Assembly (NCBI GenBank): GCA_023954155.1
Contig: JAMLIO010000003.1
Coordinates: forward strand, 1-64,000
Length of the DNA stretch: 64,000 nt
Direction of reading: 5' to 3'
Source of the DNA: Pseudobdellovibrionaceae bacterium
Lineage (GTDB): Bacteria > Bdellovibrionota > Bdellovibrionia > Bdellovibrionales > UBA1609
Positions 1 through 64,000 of the stretch are shown here, piece after piece. The translations under genes and the position numbers were made by a program. Position 1 is the stretch's first letter. Every line of letters starts with the position of its first letter. Under the pieces are notes generated by a model. The model did not search any database. It saw nothing but the letters and a program-made list of their open reading frames with translations, and had not been told where the DNA came from.

Positions 1-1
1 A

Positions 2-103
2 GGGAATCTCACTGAAGAGGAAAATAAATTTCTCACAGCTTTACTTTCCGATTTGCAGATGCAGTATTTAGATAAGAAAAAAAATGCTACTGCAAGCAAC
101 TAA
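2..103 (+). CDS. C-terminal end of a truncated upstream gene, unidentified
   Basis: The window opens inside a reading frame that closes with TAA at 101-103 and gives a 33-residue, charged, helix-like tail beginning GNLTEEENKFLTALL. The pattern is loosely like the last helix of MarR-type regulators, but it is too short to name. It ends 46 bases before degP, which has its own Shine-Dalgarno, so co-transcription is possible. Confidence 0.4.
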   Translation, partial: GNLTEEENKFLTALLSDLQMQYLDKKKNATASN

Positions 104-149
104 AAGCATAACTTTTCACATAATATAATATTTAAATCGGAGGCCAATT

Positions 150-1595
150 ATGACTTATAGATTCTTTAGTTTTATTGCTGTCATACTTTTTTCCGTGGCT
201 TGTCATGCTCAGAAACAGTCTGAGGTTTTACAAGCTGAAAAGATTCAACTCCCCAAAGTAGAAGATGGTCAACCCTTACCTTCAAATCTGTTCATTGAGT
301 TAGCCAAGAAGACCAACCCCAGTGTGGTGAACATCTATACCGAAACTCGCCCTAAGTTTAATCAAGGACAAGTTCCTGATTCCCTAAACTTTTTCTTTGA
401 ACAATTTTTTGGTGCGCCCAGAGGCTCTTTCCAAAATCCACAGATCCGCCCCATGCAATCCTTAGGAACTGGTTTTGTGATTCGTAATGACGGTTTAATT
501 TTAACCAATGCCCACGTTGTAGATAAAGCCGACACAATCAAAGTGAAGTTTCAAAACGATGAGACAGAGCACATCGCCAAACTGATCGGCAGTGATGCCA
601 AAACGGATGTGGCCCTTCTTAAAATTGAGACTAAAAATAAATTGGCCGCTTTAAAACTTGGGGACAGCAGTCAATTACAAGTAGGCGAATGGGTTGCGGC
701 TTTTGGTAACCCCTATGGACACAGCAACACCATCACTAAAGGGATCGTATCCGCGTTAGAAAGAGACTCAGGTGGTCTTAATCTATTTCCCTTCATTCAA
801 ACCGATGCCAGCATTAACCCTGGAAACTCTGGTGGTCCCTTGGTCAATATGAAAGGTGAAGTTGTGGGAATGAACACCGCTATTGATGCCCGCGCACAGG
901 GAATTGGTTTTTCCATTCCTATCAATAACGTCAAACAGCTCTTGTCTGAACTTGAAAAAACAGGAACCGTTCAACGAGGATTCTTGGGCATTGAAATGCA
1001 CGGGCTAGATGAGAGCATTGCCGCCTCACTTAAGCTTCCCAATACAAAAGGCGCGCTTGTGGCCAATGTGATGCCTGACTCTCCTGCAGAAAAAGCAGGT
1101 ATAAAACCCTATGATGTTATTGTAGAGTTTAATGGACAAAAGATTGAATCTCCCAACGACATACAAAGAGCTGTGGCCTCTACACCCGTAGGACGCGCTT
1201 CTAAAGTGAAAGTGCTTCGAAATGGCAAACCCAGTACATTAAGTGTCATCATAGGCAGCTCTGCAAAGAGTGGGGCTCAGAATGAATCCACACCCAATGC
1301 CCCTCAAAAGCAGCAAAGTCTTGCCTTAAAAGATTTTGGTTTAAGTGTCAGTCTGCTCGACAATTCTCTTTTGAACCGTTTTGGATTATCGCCTAACACA
1401 CAAGGCATTCTGGTCACTGGCGTTGACCCTTACTCGCCTGCTTTCAAAGCCGATCTTAGAGCGGGGGATGTCATTCTGGAACTTAACCGCAGTAAAGTGA
1501 CCACCGTGTCTGACTTCCAAAAGCGTTTGCAAGATAAAAACTTACTTCGCATTCAAAGAGACAGTCGCACTTTACTGACCTTAATGTCTAAATGA
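150..1595 (+). CDS. degP: Periplasmic DegP/HtrA (Do-family) serine endoprotease
   Basis: This is a periplasmic quality-control protease of the HtrA family (peptidase S1C) that degrades or holds misfolded envelope proteins. Residues 1-20 form a signal peptide with a likely signal peptidase I site after CHA. The trypsin-like domain shows the full triad: His122 in TNAHVVDKAD, Asp153 in KTDVALLKI and Ser227 in GNSGGPL. Two PDZ domains follow, at about 275-365 (starting RGFLGI) and 390-475, matching the Do-type layout; 481 residues is normal for the family. A GGAGG Shine-Dalgarno sits just upstream of the ATG. The gene is convergent with the copper-chaperone gene, and the two share a hairpin. Cys18 lies in an imperfect lipobox (SVAC), so a soluble form is more likely than a lipoprotein. 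Confidence 0.95.
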   Translation: MTYRFFSFIAVILFSVACHAQKQSEVLQAEKIQLPKVEDGQPLPSNLFIELAKKTNPSVVNIYTETRPKFNQGQVPDSLNFFFEQFFGAPRGSFQNPQIRPMQSLGTGFVIRNDGLILTNAHVVDKADTIKVKFQNDETEHIAKLIGSDAKTDVALLKIETKNKLAALKLGDSSQLQVGEWVAAFGNPYGHSNTITKGIVSALERDSGGLNLFPFIQTDASINPGNSGGPLVNMKGEVVGMNTAIDARAQGIGFSIPINNVKQLLSELEKTGTVQRGFLGIEMHGLDESIAASLKLPNTKGALVANVMPDSPAEKAGIKPYDVIVEFNGQKIESPNDIQRAVASTPVGRASKVKVLRNGKPSTLSVIIGSSAKSGAQNESTPNAPQKQQSLALKDFGLSVSLLDNSLLNRFGLSPNTQGILVTGVDPYSPAFKADLRAGDVILELNRSKVTTVSDFQKRLQDKNLLRIQRDSRTLLTLMSK

Positions 1596-1646
1596 GTCTT
1601 TAAAATATTTTAAAGTTATAACTCTTAACTACTTGTTCTACACAGT

Positions 1647-1673
1647 AAGAGCATCAATGATGATGATGCTCTT
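1647..1673. terminator. Hairpin shared by two convergent genes
   Basis: AAGAGCATCA at 1647-1656 pairs perfectly with TGATGCTCTT at 1664-1673 around a 7-nt loop. It lies between degP and the convergent PCu(A)C gene and covers the latter's His codons and TGA stop. Only short T runs follow on either strand, so it is a weak or factor-assisted terminator. Confidence 0.45.
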
Positions 1674-2262
1674 TGTTGGGCTTTTGAGCGGTCTCTCTAG
1701 GTTGCATATTGAAATGCAGCAGAAGGTTTTGAGTACCATCACTAAAAGTGATCTTGACCTTTTCAGAGTCTTTGAATTTTTTAAGAGGATCAAAAAGCAT
1801 AATATGGTTACCGCCTGGCTTTAACTCGAAGGTCTCATTGACCCCTAGCTTTAAAGACTCCACCTTTTGCATCTTCATCATTCCATTCTTTTCGAGGGTC
1901 TCATGCAGTTCAACAGCTTTAAACCCTTGGGCACTGACAATTTTTAGATTGAGTTCTTTATTCCCCACATTTTTAAGCGTACCGTAACCCGCAGTCACCC
2001 TCACACCATCTAAAGGTAAATACACAATCCCCTGCTCGACGGCCAACTTGGTCTGCCCGCGAACGTTGGCGTTGGCGTTGGCGTTGGCGTTGGCGTTGGC
2101 GTTGGCGTTGGCGTTGGCGTTGGCGTTGGCGTTGGCGTTGGCGTTGGCGTTGGCGTTGGCGTTGGCGTTGGCGACGGTCAGCATAGAGGTCACCCACAAC
2201 ATGCTGGCAAGAACAATCATACTTTTGGTGTTTATCGTTATCACTTTTTTTACTTTGATCAT
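1654..2262 (-). CDS. PCu(A)C-family periplasmic copper chaperone with Ala-Asn repeat linker
   Basis: This is a periplasmic Cu(I) chaperone of the PCu(A)C/DUF461 family, which loads the CuA site of cytochrome oxidase together with SCO. The family motif H-x10-M-x21-H-x-M is exact: His120, Met131, His153, Met155. Residues 1-30 are a signal/anchor segment, residues 31-66 are 18 Ala-Asn repeats, the beta-sandwich follows from about 70, and the protein ends in a His4 tail that could bind metal. The start ATG overlaps the stop of the upstream SCO gene in a TAATG junction, so the two are probably translationally coupled. The dipeptide repeat is unusual for the family and looks like a variable-length spacer between export signal and copper domain. 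Confidence 0.9.
   Translation of the reverse strand: MIKVKKVITINTKSMIVLASMLWVTSMLTVANANANANANANANANANANANANANANANANANANVRGQTKLAVEQGIVYLPLDGVRVTAGYGTLKNVGNKELNLKIVSAQGFKAVELHETLEKNGMMKMQKVESLKLGVNETFELKPGGNHIMLFDPLKKFKDSEKVKITFSDGTQNLLLHFNMQPRETAQKPNKEHHHH
2065..2172. repeat. Hexanucleotide tandem repeat (GTTGGC x18)
   Basis: Eighteen perfect tandem copies of GTTGGC (GCCAAC on the coding strand) with no interruptions, 108 bp, encode (Ala-Asn)18. Because the unit is 6 bp, copy-number changes would alter linker length without a frameshift. The perfect array also keeps the two other frames open (Gln-Arg and Leu-Ala repeats), which are not genes. Confidence 0.97.
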
Positions 2263-2867
2263 TATAATTTCGCCCTAATCATTTTAAAAACTTCATCTGC
2301 GTCTCTGGGGTTGGGAATAGTGCTCACCACCATGCCTTTGGAGTTTAAAAAATACAGTCTATCAGTATGTGAAATCGAATATCCTAAATAAGAACTTGGA
2401 TCTTTCTCGAGTAAATAGCTGGAGTAAAATTGCGACACTGTTTTTTTAAGCTGCTCTTCACTTCCACTGAGTCCTACAAATTCAGAAAAAAACTGCTCGG
2501 CATAATTGGCCACCTCCGTGTCAGTGTCATTTTCATGATCTACACTGACAAAGACCAACTGAACTTTTTGAAGCTCTTTTTCACTCAGTTTTTGAAAGGC
2601 TTGCGCGGCCACGCTCAGACTCATAGGACAGACATCAGGACATTTTGCGTAGCCAATGTATAAAACATTAAGTTTCTTAGTGTGGTCTGAAAAACTCCAA
2701 GGCTGATCACGAAAAGAAAGTGTGAAGTCTCCGCCATAGCTGGGTTCGGTCTGCCCCCGCATCACTTCCATCATCACAAAAACCAATATGGCCGCCAAAA
2801 ATGCCGAGACACCTAAGGCCTGCAGAATGTACTTGATTGAAATCTTTTGCGAAGAGGATGTGTTCAT
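2262..2867 (-). CDS. SCO1/SenC-family copper metallochaperone
   Basis: Membrane-anchored thioredoxin-fold protein that delivers copper to, or keeps reduced, the CuA centre of cytochrome oxidase subunit II. One transmembrane anchor spans about 15-35. The copper ligands are visible as Cys76 and Cys80 (KCPDVCP) and His167 (SISHTDRLYFL). The length (201 aa) is typical. It sits between the YtkA/FixH-like gene and the PCu(A)C gene on the same strand, a set found in periplasmic copper-delivery operons. The likely client oxidase is encoded at 41-49 kb, where a second, membrane-fused SCO is found, so this organism has at least two. Confidence 0.93.
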   Translation of the reverse strand: MNTSSSQKISIKYILQALGVSAFLAAILVFVMMEVMRGQTEPSYGGDFTLSFRDQPWSFSDHTKKLNVLYIGYAKCPDVCPMSLSVAAQAFQKLSEKELQKVQLVFVSVDHENDTDTEVANYAEQFFSEFVGLSGSEEQLKKTVSQFYSSYLLEKDPSSYLGYSISHTDRLYFLNSKGMVVSTIPNPRDADEVFKMIRAKL

Positions 2868-2944
2868 ACTGTTAAAAGCTAAACCTTATTTCGCAGGGAA
2901 TCTCAACTGAATGACAGGTAATGCAACACATTGTCATCCTCTTG

Positions 2945-3496
2945 TCAGTGGTGACCATGATGATGAGAGTCTCCGCCCCCATGACTGTGAGGGTTTCCAT
3001 GTCCCGAAGGGGCTTCAGAGTCTTCCAGCACATCTAAGGCAAAAGTTTGAGTTTCAAAAGTTCCGTCTGCACCGATCAAAGTGAGGCGAACTTCCCAATC
3101 CCCACCCATAACAAAATAGATGTTAGACACTTCATACACTCCGATAAGAGCCTTTCCGTTTTCATCCACAAGATTTTGCACCAACGTAGGCGCAGACCCG
3201 TGGTTCATACTGGGCATCCACAGCACCACCTCAAAATCACCACTTGGACTCACTGACGAATGATCTAAAGCACTCTTCCATTCTACTCTTAGACGAGACT
3301 CCGCACCTACGACAGGTCCCAACTCCCACATCACATGGGCGTGCACGCCTGCCTGTGCAAAAGTCAGATGCACCATAGGAGCAGAAGAACTTGGCGCATG
3401 CACGTGTCCACTATGAGCCAAAACCTGACCTATAAAAACTCCCCAGACTACAGTCATTGCCAGAATTGCTCTTACACACACCTTTGAAATTTTCAT
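2945..3496 (-). CDS. Secreted YtkA/FixH-like protein with His-rich tail
   Basis: I place the start at the ATG at 3496 because AAAGGAGT lies just upstream; a longer frame opens at 3523. The protein (183 aa) has a signal peptide, a His-rich N-terminus (HSGHVHA), an immunoglobulin-like domain with the block VVLWMPSMNHGS and a late MGGDWEVRL strand, and a very His-rich C-terminus. The fold resembles the YtkA/FixH family seen beside SCO and PCu(A)C genes. It begins the minus-strand copper-delivery operon. The same WMPSMNHGS block occurs in the divergent lipoprotein gene at 3654, so the two are paralogues. The function is inferred from context. Confidence 0.75.
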   Translation of the reverse strand: MKISKVCVRAILAMTVVWGVFIGQVLAHSGHVHAPSSSAPMVHLTFAQAGVHAHVMWELGPVVGAESRLRVEWKSALDHSSVSPSGDFEVVLWMPSMNHGSAPTLVQNLVDENGKALIGVYEVSNIYFVMGGDWEVRLTLIGADGTFETQTFALDVLEDSEAPSGHGNPHSHGGGDSHHHGHH

Positions 3497-3581
3497 TTCC
3501 ACTCCTTTAAGCTCTTTTAACATAAACGTTTTGTGTGATTTAGCGTAATTTTTGCATTAGGACGAGTCTTTTTCATAGGCC

Positions 3582-3596
3582 GCAACATCATGTTGC
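3582..3596. promoter_or_regulatory. Candidate operator palindrome between divergent copper genes
   Basis: GCAACAT-C-ATGTTGC is a perfect 7+1+7 inverted repeat in the intergenic space between the divergent YtkA-like genes (3496 minus, 3654 plus). The position suits a shared operator. No bound regulator can be named. Confidence 0.4.
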
Positions 3597-3653
3597 ACTT
3601 TCTATCCTTTAAACCCTATGTTACAGCTTGAACCACAGCTCACGAGGGAGTTT

Positions 3654-4142
3654 ATGACTCGGTCTATTTTATTGTTCTTGTTTATCACATTCGGGCTATC
3701 TGGGTGCGCAGATCGTAAATATGAAGTCGTTCAAAACGATGGCTCTAGAGCTCACCAAGTTACAGCCCCAGGCTCAGATGAGGACAGTTACGATACAGAA
3801 AAATGCACTTTGAGATTTAAAAATTCCGATCTTTGTCTTCTTTGGACATGGGAGTCCCTCCCAACACCTCAAAACCCTGGGGTTCTTACTTTTAAAATCA
3901 CTCGAGAAAATCTTTTAGATGGCACGCCCATTCCTGTGGACATTTCTACGCTGCCCGCAGTGGTCTTATGGATGCCCAGTATGAATCATGGCTCTACACC
4001 TACCCAAGTTGAACAGGTGGACACAGGAAGCTTCAGAGCTACTCACGTGTTTTTTATTATGCCTGGTGAATGGGACATCCGTTTTCAAATCAAAGAGGGA
4101 ATGCAGGTTCAAGATGAAGCCGTTCTTACTCTTATCATTTAA
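3654..4142 (+). CDS. YtkA/FixH-like lipoprotein
   Basis: The start is set at the ATG at 3654, which is preceded by GAGGGAG; a longer frame begins at 3618. The 162-residue protein has a clear lipobox (GLSGC), so it should be a lipoprotein. The core domain repeats the WMPSMNHGS block and the MPGEWDIRFQ strand of the divergent gene at 2945-3496, showing paralogy. Its two paired cysteines (KCTLRF and DLCLLW) are not in the paralogue. The downstream outer-membrane protein gene starts inside its 3' end, so the two are coupled. A role in periplasmic copper handling is inferred from neighbours only. Confidence 0.72.
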   Translation: MTRSILLFLFITFGLSGCADRKYEVVQNDGSRAHQVTAPGSDEDSYDTEKCTLRFKNSDLCLLWTWESLPTPQNPGVLTFKITRENLLDGTPIPVDISTLPAVVLWMPSMNHGSTPTQVEQVDTGSFRATHVFFIMPGEWDIRFQIKEGMQVQDEAVLTLII

Positions 4143-5022
4143 TGTAGCATTACATTTTTTTCTAAGCACTTCCGAGGCCTTTGCCGCCGCCTGCTGTGGA
4201 GGAGGCTTTGCTGCACCCTCTATCATTTCTGGTGATGAAAAGGCGCAATTTACAAGCTCTTACTCTTTTACTGATGTGGTCATCAACACTGTGGATGCCC
4301 GAGGAATTTGGCGCAAGTGGGACGAGAAGCAAAGCGTGATGGTGATGCAACTCGAAGGGGCGCACTTAGTTTCAGATCGCTGGCAAGTAGGAGCCGTTGT
4401 GCCCGTCATCCAACGCTCTTACATGGGACAGCAGTATTCGGGGCTGGGAGATGTGTCTGTTTCCTTAGGATACGAATATTTAACCGATTGGGACTATAAC
4501 CCTCTCAAACCCAAAGGCATTGGTTTTTTACAACTCACCCTACCCACAGGAAAATCCCGCGCAGAATCAGAAGTGGGAGGACTAGACAGTCGTGGCAATG
4601 GGTTTTGGTCTATAGGAGCAGGAACCCTTTTGACTAAAACCTTAGGAGCCTTTGATGTCTTTGGACTTGCAAGTCTACGTCACTCTTTTGCTAAAGATAC
4701 CACTAATTCCTATTTACAGGGCACCCTTCATCCAGGATGGGGAGGAAGTCTAGGCATAGGAGCAGGTTATAATCTTAAAGCTTTTAGGGTAGGCACTTCT
4801 CTGACATGGTTTTATGAAGACCCTATTGATATCGATGGTACAACTTCCTATATGGGTTCTGTAGAGCGATATGCGACAGCCATGTTTTCTGTAAGCTATT
4901 TAAGTTCTACACAGTGGGCCACAACTGTCAGTTACCTAGATCAAACACTATTTGGCTCACCCATCAATACTAGTCTTGGCAGAACAGTGTCTGTTCTGAT
5001 ACAAAAGAAATGGAATCGATAA
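4114..5022 (+). CDS. Putative outer-membrane beta-barrel protein
   Basis: The likely start is the ATG at 4114, which gives a good signal peptide (MKPFLLLSFNVALHFFL then SEAFA) and overlaps the preceding lipoprotein gene by 29 bases; an upstream frame from 3988 would lack a signal. The mature protein begins with ACCGGG and then shows alternating amphipathic strands rich in Gly, Ser and aromatic residues, ending in an Arg-terminated strand, typical of a 12-14 strand porin-like barrel. The Cys pair at the mature N-terminus is a possible metal-binding feature. Position inside the copper cluster suggests a copper-linked role, but substrate and family are not certain. Confidence 0.65.
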   Translation: MKPFLLLSFNVALHFFLSTSEAFAAACCGGGFAAPSIISGDEKAQFTSSYSFTDVVINTVDARGIWRKWDEKQSVMVMQLEGAHLVSDRWQVGAVVPVIQRSYMGQQYSGLGDVSVSLGYEYLTDWDYNPLKPKGIGFLQLTLPTGKSRAESEVGGLDSRGNGFWSIGAGTLLTKTLGAFDVFGLASLRHSFAKDTTNSYLQGTLHPGWGGSLGIGAGYNLKAFRVGTSLTWFYEDPIDIDGTTSYMGSVERYATAMFSVSYLSSTQWATTVSYLDQTLFGSPINTSLGRTVSVLIQKKWNR

Positions 5023-5042
5023 CCTTTAAGGGAGGGATGACC

Positions 5043-5462
5043 ATGTTAAACGCATTTACACAAAAATTGAACTTACCTGTCGAAGAATTTACAACTCCAG
5101 ATCCCATCACCGCAGATGAAAATGCCTCTGTAGATGCGCTGTTAGAGATCATGACCCAATACAATGTCAGACATATTCCTATCATGAAAGACGGTGTTGC
5201 CACAGGCATCATCAGCCAACGTGATCTTAAAGTGATTCAAGGTCTTAAGGATGAACATAAAAATCTGATCAAAGCCTCAGACATCATGGCCAAAAATCCT
5301 GTTACTGTCAGTTGTTCAGAAACTTTAGACGAAGTAGCCTTCACCATGTCACAAGAAAAAATTGGCAGCGTCCTAGTCAACGATGATAACGGACTGCTTG
5401 GCATCTTTACAGTCACTGATGCTTTAAATGCTTTGATTGAAGTGATCCGCTCTGCACGCTAA
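5043..5462 (+). CDS. Tandem CBS-domain protein
   Basis: A small soluble protein of two CBS motifs (about residues 20-70 and 85-138), a Bateman module that usually binds adenine nucleotides and senses energy state. Diagnostic pieces are DALLEIMTQYNVRHIPI, GIISQRDL, the DIMAKNPVTVS linker and GIFTVTDALNAL. The ATG at 5043 is chosen because GGGAGGG is spaced 6 bases upstream; the in-frame ATG at 5037 would sit directly against it. It is the last gene of the plus-strand cluster and is followed by a strong bidirectional terminator. Confidence 0.88.
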   Translation: MLNAFTQKLNLPVEEFTTPDPITADENASVDALLEIMTQYNVRHIPIMKDGVATGIISQRDLKVIQGLKDEHKNLIKASDIMAKNPVTVSCSETLDEVAFTMSQEKIGSVLVNDDNGLLGIFTVTDALNALIEVIRSAR

Positions 5463-5578
5463 ACTTCATTTTAGATTTTAAGCTTCCGCAGCATCTTTTT
5501 TTCACAAAAGCTTCAGAACAAGAGCGCGCGCGAGTCTAAGGTGATAACAAAGAACCCTTTCAAGCGTGACTTTAAAAT

Positions 5579-5612
5579 AAAAAGAGAAGGTTTTACGACC
5601 TTCTCTTTTTTT
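5579..5612. terminator. Bidirectional rho-independent terminator
   Basis: A 12-bp stem (AAAAAGAGAAGG with CCTTCTCTTTTT) around an 8-base loop has T-rich tails on both strands. It lies between the CBS gene (plus) and the L,D-transpeptidase gene (minus), so it should end both transcripts. Confidence 0.9.
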
Positions 5613-5638
5613 AATTATTGATCTTTTTTCAGATCTTA

Positions 5639-7624
5639 TTATCTGTAACCACAACCTGCACTTAACAGAGCATCAAAGAAGGCTCTACAGTTATTGATTC
5701 TTGGACGTTTATTACTTGGAGTGCTTGATGTTGGGTTTTGTGCTTTACCACGGCAATAGCTATTGTAGTTTTGCAAGTTCGTGGTCGTTGCAGACCCCTT
5801 ACTTCTTGAGCACGAAAAATCAGGCCATAAAGCGTCTTGTGCAGGACGTGAAGGTGCGAAGATTCCACCTAAAAATCCACCAAGACCTCCGCCTCCACCA
5901 TTGTTGGTGTTACCACCACCATTGCCGTAGTGCCCGCCGCCATTTCCATAATTCTGGCCATAACCATCATTTTGTCCATAACCGCCACCGTTATTATTGC
6001 CGTACTGACCGTAACCAGAACCACCGTACTCTAGATTTCGTTTTAAGTTTGTTAATAATAAATTCAACTCATCTTGATTTAGATCACCAATCCACTTTGT
6101 GCTTCTGGGAAAGGTTTCTGTAAATGTGTAAGTCAAAATATTTTGATACTTTGCAGACTTGACCTCTTCCAAAGCAGCTACAACAGGAGCATGATCTGCA
6201 TCACGCACCTTAAGCGGAGTGGGAGAAAAAGAAGAGAGACCTAACATGTAGTCCACAGCGTCTTGCAGCACCTCTCCGTCAGAAGAGATCTTTGTCAAAC
6301 AGTCAGAGTCCGCCACTGTGTGAAATCCACCATCAAAAAATCGAACAGGGTAAGGGTTTTTATTTTCACACTTTACAGTCTGTGGTGAATTAGGACGTGA
6401 ACTGTAAATCACCTTTTTATAAGATTTTTGTCTGCTGTAAATGCTGTCAAAATCTTTAAATTTATCTAATACCATCTTGGCTTCAACAGGAATCGTATCT
6501 TTAGGACCACCGTTTAAGATCGCATCTAACATATAAAGATCGTGATCTTGTAAACGGATACACCCGTGAGACTCAAAACCTCTTCTTAAACCATCATCAT
6601 CAATCTGATAGTGAAAGCCCACTTCTCTATAGCCTTCATAATAGTTTACAGAACCTGAACTGGACATTCTGCTCTTATCAATGATTCCAATAAATGGACG
6701 ACCTTTGTAATAAGAAGGTTCTATACGCGCTTCTTGGTTAGGAGCACCTGTCCACACACTTCTTTTAACAAGAACTGAGTTTTCAAATTTAAAATCCGCA
6801 AAGTTACCACTACGTCCTGGCAATAACAGAGACATTGAGTTAATCAAACTTTCTTTACCCATCAATGAAGAACGAATATCTAAGGCTCCTGCAGTGATAG
6901 GAAAAACTTTTGTGATCCCATGATTATTATCGAATAAAATAGCCTTTTGTGAAGCCAACTCTACTCTCAATTCAAAGTCAGTTTCGCTCAGAGAAACTTC
7001 GTTATACACTTTTTTTACTGTGGTCTTAGCTATACTCTTAACACCACTGGCAGTAGGTACATTGACCTTGTTATGCCAGTTGGTCTCGATGTTGATCTTT
7101 CTAAAGTAATATCCACCCCTTTCTGAAGAGTGAATAAACAGCATCAAATCAATATCAAAAACTTTATCTTCACCTGTCACATCCCAAATGCGCTCATAGC
7201 TCACACCTAAAATGGCATCTCTTCTGCGATTGACTCGGGTATCTGTCACTTTAAAAGTGTTCTTGCCATCTGCATCCTTAGTCACATGCCCTAAAGGACC
7301 AATAGCACTGATCTGAGAACCTTTATCTGCATAAAAATCCACATTCGCACCTGCATATTTAGAAGCATCCGCCTCCATGTCCATAAGGATATGATTTGAA
7401 GTCCCTGGCATCGCTTTGTCGTGCTTAGCTACATCACGAAGATCATTATGCTTTAGATAATTGAATCTTTCGTTAAGAGCCTCTTGCACCAAAGAGTTGA
7501 TTGTTGGTTCTGTAGCTTGGGCTTCTACATCTTCAACCGAATCATAAATGATCACAGAACCCTGTGCCCAAACAGTGGTTGATACCAAAAGACCTAGCAA
7601 AGTTTTTAAAGTAAGTTTTTTCAT
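5639..7624 (-). CDS. Large secreted L,D-transpeptidase (YkuD) with Gly-rich C-terminal region
   Basis: Residues 1-20 are a signal peptide. The YkuD catalytic motif is visible: His338 in VGFHYQ and SHGCIR at 352-357, with Cys355 as nucleophile. L,D-transpeptidases form 3-3 crosslinks in peptidoglycan or attach proteins to it. At 661 residues the protein is much longer than the usual 150-350. A large N-terminal region (about 25-225) has no recognised fold. A low-complexity Gly/Tyr/Asn/Gln region (about 545-600) is followed by a Cys-containing tail. In predatory relatives, families of such enzymes modify self or prey walls; that role here is inference. It stands alone between terminators. Confidence 0.87.
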   Translation of the reverse strand: MKKLTLKTLLGLLVSTTVWAQGSVIIYDSVEDVEAQATEPTINSLVQEALNERFNYLKHNDLRDVAKHDKAMPGTSNHILMDMEADASKYAGANVDFYADKGSQISAIGPLGHVTKDADGKNTFKVTDTRVNRRRDAILGVSYERIWDVTGEDKVFDIDLMLFIHSSERGGYYFRKINIETNWHNKVNVPTASGVKSIAKTTVKKVYNEVSLSETDFELRVELASQKAILFDNNHGITKVFPITAGALDIRSSLMGKESLINSMSLLLPGRSGNFADFKFENSVLVKRSVWTGAPNQEARIEPSYYKGRPFIGIIDKSRMSSSGSVNYYEGYREVGFHYQIDDDGLRRGFESHGCIRLQDHDLYMLDAILNGGPKDTIPVEAKMVLDKFKDFDSIYSRQKSYKKVIYSSRPNSPQTVKCENKNPYPVRFFDGGFHTVADSDCLTKISSDGEVLQDAVDYMLGLSSFSPTPLKVRDADHAPVVAALEEVKSAKYQNILTYTFTETFPRSTKWIGDLNQDELNLLLTNLKRNLEYGGSGYGQYGNNNGGGYGQNDGYGQNYGNGGGHYGNGGGNTNNGGGGGLGGFLGGIFAPSRPAQDALWPDFSCSRSKGSATTTNLQNYNSYCRGKAQNPTSSTPSNKRPRINNCRAFFDALLSAGCGYR

Positions 7625-7758
7625 AGACTTAACCCCTTTTAGGCTTATTAAGGCAAATTAGATGCCAGCCTAAGAGGGAAATTGAGCCCCCTAACTGTCT
7701 AACCCCTTGACACCCACGTCGTAGATGGGCCCTCTTTGCTTGCTCGTTAGAATTTAGA

Positions 7759-8961
7759 TTAGAGTTTTTGGTATATACGTTGGGTTTTGTAAACACTTTG
7801 TGGGCCAGAGATATATCTGCTGACTAGGCAAGCCACCAAAGCAAATGGGCCGATCTGGTAGCCAAAGATTTCCATGGCCATGATAGTGCAAGCTATAGGT
7901 GTGTTTGTCGCAGCACCAAAGACAGCAGCAAACCCTAGGGCTGCAAGGAAAGAAAACCCCAAAGGAATCATCACTGAAAGTGCGCTACCTAAAGTTGTGC
8001 CCACAAACACTAGAGGAATAAACTCCCCTCCTTTAAAACCTGTTCCTACAGTTAAAGATGTAAAAAGAGACTTGAATACAGGATCTTTAAACGACGTCAC
8101 CTGCTCTAGTGAAGCTTGAATATGGGGAATTCCTAAACCCACATACTGATACGACCCTTCCCAATAAAAAAGCCCCACCAAAAGTAAGCCCCCCACAAGG
8201 GGCTTAAGTGGAGGATAAGAAATCAGACGCTGACCGAGCTTTTCTATAATATGGGTGGTGACAGTAAAAAAACGCGCAGCCATGCCAAAGGCAAGCCCCG
8301 CAACAGCCACCCAAAATACAACTTGTAAACTTAAATCAGGAACTTCTGGAATGGGATAATGTGTGTGAGGGGCATCCAATAAAATTGTAATTCCATATCC
8401 GACAAAAGAAGCGATCAAACACTGGTACAGAGCAAAAAATTTAAAACGTCCAATATAGATCATCTCCATACCAAAAATCACTCCAGCCCAAGGAGCACCA
8501 ATGGCCGCCGCAAAACCTGCCCCCGCACCAGAGACCAAAAGAACTTTTCTTTCTTCTGCTTCAATTTTAAAAAAACGGGAAAGTTGGTCTGAAAGAGACG
8601 CTCCCATTTGCACCGATGTGCCCTCTCTCCCCGCAGAACCCCCAAACAGATGCGTGACTAAAGTACCAAGCAAAATAAAAGGCGCCATGTGAAAGGGGAT
8701 GATTTTTTTAGGTGTGTGAATCTCATCAATGATAAGACTGTTTCCTCTCTCAACATCCTGACCAAATTTATAATAAACCCAACCTATACCCAATCCCGCT
8801 ATAGGAAGTAACCAGATGATTGCGGAGTGGGCATTGCGAGTATCAGTCACCCATTCTAAGGAAATTAAAAAAATAGCGGCAGCCAAACCTGCAAAGATAC
8901 CGCTAAGACCACTAAAAAAAGTCCATCGTAAATAAGAATTTAAAGTTTTGATCTTGTTCAA
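7759..8961 (-). CDS. CLC-F type fluoride/proton antiporter (CLC family)
   Basis: A 400-residue integral membrane CLC protein. The ion-path motifs match the fluoride subclass: GNSLI at 73-77 in place of the chloride-type GSGIP, and GREGT at 111-115 in place of GREGP. The later GGEFIPLVF segment is also present. CLC-F proteins export fluoride in exchange for protons. The start is a TTG with AGGAG seven bases upstream; no ATG fits. It follows cueR by only 15 bases on the same strand, so the copper sensor and this transporter are probably one transcript. I saw no fluoride riboswitch upstream. An atypical chloride-type CLC is the alternative. Confidence 0.82.
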   Translation of the reverse strand: MNKIKTLNSYLRWTFFSGLSGIFAGLAAAIFLISLEWVTDTRNAHSAIIWLLPIAGLGIGWVYYKFGQDVERGNSLIIDEIHTPKKIIPFHMAPFILLGTLVTHLFGGSAGREGTSVQMGASLSDQLSRFFKIEAEERKVLLVSGAGAGFAAAIGAPWAGVIFGMEMIYIGRFKFFALYQCLIASFVGYGITILLDAPHTHYPIPEVPDLSLQVVFWVAVAGLAFGMAARFFTVTTHIIEKLGQRLISYPPLKPLVGGLLLVGLFYWEGSYQYVGLGIPHIQASLEQVTSFKDPVFKSLFTSLTVGTGFKGGEFIPLVFVGTTLGSALSVMIPLGFSFLAALGFAAVFGAATNTPIACTIMAMEIFGYQIGPFALVACLVSRYISGPQSVYKTQRIYQKL

Positions 8962-8976
8962 GGCACACTCCTACTC

Positions 8977-9372
8977 TTAGTATTTAGAACGGGCCAATTC
9001 ATCAAGAATGGGACATTCTGGCCTATCGTTCCCATGGCATTTCTTAGCTAAATGTTTTAAGGTTTTCACCATGGAATCAAGTTCTGCAATGCGATCTTCT
9101 AATTCCTGCACGTGCGCTAAGGCCAAGTTCCTCACCTCAGAACTAGAACGAGATTTGTTTCTCCAGAGGCTCACAAGTTTTTTGATCTCTTTCATGGAAA
9201 ATCCAAGCCTGCGTGCACTTTTCACAAAAATCAAAATGTTCACATCAGCCTCTGAGTAATTGCGATACCCAGATTCCGACCTGGTGGCTTTAGGAATAAT
9301 GCCCACAGCCTCATAGTGTCTGATCAGTTTGGCATTGATTCCAGAAACTTTCGCGGCTTCACCTATATTCAT
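8977..9372 (-). CDS. cueR: CueR-type MerR-family Cu(I)-responsive activator
   Basis: A 131-residue MerR regulator with an N-terminal winged HTH (MNIGEAAKVSGINAKLIRHY), a long dimerisation helix, and the metal loop CHGNDRPECPIL. The two Cys, eight residues apart in that loop, are the CueR signature for monovalent Cu/Ag/Au. It is divergent from the copA-like gene, and the shared intergenic region holds a canonical CueR operator. Downstream and nearly adjacent is the CLC-F gene. Expected role: sense cytoplasmic Cu(I) and switch on copper export. Confidence 0.93.
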   Translation of the reverse strand: MNIGEAAKVSGINAKLIRHYEAVGIIPKATRSESGYRNYSEADVNILIFVKSARRLGFSMKEIKKLVSLWRNKSRSSSEVRNLALAHVQELEDRIAELDSMVKTLKHLAKKCHGNDRPECPILDELARSKY

Positions 9373-9470
9373 ACAATTCCCCGTATAGTCATAAGAACTA
9401 CAGCTCTACTACGTTCTTCAACAGAAAATACAATAAAATTCATAACCTTACAATTATTTAGAATGTTGTC

Positions 9471-9501
9471 TTGACCTTCCAATTGTTGGAAGGTTTAGAA
9501 T
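9471..9501 (+). promoter_or_regulatory. CueR-controlled copA promoter
   Basis: A -35 box TTGACC (9471-9476) and -10 box TAGAAT (9496-9501) are separated by 19 bp, the long spacer typical of MerR-family promoters. Within it lies the perfect dyad ACCTTCC-N7-GGAAGGT (9474-9494), the known CueR operator consensus. Confidence 0.93.
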
Positions 9502-9582
9502 GATTCACATAATAACCAAGACGACTTGATGAACCCCTTAGAAGAGCACATTAAAATAAGACTTGGGACAAAAGGAGAATTT

Positions 9583-11952
9583 ATGGATCATCACAATGAT
9601 AAAGATCAAACAACAGGCTGCTGTGACACTCACAGCACCAAGCCCGCTTTACTTGTGACCGACCCAGTGTGTGGAATGCAAATAGACCCTAAGACCGCTA
9701 AGGGAGGAAGCAGTCACTTTGAAGGACAAGAGTATTTTTTCTGCAACCCTAAATGTAAAACCAAATTTGATGCTGACCCCAGAGCCCAACTTGATAAAAC
9801 ACCCGTCGAGGTTTCTGAAGCCGACAAAGAGAAAATCTACACCTGTCCTATGCACCTTGAAATCCGACAAAAAGGCCCTGGCACTTGTCCCATCTGTGGA
9901 ATGGCCCTTGAGCCTGAAGAAATCTCTTTAGAGGATGCACCTAACCCTGAGCTAGTGGATTTCACTCGACGTTTTAAAGTGAGTGCTTTTCTCGCAGTCC
10001 CACTACTTTTCTTAGCCATGTCAGACCTTATTCCTGGCCAACCCGTGCAGCACACACTCCCCCACTGGCTCTATGCGGGACTCCAACTTTTACTGGCTAC
10101 CCCCGTGGTTCTTTGGGGTGGCTTGCCTTTCTTTGAAAGAGGTTGGTCCTCTATCAAAACTTGGAATTTAAATATGTTTACTCTGATCGCACTTGGTACA
10201 GGTGTGGCTTATATTTTTAGTATCGTGGCTACATTTTGGCCTCATATTTTTCCAGAAAGTTTTCGAGTTCACGGAGGCATGGTCCCACTTTATTACGAAG
10301 CCTCAGCGGTCATTATCACTCTTGTGTTATTAGGACAGATTCTTGAGCTTCGTGCCAGAAACCAAACAGGAAACGCCATTCGTGCCCTGATGGAGCTTGC
10401 CCCTAAAACTGCAAGACGAGTCCTACCCGACGGCACTGAAGAAGATGTCTCTATCGAACACATCAAGCCCCATGATCTTTTCAGAGTGCGTCCTGGAGAA
10501 AAAATTCCTGTTGATGGCGAAGTGACCGAAGGCCAAAGTGTTGTGGATGAATCCATGATCACAGGCGAACCCATTCCCGTAGAAAAAGAAGTTGGAAGTC
10601 AGGTCACAGGTGCTACGTTAAACACTACGGGCTCTTTTGTCATGAAGGCCACCAAAGTGGGTTCGGATACTCTTTTATCTCAGATTGTAAAGATGGTGAC
10701 GCAAGCTCAGCGAAGTCGCGCTCCGATTCAAAAGTTAGCTGACACCGTGTCCTCGTATTTTGTTCCCACTGTGGTTGTGGTCTCGATCATCACTGCTCTT
10801 GTATGGTTTCTGATTGGACCAGAACCTAAGTTGACCTACGCTTTAGTCAATGCCGTCGCAGTTCTGATCATTGCCTGCCCCTGTGCTTTGGGGCTAGCCA
10901 CTCCGATGTCCATTATGGTGGGCACAGGCAAAGGAGCCACTCATGGCATTTTAATTAAAAATGCTGAAGCTTTAGAGGGGCTAGAAAAAATCACAACGCT
11001 TGTGGTGGATAAAACTGGAACTTTAACTTTGGGAAAACCTAAACTCTCAGAAGTGCAAACCTTAAACGGTTTTGATCAAGAGCAGGTTTTAGCTCTGACA
11101 GCCTCTTTAGAAAAATCCAGCGAACATCCGTTGGCAGAAGCTATTGTATCGGGAGCACTTGAAAAACAAATAAAGTTGACTCCTGTGACAGACTTTAACT
11201 CTGTCACAGGGATGGGCATTACTGGCACCGTGCAAGGGCACAAAGTGGTTGCAGGCAATCGACGCCTTCTTGAAACACATGGCATCGAGTATCAGCAGTT
11301 AGTAGAAAGGGCTCAAGTCCTACAATCTCAAGGACATGGAGTCATGCTGATCGCGATTGATCATCAGCCCGCAGGAGTGATCGCCGTAAAAGACCCAATC
11401 AAAGTAAGCTCCAAACCTGCTATTGAGTATTTTCACAAACAGGGAATCGAAGTGGTGATGCTCACTGGCGACAATCAAAACACGGCCCATGTTGTCGCTA
11501 AAGAGCTTGGCATTGACAAGGTCATCGCTGAAGTTCTTCCCGATCAAAAACATGAAGTGATTCAGCAACTGCAATCTAAAGGTCAATATGTCGCGATGGC
11601 AGGTGATGGCATTAACGATGCCCCTTCACTTGCGCAGGCTCATATTGGAATTGCTATGGGCACAGGCGCTGATGTGGCCATTGAAAGTGCAGGAGTCACT
11701 CTGGTCAAAGGAGACCTGACAGGAATCATGCGTGCCCATCGCTTAAGTCACCTGACCATGAAAAACATCAGACAGAATCTTTTATTTGCTTTTGGTTACA
11801 ACACTCTTGGCGTCCCACTTGCTGCGGGGCTTTTGTATCCTTTTTTTGGAATTCTATTAAGTCCTATGATTGCAAGTTTGGCCATGAGTTTAAGTTCCGT
11901 ATCAGTGATTGGAAATTCATTACGTTTGCGAAGTTTTGATTTGGATAAATAA
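9583..11952 (+). CDS. copA: P1B-type copper/silver-exporting ATPase with YHS and HMBD N-terminus
   Basis: The start is placed at the ATG at 9583, preceded by AAAGGAG; a longer frame from 9526 lacks a ribosome site. Domains in order: a His/Cys-rich leader, a YHS domain ([10 protein letters not shown] ... [11 protein letters not shown]), a heavy-metal-binding domain (YTCPMHLEI ... [10 protein letters not shown]), then the ATPase with TGEP actuator, [10 protein letters not shown] in the membrane, DKTGTLT phosphorylation site and GDGINDAP hinge. CPC indicates Cu(I)/Ag(I) transport. The pump moves copper from cytoplasm to periplasm. Its promoter is a near-ideal CueR target and a terminator follows the stop. 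Confidence 0.95.
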
Positions 11953-11958
11953 TTGAAC

Positions 11959-11991
11959 CTGTCTCATTCTGAGACAGATTTATGTTTTTTT
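11959..11991 (+). terminator. Rho-independent terminator of copA
   Basis: CTGTCTCA / TGAGACAG form an 8-bp stem with a TTC loop at 11959-11977, followed by a T-rich tract ending in seven T residues, directly after the copA stop. Confidence 0.85.
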
Positions 11992-12078
11992 ATGCACACC
12001 AACTAAGGTCTTAAGATTTTAGTCAAGTCGAGGTTCATTTTAGCCGTTAAGTCATAGAAGAAGTCGAAGGAGTGCAGC

Positions 12079-12372
12079 ATGAAAATCACCGATGTGAATA
12101 TATTTCCAGTAAACGAAGAAAGATTAAAAGCTTACGTGACTATCACTATTGATGATTGCTTTATCATCAGAGACCTTAAAGTGATTCAAGGGCATGAGGG
12201 GCTTTTTGTAGCTATGCCCTCTAAGAAACGTAAAAATGGCGAGTTCAAAGACATCGCCCACCCTTTAAATCAAGAGACCCGAGCCATGATCGAAAAGGCC
12301 GTTTTTGATGCCTTTGAGGCTGAGGTGAGATCCTTAGAGTCCTCTTTAGAAGGTATAAAAACAGGTTCATAA
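12079..12372 (+). CDS. spoVG: SpoVG-family nucleic-acid-binding regulator
   Basis: A 97-residue SpoVG homologue. The family core is recognisable in MKITDVNIFPV, the LKAYVTITIDDCFIIRDLKV strands, and FVAMPSKKRKNGEFKDIAHP, with a helical tail. SpoVG proteins are small regulators that bind DNA or RNA and occur widely outside spore formers. GAAGGAG precedes the ATG. The gene lies 112 bases before tRNA-Gln; a GCCGCG/CGCGGC hairpin at 12403-12422 lies between them. A spoVG/tRNA-Gln neighbourhood is seen in several delta-proteobacterial-type genomes (from memory). Confidence 0.93.
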   Translation: MKITDVNIFPVNEERLKAYVTITIDDCFIIRDLKVIQGHEGLFVAMPSKKRKNGEFKDIAHPLNQETRAMIEKAVFDAFEAEVRSLESSLEGIKTGS

Positions 12373-12484
12373 TTCAAAATCGTCCTATTTTATTAGCAAG
12401 GGGCCGCGTTTTGTTGCGCGGCATTCATATTGTACTTGCCTGATTTCACTAGATTATCTAAAAATAGACCTGATTCTAATTCGT

Positions 12485-12560
12485 TGGGGTATAGCCAAGT
12501 CGGTAAGGCAATGGATTTTGATTCCATCATTCCCAGGTTCGAGTCCTGGTACCCCATCCA
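12485..12560 (+). tRNA. tRNA-Gln (anticodon TTG)
   Basis: A complete cloverleaf with a 7-bp acceptor stem (TGGGGTA with TACCCCA) and encoded CCA. The anticodon stem ATGGA/TCCAT closes a 7-base loop TTTTGAT with anticodon TTG, and a GGTTCGAGTCC T-arm follows. The U1-A72 pair is typical of tRNA-Gln. The last 8 bases are also the start of the 33-bp direct repeat bounding the genomic island, so this gene is the integration site; its sequence is kept intact. Confidence 0.96.
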
Positions 12561-12585
12561 ATTTTCCTTCCAAAAAAATTAGCAC
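12553..12585 (+). repeat. attL: 33-bp direct repeat at tRNA-Gln 3' end
   Basis: This is identical over 33 bp to 27238-27270. It begins CCCATCCA (the tRNA 3' end) and finishes AAATTAGCAC. The match stops exactly at both edges. Confidence 0.95.
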
Positions 12586-12680
12586 TAAAAAAAGTTAAAA
12601 GATGTCAGGCACCTGCCTGATTTGATTAGAGAAAATGCGTTTGAAGAGTATTTCACGAAATTTCGATTTATTTCGATGTC

Positions 12681-12710
12681 TGGTGACCTTTTGGTGACCC
12701 GTTGGTGACC
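12681..12710 (+). repeat. Three TGGTGACC arm-type integrase sites
   Basis: TGGTGACC occurs at 12681, 12692 and 12703, an exact 11-bp period (one helical turn), about 100 bp inside attL. Related GGTGAC/GGTAAC pairs lie inside the middle and right att sites, as expected for arm-binding sites of a tyrosine integrase. Confidence 0.7.
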
Positions 12711-12840
12711 TGAAATCTGGCGTTTTTTTGCAGACTCATTCGGTATTTTTCTAAGGTTTGGACATTTCTCGTCTAAGCCTCTTCCCCTCAATTTTTAAAC
12801 CTATCAATCCCAAATTTTAAACCCATTTAAGGAGGTTCCC

Positions 12841-13011
12841 ATGATCCCAAAACAACTTATCAAAATCGCAATCGCTACGGTTCTTATCGCTGCTGCTTCT
12901 GGACAGCTACCCAAGCTCATCCAACTTACTAGAGTCGCGCAATATCAACTGCTCAAAGACTCACAAGCATCCAAATGGGGCAAACCCATGCTTCTACCTA
13001 TCAAAGAATAA
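12841..13011 (+). CDS. Small hypothetical protein, 56 aa
   Basis: A short frame, MIPKQLIKIAIATVLIAAAS onward, has an ideal ribosome site (AAGGAGG, 7 bases before ATG). The first 20 residues are a hydrophobic segment with a basic start, suggesting a signal or membrane anchor, followed by a short polar tail ending LLPIKE. It is the first gene inside attL. I do not recognise the family. Confidence 0.6.
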   Translation: MIPKQLIKIAIATVLIAAASGQLPKLIQLTRVAQYQLLKDSQASKWGKPMLLPIKE

Positions 13012-13279
13012 ACGACGGGCTGACTAAGCTCTTGTCGGATTCCATCTCTTAAACTCCTGACTTTTAGGTTTAACTGACGGTCGCTCCGACAATGTTCCTG
13101 ATTCGCCCCTTCGCAGGTCTCGCGCCATACGTTTCACTCCTGTCACTCACCTCTGCTCGCTTCGCTTGGTCGGGGCGAGGCCCTTTGTCTTCTCTCCCTT
13201 TTTCCCTTTTCGGGCTTCTCAGAACGCAAGCGAAGAAGCCCCTACAAGGGGAAAACAACAACCTAAAAAGGAGTTATTT
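13012..13279. other. GC-rich non-coding stretch upstream of a zinc-ribbon gene
   Basis: No convincing gene. From about 13075 to 13250 the DNA is much richer in G+C than the rest of the island and contains short repeats of CGCTTCGC type and a GAAGCCC/GGGCTTC inverted pair around 13208-13240. This could be a structured leader RNA or foreign DNA. Open frames here exist on both strands and look incidental. Confidence 0.35.
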
Positions 13280-13702
13280 ATGAGAGAAGAAATCCAACAA
13301 AAACTTAATCAACTTGCCCTTAATCGTTCTATTCCATTTTGCTATCATTGCTATGAAGAGGCCCCAACTGGCTGTTGTAAATCTTGTGGTTCAGATGATC
13401 TTATGCGCTTACTTCCAGAAGTGGGCTGCGAGTATGGTACTGACTGGATCATCAAACACATTTTAGAAACTGAGCTTGAAGCTTTAGACCTTGAAGAGTC
13501 CTTTGAAGACCTCATGCGTGGATGTTATCCAGAAACAACTCAAGTTGGCTGGATGGAATTTGATACTGTCACTTTGATGAAAGAAAATGATCCTATAGCT
13601 TGGCGTTGTGCACTTTCTGATTACGAATCAGAAGAAGAGTCTGAAGGAAATACTATTTCTTTTGATTCAGGCTCTACCATATTATTCTGTGCTCGATCTT
13701 GA
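13280..13702 (+). CDS. Hypothetical zinc-ribbon protein
   Basis: The start is set at the ATG at 13280, with AAAAAGGAG seven bases upstream; a longer frame from 13166 runs through the GC-rich leader. The 140-residue product carries CYHCYEEAPTGCCKSCG near its start, a CxxC...CxxC zinc-ribbon pattern, then an acidic region (LETELEALDLEESFEDL) and an acidic Ser-rich tail. The acidity and zinc site would suit a protein-binding or mimic function, but I do not recognise the family. It stands alone on the plus strand of the left island segment. Confidence 0.6.
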   Translation: MREEIQQKLNQLALNRSIPFCYHCYEEAPTGCCKSCGSDDLMRLLPEVGCEYGTDWIIKHILETELEALDLEESFEDLMRGCYPETTQVGWMEFDTVTLMKENDPIAWRCALSDYESEEESEGNTISFDSGSTILFCARS

Positions 13703-13728
13703 GTTACTTACTGGGTGATTCAAGATAT

Positions 13729-14799
13729 TTATCTTTTCCAAAAAATTTTCCATTCTTTGCCAGACTCAATTATAATAAAGTCGTCGTCTTTTTTATTAAA
13801 GTAGTACCAAGTATATTCTTTTAACTCTTTAGCAAAGTCTTCGTTTAAAATTTTTTCAGCGTCCTCGTGTGATTTAAAGGAAGGAAATAGTTTTTCGAGT
13901 CTTCTTTGATGACCAGTGTCTGGATAACATTTCTGAATCATTTTGTTAACAAGATGATCTAATGAGTTTTCTACATAGTAATATGATAGGTAGTAAGTAT
14001 CGTCTTTTTGGATGTCTACACGATAAGGCTGAATCCTCTTTCCTCTGGTTCCGTCTAACCAAATAAGTGTTAGATTATCTAAAATAGTTCCGTTATATTT
14101 TACAAAAAAATCTCTTCTTTTGGAATTTTTATCGGGAAAATTAATACTCCACGGCTCAACATAGGATTCTGAAAAATCTTGATCTTTTGCAACTATAGTA
14201 AATTCTGGAAATCGTTCATGGAAGAAATACAAATTTCCATTTTCATTGTATCCGTAGCTCCACATTTGAAGTTCGTGTAAATATTTAAAAAGTTTTTCTT
14301 TTGGCGTGAGTTTGAATCCAAAGCGCTCATAAAACATTTTTTCAACAATATGGTCTGCTGTTGTGCTATTGACTGGTGTATTTGTGTCAGCAACACGTGA
14401 AAATATAGCTCCTGCGCGTAGAGGACGCCCATTTGAAGTATAGTCCTCGGTAAGAAAATAAGGTTTTTCATCTTCATTTTTGATGATTAAAATATCAATT
14501 TCATGATTTTGGAAACATATTGTTTTTAAGGATATTTTTGGGATTTTATTTAAGCGCGCAGATCTAAGGATTGTGATTATATTGGCAATACTCTTCCTTT
14601 TGTTATCGGTTTCAATTCCACATATATTCTTATTATCTTGAACGCCAAAAACTAAATATCTATCTGAATCCGTGATTGAGTTTGCTAAATTCAAAATATC
14701 ATGGATCAAGTCTGAGTTTGTAGAAGGATACTCTTGCTTGAAATCAAGAGCTTCATTTTCTTGTGAGCTAAGCAAGTCATCTATTGATAAATTATTCAT
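13729..14799 (-). CDS. Schlafen/AlbA_2-domain protein
   Basis: The first ~150 residues match the Schlafen AlbA_2 domain (formerly divergent AAA-4): the opening ENEALDFKQEYP with the E...FK pattern, LANSITDSDRYLVFGVQD, and a later RAGAIFSRVAD strand. AlbA_2 proteins bind nucleic acid or nucleotide and often occur in defence islands and on mobile elements. The C-terminal 200 residues are rich in aromatic and charged residues and not recognised. It lies 72 bases downstream of the putative toxin-antitoxin pair on the same strand. Whether it belongs to that operon is uncertain. Confidence 0.75.
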   Translation of the reverse strand: MNNLSIDDLLSSQENEALDFKQEYPSTNSDLIHDILNLANSITDSDRYLVFGVQDNKNICGIETDNKRKSIANIITILRSARLNKIPKISLKTICFQNHEIDILIIKNEDEKPYFLTEDYTSNGRPLRAGAIFSRVADTNTPVNSTTADHIVEKMFYERFGFKLTPKEKLFKYLHELQMWSYGYNENGNLYFFHERFPEFTIVAKDQDFSESYVEPWSINFPDKNSKRRDFFVKYNGTILDNLTLIWLDGTRGKRIQPYRVDIQKDDTYYLSYYYVENSLDHLVNKMIQKCYPDTGHQRRLEKLFPSFKSHEDAEKILNEDFAKELKEYTWYYFNKKDDDFIIIESGKEWKIFWKR

Positions 14800-14871
14800 A
14801 AATTCCCTTTAGAATATTTTTTATATATAAAGACCTTATAACTTTGGCGGTTCTCCCACAAAACTGTAAAC

Positions 14872-15465
14872 TCAAAACTTCGGCGAAATTCTATAAACAT
14901 CTGCTCCGATAGTAACCTCAACCATCTTGGAACTAACAAAGCTTATGATAACGGAGTGAGGATCCATCCCTTTTGAATCTATGTATTTTTTAAAGTAAAC
15001 AGCGTAATTTATATTTTTATCATTATCTCGAACAGATTTATATTTTATTATATCAGGTACTTTCATGTTTTTTATGAATTTGTGAGCATGCGAATAAGAC
15101 TTACGGCTCATAACTCCTTTGGGAGTTATTTTAGAAATATCTTTAATCTTAGGTTTATTAGTCAATTTCAAATAATAGAGAGCAGCTTTCACAGGCTTGT
15201 TCCCATGAATAAATTTTTTATTATTCAGTAAATGAAAACAGTATTCATAAAAAGTCGTCTTGTCATTTTCTGAAACGTAAATAGGAATAGGCGAAAAATA
15301 TGGCGGGCAAAAACGGGATTCATTAGCATTTGCCTTTCGCGAGAAAACCTCTTCCAACATATCGGATGCAGAGAGAAGGCTTTGCATAGCCTGAATCTCC
15401 TCAATAGAATCTAAAAAATGCTCAATATCTGCCGTCTTTGGCGCGCATGTTCTAAATATGTTCAT
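14872..15465 (-). CDS. Unrecognised protein paired with an Xre/MbcA/ParS-type antitoxin (candidate toxin)
   Basis: This 197-residue protein overlaps the antitoxin-like gene by 4 bases (ATGA), as toxins commonly do in two-gene modules. I do not recognise it. It is basic in the middle (KPKIKDISK, SRKSYSHAHKFIKN), has an N-terminal helical part (DIEHFLDSIEEIQAM) and a beta-rich C-terminus (SVIISFVSSKMVEVTI). It lacks the RES-domain motifs that usually accompany Xre/MbcA antitoxins. The role as toxin is inferred only from operon position. Confidence 0.6.
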   Translation of the reverse strand: MNIFRTCAPKTADIEHFLDSIEEIQAMQSLLSASDMLEEVFSRKANANESRFCPPYFSPIPIYVSENDKTTFYEYCFHLLNNKKFIHGNKPVKAALYYLKLTNKPKIKDISKITPKGVMSRKSYSHAHKFIKNMKVPDIIKYKSVRDNDKNINYAVYFKKYIDSKGMDPHSVIISFVSSKMVEVTIGADVYRISPKF

Positions 15466-15878
15466 GGGTTAGATAGATGACTAATTATGTCTCGGGTATA
15501 ACTTAGGTTTTTTGGATTTTCTCTTATCAACTCAAGCGGAGATCTATCGCCCATCCCCTCATTGGCCTCTCGTAGCCAGTCAACTCTATCTTTTACAGAT
15601 ACAAATAGGTTTGTCAGTGCTTTATAAAGCTCTATGAACTCAAATAATTGATAATCATTCATGTCGGGTGTTTTTGAAATTGGAATAGTTCCTTTTTTTT
15701 TCCATTCCGAAATAGTGGTAGGCTGACGACCAACCAACACAGCCAACTCGGCTTGATTCAAGCCCCACTCTCGCATAATTCCAAATATAACTTTGAACAA
15801 AGCCTGTCCTTTTACAGCATTATCATCATTATCTTTTTCGATCTTTTTTGCATTAGTAAAGTTTAAAACTGTTTCCAT
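15462..15878 (-). CDS. Xre/MbcA/ParS-family antitoxin-like regulator
   Basis: The ATG at 15878 is chosen, with AGAGGT seven bases upstream; a GTG at 15893 is also possible. An N-terminal HTH (WGLNQAELAVLVGRQPTTISEWKKK) is followed by the toxin-binding region pattern DWL-R-AN-GMGDRSPLELI, as in the Xre/MbcA/ParS antitoxin family. These antitoxins bind their own promoter and neutralise a partner enzyme, commonly RES or ParT. Here the partner gene is not RES-like. The upstream region is a run of TA repeats that could be its operator. Confidence 0.78.
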   Translation of the reverse strand: METVLNFTNAKKIEKDNDDNAVKGQALFKVIFGIMREWGLNQAELAVLVGRQPTTISEWKKKGTIPISKTPDMNDYQLFEFIELYKALTNLFVSVKDRVDWLREANEGMGDRSPLELIRENPKNLSYTRDIISHLSNP

Positions 15879-15936
15879 AGAAGTACCTCTCACCTATATA
15901 ATATCGGAAGCTTTCACAATTTTCAATACAAAATTG

Positions 15937-15972
15937 GATATATATATATATATTTAACTACAATATATATAT
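15937..15972. promoter_or_regulatory. TA-repeat promoter region of the antitoxin-like gene
   Basis: Two (AT)n blocks, about 15938-15954 and 15963-15972, lie 60-95 bases upstream of the antitoxin-like start and form an imperfect inverted arrangement. This is a likely promoter/operator by position. The rest of the 15894-16289 gap holds no gene, only AT-rich DNA and the middle att site. Confidence 0.35.
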
Positions 15973-16083
15973 CTTATTGTTTTTACTTTATTTTTATAAA
16001 TATCCAAAATTTGATATTTATAAATTTATTATCAATATCAACTTATTTTGAGACGATCTGGTGCAACTATTTCATCCTAAAAA

Positions 16084-16167
16084 AGGTAACTTTTGGTAAC
16101 CAGTCCTTAGAAAAGTTCTGAAATATCAAGAAACTACAAAAAACGCGTCACCCCATCCAATTTTCCT
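16084..16167. repeat. Middle att site with arm-type repeats
   Basis: A 16-bp match (CCCATCCAATTTTCCT, 16152-16167) to the att core is preceded by the pair AGGTAAC (16084) and TGGTAACC (16094), about 50 bases before the core. This is the same spacing seen at the right end (27171-27186 to 27238). Beyond the core the DNA resembles that after attL (AAAAGAGGTCAGGC against AAAAGATGTCAGGC), then diverges. Confidence 0.75.
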
Positions 16168-16289
16168 ATTTAAAAAATTAAAAGAGGTCAGGCGCGTGGT
16201 ATTCTGTGTGCTAATATTTAATGTTCACTATGAAACGAGAAGATCCAGAGTTTTTTCACCCTTTGAAGTACCTATAATACTTTACTCAT

Positions 16290-17873
16290 CTATTCAAACT
16301 CTCTAAACTCCTTAGAAACATATCTTCTATATGCAGCCAATTGCCTTTTCAACTCATCTTTTAATTCATTGTCTAACCGACGAGTTAGCTCACCAAAATG
16401 CGCTTCATAGGTTGAAAGTGTATAAAAAAAGTTATTTAAATTTTGTCTGACTTTATCTTCATCATCTTCATAAAAAAGAGCAGAATAACCAGGATGATTT
16501 TCGTTAAAAAGAACCGTAACTTCACCCTCTTTATTGACCATTGGAGCCCATAGGCAATCATAAGGCAAATGATCGACTATCATCCACCATTCATCTTCCA
16601 AGTCTTCCTTTAAGTCATCTTCTATTCCTTTTTGCTTATCATCATAACCTGGAATTGCATTAGAAATTTTGTTGTCTCTATCCATTCTTAAATCAGCTGG
16701 AGAAGGCTTTCCCTTTCCAGATTTTTTTAGTTCTTCATCGGCCTTTTTCTTTTGCCATTGTCGCTTAAACTCCGTGCCCTCATCCCTATACCTGTCTTCG
16801 CTATCCGAAAAAATTTGATTTATATACTGCTGGTTGAGCTTGGCAGTGACGTGGTCTTGTATTTCTGGCTTAGTCTTGGTGTGGTCCACACCCATTAAAT
16901 TGTCTCCATCATCAGAAAACTCTATCAAAATTCTACATGGGCTATGATGATGCGAAAATGCTCTTGTCCCATACCACCCTCCTTGAGTAATCAAACGTCC
17001 ATTTCGGGAAATATATAAACCCTGCTCTTGAATTTTTAATTGAGCTCCACCAAATTGGGGAGAAGCACTTTTTAGAAACATTCTTAGATTTTTTCTTTCT
17101 TTCTCAGACCAATGGCCACCACGACCTAAATGTGCTGCAGATACTTTAAAAATTACTTTTGATCCATCATCATCTTCAATTTCAATCTCTTTCAATGAAT
17201 ATGAATGATAATAATTTAATCGAGAGTTCTTCTGTAGCTCAGGAAGGAGAGGGTTTATTGGGTCAACTGGTGCCCTATCTATCATGATCACCAATTCATC
17301 TCGTTCCAACATACCATAAAAGGATAACCCTAAACGATTTCTTAAACTATCAATTAAATCTGCTCTTACTTTACGTTTGTTAACTTGTCTAATTTCAATG
17401 ATTGTCCCGTTTGTAAGGCCCGTCTGATTCCAAAGTTCCGTTGGCTCGATAGATACTTTTATTAGATTATCTTTGCTCTTCTTTCGCAAACTTTCTAAGG
17501 GCATCTCCACATAATAAAATGTCCCTCCTCTTCTTCTTGTATGAATGCATATTATATCACCCAAACTAAACCCTGCCGATTTCAATCCAACTCCATACTT
17601 TCCCTTTTGACCTTTTTTTGCAGATTTGTGACCAGCATTTCTCCATGGAGTAATTGCTCCCTTAAGATCGTCTTCATTCATTCCTTCGCCATCATCTACA
17701 ATTTGGATTCCTTCATCTTTATCTATGTATATGTGAATCACTGTAGCTTTCGCATCCACACTATTGTCAACTATATCGGCAATAGCTTCGTGAAATGAGT
17801 ATTTGAATCCACGAATGGACTCAAATAGCCCTGAAATTGGAACCTCTAAAGGTAAGTCGAACTGAGTTTTCAT
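16290..17873 (-). CDS. MORC/MutL-like GHKL ATPase
   Basis: The start is set at the ATG at 17873 with GGGAGA upstream. The Bergerat fold is clear: N-box EAIADIVDNSVDA (Glu29, Asn37), G1 box DDGEGM at 60-65 and G2 box GKYGVGLKSAG at 91-101, followed by an S5-like transducer region (to ~330). The C-terminal part contains a charged coiled stretch (QWQKKKADEELKKSGKG) and an acidic region. MutL/MORC-type GHKL ATPases have been described in restriction-modification-like operons with SNF2 helicases. Here it is the last gene of the operon after the ParB-like, helicase and DUF3883 genes. It probably forms an ATP-gated DNA clamp; not shown. Confidence 0.85.
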   Translation of the reverse strand: MKTQFDLPLEVPISGLFESIRGFKYSFHEAIADIVDNSVDAKATVIHIYIDKDEGIQIVDDGEGMNEDDLKGAITPWRNAGHKSAKKGQKGKYGVGLKSAGFSLGDIICIHTRRRGGTFYYVEMPLESLRKKSKDNLIKVSIEPTELWNQTGLTNGTIIEIRQVNKRKVRADLIDSLRNRLGLSFYGMLERDELVIMIDRAPVDPINPLLPELQKNSRLNYYHSYSLKEIEIEDDDGSKVIFKVSAAHLGRGGHWSEKERKNLRMFLKSASPQFGGAQLKIQEQGLYISRNGRLITQGGWYGTRAFSHHHSPCRILIEFSDDGDNLMGVDHTKTKPEIQDHVTAKLNQQYINQIFSDSEDRYRDEGTEFKRQWQKKKADEELKKSGKGKPSPADLRMDRDNKISNAIPGYDDKQKGIEDDLKEDLEDEWWMIVDHLPYDCLWAPMVNKEGEVTVLFNENHPGYSALFYEDDEDKVRQNLNNFFYTLSTYEAHFGELTRRLDNELKDELKRQLAAYRRYVSKEFREFE

Positions 17874-17911
17874 TTTGATCTCCCTATCTAAACTCGATGG
17901 CATTATACATT

Positions 17912-18286
17912 TTAATATACTATCTTTAATTTACAGACTTCTGCATTTTTAAAAACTCCTTTCGCCACAGGGTTTCTTATTTCATGAACAACTTGACCCA
18001 AATTCACATCTACCAAATACAAAAATGCCAACTCCCCCAAAGCCCCAAGACGTTCCATCTCATTTTTTGAAATAAAAAATGTGTTTGATGAACCGAACGC
18101 CTTTACTTCAATAAATCTTGGAGTCACTGGATGACCTACAGAATCTATAGATTCTATATCATACCCCAAAGAAGTATTGTCAGAGACAAGAGTAACAAAT
18201 TTCGAAGCACCACAAATTTTTAACCGTGAAAACTCATAATCCAATGCTATTTCCTCAGCCCTATCTCCAATTTCTAATCTATTCAT
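17912..18286 (-). CDS. DUF3883 (PD-(D/E)xK nuclease-like) protein
   Basis: A 124-residue stand-alone DUF3883 domain. Visible are SDNTSLGYDIESID, the catalytic-like Asp43, and FIEVKA with Glu60 and Lys62, giving the D...ExK nuclease pattern, then FFISKNEMER. DUF3883 often occurs fused to or beside helicases and GHKL ATPases in defence loci. The start overlaps the helicase stop by 4 bases and the GHKL gene begins 38 bases after its stop, so it is central in the operon. The nuclease role is inferred from residues; a purely DNA-binding role is possible. Confidence 0.82.
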   Translation of the reverse strand: MNRLEIGDRAEEIALDYEFSRLKICGASKFVTLVSDNTSLGYDIESIDSVGHPVTPRFIEVKAFGSSNTFFISKNEMERLGALGELAFLYLVDVNLGQVVHEIRNPVAKGVFKNAEVCKLKIVY

Positions 18287-19806
18287 GGCGCTTTCCGTGT
18301 ATTCAATTTAAGTTCGTCAAGCAAAGCCTGCTGGCTATCCAACTTTGCAAATTGTCGTGTAGCCTGCCTTCTTAACCTCAATTCAGATGGAATAGCATAT
18401 ATATATCGAAAACCACCCTCAGGAAAAATATACGGTCTCCTAATCCGAAACTTACTTTGGTAGAAGTCAGCCCCGTTTGTTGTGATTTCATAGAAAAATG
18501 CTATCCTTGCTCCCGATTCCTGAAGATTTAATCCAGTGGAACCCACTCTGTAATTCGCTATCAATAGTTTGCACTCAGGATTTCGATTGAATTGATCAAT
18601 GGCCTTTTGTTGACACTCTGGTTTCCTACCAAGAAGGAGAACAGAAGAATTCGGGTCATCAGTATGGTAGGTGCCACTTAAGACTGCCTTTCCGATTTCT
18701 GGAAATTTGTTGTAGACATGGGAAATAGCGGCGTTTGTGGTACAAAAAATAATTGCCTTTCTCCCAGCCTCAATCTCTCTAGATATTTCAGCTACAAGAT
18801 GAGAGTCCAATTCACCTTGATTTCTATAGGTAAATTTCACCTTATCTACAGGCGCATATGATAGATCTTCTTCTCCCGATACGAAGGCCATACCTTCTAA
18901 TATTTGATAGTCTTCAGGAGGAATTTCATTCCGATAATGCTGCTCTGGCAAAGGATCACTAACTAGAGAAAGATATCCTCTCACGTCTTTAGGCCCTTTG
19001 GGCATCGGTGTGGCAGTACTCAAAATAACTCTTCCAAAGAATGGAGCCACACGTCGAACCGATTTGCTAACTCTACTTTTTACATTTTTTAAGGCATGAG
19101 CCTCGTCTGGCAATAAAACTGTCTCCCTACCATGAAACCTATTCGTAAATGCCCTCAACTCGTTTGTAAAACTGTGAACTTTTGAATAAGGCAAAACAAC
19201 AATGTCACAGTTTGTTGTTTCAAATCGACATTGAATTTCATGGTTCGAGGCACAGGAGAGATCTTCAATGGTTAAATCAAAATATTTAGCAAACTTTCTT
19301 ACTTCTCTCGAATACACCCCAGTGGCAGTGTTTGGAGACAGTATTAGTGCTCTAACCCCACCTCTATCCTTAAGAAATTGTAAAACAGTTAGCATTATTA
19401 TGGTTTTTCCAGACCCACAAATAGCCGAAAGCAAAGTGATATGGTTTCTTAACGAAAGCAAAATCCCCTGCTCTTGAATTGCTCTAAAATCAACACCTAG
19501 AGATTCCAAATAACTCAAAATTTCCAAATCAGTATATTCATTGCAACCATATCTCAACTTATCAGCCCATTCGGCCTTCTTTTGCCTATATTCTACATCC
19601 TCTTCTGGAACCCGAATACCAAACCCACGCCCTCTTAAAAAATCTCTAAGAGGGCCAACCATGCTACTTTCAATTTTCGCGAGTCTAAGAGTAAAATCTT
19701 CTAATGGTGGGTTAACTGCAAATTTAATTGCAGAATCAGCCGCGGGTGGCCATCGTAAGAAACTTGCGCCTTCAATTTCATCATATCGTATTTCAACTGT
19801 ATTCAT
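18283..19806 (-). CDS. SNF2-type superfamily II helicase/translocase
   Basis: About 507 residues from the ATG at 19806; a GTG at 19815 directly abutting the upstream stop is the alternative. Motif I is GSGKT, motif II PDEAH, motif III STATP, and the C-lobe shows GSTGLNLQES and a QSKFRIRRP motif VI with its arginine finger. The 120-residue N-terminal extension is not recognised and may bind a partner. SNF2 enzymes track along double-stranded DNA using ATP without strand separation. Tight packing with the ParB-like gene and DUF3883 gene argues for one functional complex. Confidence 0.88.
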   Translation of the reverse strand: MNTVEIRYDEIEGASFLRWPPAADSAIKFAVNPPLEDFTLRLAKIESSMVGPLRDFLRGRGFGIRVPEEDVEYRQKKAEWADKLRYGCNEYTDLEILSYLESLGVDFRAIQEQGILLSLRNHITLLSAICGSGKTIIMLTVLQFLKDRGGVRALILSPNTATGVYSREVRKFAKYFDLTIEDLSCASNHEIQCRFETTNCDIVVLPYSKVHSFTNELRAFTNRFHGRETVLLPDEAHALKNVKSRVSKSVRRVAPFFGRVILSTATPMPKGPKDVRGYLSLVSDPLPEQHYRNEIPPEDYQILEGMAFVSGEEDLSYAPVDKVKFTYRNQGELDSHLVAEISREIEAGRKAIIFCTTNAAISHVYNKFPEIGKAVLSGTYHTDDPNSSVLLLGRKPECQQKAIDQFNRNPECKLLIANYRVGSTGLNLQESGARIAFFYEITTNGADFYQSKFRIRRPYIFPEGGFRYIYAIPSELRLRRQATRQFAKLDSQQALLDELKLNTRKAP

Positions 19807-19815
19807 AACAATCAC

Positions 19816-20892
19816 CTACACCAATGTTTTTTCTAAACTTCTAAACTTTTGTATTTGTGTTTCGAGCAAAGAAACAATGTCTGAGGCAACTGTTTTGTCT
19901 TGAAGTTCAAATGTCCTATTCCACTCCCTATCTAGAGCCTTTCTCACCTCTTTTACCGGACTTTCTGATCGAATCATTGCTAATCGAACATTTGCAGTAA
20001 GTTCTCGCAAAGAATCAATGCTATTTAAATCAACCTCTCCATCGTAAACCGATACCAAAATGGGATCTGACGGAACTGAGTGGGAAAGATAATTAATTGT
20101 TGTTTTAACATCATCATGCGCCACCTGGTGCTTGATATATGCATGCATCAAGTTATCCAAATGTTGCAGTCTCACAAACTCACCTTTATGCCTTAACTCT
20201 TGAAATTCATTCTCGTTCAATTGGTCACAAGTCGCGAAAGTCTTAAACTGATTCTTTCTCTCCTCAGGGCTAACGCCGATACGCTCACAGACTTGATCCA
20301 TGAAGATTGAACGCCTCTCTGCCGTTAAGACTTGATTACGCTTTAAACCAGTTCTCTGCATGATTTCACCAATTTTTGCTTCTCTTTTTGACTTGTCTTC
20401 AACGCCTCTCAATTCGTTATACACAACTCTAGCTCGTGCATAATTTGTGTGAAGCACCTTTGATGGATTGGCCTCCGGATGATCTCTCAAAAATTTTTTT
20501 GTACTTTCATCGATGTTCATCGCAATCAGCACTCGAAGCTTTTCAATACCCGCATCCTCTGCAGCTATTCCCCTACGATGTCCATGAATTTTTTGTACCC
20601 TCTTCATGCCTGGATTCAAATAAGCAATAATTGGTTCCGAAGCTGAAGGAATAAACTGTAATGATTTAACCAAATTCTTATGCTCCTTTGGAGCTTCAAT
20701 ACGAATTCTTTCCTCTTGTTTTTCTTTAGAAACATTCTCTCCACCCCAACGAACATTGTATTCATCAACGTCCATTTCGACATTAGCTAAATCAGCCTCT
20801 ACCCATTGGATAATCTTTCCGTCAGGGGTTATAGATTCAATTGTATTAATAATATTTTCTTCGCCAACAATGGCTTTATAATCAAAACTCAT
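19816..20892 (-). CDS. ParB/sulfiredoxin-like domain protein
   Basis: A 358-residue protein whose first 130 residues carry a ParB/Srx-like domain: EPIIAYLN, then the HGHRRGIAAEDAG motif (GHRR at 104-107) that in the ParB family binds CTP or ATP. A helical region follows with LKRNQVLTAERRS, possibly an HTH. ParB-like proteins occur in several DNA-modification defence loci as well as in partitioning; no parA gene is near, so partitioning is unlikely. A ribosome site TAGGAG lies ten bases upstream of the ATG. It begins the four-gene block ParB-like, SNF2, DUF3883, GHKL. Confidence 0.8.
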   Translation of the reverse strand: MSFDYKAIVGEENIINTIESITPDGKIIQWVEADLANVEMDVDEYNVRWGGENVSKEKQEERIRIEAPKEHKNLVKSLQFIPSASEPIIAYLNPGMKRVQKIHGHRRGIAAEDAGIEKLRVLIAMNIDESTKKFLRDHPEANPSKVLHTNYARARVVYNELRGVEDKSKREAKIGEIMQRTGLKRNQVLTAERRSIFMDQVCERIGVSPEERKNQFKTFATCDQLNENEFQELRHKGEFVRLQHLDNLMHAYIKHQVAHDDVKTTINYLSHSVPSDPILVSVYDGEVDLNSIDSLRELTANVRLAMIRSESPVKEVRKALDREWNRTFELQDKTVASDIVSLLETQIQKFRSLEKTLV

Positions 20893-21296
20893 TTCAAATT
20901 TCTCCTAAAATTCTTTAAATTGATAAATAAAAAGATATAATCCCATGAATGGGAGTTAGAATAATAAAATTTTTTTAGGAGATTAATTAGGTAATAAGAA
21001 AATGTAGCATTACTGCCTCCTTTTTTACCTTCGCTAAAAAGCAAAGAGCCAAAGTAAGTATTGTTTACTGGAGTATTTGAAAATGTTCCCTTCCAAAGAA
21101 AGCGATCACTTTTAAAGTACACTCACAAAGCATTATATCAAATTCGAATTCTAAAGTCAAATTTATTGGCATTCCAACGTAAGTAGTTGAAATAATAATC
21201 AAAACCTCTTTGTTGAATTGAATGTTGTTCTAGGGTTTAACTAAATTAGTTTAAAACCAATCGCTCGAAATAAAATTGAAATGTGCATTTTGCCAC
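20893..21296. other. 404-bp leader between methyltransferase and ParB-like genes
   Basis: No convincing gene. On the minus strand a strong AGGAGG precedes a seven-codon frame (ATG 21010 to stop 20987, MLHFLIT). TCCCAT-GA-ATGGGA at 20941-20954 is a perfect 6+2+6 inverted repeat about 50 bases upstream of the ParB-like start and may be an operator. A 77-codon frame across the region has composition typical of AT-rich non-coding DNA. The layout suggests a separate promoter for the four-gene block. Confidence 0.4.
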
Positions 21297-22496
21297 TCAA
21301 ATAGATCGCTTCTTTCTATGAAAAAGAACAACCTCTTTGCACTTGTCAGAGGATGCAGTTCTATTAAACCATTTTCTATTTGGAACCTCTCTCCATAAGC
21401 GGCCGTCAGGACTAGACGTATCTATATTACGAATTTCCTCAAATCCTGTTTCATTCAAAGCCGAAAGGTACAACGGTAATTGGTCTTTTAAATTATTGAA
21501 GGCAAGAACCTGAACAAATACACCATTCTTTTCCATAACCTTGTTAAGGTTTTCAAATGCTAACATCATGTTTGTGATATAGATTTCCAAACTAGCAACG
21601 CCATCCCTTGATCCCATGGTATAAAATGGCTCACTTTCAATCTGATTACTATCAATTATCCAATATGGGAGTCTTGTCTCTAATCTTCCATTTACCTGCC
21701 ACTTATTATAAAGAATATGTCTTTCAGGATAAGGAGGGGACGTTACAACCAGGCTAAATGGCTTTCTCGAAGTTTTCCACTCATTAGTGACATTTGGTTC
21801 AGATGCGCTTTCCAGCCGAATATGTGTAGATGGGATAAAGTCTACAGGATTTGAGTTAAATTCAAGATAAAGCTGAAAAGACATATCAATTTGAGAGCTT
21901 AATGTTTGTTTGTAAATCTCCTCTGCCTGTCTAATTGTTTTCACCAACAGCCTTTGTTCCACTTCCAGTTGCCCAAGCCTTAACAGAGCTCCCTTTGCGA
22001 AATTTCTTAGCTTGTTTGTTGGTAGTACTCTAATAGCTGAAGATATCTTTCGAGTAGAAAGCTCAATAATTTTTGGAATGTTGGTAAAATAAATCTCATC
22101 ACCAGCTCTATACTCAGGCTCTTGATCATTAAGGAAAAGAGCTGAAGCCCATTCTAAAAGCTTACTCGCCTCCCCTTTTGAAATAAGAGTTGTTTTTAGT
22201 TCTGCTGAAAACACAGCTAATTCATTGATGTCAGTTCCAACAAAGTTACGTCTTGCGACCATGGCCTCTACCGCGCAAGTCCCCCCACCGACAAAGGGAT
22301 CAAGTATCCAATCATCTATTTTTGAAAAACTATTTATAACTGCTTTCGGAAAGCTTGGAGGGAAGCAAGCAGGATATTTATATAAATTATGAGTCCAGTT
22401 ATTAATTTTTTGTTTATGAGTAACACTATCTCTCACTTCAGATAGTGCCAACCTAGTACTACGATGTGATTCTTTATTAAGTAATCTTTCTAGCAT
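21297..22496 (-). CDS. DNA methyltransferase (TSPPY type) of the island defence locus
   Basis: A 399-residue SAM-dependent amino-methyltransferase (N4-cytosine or N6-adenine). Motif X/I is FPPSFPKAVINSF...DPFVGGGT at 46-73 (AdoMet binding), and the catalytic motif IV is TSPPY at 252-256. Motif I thus precedes motif IV with about 180 residues between, possibly holding the target-recognition region. The C-terminus (GRLWREVPNRKWFNR) is typical of such enzymes. It sits upstream of the ParB/SNF2/DUF3883/GHKL block on the same strand and would protect self DNA in an R-M-like system. Target sequence unknown. Confidence 0.85.
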   Translation of the reverse strand: MLERLLNKESHRSTRLALSEVRDSVTHKQKINNWTHNLYKYPACFPPSFPKAVINSFSKIDDWILDPFVGGGTCAVEAMVARRNFVGTDINELAVFSAELKTTLISKGEASKLLEWASALFLNDQEPEYRAGDEIYFTNIPKIIELSTRKISSAIRVLPTNKLRNFAKGALLRLGQLEVEQRLLVKTIRQAEEIYKQTLSSQIDMSFQLYLEFNSNPVDFIPSTHIRLESASEPNVTNEWKTSRKPFSLVVTSPPYPERHILYNKWQVNGRLETRLPYWIIDSNQIESEPFYTMGSRDGVASLEIYITNMMLAFENLNKVMEKNGVFVQVLAFNNLKDQLPLYLSALNETGFEEIRNIDTSSPDGRLWREVPNRKWFNRTASSDKCKEVVLFHRKKRSI

Positions 22497-22594
22497 GATG
22501 CTCCCATAATAAATTACACAATATCCTTTTGTCTAGGCCAAATAGTTATTCCTGGTCAGAAGTCCGTACAACCGCTCATCTTTCTAATAAATTC

Positions 22595-22614
22595 TAAATA
22601 TTATATAATATTTA
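22595..22614. promoter_or_regulatory. 20-bp perfect palindrome, candidate controller operator
   Basis: TAAATATTAT joined to its exact reverse complement lies between the divergent methyltransferase (22496) and HTH (22681) genes. Only A and T are used, so a chance palindrome is possible, but the position fits a C-protein-style operator. Confidence 0.4.
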
Positions 22615-22680
22615 AATTATATTTTTAAAATTATAACTTTTATATTATACTTACATAAAACAAATGCAAGGTATAAAGCA

Positions 22681-22941
22681 GTGAAAAAAAAGAAAGCTAT
22701 TATCCCAAAAACTAAATTTAGATTTTCGGAGTTACTTGGAGACACTTCTATTCTTGAGTTAGCAGACGAAATGGGCGTAACTTACACTCAGCTTTATCCT
22801 TACAAAAAACCTGGCGTAAACCCTACCCTACTTGCAATGGAACAAATTGCAGAAGCTCTTTCTCGGATTAGGCACGAAAAAATAACCGTAATCGATTTGA
22901 TTGATCCCAAAGGAAAGAAAAAAAAGAAGAAGTCTAAATAA
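22681..22941 (+). CDS. Small Cro/CI-like HTH regulator, possible R-M controller
   Basis: An 86-residue basic protein with an HTH-like core (SILELADEMGVTYTQLYPYK, then LLAMEQIAEAL) and a Lys-rich tail. The start is a GTG; AAGGTA lies about ten bases upstream. It is divergent from the methyltransferase across a palindrome-containing gap, the position used by controller proteins of restriction-modification systems. The function is inferred from fold and place. Confidence 0.65.
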   Translation: MKKKKAIIPKTKFRFSELLGDTSILELADEMGVTYTQLYPYKKPGVNPTLLAMEQIAEALSRIRHEKITVIDLIDPKGKKKKKKSK

Positions 22942-23632
22942 AAAGCGACAACACATTAAATGTTGCCGCTTCCATAGAGTGAATGGCGAAAGTCAGTTAC
23001 TACTCATAGTCAGGAGTTTGCGAAAGAACTTCCACAAGCTCATCTTCAATGACACCACGTCATTTTCCGTCGCTATTTTCACAAGCCACCATTTCCTTCG
23101 AAAGACCTTGTGCTGCACAAAGTGGTCTAAAGGCTATGGGTGCTTGAAGTCCATTTGCCATCACCACAACTCCACATTGTAGAAGGTCTTTAGGTGGGTT
23201 GTAGCCTTTGCAAGGGTCAAAACCACCACCGCCAAATAGACGCAGACCTGCCTGAAGAATTGAAAAAAGCTATTCGTGCCCGCTACGGCATTGCTGGTAA
23301 AAAAGAGAAAAACGCCCCTCGAAATAGTGTTAAAGCTCCTAAACAAGAGGGAGGAACTGTTTTCAGTTCTCCCCTCTTAATTAACAGCTTTTTATTCTTA
23401 TTTTTTACCCCACTTTTTATATTGGGGTAAAATAATAGAATATCGAAGCCTTAAAGATATAGCCTGCATAGTAATAAAAAGGCCCTCATGTTTTAAAATG
23501 ACACACTATCCATATAACTTCTAAGTACCTGAAAATACTTGTGTGATATTGACAAAATGCTAGAATATTCCCCAATATAGGGATATTTATAGCATTACAA
23601 CATTTGACTTTCATCCCTTTAACAGGGAAAAT
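22942..23632. other. 691-bp stretch without a supported gene
   Basis: Short open frames occur on both strands. Two look like decayed coding fragments: a minus-strand stretch near 23040-23180 reading MANGLQAPIAFRPLCAAQ, and a plus-strand stretch near 23232-23300 reading DLPEELKKAIRARYGIAG. Neither has a ribosome site or full length. I read the segment as gene debris plus the abiE promoter region. Confidence 0.4.
23345..23378 (+). terminator. Long hairpin, probable terminator
   Basis: AAGAGGGAGGAACTG and CAGTTCTCCCCTCTT form a 15-bp stem with two internal mismatches around a TTTT loop. T-rich sequence follows after AATTAACAGC, so termination may be imperfect. Confidence 0.5.
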
Positions 23633-24448
23633 ATGAGCATGAAAACAACGGGAAATAAACCCATCTATTTGATCGACTATGCTGAGTCCCTACAAAGGAA
23701 AGGTCGCTACTTCTTTTCCAAACAAGAAGCTATGGATGCTCTTGGCATTTCCTCTTCAGCGTTTGGTAAGGCTGCAAATCGTCTGAGCCAAAGCACTAAG
23801 ATCATGCGCGTGAAGAATAACTTTTATGCCGTCGTACCTCCTGAATATCGAGACTCTAAGGGACTACCACCTACCTTCTTCATAGACCATCTGATGAAAT
23901 TTATTGGGCAACCTTACTATGTCGGAGTGCTGTCAGCCGCAGCCCTACACGGAGCCGCACATCAGTCTCCACAAGAACTTCAAGTTGTTACAACAAAGCG
24001 ACTTTTAAACCTAGAACATCAAAATTCGCGTGTACGTTTCTTAAATAAGAAACGTATGGAAAACACTTTTGTAGAAACTAAAAAAACTCCTATGGGAAGT
24101 TTACGAGTTTCCACACCAGAAGCTACAGCCCTTGATTTACTTCGCTATGTTCGCTTTGCAGGTCATCTTGATAATGTAGCTACTGTGTTGATTGAGCTAT
24201 CCGAAGTTATGCAAGCTAGAAAGCTAATGGAAGCCGCTAAAGCTGATAATGAGCTTTCCTATGCTCAACGCCTCGGCTACCTATTAGATCGTTTTGTTTC
24301 TACAAAACTTACTGAGCCATTACATACATGGCTTTCTAAACAGAATCCAAGCCCTGTTTTTCTTCGTGCCGATCAACGTAAAGGTGTTACTGAGCGCGAC
24401 AACAAATGGCAGGTCATGGTTAATACGGAGGTTGATCCAGATTTATGA
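23633..24448 (+). CDS. abiEi: AbiEi-family antitoxin of a type IV toxin-antitoxin system
   Basis: A 271-residue AbiEi-like protein: an N-terminal winged-helix (YFFSKQEAMDALGISSSAFGKAANRL) that represses the operon, then the AbiEi domain with YYVGVLSAAALHGAAHQSP and STPEATALDLLRYV. It overlaps the AbiEii gene by 4 bases. In AbiE systems the antitoxin does not bind the toxin but counters its effect and represses transcription. AbiE can act as abortive phage defence. GGGA lies upstream of the ATG. Confidence 0.92.
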   Translation: MSMKTTGNKPIYLIDYAESLQRKGRYFFSKQEAMDALGISSSAFGKAANRLSQSTKIMRVKNNFYAVVPPEYRDSKGLPPTFFIDHLMKFIGQPYYVGVLSAAALHGAAHQSPQELQVVTTKRLLNLEHQNSRVRFLNKKRMENTFVETKKTPMGSLRVSTPEATALDLLRYVRFAGHLDNVATVLIELSEVMQARKLMEAAKADNELSYAQRLGYLLDRFVSTKLTEPLHTWLSKQNPSPVFLRADQRKGVTERDNKWQVMVNTEVDPDL

Positions 24449-25269
24449 TTGAACAACAATTTATCGCTGGATGGCGATCTCAAGCTCCATGGCCCGAATC
24501 TCATCAAGTTGAGCAAGACCTTGTTTTAAGTAAAGCTATTGTGCAGATTTTTTCTGATCCACTTCTAAAAACCACTTTTGCATTTCGTGGAGGAACGGCT
24601 TTACAAAAACTTGTCTTCGATAAACCCAATAGATACTCAGAAGATATTGATCTTGTACAAGTAGAAAGTGGCCCTGTTGGAAAGGCTCTTGATGCCCTTA
24701 GAAGTTTACTTGACCCTTGGCTTGGAAAGCCCCGCATTGACCGCAAAGAAGCACGCGTGACTTTAAGCTACAAGTTTAAGTCCGAAGTTGAACCTGTATT
24801 ACCAATGCGTCTTAAAGTTGAAATCAACACAGATGAAAACTTCATGCTACTACCCTCAAAAAGAAAAACCTTCCAAATGCAAAGCGCATGGTTTCAAGGG
24901 CAAGCCGATGTATTGATTTACGAAACCGAAGAGCTTTTAGGAACAAAACTACGCGCACTCTATCAAAGAAAAAAGGGACGCGATCTTTACGATATGTGTA
25001 TGGCTTTGCAGCATATTGAGGGAATTGATTGTACAAAAATTGTTGAGTGCTTTCATGGTTACATGAAACATCAAAACTTGAGTGTGTCTCGCGCTCAGTT
25101 TGAGTCTAACTTGCATGGTAAATTGAATGATTTAACTTTTACGGAAGACATATTACCTCTTCTCTCTAAAAGTGCACCAAAGTTTGATCCTGTAGCTGAG
25201 GCTGAAATTATAAAATCAAAGCTTATTACACTCCTTCCTGGCGAGCCATGGAAAGGACAAAAAAGTTGA
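24445..25269 (+). CDS. abiEii: AbiEii-family nucleotidyltransferase toxin
   Basis: A 274-residue nucleotidyltransferase of the AbiEii/MenT family. Diagnostic motifs are FRGGTALQKL (GG...) and RYSEDIDLV with the paired acidic residues, then LRALYQRKKGRDLYDM. Family members transfer nucleotides to tRNA acceptor ends or other targets and stop growth. It follows abiEi with an ATGA overlap, the standard order. Confidence 0.93.
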   Translation: MIEQQFIAGWRSQAPWPESHQVEQDLVLSKAIVQIFSDPLLKTTFAFRGGTALQKLVFDKPNRYSEDIDLVQVESGPVGKALDALRSLLDPWLGKPRIDRKEARVTLSYKFKSEVEPVLPMRLKVEINTDENFMLLPSKRKTFQMQSAWFQGQADVLIYETEELLGTKLRALYQRKKGRDLYDMCMALQHIEGIDCTKIVECFHGYMKHQNLSVSRAQFESNLHGKLNDLTFTEDILPLLSKSAPKFDPVAEAEIIKSKLITLLPGEPWKGQKS

Positions 25270-25277
25270 GTAAAAAC

Positions 25278-25751
25278 ATGAAGACAAATCTTTATATTTT
25301 AGTTTTCTTATTCTTATCGGGCTGTGCATCTTTACCTCAGACAAAGCTTGATTCAACATCAAGCCAAGAGTGTCTTCATTCTGAAACATCTTTTAATTGC
25401 GTGAAGGTTGTTGAAGTTTACGATGGAGACAGCATCTTTATTGACCTACCTGACCAACATCCTCTTTTTGGAAAAAGAATGGGTGTGCGTATTCTGGGAA
25501 TTGATACGCCTGAATTAAGAACGAAAGACTCTTGTGAAAAGAAAAAAGGAATCGAAGCAAAAGATTTTTTAACCAAAATTCTTGCTTCAGCTAAACGCAT
25601 CGACATTGTTGATGTTCAAAAAGATAAATTTTTTAGAATCCTTGGTACGGTAAAGGCTGATGGCCTGTCAGTTGCTGATGAGTTAATAAAACAAAGATTT
25701 GCCTACCCCTACTTTGGAGAAAAGAAAGTTAAGAGAAATTGGTGTAAGTAA
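25278..25751 (+). CDS. Staphylococcal-nuclease-like (thermonuclease) lipoprotein
   Basis: From the ATG at 25278 the protein has a signal peptide with lipobox LSGC, so it should be lipid-anchored. The SNase-like fold shows YDGDSIFI, the GVRILGIDTPELR block with catalytic Arg and Glu, and a later ADELIKQRFAYPYFG. SNase-like enzymes cut DNA and RNA with calcium. In an island an external anchored nuclease may degrade incoming or extracellular DNA; that is inference. It follows abiEii by 8 bases. Confidence 0.85.
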   Translation: MKTNLYILVFLFLSGCASLPQTKLDSTSSQECLHSETSFNCVKVVEVYDGDSIFIDLPDQHPLFGKRMGVRILGIDTPELRTKDSCEKKKGIEAKDFLTKILASAKRIDIVDVQKDKFFRILGTVKADGLSVADELIKQRFAYPYFGEKKVKRNWCK

Positions 25752-25828
25752 TAATTTATGATTTTTTAGACCTGAGACATATCATTTCCTTTTTTAGCCG
25801 ATTGAAAGGCTAACAAATAAGGAGTAAT

Positions 25829-26053
25829 GTGGACTCCAGAAAATCAGAGCCGAAAAGCTCACAGTTCTTTGAAAACAGAATAGCAGCCGAATGGGTTTGT
25901 ACTAAGACCGCCGCAGCGATACTAGGCATTTCACCAAACGCTTTACGGATTCGTAAATGCAGAGGTGAGATCGAGTGTCGCTATTTCGGAAACCAACTTA
26001 GATTCAACGTGAGCTACCTACATACGCTTTTTCGTGAACAACGAAAAACGTGA
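25829..26053 (+). CDS. Excisionase-like small HTH protein
   Basis: A 74-residue protein starting at GTG 25829 with AAGGAG five bases upstream; the overlapping ATG at 25827 gives only a short frame. The core CTKTAAAILGISPNALRIRK is a MerR/Xis-type HTH used by excisionases. It ends 12 bases before the integrase gene, the usual xis-int arrangement. It may direct excision of the island. Confidence 0.72.
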   Translation: MDSRKSEPKSSQFFENRIAAEWVCTKTAAAILGISPNALRIRKCRGEIECRYFGNQLRFNVSYLHTLFREQRKT

Positions 26054-26065
26054 AAGGAATAGTTT

Positions 26066-27160
26066 ATGGGAATTAAGAAAGTTTTTGAAAACGGTAAGGC
26101 AAAGTACGAAGTCATAGTAAAAATTAGAGACAAGTCTGGCAAGCAAGTAACGCGAAAGAAAAAATGGTTCTTTAGCGAAGCTGCGGCCAAAAAAGCAGAG
26201 CTTGAGTTTCGTATGGAACTTGAAGGCTACAGAACCAAAGTGACATGGGAAAAGTGGATCGAGAGAGTTCTTGAAAAGTACAGAATCGAGTACAGAGCTT
26301 CAACTTACTGGAACTACAAGCACTGCCTTAACAAGTGGTTTAACCCTTTGTGGAACAAAAAGTTTGTGGATGAAATAAAACCAAGCGATGTTCACAGTGC
26401 GGTTTTTGAGGGAGCAGCAAGTTGCTCTAGCTACACTCAAAGGGGTCTTTTAAAAATCGTAAAACGAGTTTTTAACCTCGCCATTGAAGAAGGCATCATT
26501 GTTCGCAATCCTGCTGTAGGAATTAGAGTCAGGTGTGCTGAGGCCAATCAAGCAGTTCTTAATAAAAATGAAATTGAGATTCTGCTAAAAGAAGCCAAAC
26601 GCACAGAGCATAGATTCTTCCCCCACTGGACGCTTGCAATCCTTACGGGAATGCGCTCAGGTGAACTTTTTAGCTTACGCTGGACAGACGTTGATTTTGT
26701 CACTGGGAAGATTTCTATAAGTAAGGCTTGGACCCGCTACAACGGGGAAGGTCCGACAAAGACCGCGAAAGCCAGGATTTGTCCAATTTCAAATGAGTGC
26801 CGTAGATTCCTTGAGGAGTTAAAACTTAAAACGGCCAGAGATTCTGAGTTTGTACTTCCCCGTTTGTGGGAATGGCAACAGGGAGATCAGGCTAAGATTT
26901 TAAAAAACTTCTGTGAGGAGATCGGCATAACACCCATCAAGTTTCACGACTTAAGGGCTACGTTTATTACGCAAATGCTAAATAACGGAGTTCCCCTTTC
27001 TAAAGTCATGGCGATTGTGGGCCACTCTTCTTTAAAGACCACTCAAGGATACTTACGCCTATCGGGTAAGGATGTCGAGGGGGCAACGGAAGGATTGAAC
27101 ATTTCAATTCCGAGCAAAGAAGAAAGGCTTGGAAACGTCCTAGAACTCAGGAGAGGATAA
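26066..27160 (+). CDS. int: Tyrosine recombinase (island integrase)
   Basis: A 364-residue phage-type integrase with an N-terminal arm-binding region, a core-binding SAM-like domain (about 60-150) and the catalytic domain. The R-H-R-H-Y residues are visible: Arg197 (GMRSGELF), His294 and Arg297 (FHDLRATF), His320 (VGHSSLKTT) and Tyr329. It lies 77 bases from the right att repeat, reading outward, and should integrate at the tRNA-Gln 3' end. All catalytic residues are intact, so the island may still move. Confidence 0.95.
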   Translation: MGIKKVFENGKAKYEVIVKIRDKSGKQVTRKKKWFFSEAAAKKAELEFRMELEGYRTKVTWEKWIERVLEKYRIEYRASTYWNYKHCLNKWFNPLWNKKFVDEIKPSDVHSAVFEGAASCSSYTQRGLLKIVKRVFNLAIEEGIIVRNPAVGIRVRCAEANQAVLNKNEIEILLKEAKRTEHRFFPHWTLAILTGMRSGELFSLRWTDVDFVTGKISISKAWTRYNGEGPTKTAKARICPISNECRRFLEELKLKTARDSEFVLPRLWEWQQGDQAKILKNFCEEIGITPIKFHDLRATFITQMLNNGVPLSKVMAIVGHSSLKTTQGYLRLSGKDVEGATEGLNISIPSKEERLGNVLELRRG

Positions 27161-27170
27161 AAAAAGAAGT

Positions 27171-27270
27171 GGTGACTTGTGGTAACCCTCGGTGCTAATC
27201 TTTAAGGAAATCGGCAACTTGGGTCGCCGCAGAGTCACCCATCCAATTTTCCTTCCAAAAAAATTAGCAC
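27171..27270 (+). repeat. attR: arm-type sites plus 33-bp core repeat
   Basis: GGTGAC (27171) and GGTAAC (27181), ten bases apart, lie about 50 bases before the 33-bp core at 27238-27270, which is identical to attL. Confidence 0.9.
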
Positions 27271-27332
27271 CTGAATTAAAAACACAAGAAGCTGCTGCGG
27301 TCGAAAGTGCTGCAACAAATAGCGGTTCTTAA
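27267..27332 (+). pseudogene. Possible 3' remnant of a gene displaced by island insertion
   Basis: From the last bases of attR an open frame reads APELKTQEAAAVESAATNSGS and stops. The Ala/Glu-rich composition looks like the C-terminal tail of a cytosolic protein, for example of the L25/Ctc type, but nothing upstream in the chromosome could encode its body. It may be what remains of the gene that followed tRNA-Gln. Confidence 0.3.
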
Positions 27333-28808
27333 TTAAATTTTTTTATATAATGACAACGCCTTATCTTTTTGTGATTTGTGATCAACAATAGGTTTAGGAT
27401 AAGTCTCATGATCTACCGGCTCATGTAATTGTGAAGCCGGTATTTTTTTAAGCTCAGGCACAAATTGCTTAATATAAATGCCTTCAGGATCAAATTTCTT
27501 GCTTTGTAACCATGGATTAAAAATTCTAAAATAAGGTTGCGGATCACACCCCGTGGAGGCGGCCCACTGCCACCCTCCGTTATTAGCCGAAAGATCTCCA
27601 TCTAATAGCTGCTGCATAAAGTATTTCTCACCCCAGCGCCAATCAATCAGTAAATCTTTAACCAAAAACGAAGCCACAATCATTCGTACACGATTGTGCA
27701 TAAATCCAGTGGTATTTAGCTCTCTCATACCCGCATCCACAATTGGAAACCCCGTCAGCCCAGATTTCCATGCTTCAAAAAGCTTTTTGTCATTACCCCA
27801 AACAATATTCTGATATTTTGGTATAAAGGCTTTGGTTTCAACGTAAGGGTTTCTATACAAAATATGATAGTAAAATTCACGCCATATTAATTCACTTAGG
27901 TAAACATCCGACCCTTTTTCTTTTTTAATATAGCCTTTTTGTAACCCAAAAATATAAATCAACTGAGGAACAGTGATGGACCCATTTTTCAAATAAATAG
28001 ACAGCCTAGATGTAGCACTCAAATTAGGGAAATCCCTATTTTTATTATAATCATTTATTTTGCTGACAAAAGCTTTGGCCGCCTTATATGCAACCAAAGA
28101 ACCTGCTTCAGGAATTTCAATTGTCACATTATTGGCGTTACTTAGTATATACTCAGCTAAAATATCTTGATGAACCCACTCAATATTCAATACATCTTGC
28201 CACATAAAACTAAAAACTGCTTTTTTATGACCTTTAATACGTTTTTCTAAATAACGTATTCCCGCTTCTTGCTCTGAAATTCTTTTTTGTATTTCGTCTG
28301 TGTTTAATATACTTAACCATTTTTTTGAAAACGGGGTAAAGACTTGATAACCTTGCCCTTGATCTTTTTCCAACTCAAATGGTTCAATCAGCAAATGATC
28401 TCTATAAGTATGAACCTCGACCTCATATGAAGATATCAGATCCTTAATACGCAAATCTCTTTGTATGGCAAAGGGCTCATAGTCCCTATTCCATGAGATG
28501 TTCTGCGGCAATCCCCATGCACTTTCTTTTAAAGCATTCATGATTTTAACAAAAGCTCCATCCGGACCCTCATCCAAGACCAGCAAGTCCCCACCCAAAT
28601 CATTAAGTTCTTTTTTTAACTCTTGAAGAGTGTGTAAGAAAAACTGAAATCGCGAAAAAGAAAAGTCTTTTCTAGAAAGAAACTTTTTATCAAAACAAAA
28701 AACACCAAGCACTTTTCCTTGGTGTTTTTTTATTTGTGCTCGCAAGCTTAAATTACCTGCAACACGTAAGTCTCTTCTAAACCAATGCAAACCATATTTT
28801 TGCGACAT
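27333..28808 (-). CDS. phrB: Deoxyribodipyrimidine photolyase
   Basis: A 491-residue photolyase/cryptochrome that uses FAD and light to split pyrimidine dimers. The N-terminal antenna-binding domain starts LHWFRRDLRVAGN. The FAD-binding domain shows SATSRLSIYLKNGSI, the WREFYYHIL helix, NTTGFMHNRVRMIVASFL and WQWAASTGCDPQPYFRIFNP, all typical of class I CPD photolyases. It is the distal gene of the minus-strand light-response operon headed by the B12-binding MerR regulator. Confidence 0.95.
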   Translation of the reverse strand: MSQKYGLHWFRRDLRVAGNLSLRAQIKKHQGKVLGVFCFDKKFLSRKDFSFSRFQFFLHTLQELKKELNDLGGDLLVLDEGPDGAFVKIMNALKESAWGLPQNISWNRDYEPFAIQRDLRIKDLISSYEVEVHTYRDHLLIEPFELEKDQGQGYQVFTPFSKKWLSILNTDEIQKRISEQEAGIRYLEKRIKGHKKAVFSFMWQDVLNIEWVHQDILAEYILSNANNVTIEIPEAGSLVAYKAAKAFVSKINDYNKNRDFPNLSATSRLSIYLKNGSITVPQLIYIFGLQKGYIKKEKGSDVYLSELIWREFYYHILYRNPYVETKAFIPKYQNIVWGNDKKLFEAWKSGLTGFPIVDAGMRELNTTGFMHNRVRMIVASFLVKDLLIDWRWGEKYFMQQLLDGDLSANNGGWQWAASTGCDPQPYFRIFNPWLQSKKFDPEGIYIKQFVPELKKIPASQLHEPVDHETYPKPIVDHKSQKDKALSLYKKI

Positions 28809-28851
28809 TTAACTTCCAATTCCAATATTTTATAATTTTTTGTAATAAAGA

Positions 28852-28995
28852 TTATAGCTCTTTAAACTCTGGCTCTATGCTTCCCATAGATTGATTTTGA
28901 ACCACTGGCTTTCCTTCTTTCCAAACCTCATAAATAAAACGAGAACTCTTAATGTTTTCTAAAGGGTTACCATTAAACACGATAAAGTCTGCACG
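28852..28995 (-). pseudogene. C-terminal remnant of an amidohydrolase
   Basis: The minus strand reads ADFIVFNGNPLENIKSS, then RFIYEVWKEGKPVVQNQ and on to a TAA stop at 28852. This is the characteristic end of imidazolonepropionase-like amidohydrolases (ADLVVLDGNPL...VWKdGk). No start or catalytic part is present. It directly adjoins another remnant, marking a deletion junction. Confidence 0.6.
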
Positions 28996-29056
28996 TATTA
29001 TTTAAAAGTATCTTTATTTTTCCAAATTGAGCTTTTTCTAAAAGCTTAAAGATCAT
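28996..29056 (-). pseudogene. N-terminal remnant, possibly of a CFA-synthase-like methyltransferase
   Basis: An ATG at 29056, directly after the DUF1365 stop, opens a short frame, MIFKLLEKAQFGKIKILLNN, that soon runs into the amidohydrolase remnant and stops. In related light clusters the gene after DUF1365 is often a cyclopropane-fatty-acid-synthase-like methyltransferase, whose N-terminus resembles this. The identification is tentative. Confidence 0.35.
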
Positions 29057-29057
29057 C

Positions 29058-29828
29058 TTAGTTTTTAAACTTGTTTTGTGACTCATGAGTAACATCCTTG
29101 GCAGGGGGTTCAGGTTTTTTTATAAAAGGTATCTTTTTTATCCATAACTTTATAGCAAGGTAGTGGATTCTAGCGACTACCATAAAGGTCATCCACTTAT
29201 ATTTGTATATAAGCTTAAGAGCCGAAGTGTTTTTTAATTTCTTTTTTTCAAGATGTATTTTTGTAGACAATAGTAATGATTTTTCTTCTTTAAAGTAGTT
29301 AATTGTAACTACATTCTTTTTCTCACTAATATCGAACTTGAAGTCATAATACCCTTCTACCTTAAAAAAAGGCGAAACATGAAATGACTTTTTTAAAGTA
29401 TGGAAATCATCTTTTTTTTCAAGCAATACAAAATAGAAATGTCTTTCACCAAAAGTATTATTAACTTCAGATAAAACGGCATCAAGCTCATTGTTTTTGT
29501 AACAGTACCAAAAACTAATGGGGTTAAAACCATAGCCAAACATTCTAGGCATTGTTTGTAGCAAAACTTTTTCGCAAGTGTAATTTAGTTTATCGTTTAA
29601 AAAATCATGTATAGCATTTTTAAAAGGAATAGATTGCCCATCTAAATAGTCTTTGGATTTAATTTTCATATAAGGAATCTTATTAAACCTTAGAACATCT
29701 TTGTTTATATCATCCACAGGAATGATTAAGTTAAAAATATTATACTTAAAGTTTAAATCGTTTTTATTTTTTCGAGCATGGGAAACCCACCCCTCTGCAA
29801 TTTCTATCTCAAAGCTTAGACTTTCCAT
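29058..29828 (-). CDS. DUF1365 family protein
   Basis: A 256-residue DUF1365 protein, recognised by the start EIAEGWVSHARKNKNDLNFKYN and the central block MPRMFGYGFNPISFWYCY followed by EVNNTFGERHFY. The biochemical function is unknown. The family is tightly linked to FAD-dependent oxidoreductases, SAM methyltransferases and photolyases in light-regulated membrane-lipid clusters. It overlaps the FAD oxidoreductase gene by 13 bases. Confidence 0.88.
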   Translation of the reverse strand: MESLSFEIEIAEGWVSHARKNKNDLNFKYNIFNLIIPVDDINKDVLRFNKIPYMKIKSKDYLDGQSIPFKNAIHDFLNDKLNYTCEKVLLQTMPRMFGYGFNPISFWYCYKNNELDAVLSEVNNTFGERHFYFVLLEKKDDFHTLKKSFHVSPFFKVEGYYDFKFDISEKKNVVTINYFKEEKSLLLSTKIHLEKKKLKNTSALKLIYKYKWMTFMVVARIHYLAIKLWIKKIPFIKKPEPPAKDVTHESQNKFKN

Positions 29829-31069
29829 GGAGGCTCCACACCTAACATTTTTGCAACATTGACCGCGCTTAGTATTCCATCTTCATGGAAACCATATCGC
29901 GTCCAAGCACCAGTAAGATAAATACCATCCTCACCTTGAAAATTATGAAGTTTTTTTTGAATGGTATAAAGCTCACCATCAAACACAGGGTGATTGTACA
30001 TGAACTCTCTTTCAATTTTGTTAAGACTTCGTTCAGAGTTTAATGTAATAAAATAATCTTCTTTAGTATTTATAGGTTGAAGTTTATTAGAGTAATAACT
30101 TAACTCAACTGAAGACTTGTCTTCTGCTGAGCCTTTTGCCATAACATTCCAGGAAGTCCAACATTTCTTTATTTTAGGCATCACACCTTCATCCTTATGC
30201 AAAACCACTCGATTTTTTGAGATCTTTGATTCCCTAAGAAGATTCTCCCAATTTGAAAAATTAGCGGCCAAAAGCCCATAACTGATGGGTGCTGATGTAG
30301 CGAGTATCACTTTATCAAAGTCATAATCTTTAGATTGGCTTGAAATACGGATCTTATTCCCAACAGGTGTTATTTTATCAATATGACAATCTGTGTGAAT
30401 TACAGGCAACTGCTCTTTTATTTTATTAACATATGTAATCGAACCATTTTTGATGGTTTTCCAAACAGGTCGACCTTCAACCTGCAGCAAATTATGATTT
30501 ATACAAAACTGCAAAAAAGTCTCAGCTGGAAAATCCAAACAGTCTCGATTGGACATGGACCAAATAGCACCTGTCATTGGCAAAAGATACCAGTTAACAA
30601 AGCTTTCAGAGTTTTTACGAAATGCAATCAGGTCGCGCAAACTCCAATTGTTTTCTTTTGCAAGTTTTAAATTTTCATGCGCTTGTTTATTGAATTTAAC
30701 AATCTCAAATAACATCTTAACAAATTTTGGGTTAAACAGGTTTCTTTTTTGAGCGAAAACAGTGAATAAATTTGTTCCCGCCCACTGCAAGCCCTTGTGA
30801 GTTTGAATTGATAAGCTCATATCTGAATCTACAACTTCAACATTTAAATACTTTAGAAGACCCACAAAGTGAGGATAAGTAGGTTCGTTAAAAACTAAAA
30901 ACCCCGTATCAATAGGGACACTTTGCTGCGTAGAATTCGAAACATCCACGGTGTGCGCGTGTCCACCCAACCTTTTCTCTGATTCAAATAGTTCAACATT
31001 AAACTGTTGCTTTAGTATTAAAGCTGCACTCAACCCGCTTATACCAGAACCTATCACTGCGATCTTCAT
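29816..31069 (-). CDS. FAD-dependent amine-oxidase-like oxidoreductase
   Basis: A 417-residue flavoprotein. The N-terminal Rossmann motif is VIGSGISGLSAALIL, followed by ERLGGHA-type sequence (SEKRLGGHAHTVDV), and the C-terminal FAD contact is GIYLTGAWTRYGFHEDGILSA. This subgroup commonly travels with DUF1365 and a cyclopropane-synthase-like gene and may act on unsaturated lipids. It begins 3 bases downstream of the regulator gene, so it is under the same promoter. Confidence 0.87.
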   Translation of the reverse strand: MKIAVIGSGISGLSAALILKQQFNVELFESEKRLGGHAHTVDVSNSTQQSVPIDTGFLVFNEPTYPHFVGLLKYLNVEVVDSDMSLSIQTHKGLQWAGTNLFTVFAQKRNLFNPKFVKMLFEIVKFNKQAHENLKLAKENNWSLRDLIAFRKNSESFVNWYLLPMTGAIWSMSNRDCLDFPAETFLQFCINHNLLQVEGRPVWKTIKNGSITYVNKIKEQLPVIHTDCHIDKITPVGNKIRISSQSKDYDFDKVILATSAPISYGLLAANFSNWENLLRESKISKNRVVLHKDEGVMPKIKKCWTSWNVMAKGSAEDKSSVELSYYSNKLQPINTKEDYFITLNSERSLNKIEREFMYNHPVFDGELYTIQKKLHNFQGEDGIYLTGAWTRYGFHEDGILSAVNVAKMLGVEPPWKV

Positions 31070-31072
31070 TTG

Positions 31073-32014
31073 TTAAACCAACCTATTTTCTGCAATTAAA
31101 AAATTATCTAAATCCATCAGTGAGGAAAAATTAATGACCTGTCGTTTTTTATTTTTAATAACAAAATTAGAACTTAAACCTCCACCAGTTAAAATCTTAA
31201 CTTTTGAGCTTAACTTTTCATCTAAAGTTTGCAGATATTTTTCTGGACTAATAAATTCTTTAGAAGGGGGTAACTTAGCAAAAGATAAAACAATAGTATC
31301 AATCTTGAAATTACGGCAGGCCTCGACCAAGTCGTTCGCAGGCATATTAGGGCCAAAATAAAAAGTTTCAATATTATTAATACGACATAAAATAGCCGCA
31401 AGCAGTATTCCAAACTCATGAAGATCACCTTCTCGAGTTGTTAAAGCCACTCTTTGTGTTTTGTTTTTTGTTTTATAATCATATGGCGATAAAGATTGAT
31501 ATATTTGACCTAAATAGTCTCTTAACAAGCTTGAAAGCAAATGTTCTTGAGAGATTGAAAGTTTAGATTCAGCAACAAGCTCCCCGACTTGAGTCAGTAA
31601 AGGGAGTATTAGATCTGTCACTATTAACCTAGGGCTTAAATCAAACCTAGTATGCTGCAAAACAGTCTGCACTTGAATCAAATCAAAACTTTTTAAAGCC
31701 AATATAATTTGATTTAAATGTTCGTATTGCTTAGGTTTAACTTCTTTACTTATATGCAGACCTTTAGATTTATGTTGATGGTTAAGCTCTTTTAGCTTCA
31801 CATGACTTAAACCAGCTAGTGTTCCTATAAGATGCCCCTCTTGAACTAGGGACCACAAAAGGCTAATCTTTTCTACATCTTTACCACTATAAATTCTTCG
31901 CCCATCTTTATCGCGGTCTGGGGTCAGAATTTCATATCGTCTCTCCCATGCTCTGAGTGTATTAGCATTAATGCCTGTTAATTGAGCCACAGCCTTAATA
32001 TTAATATGTTTCAT
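31073..32014 (-). CDS. B12-binding MerR-family light-responsive regulator (CarH/LitR-like)
   Basis: Residues 1-70 form a MerR HTH (LTGINANTLRAWERRYEIL ... GRRIYSGKDV). A helical region and a cobalamin-binding domain follow: Glu157-His158 (SQEHLLS) and the DxHxxG motif with Asp197, His199 and Gly202 (GDLHEFG), His199 being the lower axial cobalt ligand. CarH proteins repress as tetramers in the dark with adenosylcobalamin and fall apart in light. The Trp that usually caps the ligand ten residues before the EH pair appears to be Val147 here. It heads the minus-strand photolyase operon and faces a second operon. Confidence 0.88.
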   Translation of the reverse strand: MKHINIKAVAQLTGINANTLRAWERRYEILTPDRDKDGRRIYSGKDVEKISLLWSLVQEGHLIGTLAGLSHVKLKELNHQHKSKGLHISKEVKPKQYEHLNQIILALKSFDLIQVQTVLQHTRFDLSPRLIVTDLILPLLTQVGELVAESKLSISQEHLLSSLLRDYLGQIYQSLSPYDYKTKNKTQRVALTTREGDLHEFGILLAAILCRINNIETFYFGPNMPANDLVEACRNFKIDTIVLSFAKLPPSKEFISPEKYLQTLDEKLSSKVKILTGGGLSSNFVIKNKKRQVINFSSLMDLDNFLIAENRLV

Positions 32015-32050
32015 AAAAACTTAATCCTTGTAGAAAACTAAACAATCAAT

Positions 32051-32098
32051 TTGATGCACAATCAATGCACAGCATTTACATTATACATATATTGTGCA
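32051..32098. promoter_or_regulatory. Candidate operator of the light regulator: 11-bp direct repeats and inverted repeat
   Basis: ATGCACA occurs at 32054 and 32065, 11 bases apart, inside TTGATGCACAA and TCAATGCACAG. TGCACAAT (32055) is repeated inverted as ATTGTGCA (32091-32098). The block lies between the two divergent light-cluster operons. Structural work on Thermus CarH showed binding to 11-bp direct repeats, so the spacing fits. Confidence 0.55.
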
Positions 32099-32132
32099 AT
32101 AATAAAAGTCTAATATGAACAAGTGAGCAAAA

Positions 32133-33113
32133 ATGAAGCATTTTCTAAAAACAATTTTAACACTAAAAGTTTTAGCAGCTTTACTTATAAACCTACCTAG
32201 TTTTGCACTGGCCAACGAAGATTTAACTTCAGTGAGTGATATTGATTTAAATAGATACATGGGCAGATGGTTTGAAATTGCACGCTATCCTCACCGTTAT
32301 CAAAAAGATTGTGACTACTCTGAAGCTCATTACAAGTTAAGAAAAGACGAAAGAATAGATGTTTTAAATATCTGCTTTAAAAACGAAAGAATTCACTCTT
32401 CTATTCGTGGAGTTGCTAAACCCTCCAATTCAAAATCAAATACAAAACTGAATATTGATTTCGGTTTTTTTAGAAAAGGTAAGTATTGGATAATAAATAT
32501 AGACAAAGATTACAATTGGGTCGTAGTCAGCGAACCCAAAAGAAAGTCTTTATTTATCATGTCGCGAACAAAACACTTAGATCAACAGACTCTGGATTCA
32601 ATTCTAATTGATTTAGAAGACAAGGGTTTTGATATCAATAAACTTGTTTATGACAAATACGAACATCAAAAAAGCGAGGACAAAGTGAAAAGCGCAATGA
32701 GCAAGAAAATTGAAGAAATGTACAATCGTTTTGATGGTAAAAACCTGGATATTCTAGATGGTTTTTATTCTAACGATGTTCACTTTATTGATCCAGTGGC
32801 TGATGTTCAGGGGTTGGATGAGCTTAAGGATTATTACAATAAAATGTACCAAAACGTTGAGAACATTCATTTCGAGTTTAAGAATTTCATTGAAGGAAAG
32901 GACTCGATTGCCGCGGAGTGGGTTATGACACTGACTTCAAAAAAACTGAACTCTTCTAAGCCTTTTGATGTCGTTGGAAGCTCTATTTTTATTTTAAATG
33001 AAAAGGGTGAAATTAAATACCATCGCGACTATCTGGATTTAGGTGAAATGATTTATGAAAAAATACCAGTTGTAGGTTTTGTCATCAGAAGCGTTAAGAA
33101 AAATCTTGAATAA
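32133..33113 (+). CDS. Secreted lipocalin (Blc-like) fused to SnoaL-like domain
   Basis: Signal peptide (cleavage near ALA-NED), then a bacterial lipocalin at about 35-180 with the GRWFEIARYPHRYQKDCDYS signature and VVVSEPKRKSLFIMSR. A second domain (about 190-320) resembles the SnoaL/NTF2-like fold: FDGKNLDILDGFYSNDVHFIDP and the late HRDYLDLGEM strand. Lipocalins of this type bind lipids in the envelope, and NTF2-like proteins often bind or isomerise hydrophobic ligands. In related clusters these are separate genes. It is the first gene of the plus-strand light operon. Confidence 0.8.
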   Translation: MKHFLKTILTLKVLAALLINLPSFALANEDLTSVSDIDLNRYMGRWFEIARYPHRYQKDCDYSEAHYKLRKDERIDVLNICFKNERIHSSIRGVAKPSNSKSNTKLNIDFGFFRKGKYWIINIDKDYNWVVVSEPKRKSLFIMSRTKHLDQQTLDSILIDLEDKGFDINKLVYDKYEHQKSEDKVKSAMSKKIEEMYNRFDGKNLDILDGFYSNDVHFIDPVADVQGLDELKDYYNKMYQNVENIHFEFKNFIEGKDSIAAEWVMTLTSKKLNSSKPFDVVGSSIFILNEKGEIKYHRDYLDLGEMIYEKIPVVGFVIRSVKKNLE

Positions 33114-33136
33114 TAAAAATCTTTTTTGGAGCAAGA

Positions 33137-33832
33137 ATGAAAATTTTATTGTCATTTCTTTTATCTTTAATACCCATCATTACTTATGGCCTTGAGCTTA
33201 AAGGAACCGCCAAGTCCTTAGATACAGACAAAGTACTTTATGTTGAGAATCATTCTATCACGTTGGATAAGGAAAGGTTCTACAAATCAATAGAATCAAA
33301 CTATTACGATCTTAAAGGTGATTTGATTGCACAGATGAAGTCTGATTTTTCCGGCAACTTAATGGTTCCCAATATTCAGTTTGAAGACTTTAGGTTTAAG
33401 AAAAAAGAATCATTAAGTTTCATTAATGACAAAGAAGTACAGTTTAGTATTGAAAAAGAAGGTGAGGCCAAAAAAACAAAGACCATTAAATACTCAGAAA
33501 ATATGGTTGCAGGACAGGGCTTTGATAACTTTATTAAAAAGAATTTCAATACTCTTCAGAACCAAAATGTACCATTAAACTTCGGTGTTCTTTCATCAAT
33601 GAGCTTTTACCAATTCAAAGGATATTCGATTGCTAAGAAGGAAGAAAGCGATCTGGTGAAATTTGGAATTTCATTATCGAACCCTGTTTTTCGTGTTTTT
33701 GTAAAAAAACTGGTCATTGAATATGATAAAACCACCAAAGTTATTAAAAACTATAAAGGCTTATCCAACTTGTCTGACCTTAAAGGAAAAGGACAATCGG
33801 TAAATATTGAATACGAGATTATTAATGAATAG
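33137..33832 (+). CDS. Secreted protein of unknown function in the light cluster
   Basis: A 231-residue protein with a signal peptide (MKILLSFLLSLIPIITYG) and a beta-rich, Lys/Phe-rich mature part. GGAGC lies upstream of the ATG. It overlaps the DUF2878 gene by 8 bases, so it belongs to the operon. I do not recognise the family; position suggests an envelope lipid-related role. Confidence 0.7.
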   Translation: MKILLSFLLSLIPIITYGLELKGTAKSLDTDKVLYVENHSITLDKERFYKSIESNYYDLKGDLIAQMKSDFSGNLMVPNIQFEDFRFKKKESLSFINDKEVQFSIEKEGEAKKTKTIKYSENMVAGQGFDNFIKKNFNTLQNQNVPLNFGVLSSMSFYQFKGYSIAKKEESDLVKFGISLSNPVFRVFVKKLVIEYDKTTKVIKNYKGLSNLSDLKGKGQSVNIEYEIINE

Positions 33833-34337
33833 GAACTTAAAAATTTTCATAGCTTTATGGTTCTACGTGGGTTGGCTTTCGTGTGTTTATTTGCAAGTTT
33901 GGAATTGGCCTGTTTTTTCACTTATATTTCCTGTTATTGCATTAGCTACACTCAAGTTCTCAAAAGTTCTTACAAAACAACACTTGTTATACTTAATTGC
34001 CGTCTCCACAATCGGATTTGCTTTTGATCTCATTGCCTTAAAAGCAAATTTAATTTCAATTCCAAATACTCATAATAATTGGTTTTATTTGACGTGGCTT
34101 TTGTCCATTTGGATTTTATTTTCATCTGTACTTCCATTAATGGGTATCTTATTTAAATCGAGTATTTTCATAACAGTTCTTGCGGGAGCCGTAATGGGGC
34201 CACTCAGCTATTACTATGGACAGTTCTTTAATGTCCTTATGTTTAGCAGCTATGTGTCTATTATCATCTACTCTATCTTTTGGGCTATTTTCTTCCCGCT
34301 TATTTTGCATATACAAAGGACCCGTTATGAAAATTAA
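33825..34337 (+). CDS. DUF2878 integral membrane protein
   Basis: About 170 residues from the ATG at 33825, with five to six predicted membrane segments. The order and pieces (ALWFYVGWLSCVY, LIAVSTIGFAFDLIAL, GAVMGPLSYYYGQFFNV) resemble DUF2878 proteins, which are known neighbours of DUF1365 and FAD-oxidoreductase genes. Function unknown. It overlaps the genes on both sides by 8 and 11 bases. Confidence 0.75.
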   Translation: MNRNLKIFIALWFYVGWLSCVYLQVWNWPVFSLIFPVIALATLKFSKVLTKQHLLYLIAVSTIGFAFDLIALKANLISIPNTHNNWFYLTWLLSIWILFSSVLPLMGILFKSSIFITVLAGAVMGPLSYYYGQFFNVLMFSSYVSIIIYSIFWAIFFPLILHIQRTRYEN

Positions 34338-35106
34338 AGATCAAAACTTTTTTATTACAGGTGCCAATAGAGGCATTGGGCTTGCTGTTGCTGAAATGGC
34401 CGCCAAAGAAGGAGCTCATGTTCATTTAGTCATTAGGAATAACGATGAAGAACTAGTGAGCAGATTAAAAAAGCTTGGGGCCAAGTCTGTAACGACTTGG
34501 ATCTCAGACCTTTCTAAGAAAGACAATGTCATCAATTTAGTCGAGAAACTTCAAAATCAAGAAGTCGATATCTTTTTTAATAATGCAGGAGTTTTAACTG
34601 GAGGACTACTAGAAGAACAGACCATCGATGAAATTTATAACTTAGTTCAAGTCAACATCAGCTCACTCATTCACTTAACACATGGTGTATTACCAGGAAT
34701 GCTGAGTCGGAAAAAAGGGAAGATCATTAATAATTCAAGCGTTTCTGCTTTGATGCATTTTCCATGCGCTACAACATATGCTGCTTCTAAAGCTGCCGTT
34801 TGGGCATTTACCGAGTGTCTTCAGACTGAAATTAAGGACACTGGAGTTACATCCTTGTGTTTGATCACCCCAGGTATCAAAACAAGGATGTTTGATGAAA
34901 TCGAAGTAAAGTATGGCAATAATTTTGAAGTGCCAACGGACCATATTTCTACCGAAGAATATGCTCACAGAATAAAACAAGCCATCTTTAATGATGACAA
35001 CCTTCTACAACCTAAAGGCTCTACCCGCTGGGGTTTAAGAGTAGCAAAGTACTACCCTTCTCTTTTCTTTAAAGTTGTTAGTGGGAAGTTCAAAAGACAA
35101 CCTTAA
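34327..35106 (+). CDS. Short-chain dehydrogenase/reductase
   Basis: From the ATG at 34327 (259 aa) the protein is a classical SDR: cofactor motif TGANRGIGLA, NNAG, catalytic Ser in NNSSVSAL, and YAASKAAV with Tyr and Lys. The C-terminus (RVAKYYPSLFFKVVSG) resembles SDRs acting on lipids. The longer frame from 34216 lies within the upstream membrane protein gene. The substrate is unknown. Confidence 0.9.
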   Translation: MKIKDQNFFITGANRGIGLAVAEMAAKEGAHVHLVIRNNDEELVSRLKKLGAKSVTTWISDLSKKDNVINLVEKLQNQEVDIFFNNAGVLTGGLLEEQTIDEIYNLVQVNISSLIHLTHGVLPGMLSRKKGKIINNSSVSALMHFPCATTYAASKAAVWAFTECLQTEIKDTGVTSLCLITPGIKTRMFDEIEVKYGNNFEVPTDHISTEEYAHRIKQAIFNDDNLLQPKGSTRWGLRVAKYYPSLFFKVVSGKFKRQP

Positions 35107-35120
35107 AAAACTGAGGACTT

Positions 35121-36473
35121 ATGAAAATTTTAGTGACTGGCGCAACAGGATTAATTGGAAAAAAAATTGTTAGAAAGCTTCTTCTTGAAGGACATGACAT
35201 ATTTGCGCTAGCACAAGATCCTAAAGATGTATTTGAACTTCCTTCCAGCAATGTTTTAAAATGGTCTCACACAGACATCCCAAATCTAAACGTCTTTGGT
35301 GCTTTAGATGCAGTTATACATTTAGCCGGAGCAGGCCTGGCAGCTCAAAGATGGACTTCAAAAAGAAAAAAAATTTTAGAAGACTCTCGGTGCCTTGGAA
35401 CTCAAAACCTACTTAAAGGCCTTAAACAATTACCAATTTCTGATCAGCCCAAAGTTTTAATCACTTCCACTGCAGTAGGTCTTTATGGAGATACAAAAAA
35501 TCAAATCATTGATGAAAACTCACCACACGGCGATGATTTTTTAGCTCGACTTTGTTTGAAGTGGGAACAAGCCATCGATGAAGCAGCAGGTTTGAACCTG
35601 CGAGTAGTTAAAATGAGACAAGGAGTTGTACTTGATTTAGATGGTGGGTTTTTATCCCAAATGGCTCCAATTGTTTTAGGTGATGGTAAGCAATGGATCA
35701 GTTGGATTCACATGCAAGACCTTTTAAGTTTTATAACTTTGGCCTTAAAAGATGATAAAATTTCTGGGGCCTATAACTTAACAGCACCAGAGCCTATTAA
35801 GAATAAAGACTTAACAAAACTTTACGCTCGCTCACTAAATATTCCTTTCACACTTTTTGCTCCACGATTTGCAATCAAGTTAATGCTAGGTGAAATGTCG
35901 GATGTAGTATTAAACAGCCAAAAGGTGATCCCTAAACGGTTGATAGAAATTGGATTTAAGTTTTCCTTCAATTCATGCAATGAAGCGCTTAAAGACATTT
36001 ACTTTAATAAAACTTGGGCTGATAATTTCTTTTCAACAAATCAATTTGTTCCCATAGAAAAAAGCGAAGTATTTCCTTTTTTCTCGAAAGCAGAAAACCT
36101 AGAGGTGCTTACACCACCATGGTTGAAATTTAAAATCATATCTAAAAGCTCTGAAGATATCTGCGAAGGCATGCTTATTGTTTATAAGTTAAAAATCCAT
36201 GGAGTTCCTATTAAATGGAAAACTTTAATTACAAAATGGGTCCCAGAGCATAGCTTTGAAGATCACCAACTTAAGGGACCATATACCAAATGGCATCACC
36301 TCCACCTATTTGACTCTGTTAAAGGGGGAACCCTATTGAGAGATGAAGTGACTTACAAAATTCCGGGATGGATTGCTGGTAAATTCATTTTAAAACACTG
36401 GATACAAAAAGATATAAATATGATCTTTAAATATAGAAAATCAAAAATCAAAGAGCTGGGTCATCCACAATAA
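35121..36473 (+). CDS. TIGR01777-family epimerase with C-terminal SRPBCC-like domain
   Basis: The first 300 residues are an NAD-dependent epimerase of the TIGR01777/SDR39U1 type: VTGATGLIGKKIV, HLAGAGLAAQRWTSKRKK, STAVGLYGD, and the C-terminal GEMSDVVLNSQKVIPKRL. Residues about 315-445 form a second domain typical of SRPBCC/START ligand-binding folds (VPIKWKTLITKWVPEHSF ... GGTLLRDEVTYKIPG). Fusion of these two is known in some bacteria. It is the last gene of the plus-strand light operon, after a 14-base gap. Confidence 0.85.
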   Translation: MKILVTGATGLIGKKIVRKLLLEGHDIFALAQDPKDVFELPSSNVLKWSHTDIPNLNVFGALDAVIHLAGAGLAAQRWTSKRKKILEDSRCLGTQNLLKGLKQLPISDQPKVLITSTAVGLYGDTKNQIIDENSPHGDDFLARLCLKWEQAIDEAAGLNLRVVKMRQGVVLDLDGGFLSQMAPIVLGDGKQWISWIHMQDLLSFITLALKDDKISGAYNLTAPEPIKNKDLTKLYARSLNIPFTLFAPRFAIKLMLGEMSDVVLNSQKVIPKRLIEIGFKFSFNSCNEALKDIYFNKTWADNFFSTNQFVPIEKSEVFPFFSKAENLEVLTPPWLKFKIISKSSEDICEGMLIVYKLKIHGVPIKWKTLITKWVPEHSFEDHQLKGPYTKWHHLHLFDSVKGGTLLRDEVTYKIPGWIAGKFILKHWIQKDINMIFKYRKSKIKELGHPQ

Positions 36474-36695
36474 AACACCTTATTTCAGGTACACAATTTG
36501 ACAGCAACTCTTCGAATTGGCCCTTAAAATGTCCCTCAACCCCCTTCCTATTTCATTTGATAGAAAATGTTTGGCCTTCAATTTGCTATATTAAGCTTGA
36601 TCTTCCCCCAATAAATCGGTCCATTTCAAAATCTAGTCAATTCGTGTTGACCTATCCCCATTCTGTAAGCCAACCCAGATCTGAGATTCGAAGCG

Positions 36696-36797
36696 TTAAC
36701 TTGCGGTCTGGTTATTCATTCTTCTGCGGGCAAATTCCCTTGGAGTCAAGTTCCCAATTGAACTATGTGGCCGCCAATAATTATACTCGTTTCGCCA
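36696..36797 (-). pseudogene. IS3-family transposase C-terminal remnant
   Basis: The minus strand reads WRNEYNYWRPHSSIGNLTP and continues REFARRRMNNQTAS to a stop. The YN..RPHSS.GNLTP.EF block is the standard end of IS3-family OrfB transposases. The catalytic DDE region is absent. Confidence 0.75.
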
Positions 36798-36799
36798 TG

Positions 36800-36892
36800 A
36801 TTAAAATTGTCTAATCCAAATAAAATGCGCTTAGCTTGTGAGCGAGATACAAATCTATCTTCTTTAGAAAGACTTAAATTTACTATAAACCA
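36800..36892 (-). pseudogene. DUF4325 (STAS-like) domain remnant
   Basis: The minus strand reads WFIVNLSLSKEDRFVSRSQA, then KRILFGLDNFN, after an in-frame stop. RFVSRSQAKRIL-GL--F is the signature of DUF4325 STAS-like domains. It is cut off on both sides and runs directly into the IS3 remnant in another frame. Confidence 0.5.
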
Positions 36893-37332
36893 TTAGTCGC
36901 AATACAAAATCTATCAAAAACTCTGGATAAAAAAAAATTCCTTCGCCTGAATGATTTTTGGGGTCTGTTTTTAATTTTCCCTTTGATAATTGTAAAATGC
37001 TGGCATTTTTCTGAAGGTTTGGACAATTTTCATCTAACCCTCTATTGCAATCTCTACTTTGTGAGGAAATGCGATAACATACAAATCGTATTTACAGGAT
37101 AAAATTAAAGACGAGTTCAAATAAAACTCAACGGGAAGCATCGGTGATCAAAATGAGACCGTCTGTTTTTGTGTCTTCATATTAAAATGAATTTTTAAGT
37201 TTTCTTTAATGGAATGCTTAACTAAATCTTGGCAGGGTACTTGCACTACAGTAGTTTGAATTTGTATAACCTAAGTAGGTTTAAATATATAGAGACAAAA
37301 TTGGTCCAAACTAGGACAAAATAGGAGATAAT

Positions 37333-37689
37333 ATGAAAAGTTTTTATGCATTAATTTTGTTATTAAGTTTTAATGTGTCAGCTTATGCTGAATCGACTAC
37401 TACGCAATTACCAGTAGTATTTATAGAGTGTTTATTAGAAATTCCAAGTAGCATTAATAAAACAGACTTGAAAGCAAATATGGATACCACTTTCTTAGAA
37501 AAAACATATTTTAATATTTTAGATTCAAATAAATATTATCCTAAGCCTATATCTTTAGCTCTTTTAAGTAGAGAAGTGGCCTCATATAATCTTGAATATA
37601 AGCTACATGAGTTTAGGACTCAGTCCAAAGTTATTGCAATCAAGTCTGGAGGCAGCTTACTCGGATGCAAAACAGAAATATATGAATAA
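37333..37689 (+). CDS. Small secreted protein, unknown
   Basis: A 118-residue protein with a clear signal peptide (cleaved after SAYA) and two Cys in the mature part (FIECLLEI, LLGCKTEI) that could form a disulphide. AGGAG lies seven bases before the ATG. No family recognised and no operon partner. Confidence 0.7.
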   Translation: MKSFYALILLLSFNVSAYAESTTTQLPVVFIECLLEIPSSINKTDLKANMDTTFLEKTYFNILDSNKYYPKPISLALLSREVASYNLEYKLHEFRTQSKVIAIKSGGSLLGCKTEIYE

Positions 37690-37748
37690 TTTGCCTCATC
37701 TTTGGTGGTGACGGCGGTTCTCCCCAAATGCAACGCACACTGAAAAAA

Positions 37749-38681
37749 TTAGAACGATGCCTTCATGTGATCAATGATCCATCTGGCTAGTTCTTTATCT
37801 GGAGCAATCATCTCGCCCTTATATGCAAAGGTCAGTCCGTCTAACCTGTTAAGTAATCGTTTTTCAATACCACCTTTGGCAATCAGAACTGGAAGTATAA
37901 GAGGTGTCTTATTTTCTTTGATAGCTTGTTCTACAAGCCCGCGAAACTCTTTAGTGGCTTTCTGCTGGACCTCTTTGCCAGCATCGTCTCTTAAAGTCAA
38001 AACTTCCACTTTTGCAAATCGACGTCCTTGATTGGCCATAGCGTTTTGAATCTCTACAGAGTGAGCCTGTAAAGTTTTAACCCATTCCTTATTGTCGTCA
38101 TCTTCTACTGGACCATGAGCAACAAGAATCAGAGTTTCTTGGGCAGGATTGCTAGACAAAGATTTAGCACGTCTGGAAAGAATATGGCTTAAGCGAGGAG
38201 AGTCATCCAATGGATTTCCGTAAACCAGATCCACACCCTCTGGAAGTTGAACTCTTTTAAGTTCTTCAAATCCTTCTGGTGGTTTTGGTGAAATGCCAAA
38301 TTGATACTTTTGCGCACGAATAACAAGGCTATGACTGCTTACAAAAAGCGGAATAACATGAACGCGTTTTACTCCTTGGGCAGTTAATTTATTAACAGCC
38401 ATTTGGAAAGAGTGGGCGTCCCACATTCCAAAGGCTACTTCTATGTGAGCTCCCGTTTCTTTTTTGGCATGCTTTACTGTATCAAGAACACTTTTCTCCC
38501 AAGGGCGTTTAGTGACATCTTCATGAGAGTGGTGACTATGAGAGTCACCATGGTTGTGGATGGAACCGTGAGCAATCAGCAAGTAACCAACCGAATTGTC
38601 ACCTGTCGTTTTTGATGTGGTCTGACACCCTACACTCATAAAACATAAAACTGCAATTGCAAGAACTGATAAAGATCTCAT
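37749..38681 (-). CDS. Exported two-domain CbiX/sirohydrochlorin-chelatase-like lipoprotein
   Basis: The start ATG 38681 follows GGAGGGGA. A signal peptide with lipobox-like SVGC precedes two tandem CbiX-like chelatase domains (about 35-160 and 175-310). Domain 1 has YLLIAHGSIHNHG with a His-rich insert (HGDSHSHHSHED) and RVHVIPLFVSSHS. Domain 2 has LILVAHGPVEDDDN and LILPVLIAKGG. CbiX enzymes insert cobalt (SirB iron) into sirohydrochlorin in the cytoplasm, so an exported version is unusual and may bind or scavenge metal or tetrapyrrole instead. The His-rich insert supports metal binding. Confidence 0.83.
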   Translation of the reverse strand: MRSLSVLAIAVLCFMSVGCQTTSKTTGDNSVGYLLIAHGSIHNHGDSHSHHSHEDVTKRPWEKSVLDTVKHAKKETGAHIEVAFGMWDAHSFQMAVNKLTAQGVKRVHVIPLFVSSHSLVIRAQKYQFGISPKPPEGFEELKRVQLPEGVDLVYGNPLDDSPRLSHILSRRAKSLSSNPAQETLILVAHGPVEDDDNKEWVKTLQAHSVEIQNAMANQGRRFAKVEVLTLRDDAGKEVQQKATKEFRGLVEQAIKENKTPLILPVLIAKGGIEKRLLNRLDGLTFAYKGEMIAPDKELARWIIDHMKASF

Positions 38682-38890
38682 ACTCCCCTCCTTCAAGTAT
38701 TTTATTTACAGATAGACAGTAAGATTTCCATTGGTCAATTTAAATTTATAGAATAGCAGTGAAGTGAAAGTAAGATGAAAAACCTATCCCGCTATGTCTT
38801 AGCGCATTTTGCTAATATAGATATTGTTGTATTCGCAGAGTCCTCAGGGCCACCCGTACTACTACAGACTTTAAGATTATTTTTGATAAT

Positions 38891-40054
38891 TTACCTTATT
38901 AAATTGACAGCATTTCCAGTAAAGCTCCAAGTGCTTGGGGCATTATTACAGACAGAATCTCCAGGTGCATGTTCTACCTTTTCTGCCCTAAGCACACTGG
39001 CTGAGATCATCTGCACCAAAAAGCTAAAGGTAGATTGATTGATCGGGTTTGTAATAGGATTATAACAATAAATCAGTCCATCATTTTGAATATCTGCTGG
39101 GGCTATATTCACTCTTCCACTAGAGTTAAGCTTAAAGGCAGGTAATGTCGCAACATCCAAAGCAGCAATGCGAGTTGAGATCACAACCTCTGTGGTTCCA
39201 GCGTAAGGATTGGGGGCAAGAACAAAAAAGTTAGAGGCCGTAGGATCCTTCCCATTGGCAGGCGCGCTCTGAAGTGTCCAACGCCCTTTTGCTGTCCCTG
39301 CTTGATCTACAGCCATACTTCCGCACTCAGGGGCCTCGGTTGTAAAGGCTGAAAAATCCCCAATTAAGGGATACAATTCGGCTTTAAGTGGGGCCTCAAA
39401 CCAATCCCATGGGCAAAGACTACCGCCTCCGCCTACCGCATAACGACTAGGATTTACATAGTCAGAAGTGCGTGTATCAATCATTCCCATATCTAACGCT
39501 GGCGAATGAGGGGCCACCCCTACCAAACCCAAGCTGTCCCCAGCTTTGACTTTAATTTTAACACGAGCTTTACAGCTTCTAATATGCTCATCGACTGTGT
39601 CGTACTCATCACATTTCATCCCCCCCTTGGCTTGATCTAGTATATGTGTCTCAAGCGCACTGATGTGACCAAAATGCCCACTGACTTCAGCGCAAACCGC
39701 AAAGCTGACTGAATAGTCTTTATGACCTGGTCTAGTTGGAGACGTCACGTACGTCGTTTCTCTGATCTCTGTGATAATAAAATCTCCAGGAGCAATAACA
39801 GGAACGTCCTCTTTATTTAACATATAGCCCGTATGTCTCTTAGGTAGAGGACTCCCGCCATGTGGGCTCATGGTTCCAATGGGGGCCAGAAATGCAATAT
39901 CAGGAATTGGGACGGCATGATGAGCAAAAAGGTGTTCACTCGAGCATGGGTCAAGGTCGAGCCCTTTATTATTAGAACAACTGACAAAAAATACGGCTGT
40001 TAATAAAGTAAAGGCACCAACAAAAAAAAACCATTGAGTCTTTGTGAGTTCCAC
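38891..40054 (-). CDS. Secreted protein with M23/LytM-like core lacking a full metal site
   Basis: A 387-residue protein with a signal peptide ending in FFVSC-SN, probably a lipoprotein. The segment VSFAVCAEVSGHFGHISAL followed by IKVKAGDSLGLVG resembles the biotinyl-lipoyl/M23 peptidase beta-fold (GHI...V..GD.lG..G), but I cannot find the complete HxxxD...HxH zinc set. Cysteines are numerous, suggesting disulphides. Function unknown; possibly a degenerate peptidase used for binding. Confidence 0.6.
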   Translation of the reverse strand: MELTKTQWFFFVGAFTLLTAVFFVSCSNNKGLDLDPCSSEHLFAHHAVPIPDIAFLAPIGTMSPHGGSPLPKRHTGYMLNKEDVPVIAPGDFIITEIRETTYVTSPTRPGHKDYSVSFAVCAEVSGHFGHISALETHILDQAKGGMKCDEYDTVDEHIRSCKARVKIKVKAGDSLGLVGVAPHSPALDMGMIDTRTSDYVNPSRYAVGGGGSLCPWDWFEAPLKAELYPLIGDFSAFTTEAPECGSMAVDQAGTAKGRWTLQSAPANGKDPTASNFFVLAPNPYAGTTEVVISTRIAALDVATLPAFKLNSSGRVNIAPADIQNDGLIYCYNPITNPINQSTFSFLVQMISASVLRAEKVEHAPGDSVCNNAPSTWSFTGNAVNLIR

Positions 40055-40217
40055 ATCTTCCCCTTATATTTTTAAAAATATGCCATAACAAAACATACTA
40101 AATATGTTGCTTTGGTGATTATAACGCCTTCTTTATTTAAAGACCAAGATATTAAAGCATCAACAAATAGACTTTTCAAAAATTTATAGTTTAGTCCAAA
40201 TTATAAATCTCCTGTAA

Positions 40218-40430
40218 AATGGGTTAGATCAAGCGTTTACCACACAAAAAGCATGGAGCAGTCGAGATGCCCTTATTCATGATCTACGACTAGACGAAGA
40301 AAACCATGAAACCATCAATTGGAATTTATTAGAAGAGTATAAAGAAGCGCATAACCATCCTTATCACTACTTTGAGGCTCATTGGCACCCTCGGGCAGTT
40401 AAAAACCTCTCTAAATTCAATGATTTATAA
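40218..40430 (+). pseudogene. Headless 3' gene fragment
   Basis: After an in-frame TAA at 40215 the frame is open for 70 codons without any ATG, GTG or TTG, reading for example LDQAFTTQKAWSSRDALIHD and ending WHPRAVKNLSKFNDL. The composition is that of real protein, so this looks like the 3' end of a decayed gene. The remainder of the 40055-40518 gap shows nothing else. Confidence 0.45.
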
Positions 40431-40518
40431 ATAATAAAGTCACTACCATATTTTTTCTCAAAAAGAGACTGTCTTATTCCGATACGAATATATCTTGGTA
40501 AAATCAAAGGAGCTAAAT

Positions 40519-41196
40519 GTGAGATTTGCAATTTTATTATTACTGACCCTAGGAATATCTATCGGAACTATGGCCAATGAACTTGGTGATAGCAGTAATA
40601 TTACTGCACCCTATGAACCACCTGAGGCTCCTGCTGAAGACGAATTTAAAATACCCAGATACCTACAAGAAGAACTGCGCGCTCAGAAGTTTCTTCCAGC
40701 AGGCCGTAGTACACCTGATTTAGTTCAAAAGAACTTATGTCCTGGTAAACCTCAAGGAGCTGCTTTTTTAGTGTTTTGGGGCGATCAAGTGATTCTCAAC
40801 GATTTGCCATACATACCTGATGCCTCAAAAGGAACTAGCTTTGGCTACACTTTTGATCTTGCTGATGATGTTGGCGATTCAGCCGCAAACAGAAAATCTC
40901 AAAATAACAAGACCACACAACTGAGACGTAATAAGAACCTTGACTCTATAACAAAAAGTTCATGTCAAACAACTATATCCAAAAAACAGATTAAAGTTAC
41001 TGACACACTCATTAAAATAAAACTAACCCAAACGAAATCTTGCCCTGGTAAACCTACCGAAACCACCCACTCTTTGCTTGATCTTCAACAAAAAGGCGGT
41101 GGTCAAAGAACGTACTGGGTGATGCGTGCTAATGTCTACAATCCAGATTTAAAGAAACAAATCACCTGTGAGTATGCTTCCAGAACGGCACGTTAA
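40519..41196 (+). CDS. Secreted Cys-containing protein, unknown
   Basis: The start is GTG 40519, seven bases after AAGGAG; the upstream TTG at 40495 has no ribosome site. A signal peptide ends near TMA-NEL. The mature part is Pro/Glu-rich at first (YEPPEAPAEDEF) and has two similar Cys motifs, NLCPGKPQGA and KSCPGKPTET, hinting at an internal duplication, plus two further Cys. Not recognised. Confidence 0.65.
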   Translation: MRFAILLLLTLGISIGTMANELGDSSNITAPYEPPEAPAEDEFKIPRYLQEELRAQKFLPAGRSTPDLVQKNLCPGKPQGAAFLVFWGDQVILNDLPYIPDASKGTSFGYTFDLADDVGDSAANRKSQNNKTTQLRRNKNLDSITKSSCQTTISKKQIKVTDTLIKIKLTQTKSCPGKPTETTHSLLDLQQKGGGQRTYWVMRANVYNPDLKKQITCEYASRTAR

Positions 41197-41296
41197 TTAG
41201 CAAAAGAACATCACCCTTAAATCATACAAAGCCCTCTCGCAAGTCGACGGTGTCTTGATCGGGAGGCTTACCTAGACCCAAATAAAGCATCACAAG

Positions 41297-42307
41297 CTAT
41301 TGCGTAAGCGAAGGCTTACAGTTAATGCGGAAGACGATGTTACAGTACCCCAACCAAATCAGTGCGGCCATTGCTTGGTGAAATACAGCCAGCGAGATGG
41401 GAACATGAAAAAGTAACGTCGAGATACCTAAAATAATTTGAATGATCACTAAACTTACTAAATGCAAAACAGGTCGGGTAAAGGAAGGGCTTTCGTGCTT
41501 TATCAGATGATACCCTGTGAAAAATAGAAACAGTCCCACACCTACGCCCAACCAACGATGAATCCATTGTACTGTGATAGGGTTTTCAAAAAAATTATGC
41601 ACAGCGGGCTCCATAAGTAGACCCTGTGGTGGAAAAAACTGCCCACCCATAAAAGGGAAAGTGCCAAAATAAAATCCCGCCTTTAAACCTGCTGTAAAAC
41701 AACCGTACACAATTTGAAGACCAAGCAGAACACCTAAAGTGATCACTAAAAAATATCCTCGTCTGGACAATCGGTCCCAAAGAGGTTTTTTCATTTGTGA
41801 TAAAGGGTAATACACCACCGTCATGGTGAACACCGCCAGAAAAAAGTGAACGGTCAACATGTAGTGACTCACTGAAGGCCGATGGTTAAGCCCCGTCTTC
41901 ACCATCAACCATCCCATTAAACCTTGAAAAACAATAAGCATCGGAAGCAAAAGTGCATACCCGCCAGAGGCCTCTTTCTTTCTCCAGAAACTAAAGCTTA
42001 AGGCCACTGCAAAAAGAAAAATCACCCGTCCTAAAACACGATGAATGTACTCCCACCAGAAAATGCCTTTGTAATCCTGCAAATCAAAATGCGCGTTGTG
42101 GTGTTTGAACTCTGGTGAGTTTTTATATAAATCAAATTCCCTGAGCCATGCCTCTTCACTTAAAGGTGGCAAAATTCCTGTAACAGGTTTCCACTCTGTG
42201 ATAGACAGACCTGACTTGGAAAGCCGAGTAATACCTCCCACAGACACCATCACAAACAATAAAGCCAGTAGACCAATCAGCCAAGCGAGCTTTTGGTATT
42301 TAGACAT
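41297..42307 (-). CDS. ctaA: Heme A synthase (CtaA/Cox15)
   Basis: A 336-residue, eight-helix membrane enzyme that converts heme O to heme A. Signatures are GGITRLSKSGLSITEWKPV, EYIHRVLGRVI with the heme-binding His, an HFDLQDYKGIFWWE segment, VHFFLAVFTM, and WIHRWLGVGVGL, and VFHQAMAALIW in the last helices. It is the last gene of the oxidase operon and overlaps the preceding gene by 31 bases. Its presence implies an a-type heme in the oxidase at 46-48 kb. Confidence 0.94.
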   Translation of the reverse strand: MSKYQKLAWLIGLLALLFVMVSVGGITRLSKSGLSITEWKPVTGILPPLSEEAWLREFDLYKNSPEFKHHNAHFDLQDYKGIFWWEYIHRVLGRVIFLFAVALSFSFWRKKEASGGYALLLPMLIVFQGLMGWLMVKTGLNHRPSVSHYMLTVHFFLAVFTMTVVYYPLSQMKKPLWDRLSRRGYFLVITLGVLLGLQIVYGCFTAGLKAGFYFGTFPFMGGQFFPPQGLLMEPAVHNFFENPITVQWIHRWLGVGVGLFLFFTGYHLIKHESPSFTRPVLHLVSLVIIQIILGISTLLFHVPISLAVFHQAMAALIWLGYCNIVFRINCKPSLTQ

Positions 42308-43638
42308 AACTCTCCATTTTCAATTTTGAACTTTAATGAACACAGATGAGGAAAAATTGCCACCGCAAAGAAAATCCCACCCAGTAAAGCCCCTATTCCA
42401 CCAATGGCCATCACACCTATCCCCAAACTTTGTCCCCAATGCGTAAAAACCTGTTCACTTCCATAGGTCTTTCTTGGGGTTCCAAAGGCTCCAGCGATGA
42501 ACATCCCACTTGCAAAAATAAACTGTCCAATTCCATAAAACCACACAGAACGCAGCATCCATCTGCTCACACTGGGAGCCAACACCATATAACTTGTAGC
42601 CATAAACGCCAAAGTCACAGCACCAATGCTGGCATGATAATGTCCTGGCACTCGCAGATCAGGTCCTCTAATCAAAGCACCAAAAGTAAAACCTGTGACG
42701 ATCAATAAAGCACTTAAAGCAAAGGCCACAAACTCATAACTCTTCAGATCTGAGAGACGTAAGGACAGTCGTTTGAACGCAAAAACCAGAAAAAGAGCCA
42801 CTGACGGAGCAATCCCCCACTGCATCAACAATGTAAATCCCCGTCTGTACTCTGCACTCGTGACATCAAAGTACAAAAGTAGAGGCACAAAAAATATGGG
42901 AAGCCCCATTCCTGAAAAGACCAAAAAAAGATCACGACGATCAAAGACAGAACGCTCTTGCTGACGGCATAGAAGCAAAACCCAACAGCAGACGATAAAC
43001 ACCGCCGAGGCATGTTGAATCAAATGGCCACCACCCCACATTCCTACTTCCACAATTCTAAATTCAGTCAGCCATTGCTCTTTAAAGAGCTGTTTGAAGG
43101 AAAACCCAAGGGCTACTACGGCAAGTAATAAAAAAACCATCCCAATAAAAAGCCCGAAGCGCACTTCATAAAGTCCATTCCATTCCTTCTTTAAACGCAG
43201 ATCATTCACAAAGACTTTGGGTGATAAAATGCTGACCACAATTCCTAAAAGATACACTGCCAGTCCCAAATAATATCTTTCATGACTCAGAACAGGGATG
43301 TAATTGGCCAGTATGGGCTTTACACCTTCTTGTGGAGGAACACTAAATAATAAAACCAGACCCGCACACGCAAACACAAAACCCACCCACGATAAGGGAC
43401 TTGAAAAGAAACTACGTGACCTTGTAGAAAAATGCAAAAGCCCCACAGGCAAAGCCGTAAACCAAATCAAAGTGGCAAGATTCACATGCACCACCAAGCA
43501 CCACTGGATAAATTCAATATCCACAGCCTGCTTGATCCCTGGCATTTTAGCTCCTGTCACTAAAACCGAAAGTAGACCACTTATTAAAAGCGCACTTGTT
43601 CCCAGTACTACCCAAGCCGTAGTCAAAGACTTATTCAC
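42277..43638 (-). CDS. Heme-copper-oxidase subunit-I-like membrane protein lacking the CuB His pair
   Basis: A 453-residue, about 12-helix protein homologous to oxidase subunit I. Heme ligands appear retained: VVHVNLATLIWF in helix 2 and PGHYHASIGAVTLAFMA in helix 10. Helix 6 keeps GGGHLIQH. The His-His pair of helix 7 (SAHHLLVDPG in the functional subunit at 46532-48262) is replaced by a YFDVTSAEYRRG region, so a complete CuB centre cannot form. It is probably a heme-binding electron-transfer or assembly partner rather than an oxidase. It lies within the operon, overlapping both neighbours. Confidence 0.8.
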   Translation of the reverse strand: MNKSLTTAWVVLGTSALLISGLLSVLVTGAKMPGIKQAVDIEFIQWCLVVHVNLATLIWFTALPVGLLHFSTRSRSFFSSPLSWVGFVFACAGLVLLFSVPPQEGVKPILANYIPVLSHERYYLGLAVYLLGIVVSILSPKVFVNDLRLKKEWNGLYEVRFGLFIGMVFLLLAVVALGFSFKQLFKEQWLTEFRIVEVGMWGGGHLIQHASAVFIVCCWVLLLCRQQERSVFDRRDLFLVFSGMGLPIFFVPLLLYFDVTSAEYRRGFTLLMQWGIAPSVALFLVFAFKRLSLRLSDLKSYEFVAFALSALLIVTGFTFGALIRGPDLRVPGHYHASIGAVTLAFMATSYMVLAPSVSRWMLRSVWFYGIGQFIFASGMFIAGAFGTPRKTYGSEQVFTHWGQSLGIGVMAIGGIGALLGGIFFAVAIFPHLCSLKFKIENGELCLNTKSSLG

Positions 43639-45634
43639 TTTGCACCTCTGTGGCGGTGGACTCTTTTATGTCCGCATTTTTTGTATCAAGAGAATAATAA
43701 AGCAAAGCCACTTGGCCTGAATTAAATTCAACCTTTCGTTCCAAGTTCAAACTCACAATGGATTCATCTTGAGAGTCTATAGGTTCCATAGAAAATTGCA
43801 CATCACGAACTCCAGTGGCCACCTTGATCTCATGGTTCACATAGATAGGACGATCACGTCTTAAGCCCCCTGGATGAACCTGTTCATTTAGATGCTCTTT
43901 GCCATCAATGCTGAGTTTCAACTGATAACTAAGAGCGCGGTAGGTGCACACTTCTGTTGCTCGCATGTGTATAGGAAGTTTAGCCATCTCTTCTGCGGAA
44001 GGCTCTTGGCAACTCTTTTCATTTTGACCGACAAGGCGGATGCTTACACGCAAGAGACCCTCTTCTTCCCCTGCTCCACCTGGGATGCGAGTCAAACCTG
44101 CAATCAAAAACACTAAGCCCAGACTGACAATCAGAGCTGAAACTCGTGTTTTCCAAGAGCTAGTCTTCTGAGATTCTAAAATGCTCTCTGTATTTTCAAG
44201 AACCTCAAAAAATCTTTTTTCCTCGCCATCACCAAGAGGAAAAGCGTGCACACGCTCTCTGAGCTGAGGATTTAATATCGTAGGCTCTCTGTCCCCACTC
44301 ATTCTTTCTGTGAGCAGCATATACCCGTCCTTGTTGACACAGTTTCGTGAAGGACAAGAGGCCACAACTACTCTTGAGAAACGAGCCGCAAACATACGAT
44401 AAACCATACTATGCAGCGTGCCTGGGCACTCTGCGGGATAAAGATGGTATGTAGACTGAGTCTGACAGTACTGGTCGATATTTTTTAAAACTGCTGATTG
44501 ATTACTACAACCCACGATCAAAGTGTGATCTAGACTTTTCTTGTCCAAATTTAAAGACTCTAAAAACTGTTTCGCCTCTTTAAGCTGATCCCCACCTTTG
44601 CGTCCTTCTGGACCAATGGTCATAGGGTCACAAGAAGCCGAACACAAACCACAACTCACACAAAGTTCAGGAGTCACCACGGCCACAGTTTTCATTTTAG
44701 CATTCACATCTTTGGTCATCATTTGAATCGCCTCGTAAGGACAATCCTGAACACACTGTGTGCACCCCTCACAGATATTAGGGTCATTAAATGATTTTCC
44801 TCTCTGACTTTTTGGCTTAAAGAACCAAGGCACTCCTGCCAAAAGAGTTCCTCCAGCCATAAAAAGTAAAAAGGTCAAAAGCGGATAAGATTCCGCCCCA
44901 GAAATCCAAAAATTAAAGAACCAATCAATGGGGTAATCTTCAGGGCTTTTCAGCAGATCCGCCTTTAACCCCAAAGGAGCAGGCCAAATCACAGACACCA
45001 CAATCAGTGATGCCAGCATTCCATATATGATTTTCTTGTGAGGAAACCAATCTGCTCGTGCCATGCGAGAGGTGTGAATCCAAATTCCAAAAACCATTCC
45101 TAAAGGCAGCACCACATGTAAAAACAAGTTAAGAAAAAAGAACGAAGCAGGCGGATGCTCAATTCCATTAAAAGAACGTGCAATGGGATCAGAAAATAAC
45201 CCCAAAGAGTCAAACATCTTAGCCCCTGCTGCGGCTAGAGCCTGAGCTTGCACATCCCACACCATCACATAGCCCGTCCAACCAGAAATCAAAAGCAAGA
45301 ACAACAGGCCAACACCACTCACCCAGGCAAAAGTTCTTGGACCAAAATATTTTTTATGAACAATCATTCTAAAAACATGAAAGACCACAGCCACTACCAT
45401 AAGGTCTGAAGCATATCTGTGAAGGGCTCTGACCCACGATCCAAACCAAAAGCTCTGATTCAAAGCCTCCACAGATTCGTAAGGCTCCCCTAGTCGATAA
45501 AAGAAACTCAGATAAGTTCCTGTGACAGCCACAATAATAAACAACCCTAGAGCAATCGAACCAGACTGGTAAAGAGGGTTATACTTTGATGAATAAAAAC
45601 GGTTAAAAATTCTATCGAGATCCCGTAATCGCAT
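43631..45634 (-). CDS. Cytochrome b / 2[4Fe-4S] ferredoxin / FlpD-like fusion protein
   Basis: Start at ATG 45634 (667 aa). Numbered from there: a bc1-type cytochrome b N-terminal half with heme ligands His72/His86 and His173/His187 (each 14 apart); two further helices; two ferredoxin clusters with Cys288, 291, 294, 298 (CEGCTQCVQDCPY) and Cys325, 328, 331, 335 (CVSCGLCSASCDP); a domain like the hydrogenase/heterodisulfide-reductase FlpD/MvhD subunit (LIVGCSNQS ... VVVASCPSRNC); then one helix and a periplasmic beta domain. It probably moves electrons between a soluble donor, quinone and the oxidase. The family is rarely described; role inferred. Confidence 0.85.
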   Translation of the reverse strand: MRLRDLDRIFNRFYSSKYNPLYQSGSIALGLFIIVAVTGTYLSFFYRLGEPYESVEALNQSFWFGSWVRALHRYASDLMVVAVVFHVFRMIVHKKYFGPRTFAWVSGVGLLFLLLISGWTGYVMVWDVQAQALAAAGAKMFDSLGLFSDPIARSFNGIEHPPASFFFLNLFLHVVLPLGMVFGIWIHTSRMARADWFPHKKIIYGMLASLIVVSVIWPAPLGLKADLLKSPEDYPIDWFFNFWISGAESYPLLTFLLFMAGGTLLAGVPWFFKPKSQRGKSFNDPNICEGCTQCVQDCPYEAIQMMTKDVNAKMKTVAVVTPELCVSCGLCSASCDPMTIGPEGRKGGDQLKEAKQFLESLNLDKKSLDHTLIVGCSNQSAVLKNIDQYCQTQSTYHLYPAECPGTLHSMVYRMFAARFSRVVVASCPSRNCVNKDGYMLLTERMSGDREPTILNPQLRERVHAFPLGDGEEKRFFEVLENTESILESQKTSSWKTRVSALIVSLGLVFLIAGLTRIPGGAGEEEGLLRVSIRLVGQNEKSCQEPSAEEMAKLPIHMRATEVCTYRALSYQLKLSIDGKEHLNEQVHPGGLRRDRPIYVNHEIKVATGVRDVQFSMEPIDSQDESIVSLNLERKVEFNSGQVALLYYSLDTKNADIKESTATEVQSE

Positions 45635-46529
45635 GTCTTTCACTCTCAATTCGTTCAATCGCCTGACGTAGCCATCTGTTTGAAGCATTGTTAAACGCGT
45701 AGGCGATTCTTTCACCTTGTTCGATCAAATAAACCAAAGAAGGATGTATCACATCGCCTGTCTTCTCATCCCGTTGATACGCCACTTGAAACTGTTCTAA
45801 AACAGCAAGAACATCTTCCACTGACCCCGAAAGAATATGTGAGCCTTCAGTCAGCTCCCATTTTTCTGCAAGAAAAGGCAGAGACTTTGGTGTGTCTCTC
45901 CAAGGGTCTAGGGTCAGAATCACTACTCGCACACTGTCTTTAAATTCACTTCCCACATCTAAAGCCTGACGAACCAACACAGGGCACACGGTCTGACAAT
46001 GAGCAAAAGCAAAAGTCAAAAGCACAGTCTTGTCGTTATAATCAGCTAAGCGAAATGGATTTCCACTTTGATCCACTAAGGTAAAATCAGGTGCCGCTTT
46101 ATTCGTTCTTGGATAAAAGAGTGGCAGATCCTCTTCTGAAGAATTTGCATAGTCGAATCTTTCGTACTGCAAACCCGATTGAACTTTATTAACGACCCAT
46201 CTGGCTTCCACCACTACAGCTACCATCACTAAAGTTGCAAAAAATTTTCCGTAGCGATTCCACCAGAGATCTTTTACGGCTTCTGTAAGTTCTTGTGGCC
46301 AAGCTATCATACCCACAATCACAAAAGAGATTGGTCCAAGAATAAGCACAATCCAACCTGCAAGATCAGGCAAGCCGTTTTCTGGAGCACCAAAACACAC
46401 ATTGCGGGCTACATTTAACCAGTCAGGGGTTTCACTTCCTGTCGGAAAAAAGGCAAGCCCCCATAAAAAGAGGCTTCCTACAATCCATACTGTAATCATC
46501 AGAAACGCAGCGGCTCGCGAACCACTCAC
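45612..46529 (-). CDS. SCO1/SenC domain fused to an N-terminal membrane region
   Basis: The likely start is GTG 46529, directly after the subunit I stop, with GGAAGGTGGG upstream; a longer frame would overlap that gene. The N-terminal part has about three membrane helices. The SCO domain from about residue 140 keeps the Cu ligands in AFAHCQTVCP (two Cys four apart) and DVIHPSLVYL (His). It would deliver copper to the CuA site of the COX2 encoded two genes upstream. It overlaps the cytochrome b fusion gene by 23 bases. Confidence 0.87.
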   Translation of the reverse strand: MSGSRAAAFLMITVWIVGSLFLWGLAFFPTGSETPDWLNVARNVCFGAPENGLPDLAGWIVLILGPISFVIVGMIAWPQELTEAVKDLWWNRYGKFFATLVMVAVVVEARWVVNKVQSGLQYERFDYANSSEEDLPLFYPRTNKAAPDFTLVDQSGNPFRLADYNDKTVLLTFAFAHCQTVCPVLVRQALDVGSEFKDSVRVVILTLDPWRDTPKSLPFLAEKWELTEGSHILSGSVEDVLAVLEQFQVAYQRDEKTGDVIHPSLVYLIEQGERIAYAFNNASNRWLRQAIERIESERHAITGSR

Positions 46530-46531
46530 AT

Positions 46532-48262
46532 CTAACCCACCTTCCAAAGGAAAGATAGAATCTTCCAGTTGACGAAGTAGTAAAGCACAAAACACGCAAA
46601 GAAGATCAAAACAAGAATCATTGTTCCTGGAGCACCTTTTTTATGAACAGTTTCTACATTGTCTCCTTGGTGCATCTGTGTGGGTAATCGCAATACACCT
46701 TGAGGAATACCACTTGCCCCTTCACGTAAAGCCTGTTCTGTAAGAGGTTTCCCAAAAAACACCGTCACAACAGCAATCACCACAAATAGCAGAGCACCAG
46801 TGGCTGCTAACAAACCACCCACACCCATAGAGGCTTGAGAGATCCACACCGCAGGGTGGAACTCTACAGAAAATGGCGCATTAGAAAAAGAAGAGTCCCA
46901 ATGTCTACGTGGAACACCAAAGATTCCCATGTAAATCATAGACATACACATCAAACTCATGCCTCCGCCAAAAATCCATGGCTGAAACTTTGCTAACTTC
47001 CAAAAGGCAATTCGTTTTTGAAAGATCAATGGCAACACATAATAAGTCACAGCCATAAATGCTAGTGCTGTCCCACCTGCCACTGTCGCATGGAAGTGAC
47101 CAGGTAATCTCATAGTGTTGTGAACAATAATATTGATCTGTTCAGTCCCGATCACAACTCCAGTAATCCCGCCCAAAAATCCAAAGATCACCACAGACAA
47201 CGCCATTCCCGAAAATCCAGGATCACTCCACGGTGCTTTTCTGAGCCATTCAAACTTTCCTGCATTGAATCCACGTAGGCGTTGTCCCATTTCAATTCCT
47301 GCAGGAACAGTGAAACCATGAACCATACTGGCCAAGACCGCCAAATACATCGCGTAACTGGTGTTCCAAATCTTCCATGCCGATCCAAATCCAGGGTCCA
47401 CCAAGAGATGGTGAGCAGAAGCCATGGAAATAAAAAGAATGTATAGAACAAAGGCCGTACGACTGACCTTTTCATTAAGCACAACAGCCCCCACCGTGAG
47501 GCCTCCAAGCAGATACCAAACAGAAACCATCGCCGCCACGTTGATCTGTTGCGAGGAGTGTCCTAAGGCCCAAAATAAAAGTCTATATAACTGAGCATCG
47601 AGTTCAATCAGGTTCATCGACCACAATAAAGCAGGAATGTAAGTTGCGGCCCCATGGACTAAGGTGATCACAGCGATAATAGCAGCTGTCATCGCTCCAA
47701 AGGTCACCAGTGGCACACTGCCCTTATAGGTTTTTTCTCGTTTAGCGACCACCAGAGCGGCAAAAAATAAGGACGTTGCAATTAAAGCTCCCACTGCAAA
47801 AAGAATCACACCCAAGTAATAGAGAGGATGAGCCTGTAAGGGAGGATAAGAGGTAAACAACACATCGGCTTTACCCATCAAAACCATAGTATTTACCATG
47901 ATCATCCCGATCACCATCAAGGCAAAAGCCGCCCAACCTATCTTAGGCGTGGGTTGCCGCGCATTGAGCAGCACAGGTCCCGCAAAATACAAAATCGCCA
48001 TCTCAAAAAAGATGATGAAAAAGATCAACATATTCAGCCCATGCAGAGTCAAGAAACGGTAGTAGTACTCTGCCGACAAAAGATGCACACTTTGCCATCG
48101 GGTCAGCACCAGACCGAAAGCCGCTGTCACTCCAATTAAAAGACAGACAATAGCGATCACCGCATTGGCCTTAATTAAATTTTCAGAATCTTTATTTACT
48201 TTTAAACCAGTTACGGCACAGGTTCTGAACCGAGAACTTAGGTTTTGAATAACACCACTCAT
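46532..48262 (-). CDS. Cytochrome c oxidase subunit I (B-type heme-copper oxidase)
   Basis: A 576-residue subunit I. Heme ligands are in FLTLHGLNMLIFF (helix 2) and MRLPGHFHATVAGGTALAFM (helix 10). CuB ligands are in ALGHSSQQINVAAM (helix 6) and SAHHLLVDPGFG (helix 7). The sequence style is that of ba3/B-type oxidases rather than mitochondrial-like A-type. An extra C-terminal helix follows an extended loop. With the COX2 and small subunit upstream it should reduce oxygen and pump protons. Confidence 0.93.
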   Translation of the reverse strand: MSGVIQNLSSRFRTCAVTGLKVNKDSENLIKANAVIAIVCLLIGVTAAFGLVLTRWQSVHLLSAEYYYRFLTLHGLNMLIFFIIFFEMAILYFAGPVLLNARQPTPKIGWAAFALMVIGMIMVNTMVLMGKADVLFTSYPPLQAHPLYYLGVILFAVGALIATSLFFAALVVAKREKTYKGSVPLVTFGAMTAAIIAVITLVHGAATYIPALLWSMNLIELDAQLYRLLFWALGHSSQQINVAAMVSVWYLLGGLTVGAVVLNEKVSRTAFVLYILFISMASAHHLLVDPGFGSAWKIWNTSYAMYLAVLASMVHGFTVPAGIEMGQRLRGFNAGKFEWLRKAPWSDPGFSGMALSVVIFGFLGGITGVVIGTEQINIIVHNTMRLPGHFHATVAGGTALAFMAVTYYVLPLIFQKRIAFWKLAKFQPWIFGGGMSLMCMSMIYMGIFGVPRRHWDSSFSNAPFSVEFHPAVWISQASMGVGGLLAATGALLFVVIAVVTVFFGKPLTEQALREGASGIPQGVLRLPTQMHQGDNVETVHKKGAPGTMILVLIFFACFVLYYFVNWKILSFLWKVG

Positions 48263-48278
48263 TTTTAGCTCCTCTACA

Positions 48279-48830
48279 TCACTCAGTTACCAGAACCTTA
48301 CCGACCATCATATGGTGTCCGATTCCACAAAATTCATTACAAATGATTCTAAAATCCCCAGCCTGATTCGGCGTGATCTTAAGACCGTAGTCATATCCAG
48401 GAATAACTTGGAAGTTGATGTTCACTGGAAACAAAGCAAAACCATGGTTAATATCAATAGAGGAAAGATGAAGCGTGTACTCCACACCCTTTTTTAATTT
48501 TAAAACGGGATACCATTGCCACATTCGTCCCACAAGATAGATATGCGAACCTGGAGGAGGCTCAACCACTGGAATTCCAGACTCTTCTCCTACCTTAAAC
48601 TCTTCAACAAAGCGTTGCGTGCGTGCCATAAAGTCCATGGGGTCTACTTTGTATCGAATCCCCGACGGGTTTTGCCCACCACGAATGTGCCACACAGGCA
48701 TCATGGCAAACAGGATCATGCACCATATAAAAGCCACAGTGATCCATACTTTTTCTTGGGAGGGAACATTCTTCCACCAAACCCCTTCTGGGGGAACGAT
48801 TCCTGAGTGCATAGTTTCTTTTTCTGACAT
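48279..48830 (-). CDS. Cytochrome c oxidase subunit II (CuA subunit)
   Basis: A 183-residue subunit II with one membrane helix (about 28-48) and a periplasmic cupredoxin domain. The CuA ligands are visible: His in DINHGFALF and Cys, Cys, His, Met in CNEFCGIGHHMM. It accepts electrons from cytochrome c. The preceding small membrane protein and following subunit I are in the same operon. Confidence 0.94.
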   Translation of the reverse strand: MSEKETMHSGIVPPEGVWWKNVPSQEKVWITVAFIWCMILFAMMPVWHIRGGQNPSGIRYKVDPMDFMARTQRFVEEFKVGEESGIPVVEPPPGSHIYLVGRMWQWYPVLKLKKGVEYTLHLSSIDINHGFALFPVNINFQVIPGYDYGLKITPNQAGDFRIICNEFCGIGHHMMVGKVLVTE

Positions 48831-48856
48831 GTCATTTTCTCCAGTGTGTGAAAGTT

Positions 48857-49027
48857 CTATGGAAGAGGGGCCTTAGAAAGCATCATGATTTCTAAAATTC
48901 CCCAGCCAGTATAAAAAAGGACCATGGTGATCAACCCCAATGCCAACCATAAAAAAGGTCGATCATATAGTTTCTGAAAATACGGCACATCTTCTTCGGT
49001 GGTTTTGTTGTCTTGATCGTTTGTCAT
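48857..49027 (-). CDS. Small single-helix oxidase subunit (subunit IIa-like)
   Basis: A 56-residue protein, MTNDQDNKTTEEDVPYFQKL then a membrane helix (PFLWLALGLITMVLFY) and a short tail. AGGTAAA precedes the ATG. As the first gene before COX2 it fits the small IIa-type subunit of B-type oxidases, identified by size, topology and place. Confidence 0.75.
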   Translation of the reverse strand: MTNDQDNKTTEEDVPYFQKLYDRPFLWLALGLITMVLFYTGWGILEIMMLSKAPLP

Positions 49028-49091
49028 TTTACCTGCCCTATGTATTTAGTATGTCTATCTTTATTTATGGCAAAACTTTTCGTCAGCGAGC

Positions 49092-49160
49092 GGTCTTGTC
49101 TTTGGCGGCTGTTCAATGAACCACCGCTTGGGTCTTGATCGAACCGATAAAAACAAGACC
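49092..49160. other. Structured intergenic element upstream of the oxidase operon
   Basis: GGTCTTGT at 49092 pairs with ACAAGACC at 49153-49160, enclosing GCGG/CCGC with a GTTC-AAT-GAAC hairpin and a second GGT/ACC hairpin, a multi-branch fold. It lies 65 bases upstream of the first oxidase gene. The rest of 49028-49275 shows no gene. It could be a leader RNA, an operator or an isolated element. Confidence 0.35.
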
Positions 49161-49275
49161 CACTACCCCAAAAGGATTCATGATAACCCCCCAAGACGCT
49201 TTAAATTGACTTGAGTTACGGTAACATAAACAAAATGTAGTGGAGTATGATCTGCATCATGTAGGGCAGAAGCTT

Positions 49276-49632
49276 TCAGTAGAAAATATAAAATGTCAGC
49301 ATAGGAGCAAGCTGCCAAGATACTAGATTGGCAAACAGTGAAGCCACAAAGGTTTTCTTAGCAGATATTCTAAAAATCCATGCGTGCAATAGAGTTTCTG
49401 CCCCAATAGCAAAGATTTCTGCGATAAGTATATTTTCAATATACGACAGTGATAAGCGCATGATCACAAAAAAGACTAGGGGGTGGGTTAAAAGATTTGT
49501 TAGCGTCACCATAATTGACGTCTGTTTTATATTCAAAGACGATTTAAATATAAAAACATAAAACAAAATATAAACTGGAACTTCCAGAAAATTGGACTGA
49601 AAAAAAATATAAACGTAAGACAACCCACTCAT
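49276..49632 (-). CDS. Small integral membrane protein, unknown
   Basis: A 118-residue protein with about four hydrophobic helices (for example VPVYILFYVFIF, IFAIGAETLLHAWIF). It overlaps the preceding gene by 4 bases (ATGA), so the two form a pair. Neither is recognised. Confidence 0.6.
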   Translation of the reverse strand: MSGLSYVYIFFQSNFLEVPVYILFYVFIFKSSLNIKQTSIMVTLTNLLTHPLVFFVIMRLSLSYIENILIAEIFAIGAETLLHAWIFRISAKKTFVASLFANLVSWQLAPMLTFYIFY

Positions 49633-49976
49633 ATGTGACCTTGTCTTTGGGGATTGCCAAAGTCAGACTTCCTGAACTTACAAAGAAGAAGGACAACAAG
49701 TACATCTAATGTAAAAATCAAAAAATAGAGCAACCCTTTGCTTCCAGCATCTGCAATCTGAGGAGACTGATCGTAATAGGGTGTCAGATAAGTGTCATTG
49801 AAAATGTAATTTTTAAAAATTCCACTGGGGGTCAACATCGTGGCAATATCAAAGTTCACAGGATAAGGGCTGATCAAGTTATAATGTGAAATCCATGAGA
49901 TTAAAAAAACAAAACCGACAATCGCCACAGCAATTATCGGTTTGAAAGAATACTTTTTTTGAATCACATAAAACAT
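49629..49976 (-). CDS. Membrane protein of unknown function
   Basis: A 115-residue protein with one helix near the N-terminus (IIAVAIVGFVFLISW), an extracytoplasmic segment and a second helix (LIFTLDVLVVLLLC). It is translationally coupled to the downstream membrane protein gene and follows the gene ending at 49996 by 19 bases. Confidence 0.6.
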   Translation of the reverse strand: MFYVIQKKYSFKPIIAVAIVGFVFLISWISHYNLISPYPVNFDIATMLTPSGIFKNYIFNDTYLTPYYDQSPQIADAGSKGLLYFLIFTLDVLVVLLLCKFRKSDFGNPQRQGHI

Positions 49977-49995
49977 TAAATTTTATGATCAAATC

Positions 49996-50469
49996 TTAAT
50001 AAGGTTGTGGATAAGTCTTACGGTAATCAAGAGGTTTCATGGACCAGTTGTCGCCTTCGTCTGTCCAATTTCCTTTATATAGACTGACAGTGCACTCGGG
50101 CTGTCTAGGCGCAAACACAGCATTAGGATATCCACCAAACTCGTCATCACTATCAAAATCAAGGTTTGTCAGTTCACCCGCAGCGCAACCAAAGATCAAA
50201 GTCCAACCCTTGCTTGCTACCATCACACCACGCTCAGAATCTTGTAGCTTATCAGCAACCTGAGGGCTAACCATAGAATAAAGTACAGATGAATAGCTAG
50301 GTAAAAGGCGCATAAAATTTGCGGCGTCTTTGCCATAAAACTTAATCTCTGTTCCTTCTTTAGCATTCGTAGGAGCAATGCCTTGCACATTGATGTAAGC
50401 CATACCGCCATCGTTAGCCATCACGTTCATGGCAAAAGTTAATGTCAAAAGACCTAATAGGTATCTCAT
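49996..50469 (-). CDS. Small periplasmic protein, unknown
   Basis: From ATG 50469 (GGGGAAA upstream) the product has 157 residues with a signal peptide (MRYLLGLLTLTFAMNVMA). The mature part has a GTEIKFYGKDAA strand and two Cys (IFGCAAGEL, PECTVSLYKG). It looks like an enzyme-independent binding protein; no family named. Confidence 0.65.
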   Translation of the reverse strand: MRYLLGLLTLTFAMNVMANDGGMAYINVQGIAPTNAKEGTEIKFYGKDAANFMRLLPSYSSVLYSMVSPQVADKLQDSERGVMVASKGWTLIFGCAAGELTNLDFDSDDEFGGYPNAVFAPRQPECTVSLYKGNWTDEGDNWSMKPLDYRKTYPQPY

Positions 50470-50531
50470 AGTATTTCCCCTTTTAATTGTGTATTTAAAA
50501 ACCACCAACTTGGCTCTTGTATGCCCCAAGC

Positions 50532-52262
50532 TTACTGGAAGTCAAATCCTAAGTATTTTAAAGTCCACGCAATTGACCCATTCGTCCATAAAAAGCCTGT
50601 TTGGGTGGGGTACTTAGAATGATCTTCCACGGGGGTACTCTTTCTAGCCAAATCTAACTTTTCGTAGAATTGACCTTTTTCAAGATAGACATCCAGATTG
50701 GTTGCAAGCCACTTACTGGCTATTCTATTTGCATCAGACCTAAAGCCATATTGCGCCAGCCCTTGGATCGCCATGACTTGAAAAGGAGCCCAACCATGAA
50801 CTCCGTCCCATTGCTTGTCACTCTCACGCAAGCTGGACGCCGCAATGCCGCCTGGTAACTCCAGAACATTAAGAAGTGTGGGACGCATTTGTCTGGCTTG
50901 CTCTGGCGTTGCTAAACCCACAAATAGAGTTGAAAACACATCTCCTGAAATCCCTGACATCAGCTTCTGCTCAGTCATGTGGTAATTTTGAAATGTTTGA
51001 AGTTCGGGGTTCCACATGTACTTTGACATTCTTTGTTGTCGTAACTGGGCCGCGTTTTCGTAATTTCTTTGAGCCACTGTGTCTTTAGCCATTTCTGCCA
51101 GCCAACTTAAATTCTTTTCATAGGCATACATAAAACTGTTTAACGACACAGTAAGTGTCTGACTGGCTTGTCCTTGAAATATGTTGGTGTGATCTAACCC
51201 TGATTCAGCTTCAGCACGAACATCTCTATAGGTGCGACCCAAGCTAGATTCCACATCATGTGAGTGTCGTTCTGGTCGAGGCTCATTATATTTATCAGAA
51301 TAAAAATTAAGCCCTGTCTTGATATCCAAACGTTCTGCCATCCAAAAATTGGAATAGTCATTTTTAAGAGCAGGATAAACCTCCTGCACCAGCCACGTTT
51401 CAATTTCTTTTTGAGTTTGGACATCTAAGTTGCGAGTGCCTTCATACACTAAGCGCGCCATCATAGACACCACGGGCGGCTGTGAACGGCTTAAATAATA
51501 TGTACGTAGCCCATTGGGAATTAAACCATAAGTGTTGACCAGTTCAACAAAATTACTCAGTTGAGCGACTGGCAACTTCCAGCGTCCCGTTGCCATCAAA
51601 CCCATACTGCCAAAGTAAGTATCCCAATAATAGCCTTCACGAAACCGTCCCCCAGCAATAAGGATAGGCTCTTTGACATCTAATAGACTACTCCCCTTGT
51701 AGGGATTAGTTTTTCTCACTAAGGTGGGCCATACTTTTTCCACCCCACCAAACATGGCGCTCAACTCCGCTACAGAAAGCGATCCTTTGTAATCTGTGGG
51801 AGGAACTAATGTTTTCTCTGGACCAAGAAGCTTAGGGTCAACAAAGTTTAATTCTGTTTTATATTCAAAAAACAAAAGTAAGATTTGTCTCGAATAAGCC
51901 ACTTGTGAAAGTTCATTGGCGCGAGAAGCACTGATGCCTTTTTGAATAAGCTGATCATAAATCCTTTGTCGATAAAGCTTACTTTCTTGAATTAAAGACT
52001 GACGCTCAGTGGGAGTGAATGGGCGTGGGATCAAATCTGAAATGTATTTAAAGTCAGGATGAGCTTTCGTTGCACGAGCAAAGTTCTGCCAAATCCCCGC
52101 CCAAGTCTGATCATAAAGATCCAAAGCCGTAGAAACTTCTGTTATTGGCTGTGATAAGTAGCCTTCACAACTTCTTTTCGCCCATACAGTTGTCATTGGA
52201 AAAAATATAAAACTAAAAATTACGGCTCTCTTAAAAATCAATATTACCCACTCCCAAATCAA
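50532..52262 (-). CDS. treA: Periplasmic trehalase (GH37)
   Basis: A 576-residue inverting trehalase that splits trehalose into two glucose. An export signal ends near VWA-KRS. GH37 signatures are GGRFREGYYWDTYFGSMGL and QWDGVHGWAPFQ, with the catalytic acid region ESGLDHTN. The length matches TreA enzymes. It is a single gene between unrelated units, so glucose would be taken up by systems outside the window. Confidence 0.93.
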   Translation of the reverse strand: MIWEWVILIFKRAVIFSFIFFPMTTVWAKRSCEGYLSQPITEVSTALDLYDQTWAGIWQNFARATKAHPDFKYISDLIPRPFTPTERQSLIQESKLYRQRIYDQLIQKGISASRANELSQVAYSRQILLLFFEYKTELNFVDPKLLGPEKTLVPPTDYKGSLSVAELSAMFGGVEKVWPTLVRKTNPYKGSSLLDVKEPILIAGGRFREGYYWDTYFGSMGLMATGRWKLPVAQLSNFVELVNTYGLIPNGLRTYYLSRSQPPVVSMMARLVYEGTRNLDVQTQKEIETWLVQEVYPALKNDYSNFWMAERLDIKTGLNFYSDKYNEPRPERHSHDVESSLGRTYRDVRAEAESGLDHTNIFQGQASQTLTVSLNSFMYAYEKNLSWLAEMAKDTVAQRNYENAAQLRQQRMSKYMWNPELQTFQNYHMTEQKLMSGISGDVFSTLFVGLATPEQARQMRPTLLNVLELPGGIAASSLRESDKQWDGVHGWAPFQVMAIQGLAQYGFRSDANRIASKWLATNLDVYLEKGQFYEKLDLARKSTPVEDHSKYPTQTGFLWTNGSIAWTLKYLGFDFQ

Positions 52263-52496
52263 GACTTTTTACCTTTAAACTTCTAATGCCATGCCCATGC
52301 CATAAGAACTCTAATCTATCTTGTGCTGACACTAAAGTTGTCAAAAATCTTTACACTTATTTTAAGCTCATGACATTTTTTGAAACCACAGGTGGGTGTC
52401 GTAAGACTTTTACTTGAAGTTATTCTTAAAATAAATTCTAAATATTACATGTTTGTCTTAAAATTCATTCCAACAGCTTAACCGCTTGATGCTAAT

Positions 52497-53207
52497 TTAA
52501 GCCCCCAGATAGCTTTGCCTAACCTGATCGTTGGCCAATAACTCGGCTCCTGTACCTTCTAAGATCACGTTCCCAGTTTCAATCACATAAGCTCTGTGTG
52601 ATATCTTTAAGGCTTGTGTGGCATTTTGTTCTACCAATAATATAGTTAAGCCTTCTTGATTTAATTTTTGCACGATTTCAAAAATTTGTGCCACAATCAA
52701 AGGAGCTAATCCCAACGAAGGCTCATCCAAAAGTAATAACTTGGGCCTAGACATCAGCGCGCGACAGATCGCCAGCATCTGTTGTTCCCCGCCAGATAAA
52801 GTTCCAGCCAGCTGCTTAATACGTTCACGAAGTCTAGGGAAAAATTCTAAATACTTTTCTCTGTCTTGGTCGACTTCGTTCTTATCTTTTCTAGTGTAGG
52901 CCCCCATCTCTAGGTTCTCCCACACCGTCATATCTGCAAATACACCACGTCCTTCAGGAGATTGCGCTAAACCTAATGGCACTCGCTCAAAACTTGGAAT
53001 CTTAGTGATGTCTTGACCTTCAAACTCAATGATCCCTGTTGAAGACACAAGCCCCGACAAAGCCCGCAGTGTACTGGTTTTACCAGCACCATTAGAACCA
53101 ATCAGAGATACAATCTCTTGAGTGTCCACATGAAAGCTGATCCCTTTGATGGCATGAATACCACCATATTTCACGTTGAGGTCTGATACATTTAAAATCT
53201 GACTCAT
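52497..53207 (-). CDS. livF: Branched-chain amino-acid ABC transporter ATPase LivF
   Basis: A 236-residue ABC ATPase: Walker A GSNGAGKTS, signature LSGGEQQ and Walker B LLLLDEPSLGLAP, followed by EQNATQALKISH. Last gene of the minus-strand liv operon, overlapping livG by 4 bases. Confidence 0.95.
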   Translation of the reverse strand: MSQILNVSDLNVKYGGIHAIKGISFHVDTQEIVSLIGSNGAGKTSTLRALSGLVSSTGIIEFEGQDITKIPSFERVPLGLAQSPEGRGVFADMTVWENLEMGAYTRKDKNEVDQDREKYLEFFPRLRERIKQLAGTLSGGEQQMLAICRALMSRPKLLLLDEPSLGLAPLIVAQIFEIVQKLNQEGLTILLVEQNATQALKISHRAYVIETGNVILEGTGAELLANDQVRQSYLGA

Positions 53208-53992
53208 ATCTTCACCTCTTCTTCAGGAACACCCAGATAGGCCGCAATCACCTTTGGATCTTTTTGCACCACTTCTGGAACACCTTCACAAATGAGTTTC
53301 CCGTAATCTAATACTAAAACGCGTTCACAGATTCCCATCACGAGTTTCATGTCGTGCTCGATCAGTAAAATGGTCAAATCAAATTCTTTCCGAATACGAG
53401 AGATCGTTTCCATCAAAGTGATTTTTTCTTTGGGATTCATACCCGCAGCTGGCTCATCAAGCAAAATCACTCTAGGCTTTGTGGCTAGGGCTCTAACAAT
53501 CTCTAATTTTCTTTGTTCCCCATAGGGTAAAGACGTGGCCTCTTCGTGAGCTTTATGTTTTAAATCAAAGATTTCTAATAATTGCAGAGCATACTCTGTG
53601 CTTGCATTCTGATTTGTAAAAAACTTTGGTGTCCGAACTAAAGCTTGTAAAATATTGTAATCCACATGTTGATGAGCGGCGACCAGTACATTTTCGAGTA
53701 CAGTCATCTGTTTAAACAGTCGAATGTTTTGAAAAGTTCTAGCCATCCCCATCTGAGAGATACGGAAAGGCTTAATCCCATTGATGACCTGCCCATCAAG
53801 TATAATTTCGCCGTCTGTGGGACAGTACACACCTGTAAGCATATTAAAGATTGTCGTTTTACCTGCACCATTAGGTCCAATCAACCCCACAAGTTCGCCT
53901 TCATTCAGTTGTAGACGGAAATTATCTACGGCTTTCAGTCCACCAAATGTCATGCAGATATTTTTGACGTTAAGAATATTAGCGGCGGACAT
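53204..53992 (-). CDS. livG: Branched-chain amino-acid ABC transporter ATPase LivG
   Basis: A 262-residue ABC ATPase with Walker A GPNGAGKTT, the LivG-typical signature LPYGEQRKLE in place of LSGGQ, and Walker B VILLDEPAAGMNP. It pairs with LivF as the motor of the HMGF transporter and overlaps livM by 14 bases. Confidence 0.95.
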   Translation of the reverse strand: MSAANILNVKNICMTFGGLKAVDNFRLQLNEGELVGLIGPNGAGKTTIFNMLTGVYCPTDGEIILDGQVINGIKPFRISQMGMARTFQNIRLFKQMTVLENVLVAAHQHVDYNILQALVRTPKFFTNQNASTEYALQLLEIFDLKHKAHEEATSLPYGEQRKLEIVRALATKPRVILLDEPAAGMNPKEKITLMETISRIRKEFDLTILLIEHDMKLVMGICERVLVLDYGKLICEGVPEVVQKDPKVIAAYLGVPEEEVKI

Positions 53993-55031
53993 CGTCCCTC
54001 CCCAATTTAACGTAACGTCTCCAAAGTTGAACCCCTACCTGAGAGTAATGCTTCCAAACGTGAATCAGTTCTTTATTTCCAAATAAACCTTGAGGACGCC
54101 AAATCATAAGAAGAACCAAACTTAAGGCATAGATCACCATTCTTAAATCCACACCCGTCATGGATTGCAGTGGACGTAAAACTTCAGGCATTAGGGTGAT
54201 AAAAACAGCCGCCACTAAAGACCCTGTAATGCTACCCATACCACCGAGAACCACCATAATCACAGCGTCTACACTTTTTAAGAAAGAAAATGTGGCAGGG
54301 TTTAAGTAATTCGACACATGGGCGAAAATGGCTCCTGCAATTCCTGCAAAAAAACTTGAAATGATAAAGGCCCATACTTTAGTTTTTGTGGTGTTCACAC
54401 CCATGGCTTCTGCGGCGATCTCATCATCACGAACACTCATAAAGGTCAGACCGTAACTGCTTCTGATCAATCTATAAATCACAAACACAGTGACCAAAAC
54501 CCAAAAGGCCGCCACAATGTACGCAGAAAAAAAGCGACTGATCGAAAACAGTTCATAGTTAATACGTGGAATGGCTGGAATTTCGTTTAATCCACGCGCA
54601 CCACCCACAACCTCTAAGTTTAAAAGTAGCACCCGAACGATCTCTCCAAATCCCAAGGTGACAATGGCCAAATAATCTCCGCGCAAACGTAAAGACGGGA
54701 TACCTACGATCAATCCAGCAAATGCGGCCGCTAAACCCCCAGCTAAAGCAAAAAGCACAAAACTAAAATAAACAGCGATCCCTGGCAGAAGTGGACAATT
54801 TAGACTGAGATAAGCTGAAACATAAGCCCCAATGGCCATAAAGCCTGCATGGCCTAAGCTGAACTGACCCGTAAAACCATTTACTAAGTTTAAGCTTAAA
54901 CCCAAAATCATATTGATCATGACATATAAAATCATGAGCTTAATAAAGGGGCCAAAACTCAACTCAAAAACAATGCCTAAAAGCAGGCAGGCTAAAAAGC
55001 TTAATAAAGGGAAGAGTAGAGATTTTTTCAT
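53979..55031 (-). CDS. livM: Branched-chain amino-acid ABC permease LivM
   Basis: A 350-residue permease with about ten helices. Typical blocks are LSLNLVNGFTGQFSLGHAGF, RLRGDYLAIVTLGFGEIVR and VVLGGMGSITGS. It overlaps livH by one base and livG by 14 bases. Confidence 0.93.
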   Translation of the reverse strand: MKKSLLFPLLSFLACLLLGIVFELSFGPFIKLMILYVMINMILGLSLNLVNGFTGQFSLGHAGFMAIGAYVSAYLSLNCPLLPGIAVYFSFVLFALAGGLAAAFAGLIVGIPSLRLRGDYLAIVTLGFGEIVRVLLLNLEVVGGARGLNEIPAIPRINYELFSISRFFSAYIVAAFWVLVTVFVIYRLIRSSYGLTFMSVRDDEIAAEAMGVNTTKTKVWAFIISSFFAGIAGAIFAHVSNYLNPATFSFLKSVDAVIMVVLGGMGSITGSLVAAVFITLMPEVLRPLQSMTGVDLRMVIYALSLVLLMIWRPQGLFGNKELIHVWKHYSQVGVQLWRRYVKLGRDDVRR

Positions 55032-55936
55032 CAGACTTTTTCCGTTTGATTTTTGCCTAATAGGCCTGTGGGTTTAAAAATTAAAATCACAATAAGAACA
55101 CCAAAAGCAAAAGCATCACGATAAGTAGAAGACAAATACGCCACCACCATCTCTTCTGAAAGTCCCATGATCACACCGCCTAAGACGGCTCCAGGTACAC
55201 TTCCAATTCCACCTAAGACTGCGGCGACAAAGGCTTTAAGTCCTATAAGAAGCCCCATAAGAGGATCAATCTTAGGATACTTCATACCCACAAGTACACT
55301 GCCCACCCCAGCAAGGGCCGAACCCAGTACAAAAGTGAACGCCACAATCCGATTTGTGTTCACACCCATAAGACTTGCCACAGTAGGTGAAGTGCTTACG
55401 GCACGCATAGCACGTCCTGCACGAGTGTGATGGATGATGAAGTGTAAAACTCCCATAGAGATTAAACCGATAACTAAAATGATCACATCAAAACTACGAA
55501 CTTTAGCCGCGCCTAAATCTAAAACTACGGCATCATTGATCACATTAGGAAAAACTTTAGGGTTAGGACCAAAGATCACTTGTGCTGAATACTCTAACAG
55601 CAGACTAACCCCAATGGCTGTGATCAATAAGTTTAAACGAGGTGCATGTTGCAAAGGACGATACGCTAAACGTTCGATCAAGAGTCCTAGTAGCGCACAG
55701 GCCAGTATGGAGGCCCCTAAAAGAATCAATAAAGTCGGAAGTCCAGGACTGGATTCAATTCCCAAGTATTTCGCAGTGTAATAGGCAGCAAAGGCTCCAA
55801 CCATATACACATCGGCATGAGCAAAGTTGATCAGCTTTAAAATACCATACACCATGGTATAACCCAGAGCGATCAACGCGTAGATGCTCCCTAAACTGAT
55901 TCCATTGATAATATGTTGCAGAAATTCCTGTTGCAC
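55031..55936 (-). CDS. livH: Branched-chain amino-acid ABC permease LivH
   Basis: A 301-residue permease; signatures are INGISLGSIYALIALGYTMV, YGILKLINFAHADVYMVGAF, RAMRAVSTSPTVASLMGVN and AVLGGIGSVPGAVLGG. It lies 29 bases after the binding-protein gene. Confidence 0.95.
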   Translation of the reverse strand: MQQEFLQHIINGISLGSIYALIALGYTMVYGILKLINFAHADVYMVGAFAAYYTAKYLGIESSPGLPTLLILLGASILACALLGLLIERLAYRPLQHAPRLNLLITAIGVSLLLEYSAQVIFGPNPKVFPNVINDAVVLDLGAAKVRSFDVIILVIGLISMGVLHFIIHHTRAGRAMRAVSTSPTVASLMGVNTNRIVAFTFVLGSALAGVGSVLVGMKYPKIDPLMGLLIGLKAFVAAVLGGIGSVPGAVLGGVIMGLSEEMVVAYLSSTYRDAFAFGVLIVILIFKPTGLLGKNQTEKV

Positions 55937-55965
55937 GCCCTGATCTCCTCTACCCTAACTTCATT

Positions 55966-57105
55966 TTATTCTGGCTCAATAGTGGTGACCATTTTTTGAT
56001 GGCCCTTTTCAATCTTTACAACTACTGCACTTTTTTTAGCATCCCTATTTTCATCGATACTGATTTTACCTGTCACACCAATAAAGTCTTTCGTCTTTGC
56101 TAGCTCGTCACGAATCTGCTCAGGAGTTAAGTCTTGTGTTCTTGCCATAGCTTCAAATAAGATTCGAGCTGTATCATACCCTAAGGCTCCTAAACCATCA
56201 GGAATATCTTTATACAGCTCTACATATTTTCGAATAAAGTCTTGAGCAATAGGGTCCTTAGTGTCTTGAGAGTAGTGATTAGAAAAATAACTGTCGTTCA
56301 CAGCATCTTGACCAATCTCTGTCAGTTTAGCACTGTCCCAGCCATCGCCACCTAATAGAGGCACATCAATACCCAGTTGCTTAGCTTGGCGAGCGATCAA
56401 CCCCACTTCAGTGTAATAACCAGGAATAAAGATCGCGTCAGGTTTATGGGATCGAATTTGGGTCAACTGCGCTTTAAAATCAATATCTCCTGCTTGGTAT
56501 GTCAGATCAGATACGATCTCGCCACCTCGATCCTTCACACCTTTTTTAAAAAAATCTGCCAAACCCACACTGTAATCAGATTTCACATCACGTAGGATTG
56601 CTAGTTTTTGGGCCTTAAGATGTTCCATGGCAAATTTCGCCATCACCCACCCCTGAAAAGGATCAATGAAACACACGCGAAAAATATACTCCCCAATCTG
56701 AGTCACTCTGGGGTTTGTAGAACTAGGAGATACAAATGGAATCTGTGTCTCTTGAGCCACTGGTGCCGCAGCCAAGGTTCTAGAGCTGGCTACGCCTCCA
56801 ATCACAGCAATGATCTCTTTGCGAGATAACAAACGAGTGATCACAGAGCGCGCCTCTTCGTTTTTACTTTGATCATCCATTGAGACGACCTGAACTTGCT
56901 TGCCGTGAATTCCACCTGCTTTGTTAAGTTCCAATAAAGCCAGCTTGACCCCATTATAAGAGCCTTGGCCAAAAGTAGCCTCGCTGCCTGTCATGGAATC
57001 GTAATGCCCAATATAGATGACATTGGGGTCTATTTTTCGTGTGCAAGCACTGTTGATAAAGGTCAAGACCAGCCCATACATAAAGACCTTATAATATCTA
57101 TTCAC
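55966..57105 (-). CDS. livK: Branched-chain amino-acid-type periplasmic binding protein
   Basis: A Leu/Ile/Val-type type I periplasmic binding protein (PBP1), 379-381 residues. GTG 57105 is preferred, with AAGGA nine bases upstream; TTG 57111 is possible. The signal ends in FINSACTRK, so it may be a lipoprotein. Family blocks are YIGHYDSMTGSEATFGQGSY, AVIGGVASSRTLAAAPVAQ and FVSPSSTNPRVT. It is first in the liv operon, which lacks a linked regulator. Ligand may be amino acids or short amides. Confidence 0.93.
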   Translation of the reverse strand: MNRYYKVFMYGLVLTFINSACTRKIDPNVIYIGHYDSMTGSEATFGQGSYNGVKLALLELNKAGGIHGKQVQVVSMDDQSKNEEARSVITRLLSRKEIIAVIGGVASSRTLAAAPVAQETQIPFVSPSSTNPRVTQIGEYIFRVCFIDPFQGWVMAKFAMEHLKAQKLAILRDVKSDYSVGLADFFKKGVKDRGGEIVSDLTYQAGDIDFKAQLTQIRSHKPDAIFIPGYYTEVGLIARQAKQLGIDVPLLGGDGWDSAKLTEIGQDAVNDSYFSNHYSQDTKDPIAQDFIRKYVELYKDIPDGLGALGYDTARILFEAMARTQDLTPEQIRDELAKTKDFIGVTGKISIDENRDAKKSAVVVKIEKGHQKMVTTIEPE

Positions 57106-57331
57106 TCTCAACTGTCCTTTTTCACTTTTCTTCGTTTGTTCATTTAAGACTTTAAATTCGGAGGGTCATTGAGACACAACACCAAGGTTCGGTGCTATCA
57201 ATCCCGTGGGCGGTGGGTCAAATATAAGTTCTCACTGCACTGCGGTGAATAGAGTATTAAAGTAGAAATTTTACAAAAAAACGTGGTTTAACTCCTAATA
57301 TTAAGTCCCACCAAAATGAATCGAGGTTTTT

Positions 57332-58498
57332 GTGAATCAACACCATTCTGCTCCCCACGAGGCCATAGATCCCACCTTTGTTCCGCTGCAATTGCAGACC
57401 CGAACCACATGGTTCACGACGGCACTTATCGCTGTCTTCGCTTTGATCTTTGGCATTGAACTTTTGACTTCACAGTCTTGGGTGGCTCCCACCTCCCTTG
57501 CGCTTGTGACCATGGGAGCCCTTAGCCATTTTTTGATTTTAGAGCATAACGAATGGTATCGCATTTTAGCGGCAGCATTTTTACATGGCAGTTATATGCA
57601 CCTTCTTTTTAATTCTTTAGCTCTACACATGGTGGGTCGCCCCTTAGAGATGCTCATTGGTAGAAAATGGCTGTGGGGGCTTTTTATCTTAAGCGCATTA
57701 GGCGGTGGGCTGTTTAGCCTTGTCATTAACTCCAGCAGCACTTTATCTGTAGGGGCTTCTGGCGGTATTATGGGACTGATCGCAGCTCTTTTTGTCCTCT
57801 CCTATCGTTTCCCTAAAGGCAAAGACAGAAAGCGTACACAAATTCAATTACTTTACATGCTTGTCCCTGCTCTTTTACCTATCTTTACCATTGGACAGAT
57901 GAAAATAGATTTTGCTGCTCACTTTGGTGGAGCCATTACAGGTGCCATATTCGCTTACGGATTTTATTTATCTTGGAAAAACCAACATGCCCCAAAGTGG
58001 ATCAAATTTGGAACACCTTTACTGGTTCTCACAAGTTTAATCACCCTTGTTACATTGATTTGGGCAGGTTTTAATTACAGCAAAATTCAAAAAGAGCTAC
58101 GACTGGAATCAGGACTCATTCCTTCATCGGAATTGCAAAAGTTCATGAGCGAGCCCGAAGCAAGCCTTGTAGCTCAGCTTCAACAGTGGAAAATTGAATT
58201 TCCTAAAGACCCTCGCGTGCCTTATCTTCTGGCTATGATCTCTTTGGATCAAAACGAATTGCAACTTGCCGAAGACCAAGCGCAGGAGGCTTTGCAAATT
58301 TTAACTGAATCTCAATCTAAAATGTTTCAAGAGCGTTTTGAATATGAGATTCGCAGCACTTTAGCTCTTGTACAGCTTCGTTCTGACAAAAAAGCCGAAG
58401 CCAAAGAGACGATTCAACCCGTGTGCCCCATTGCAATGGCCGCCTTAAGCGAAGACCCTAGACACGCAGAGATCAAAGCCCTTTGTGAAGAACTATGA
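57332..58498 (+). CDS. Rhomboid-family intramembrane serine protease with cytoplasmic tail
   Basis: Starts at GTG 57332. Catalytic Ser143 lies in SVGASGGIMG and His197 in DFAAHFGG, with Asn94 in HLLFNSLALH contributing the oxyanion site. Six helices are predicted, then a soluble C-terminal region (about 250-388) with TPR-like helices (DPRVPYLLAMISLDQNELQLAEDQAQEA). Rhomboids cut membrane segments. The BtuB-like gene begins in an ATGA overlap with its stop. Confidence 0.92.
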   Translation: MNQHHSAPHEAIDPTFVPLQLQTRTTWFTTALIAVFALIFGIELLTSQSWVAPTSLALVTMGALSHFLILEHNEWYRILAAAFLHGSYMHLLFNSLALHMVGRPLEMLIGRKWLWGLFILSALGGGLFSLVINSSSTLSVGASGGIMGLIAALFVLSYRFPKGKDRKRTQIQLLYMLVPALLPIFTIGQMKIDFAAHFGGAITGAIFAYGFYLSWKNQHAPKWIKFGTPLLVLTSLITLVTLIWAGFNYSKIQKELRLESGLIPSSELQKFMSEPEASLVAQLQQWKIEFPKDPRVPYLLAMISLDQNELQLAEDQAQEALQILTESQSKMFQERFEYEIRSTLALVQLRSDKKAEAKETIQPVCPIAMAALSEDPRHAEIKALCEEL

Positions 58499-60495
58499 TC
58501 TATACGATGTTTCTTGTTTGTTCTTTCATTTTCTGCTTAGAAGCTCAAGCTTCTGGGACAACAACAACGGACAATGCTGATCAAGTCAGCTCAGAGGTGA
58601 TGGCTAAGGCTCAAACATTGACACTCACTCAGGCCCAAGCTTTTGTGCCTTTGACGGAAGATACCAAAGAAGCAACTTGGACTGTGGCATCAGCACAAAG
58701 TGATTTTTATGCCCAGCTTGACCCTGTGATTTTTAAAAGCTCTGCGACTTACGGTCCTACAGTCACGGTCATTCACACTCAAGATTTAGAAGACAAATCC
58801 TATACCCAAGTTTTAGACTTACTCAGAAACGAAGCAGGACTGGATGTGGTTTCAGCAGGTGGCGTAGGACAAACCACCTCTGTTTTCATTCGTGGGGCCA
58901 AATCCGAACACACCTTAGTGTTAATTGACGGCATTGAAGTCAATGATCCTTCCACTCCGACACGACTGTTTGATTTTTCTAATATGACCACCGAAAGCAT
59001 AAAGCGCATTGAAGTGTACCGAGGTGCCCAGACCGTACGCTTTGGCCCCGATGCTTTAGGAGGAGTGATCAACATCATCACCAAGTCTGATGGTTCACAG
59101 CCTCAAAGCCTTGTACATATTGAAGCAGGGTCGTTTGGCACTTTGGGAGTGAGCCTTGAACATCTTAATCACAAGGGACCCGTGCACTGGCTGACAGGGG
59201 TAAATTACTCTCGACTTGATGGGTTCTCTGCTGCTGACTCTGGTACAAATTCTGAAGCTGATAGTTTTGAACGCTTTTCTTTTAATCAAAAGATAAAGTG
59301 GAACTTAAACACGGATGCACATCTTGAGACTTTGGTACGCTTTAGTCACACACAAACAGACTTAGACTTTGAAGGTGGGCTTAACGGGGATGATCCTAAC
59401 TATGAAACAAAGTCCACTCAATATCTGATGGGGCTTAAATATCGGCATAGTTTTTTTGATCTCTTCCAAACTCAACTTGGATTCTCCTACACCGCTCACG
59501 ATAGAGATTATGACAACGCCCCTGACCCCTTACACGCCACTTTATATAAAGAACTTTTTAAAAGCCAAAATTTAAAGTTTGAAAATTTAAACTCATGGCA
59601 ACTGTCCACAAGGACACGTCTAGATACCATTTTGCAATATCGAGAGGAACAAGCCTCTTCAGAACAAAATCTGGACGGCACACTCAGTTCACTTGCTGAT
59701 CTTTCGCAAAGTTTTTTTGGCCAAGCTTTGATCTTAGAGCACACGATCAAAAACCTTACACTGCAGGTGGGGACTCGCCACGATCAGGCCGAATACACTC
59801 GCACTGAATCTTTATGGTCGCATTCTCTTTCTGCCGAGTACACCTTAAGCCCTAGTCTTAAAATCAATTCCAATATAGGGACGGCAGTGAAAACTCCATC
59901 GCTGTTTCAACTGCACTCTTCCTTTGGAAATTCTAATTTACGATCTGAAAAGGCGTGGACTTGGGATGTGGCTATTGAGAAAGTCTTTAATGACACCCAT
60001 CATTTTATTGTTTCGATTTTTGGACAGCACTACACCCAACTTATCGACTTTGATACCACTCTTTCTACCTATAACAACATTTCCGATGTAGAGATTTATG
60101 GTGCAGAGCTTTCCACCTTTCATGCCTTAGGGGCAAATTTTGAATTGCAAACGCACTATAAATTTTTAAACGCAAAAGATAAGGCGCAAAACCAAAAACT
60201 AGTACGCCGACCTGATCATACGCTGAGCGCCCAACTTAAGTATCAGATATCCAAGTTCAATTTTCATTTAGGATTAAGATATGTAGATCAACGCCCCGAT
60301 CTTGATCCTGTCTCGTGGTCAAGAGTAGCACTGGCCTCGTATGTGCTAGGAGATGTGATGGCCACTTATGATTTTAAGTCTGATTGGCGCCTTAAAGGTC
60401 GAATTGAAAATTTATGGGATGAGAAGTATCAAAATATCGCAGGCTATAAGACCTCCCCTCAAGCTTTTTATTTGGGTCTTACAGGGAAATTTTAA
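58495..60495 (+). CDS. btuB: TonB-dependent receptor, BtuB-like
   Basis: A 666-residue outer-membrane receptor with a signal peptide, a plug (about 75-185: VIHTQDLEDKSYTQVLDLLR, SVFIRGAKSEHTLVLIDGIE, IEVYRGAQTVRFGPDALGG) and a barrel ending AFYLGLTGKF. The plug resembles vitamin B12 receptors; other cobamides or chelates are possible. No Ton box is obvious near the N-terminus, and a Thr/Gln-rich extension precedes the plug. Coupled to the rhomboid gene. Confidence 0.85.
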   Translation: MIYTMFLVCSFIFCLEAQASGTTTTDNADQVSSEVMAKAQTLTLTQAQAFVPLTEDTKEATWTVASAQSDFYAQLDPVIFKSSATYGPTVTVIHTQDLEDKSYTQVLDLLRNEAGLDVVSAGGVGQTTSVFIRGAKSEHTLVLIDGIEVNDPSTPTRLFDFSNMTTESIKRIEVYRGAQTVRFGPDALGGVINIITKSDGSQPQSLVHIEAGSFGTLGVSLEHLNHKGPVHWLTGVNYSRLDGFSAADSGTNSEADSFERFSFNQKIKWNLNTDAHLETLVRFSHTQTDLDFEGGLNGDDPNYETKSTQYLMGLKYRHSFFDLFQTQLGFSYTAHDRDYDNAPDPLHATLYKELFKSQNLKFENLNSWQLSTRTRLDTILQYREEQASSEQNLDGTLSSLADLSQSFFGQALILEHTIKNLTLQVGTRHDQAEYTRTESLWSHSLSAEYTLSPSLKINSNIGTAVKTPSLFQLHSSFGNSNLRSEKAWTWDVAIEKVFNDTHHFIVSIFGQHYTQLIDFDTTLSTYNNISDVEIYGAELSTFHALGANFELQTHYKFLNAKDKAQNQKLVRRPDHTLSAQLKYQISKFNFHLGLRYVDQRPDLDPVSWSRVALASYVLGDVMATYDFKSDWRLKGRIENLWDEKYQNIAGYKTSPQAFYLGLTGKF

Positions 60496-60508
60496 TCTTA
60501 TTCGTCTT

Positions 60509-61489
60509 TTATTGTATAAAAATAATGCCGCTAATATAGTTTAAACTTTTAAAATCAGAGACAAAAACATCTGTATCACTGGGAAGCTCATACCCCAAAT
60601 TGAATATGTCCAAAAGTCGATTTTTTTGTGCCAGTTTTATAACGTAACTCTCTACATTTAATTTTTTATCATATTGGTTTTGATAGAGGTCTTGCAATTT
60701 TTGAACTTGAGACTTAAGAAGTCCTTCCTTACTCAACTGCAGGGCCACGTGCAAAGCGCCTGCATACACAATCACTTTATCATTGGGATTGCGTTCTAAA
60801 TGCAAAGCGATCTGACTGGCCATTGTATCATCACGTACAACAATATTTTGTAGAAGGTCAGAGTTTTGTACTCCTTCTCTTTGATCAATGCCTATAATTT
60901 TTATTTTATTTTTCTTCGCAGATTTTAGTATTTCAGCATATCCATCTTGGCTATAAGTCCAATGGGCATTCAGCACAGATAAAATCTCTTCTAGGCTGAT
61001 CTTATCATTAAAAAAGTCATCTAAATCTTTCTGCGCTGAAAAGGGAAACATCTCCATGGCTAAAATACGAAAACCTTCAGAGGCTAATAGGTCTAACATC
61101 CCAGCCAATTCTTTTTGCACAGGTATATCTATGTGTCTTTCACCAAAATAAAGAACTTGTGTGTCTTCATTCCAAAATCTCTGCCTCTTGACCTTAGCCC
61201 AGTCCGAAGCCTGCGCCTCAAGCGTACTACAGACAAAGTCTCTTTTGGCCTGTTCGTAAGATACAGACGTAGTGGTCACACCACGGTCGGAATCTAAACA
61301 CTGCGGAATCATTCTTTGGGCTTGGGATTTAGAAGGTAGGGACTCGATATTTTCTAAAAGTAAATATTCGTAATCCATGGGGTACAAGATGTGTGTCGGC
61401 GCAAGAGGCAAAGCCCATGCGTTAGGAATTATCCATCCTAGGAAAATCATCGTTTGAATGACAAGAGCAAAACACGTTTTGGTCTTCAT
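60509..61489 (-). CDS. ChaN/DUF399-like secreted protein
   Basis: A 326-residue protein with a signal peptide. The family pattern is GERHIDIPVQKELAGMLDLL, LAMEMFPFSAQKDLDDFF, IIGIDQREG, and VIVYAGALHVALQL, as in ChaN-like heme-binding lipoproteins and the wider EreA/TIKI fold. It is convergent with the BtuB-like gene, 13 bases apart. Heme binding or hydrolase activity is uncertain. Confidence 0.7.
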   Translation of the reverse strand: MKTKTCFALVIQTMIFLGWIIPNAWALPLAPTHILYPMDYEYLLLENIESLPSKSQAQRMIPQCLDSDRGVTTTSVSYEQAKRDFVCSTLEAQASDWAKVKRQRFWNEDTQVLYFGERHIDIPVQKELAGMLDLLASEGFRILAMEMFPFSAQKDLDDFFNDKISLEEILSVLNAHWTYSQDGYAEILKSAKKNKIKIIGIDQREGVQNSDLLQNIVVRDDTMASQIALHLERNPNDKVIVYAGALHVALQLSKEGLLKSQVQKLQDLYQNQYDKKLNVESYVIKLAQKNRLLDIFNLGYELPSDTDVFVSDFKSLNYISGIIFIQ

Positions 61490-61675
61490 ACTTACCCAAG
61501 TCTGCTTTTACAAAAACAATATGGGCCCACACAATCAAAGTGTTTCTATCTAAGGCATAAGATTTAGTAATGCGTATAGAAAAAAGACGTAAAAAATCAG
61601 CTCAAATCAAGGCTTTGTACCAATCCTGCCTCATCCAAAAACTTCCTAGAAAAATAACAACTTTTATAATATTCT

Positions 61676-62500
61676 ATGGGAATGAAAAAAATTACACTCT
61701 ATAAATCTTCTCTCTTATGTCTTTTTTCACTGATGATCTTCTCTTTACCCCTTACCTATGCCAACGCATTGGGGGGTAAAAAACCCACTCCCACAAAAAG
61801 TGCCATATCTCCCAAAGATCATACCGTAAAAACCTTGCCTGAAGGATCAAAACTGGCTCTCACGCCTCAAAGTTCTTTTTATAAAACCTATATCACTTGG
61901 CGTGATAAACTCACTCTTGATCCTCAAGTGTGGGATAAGGTTTTTTTATTTTTAGATAAAAATCATGAAAAATTAGATCCCAAAGAAGTGTGTTTGGCCA
62001 CTGACAATAAAAGCAATCGCGAAAAGATCAGAAATCTGAACTGTCTTGTGATTGTGGACTACACGAAAAGTAAAATGGAAAAGCGTTTGCACCTCGTAGA
62101 TCTTAAAGACAATAAAGTGCACAGCGTTTACACAGCTCATGGCAAAGGTTCAAATATTGATGGAAACGAGATTGATCTTACAGCCAGCAGATTTTCCAAC
62201 ACCTCTGGTTCACTGCAAACTTCTTTAGGGTTTTACCTGTCCGCAGAACCTTACAACAGTTACAAAGACACCTTTGGCCCAGGCCCTCAAAACGGTATCA
62301 AACTGGATGGAATCAGCTGCACCAATAACAATGCTCGTAAAAGATATATTGTTATGCACACCGCTAAATATGTTCCCGAAGAGGTCACCGACGAGAAGTC
62401 CATTGGCTACAGTGAAGGCTGCATCACTTTCACCTCAGCGCAAAAGTCTCTGATGCACAAGTGCATGCACGGAGCTTTGGTATACGCTCATGGGAATTAA
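61676..62500 (+). CDS. Secreted L,D-transpeptidase-like (YkuD-2) protein
   Basis: A 274-residue protein with a signal peptide. The domain is of the murein L,D-transpeptidase catalytic family: YTAHGKGSN, SLGFYLSAEPY, GPGPQNGIKLDG, YIVMHTAKYV with a catalytic-like His, and GYSEGCITF with the nucleophile Cys. It is distinct from the large transpeptidase at 5639-7624. The ATG at 61676 is used; an ATG six bases later is also possible and no strong ribosome site is visible. Confidence 0.85.
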   Translation: MGMKKITLYKSSLLCLFSLMIFSLPLTYANALGGKKPTPTKSAISPKDHTVKTLPEGSKLALTPQSSFYKTYITWRDKLTLDPQVWDKVFLFLDKNHEKLDPKEVCLATDNKSNREKIRNLNCLVIVDYTKSKMEKRLHLVDLKDNKVHSVYTAHGKGSNIDGNEIDLTASRFSNTSGSLQTSLGFYLSAEPYNSYKDTFGPGPQNGIKLDGISCTNNNARKRYIVMHTAKYVPEEVTDEKSIGYSEGCITFTSAQKSLMHKCMHGALVYAHGN

Positions 62501-62504
62501 AAAA

Positions 62505-62523
62505 GGCGAACTTCAAGTTCGCC
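62505..62523 (-). terminator. Rho-independent terminator of the response-regulator gene
   Basis: GGCGAACT and AGTTCGCC form an 8-bp stem with a 3-base loop; on the minus strand it is followed by TTTTTT. It lies 35 bases after the stop of the sigma-54 regulator gene and directly after the L,D-transpeptidase stop. Confidence 0.8.
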
Positions 62524-62558
62524 CCTTCCTTCTGCTTTTATAAGCTTCTCTCTTAAAA

Positions 62559-63989
62559 CTATACTGCTTCCTCTTCTCCGTCCTCATGATCTAGGTCGTC
62601 TAAGATATCACTCAAGTTATGCTTTTTGGCTCTGTAGCGCATAGATCTAAATGTGATATTTAAAAGTTTAGCGGCACGTTTTTTAACCCCACCAGCTGTG
62701 TGCATGGCTTTGATTAAAAGTTCTTTTTCAATCTGATCAATGATCTTATCTAAAAATATACCCTCTTCTGTCACTTCGATTTCATGTGTGGACGCCAATT
62801 TACGGCCTTCTGAAGTTTGAACAAAGGGCGGTAAGCTTTCTGGTAAAATGGATGTTCCTGACTCTAAAGCAATAGTGCGCTCAATGATATTTTCCAATTC
62901 ACGCACGTTACCAGGGTAAGCATAAGACTTTAAAATCGACATAGCTTCTGCACTTATACCTTGAATGCTCTTACCTAGTCTGTCGTTATACTTTCTTAAA
63001 AAGTGATTAGCTAAAACAGGGATGTCACTCACGCGACTTCTTAATGGAGGAGACTCAATATTGATCACATTCAAACGATAATAAAGGTCTTGTCTAAATG
63101 TTCCTTCATTGACCATTTGCTGTAAGTCTCTGTTGGTGGCCGCAATAATACGAACATCAATTCTTTGATCTTCAGTAGCACCCACTCTACGAATCACTCT
63201 TTCTTGTAAAGCTCTTAAAAGTTTAACCTGGATACTTAATGGCAACTCCCCGATTTCATCTAAGAACAGAGTTCCACCATTGGCCACTTCAAACAGACCT
63301 TCTTTATCTGTCACAGCCCCTGTAAATGAACCTTTCTTGTGACCAAACATCTCTGATTCCATTAAGTTTTCAGGAATGGCACCACAGTTGACTGTAACAA
63401 AGGGTTTGTTTTTGAATTCCCCATTATAGTGGATCGCCTTAGCGATCATCTCTTTACCCGTACCACTTTCCCCTGTGATCAGTACGTTTGAAGGAGTAGA
63501 CGCCACACGTTTAATCATATCAAAGATGTGGTGCATCTCACCCGTGTTCCCAACTAGGTTTTGAAAATTATATTCGCGATTTAATTCTTTCTTTAAAGTT
63601 TTGTTTTCTTTCTCTAAAGATAAGCTTCTTAAAGCATTTGCAATATTGATACGAACTTCATCAATCTTAAAGGGTTTAGTGATATAGTCGTAGGCACCAA
63701 TTTTCATAGCTTCAACCGCAGATTCTGTAGTTCCAAAGGCAGTGATCATCATAAAGATAGTTTGAGGGTAATGATCTTTTACATATTTCAAAAGTTCCAT
63801 ACCTGTCATTTCTGGCATTTGGAAATCTGAAATTACTAAATCAAAAGACTTTTTCTCTAAAATATCTTTGGCTACTCTGCCGTTTTCGGCACAAGTCACA
63901 GAATAACCTTCTTTTTTTAGCATGATCTCAAGAAACTCTCTGATAGACTCTTCATCATCAACTACTAAAATTCTGTGCTTTAAAGACAT
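62559..63989 (-). CDS. Sigma-54-dependent response regulator (NtrC/PilR type)
   Basis: A 476-residue activator with an N-terminal receiver (phosphoacceptor Asp55 in LVISDFQMPEM), a central AAA+ domain (GESGTGKE Walker A, GSFTGA sigma-54 contact with Ser in place of the usual Ala, TLFLDEIGELPL) and a C-terminal Fis-type HTH (KRAAKLLNITFRSMRYRAKK). It activates sigma-54 promoters on phosphorylation by a kinase presumably encoded upstream, beyond the window. The layout resembles PilR/ZraR. Confidence 0.95.
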   Translation of the reverse strand: MSLKHRILVVDDEESIREFLEIMLKKEGYSVTCAENGRVAKDILEKKSFDLVISDFQMPEMTGMELLKYVKDHYPQTIFMMITAFGTTESAVEAMKIGAYDYITKPFKIDEVRINIANALRSLSLEKENKTLKKELNREYNFQNLVGNTGEMHHIFDMIKRVASTPSNVLITGESGTGKEMIAKAIHYNGEFKNKPFVTVNCGAIPENLMESEMFGHKKGSFTGAVTDKEGLFEVANGGTLFLDEIGELPLSIQVKLLRALQERVIRRVGATEDQRIDVRIIAATNRDLQQMVNEGTFRQDLYYRLNVINIESPPLRSRVSDIPVLANHFLRKYNDRLGKSIQGISAEAMSILKSYAYPGNVRELENIIERTIALESGTSILPESLPPFVQTSEGRKLASTHEIEVTEEGIFLDKIIDQIEKELLIKAMHTAGGVKKRAAKLLNITFRSMRYRAKKHNLSDILDDLDHEDGEEEAV

Positions 63990-64000
63990 TATGTTACTCC

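Follow-up and report, generated by a model that had tools for sequence, protein, structure and literature searches.

Prokaryotic MORC proteins are the proposed source of the eukaryotic MORC chromatin proteins, and their action in bacteria is poorly understood (PMC2292703, PMC8011034). In the second type of MORC operon described by Iyer, Abhiman and Aravind in 2008, the MORC gene is accompanied by genes for a SWI2/SNF2 protein, an HNH or EcoRII-like protein, a DNA methylase and Vsr, and this SNF2-associated MORC lineage was predicted at that time to act in restriction (PMC2292703). DUF3883, described as a restriction endonuclease domain, occurs fused to SNF2 in restriction-modification (R-M) operons (PMC3710099). 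VcSduA, which combines a GHKL ATPase and a PD-(D/E)xK nuclease in one fused protein, confers protection from phages, and in the hypothesis put forward by its authors the nuclease is under the control of the ATPase (PMC12137116).

Here we describe a locus from a Pseudobdellovibrionaceae bacterium, in a 64,000-nucleotide window that is the whole stretch of DNA analysed (Table 1). This locus is probably a divergent MORC-helicase R-M-like anti-phage system, carried as cargo of an 11-kb element at tRNA-Gln. Its gene set appears to be a rare and highly divergent version of a bacterial anti-phage restriction class that is already known. The MORC-helicase R-M-like class is known; what is new here is a NOV_C (DUF3883) protein in the place of EcoRII-N, an added ParB-like protein and an MvaI/BfiI-like methyltransferase.

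Table 1. Features of the gene set and of the element bearing it (positions in the window).
Feature	Position	Strand	Match or basis
Internal att site, left end of the set-bearing element	16150..16167	+	18-nt exact copy of tRNA-Gln 3' end region
MORC-family GHKL ATPase, 537 aa, S5 domain and C-terminal domain of SNF2-associated MORCs	16290..17903	-	PF13589
Stand-alone NOV_C/DUF3883 protein, 124 aa, PD-(D/E)xK-type signature	17912..18286	-	PF13020
Compact SF2 helicase/translocase, 510 aa	18283..19815	-	PF00270, PF04851, PF00176
ParB-like protein, 358 aa, GHRRGIAA ParB-box-II-like motif and HTH-like segment	19816..20892	-	TIGR00180, weak
Candidate promoter of the four-gene operon	21132..21160	-	Consensus match only: TTGACT-17-TATAAT, extended -10
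DNA methyltransferase, 399 aa, motif I DPFVGGGT, motif IV TSPPY	21297..22496	-	PF01555
Small XRE-like HTH protein, candidate controller, divergent from the methyltransferase	22681..22941	+	HTH_3 E 0.11
Tyrosine recombinase (integrase) of the element	26066..27160	+	PF00589 1.5e-27
attR, right end of the element	27238..27270	+	33-nt exact copy of 12553-12585

All 6 ORFs were confirmed at the positions given by an earlier, sequence-only reading of this DNA. The longest open frame obtained when the region was shuffled 200 times had 193 codons (mean 110); the four large ORFs have 358 to 537. The ParB-like, helicase, NOV_C and GHKL ATPase genes follow each other in a tight operon of about 4.6 kb, a cassette comprising a MORC, a helicase, a 124-aa nuclease and one DNA-binding candidate. 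The genes had been described as packed with contacts of 0-38 bases. Indeed, the ParB-like and helicase genes abut (0 bp), the helicase and NOV_C genes overlap by 4 bp, and 8 bp separate NOV_C from the ATPase gene, or 38 bp if the latter starts at its second Met. The motifs listed as intact (GSGKT/DEAH, the GHKL boxes, D...ExK and TSPPY) are all present.

On its sequence, the ATPase is a prokaryotic MORC belonging to the SNF2-associated lineage rather than to MZA. It matches HATPase_c_3 (PF13589) at 3.6e-25 and aligns over its full length, to residue 516, with a Rhodohalobacter MORC (L062; 26% identity, E 1e-32). All GHKL ATP-binding motifs were found (N box ADIVDNSVDA, DDGEGM, GKYGVGLKS and GT) and correspond to invariant columns in the alignment. 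The S5 segment GLYISRNGRLI fits the motif GhXhhpXXRhl of prokaryotic MORCs (PMC2292703) apart from an S at one hydrophobic position, and the S5 lysine, K343, is conserved. The C-terminal domain of SNF2-associated MORCs (type A) scored 20.2 bits, the best of 1000 shuffles reaching 8.5. With the same profile, none of the 90 MZA-type MORCs tested scored for this domain (best score 7.3 bits). The alignment over the full length and the type-A C-terminal domain tie the protein to the SNF2-associated MORC R-M operons, and the earlier call of a MORC-type GHKL ATPase holds. In a tree, the protein was placed beside solo phage MORCs; because of its very long branch (3.93), this placement was set aside and the C-terminal-domain test was used instead. 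The same-phylum MORC relatives L186 (beside PAPS-reductase/DndC-like genes), L187 and L188 (MZA-type) were not retained, their gene context being different.

The NOV_C protein matches PF13020 at 1.6e-10. It carries a PD-(D/E)xK-type nuclease signature, E11...D43...E60-x-K62, of which E11, D43 and K62 are invariant among 5 sequences, in agreement with the nuclease-like domain previously proposed. PADLOC models matched were PD-T4-1 (9.5e-14) and the C-terminus of Tiamat TmtA (8.3e-12). The one relative retrieved from plasmids is a longer fusion, in Hydrogenophaga, with neither a MORC nor a helicase; viral contigs gave none. The AlphaFold model (pLDDT 39.2) was too poor for a fold search.

The helicase has intact GSGKT, DEAH, STATP and QSKFRIRR motifs. 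It had been labelled SNF2; the SF2 assignment holds, whereas the exact subfamily is softer than stated, DEAD (PF00270, 1.9e-11) and ResIII (PF04851, 2.6e-9) scoring better in Pfam than SNF2 (PF00176, 1.3e-8). Compared by hhalign with the SNF2 profile of MORC operons, it gave 97% and E 9.4e-11. Close relatives were found neither in plasmids, nor in same-phylum genomes or viral contigs, and phage helicases gave only short, weak matches.

The ParB-like assignment is the weakest family call of the set and is sub-threshold. For the ParB N-terminal (CTPase) domain, the protein scored 17.7 bits (E 0.0023) against TIGR00180, under the model cut-off, and residues 246-326 gave a weak PF22722 match (E 0.0019). 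With a profile of 18 chromosomal ParBs the overall score was not significant, and a 38-column match was observed around the GxRRxxAA box (P 0.013). The earlier ParB/Srx label is therefore softer than stated. Searches of plasmids, phages, 369 same-phylum genomes, genome contigs and viral contigs gave no close relative, and here too the AlphaFold model (pLDDT 38.5) was too poor for a fold search.

Compared with the MORC-SNF2 R-M operons, the cassette shares the MORC C-terminal domain, an adjacent SF2/SNF2-type helicase and a methyltransferase nearby. The order helicase, protein of about 130 aa, MORC recurs in operons L020, L028, L031, L034, L062, L072, L075 and L090. However, a PD-(D/E)xK NOV_C protein stands in EcoRII-N's place, a ParB-like protein is added and MORC identity is only about 26%. 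Most of these loci, though not all, have a C5 methyltransferase (Dcm) with Vsr, whereas the enzyme here is of the N6_N4 type; Pfam searches found no EcoRII-N, HNH, Dcm or Vsr in the element.

Other systems share single traits. The ATPase is related to MzaB of MZA (mzaABCDE; NF041932, 2e-19), but the element has no Z1, DUF4420 or AIPR gene and the tested MZA-type MORCs are without the cassette's C-terminal domain. As in Tiamat, a GHKL ATPase and a NOV_C domain occur together; TmtA models are matched by the ATPase near the N-terminus and by NOV_C near the C-terminus, showing that a defence protein can contain both domains in fused form. TmtA is, however, a single protein of about 1400-1560 aa, and not separate 537- and 124-aa products with helicase and ParB-like partners. 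VcSduA (Shedu type I-D, paraMORC3-like) likewise uses a GHKL ATPase together with a PD-(D/E)xK nuclease against phages (PMC12137116), but is a single protein with a DUF4263 nuclease and no helicase, ParB-like protein or methyltransferase. The N-terminal GHKL domain of BbrUII/HgiDII restriction enzymes is also similar (NF050001, 5.1e-16); this is a single-enzyme family of 659 positions with a cut-off of 550 bits, of which the MORC reaches 58. Finally, the PADLOC scan gave weak helicase similarity to DpdE, DrmD and ZorD and no match to the core proteins of BREX, DISARM, Dnd or Dpd (PglZ/BrxC, DrmA/B, DndB-E, DpdA), as the sequence-only reading had held. Its view of the set as unrecognised stands for the exact combination and not for a free-standing new kind, since the MORC belongs to the lineage described in 2008. 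Plasmids, phages, IMG/VR, 369 same-phylum genomes and the GTDB scan matches listed yielded no second copy of the set.

The methyltransferase (N6_N4_Mtase, PF01555, 3.1e-18) is predicted to produce m4C. Its nearest relatives belong to MvaI/BcnI-type (L178, 27.6% identity) and BfiI-type (L179) R-M units. As in MvaI/BcnI-type type II R-M, it adjoins an XRE-like HTH gene, an arrangement also seen in L178 and L180, but no MvaI/BcnI-type endonuclease accompanies it. The proposed divergent HTH controller is present in the expected orientation, its HTH match being weak. No methyltransferase relative was found in viral contigs. We infer that the enzyme belongs to the system of the four-gene operon, although we found no relative keeping the two together. 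Alternatively, though rather unlikely, the locus may be made up of two adjacent systems: a methyltransferase that is solitary (or was once part of a type II unit) and regulated by the HTH protein, and a four-gene defence operon that acts independently, recognising its target without host methylation (e.g. modified DNA, DNA ends or replication intermediates). The 404-bp gap between the upstream methyltransferase gene and the ParB-like gene contains the region's top promoter-like match (11/12 consensus positions, minus strand 21160-21132), such sites being no commoner in the region overall than in shuffles. Moreover, the methyltransferase relatives sit in compact type II R-M units whose nucleases are different, and NOV_C is nearest to PD-T4-1 and Tiamat, which are not known to act with a methyltransferase. 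Against this, methyltransferase and operon are adjacent on the same strand inside one 11-kb element, and MORC-SNF2 operons usually include a methyltransferase (PMC2292703).

Homology and context point to a role in defence. Under the R-M-like reading, the methyltransferase, controlled by the divergent HTH protein, would mark host sites, probably with N4-methylcytosine. Unmarked incoming DNA would be bound or sensed by the ParB-like protein, which would recruit the helicase, and the helicase would then translocate. The MORC dimer would close on the invading DNA in an ATP-dependent manner, as GHKL clamps such as MutL do, and once closed would license the small NOV_C nuclease to cut. EcoRII-N and HNH of the classic MORC operons would thus give way to the ParB-like protein, which would handle recognition, and to NOV_C, which would do the cutting, suggesting that the MORC-helicase core can swap both kinds of module. 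This small cassette, with its nuclease a separate tiny protein, would suit asking how a MORC ATPase gates a nuclease. More speculatively, and with a low probability, a ParB-type nucleotide-switched DNA clamp could be the sensor loading MORC and helicase on invading DNA, the ParB-MORC machine compacting or silencing it before cutting; the core (ParB-like, SF2 helicase, NOV_C, MORC) would then be a bacterial counterpart of eukaryotic MORC silencing.

The unique combination of genes and the long MORC branch would also fit an R-M cargo that is decayed or hybrid, with parts from different systems joined by recombination in the island and no longer working as a unit; we consider this very improbable, as the ORFs are intact with their catalytic motifs, genes touch or overlap, and GC is 0.35-0.40 throughout.

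The element that carries the gene set as cargo is integrative, 11.1 kb long and inserted at tRNA-Gln (att positions 16152 and 27238); the 16-nt att core has only 3 copies in the genome. It is hardly likely that the ParB-like protein, methyltransferase and ATPases serve stability or replication of this element instead of defence, a role to which the ParB-like motif and the position beside an att site on an integrase-bearing element might point, since the element has no ParA and MORC, NOV_C and SF2 helicases recur in association with restriction and defence. An att site lies between the unit and the Schlafen/PDC-S50 and RES/Xre genes, which were therefore left out of it. The element lies inside a tRNA-Gln island that also carries AbiE, RES/Xre and a Schlafen candidate (PDC-S50), and the R-M-like, defence-associated locus proposed earlier accordingly sits in a defence-rich mobile setting.

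The six genes of the MORC set (methyltransferase, ParB-like protein, SF2 helicase, NOV_C/DUF3883 protein and MORC-type GHKL ATPase, with a divergent HTH gene) are intact and were all found at the coordinates proposed by the sequence-only reading. The ParB-like, helicase, NOV_C and GHKL genes form an operon, being contiguous or overlapping with spacings of 0, -4 and 8 bp. The last four genes are indeed packed, but of the contacts of 0-38 bases previously proposed, 38 bp is obtained only from a later GHKL start.

Features of the tRNA-Gln island
Feature	Position	Strand	Remark
att-like direct repeat	12553-12585		starts at tRNA-Gln 3′ end; copy of 16-nt core CCCATCCAATTTTCCT
Schlafen/AlbA_2 protein	13729-14799	minus	PADLOC candidate defence family PDC-S50, 6.7e-81
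RES-domain toxin + Xre/MbcA/ParS antitoxin pair	14872-15465 and 15462-15893	minus	
att-like direct repeat	16150-16167		internal copy; 16-nt core at 16152
GHKL ATPase	17903-16290	minus	transcribed last
NOV_C/DUF3883	18286-17912	minus	between helicase and GHKL genes
Helicase	19815-18283	minus	between ParB-like and NOV_C genes
ParB-like	20892-19816	minus	after 404-bp gap
Methyltransferase	22496-21297	minus	transcribed first
HTH gene	22681-22941	plus	divergent from methyltransferase
AbiEi/AbiEii toxin-antitoxin pair	23633-25269	plus	in MORC-set element
Staphylococcal-nuclease-like lipoprotein	25248-25751	plus	overlaps AbiEii; odd cargo
att-like direct repeat	27238-27270		right outer copy (attR)

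The GHKL protein matches HATPase_c_3 (3.6e-25). Complete ATP-binding motifs, the MORC S5 motif GhXhhpXXRhl (one substitution) and PDB sequence relatives that are MORC2 structures bear out its earlier assignment as a MORC-type ATPase with intact motifs. Its lineage was visible in a full-length alignment with the MORC of L062, a locus of the MORC-SNF2 type (26% identity, E 1e-32), and in the MORC-SNF2-type C-terminal domain, which scored 20.2 bits as compared to a maximum of 7.3 for 90 MORCs adjoining Z1 genes and 8.5 for 1000 shuffles. In a tree, the protein fell close to both the MORC-SNF2 clade and the solo MORCs of phages; because its branch is very long, this placement was given little weight. 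Solo MORC-family genes, with neither helicase nor Z1 partner, lie on phage-like contigs (L032, L042, L049, L050, L052, L057); two of them, in L032 and L050, share their C-terminal domain with SNF2-associated MORCs.

The NOV_C domain scored 1.6e-10. Residues E11, D43 and (E/D)60-x-K62, retained in four divergent relatives, are by sequence the pattern of PD-(D/E)xK nucleases, in agreement with the D...ExK nuclease-like domain proposed earlier. One study (PMC3710099) described DUF3883 as a new REase domain, which in R-M operons is joined to SNF2 helicases. The best PADLOC matches were PD-T4-1, entered as a PD-(D/E)XK nuclease system (PMC10952713), and the C-terminus of TmtA, the single large protein of Tiamat. 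In the same scan, the GHKL protein matched TmtA near its N-terminus; the two adjacent genes therefore match domains that a known defence protein combines in a single chain. The helicase is a compact SF2 enzyme with intact motifs, as read before, and resembles SNF2 helicases from MORC operons over 316 columns. As for the ParB-like label, a GHRRGIAA box is recognisable, but the family match is sub-threshold and no significant match was obtained with a profile from chromosomal ParBs.

The MORC was aligned with plasmid relatives, and 42 viral and at least 80 genome loci were gathered. Their neighbourhoods mostly show two architectures, MZA-like (GHKL, Z1, DUF4420, AIPR, usually Dcm/Vsr) and MORC-SNF2 (Dcm, Vsr, SNF2, EcoRII-N, MORC, HNH). 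Several MORC-SNF2 loci read SNF2, EcoRII-N (~140 aa), MORC, HNH, whereas the window reads ParB-like, helicase, NOV_C (124 aa), MORC; the set lacks EcoRII-N, HNH, Dcm and Vsr. No second locus uniting relatives of the ParB-like protein, helicase and MORC appeared among the matches listed. The set is best read as an R-M-like MORC-helicase defence system with its recognition and nuclease parts exchanged. The ParB-like protein would act as sensor and methylation would mark self. MORC would license NOV_C in an ATP-gated manner, for which VcSduA, a protective Shedu-type protein combining a PD-(D/E)xK nuclease with a GHKL ATPase, is a precedent (PMC12137116). The principle of MORC, SFII helicase, REase and methylase was already published in 2008 (PMC2292703). 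The exact set was found neither in the literature searched nor by the PADLOC defence-system scan, in line with its earlier description as unrecognised.

Two other arrangements were seen among the loci. L186 (7525-11660, same-family genome) has a PAPS-reductase/DndC-like gene in the vicinity of a GHKL gene, which suggests that the GHKL protein is tied to a phosphorothioate-type locus; L097 shows a similar pair. At L067 (5587-11599, Eggerthellaceae), one SNF2 helicase precedes an HNH gene with a MORC gene on either side.

The main rival treats the methyltransferase and the HTH gene as a unit apart from the four-gene operon. The 404-bp gap contains the region's strongest promoter-like match (TTGACT-17-TATAAT, extended -10; consensus match only). 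Given this candidate promoter and the good ribosome-binding site of the ParB-like gene (AGGAG), the methyltransferase is best regarded as a predicted neighbouring transcription unit. Motif I precedes TSPPY, and the closest kin are methyltransferases of the MvaI/BcnI and BfiI R-M systems; because of this kinship and TSPPY, the predicted product is m4C. An HTH gene likewise adjoins the MvaI/BcnI-type relatives. In the window, the very AT-rich tract with imperfect palindromes that separates the HTH gene from the methyltransferase (22586-22656) is a possible controller binding site.

The 16-nt core has exactly three genomic copies, all within the window and in one orientation, the outer two being identical over 33 nt. 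Given these copies, the island reads as two putative tandem integrative elements, 12553-16152 and 16152-27238. The first carries the Schlafen/AlbA_2 protein and the RES/Xre pair, without its own integrase; the second carries the MORC set, starting 138 bp within it, AbiEi/AbiEii, the staphylococcal-nuclease-like protein and an integrase. With this layout, genes left of 16150 lie outside the MORC-set unit, and the defence-rich mobile context of the second element supports a defence role for the set. Arm-like repeats GGTGACC/GGTAACC occur near each of the three att-like sites. A photolyase gene (27333-28808, minus) adjoins attR, with a second genomic copy at C1:502788 (53% identity).
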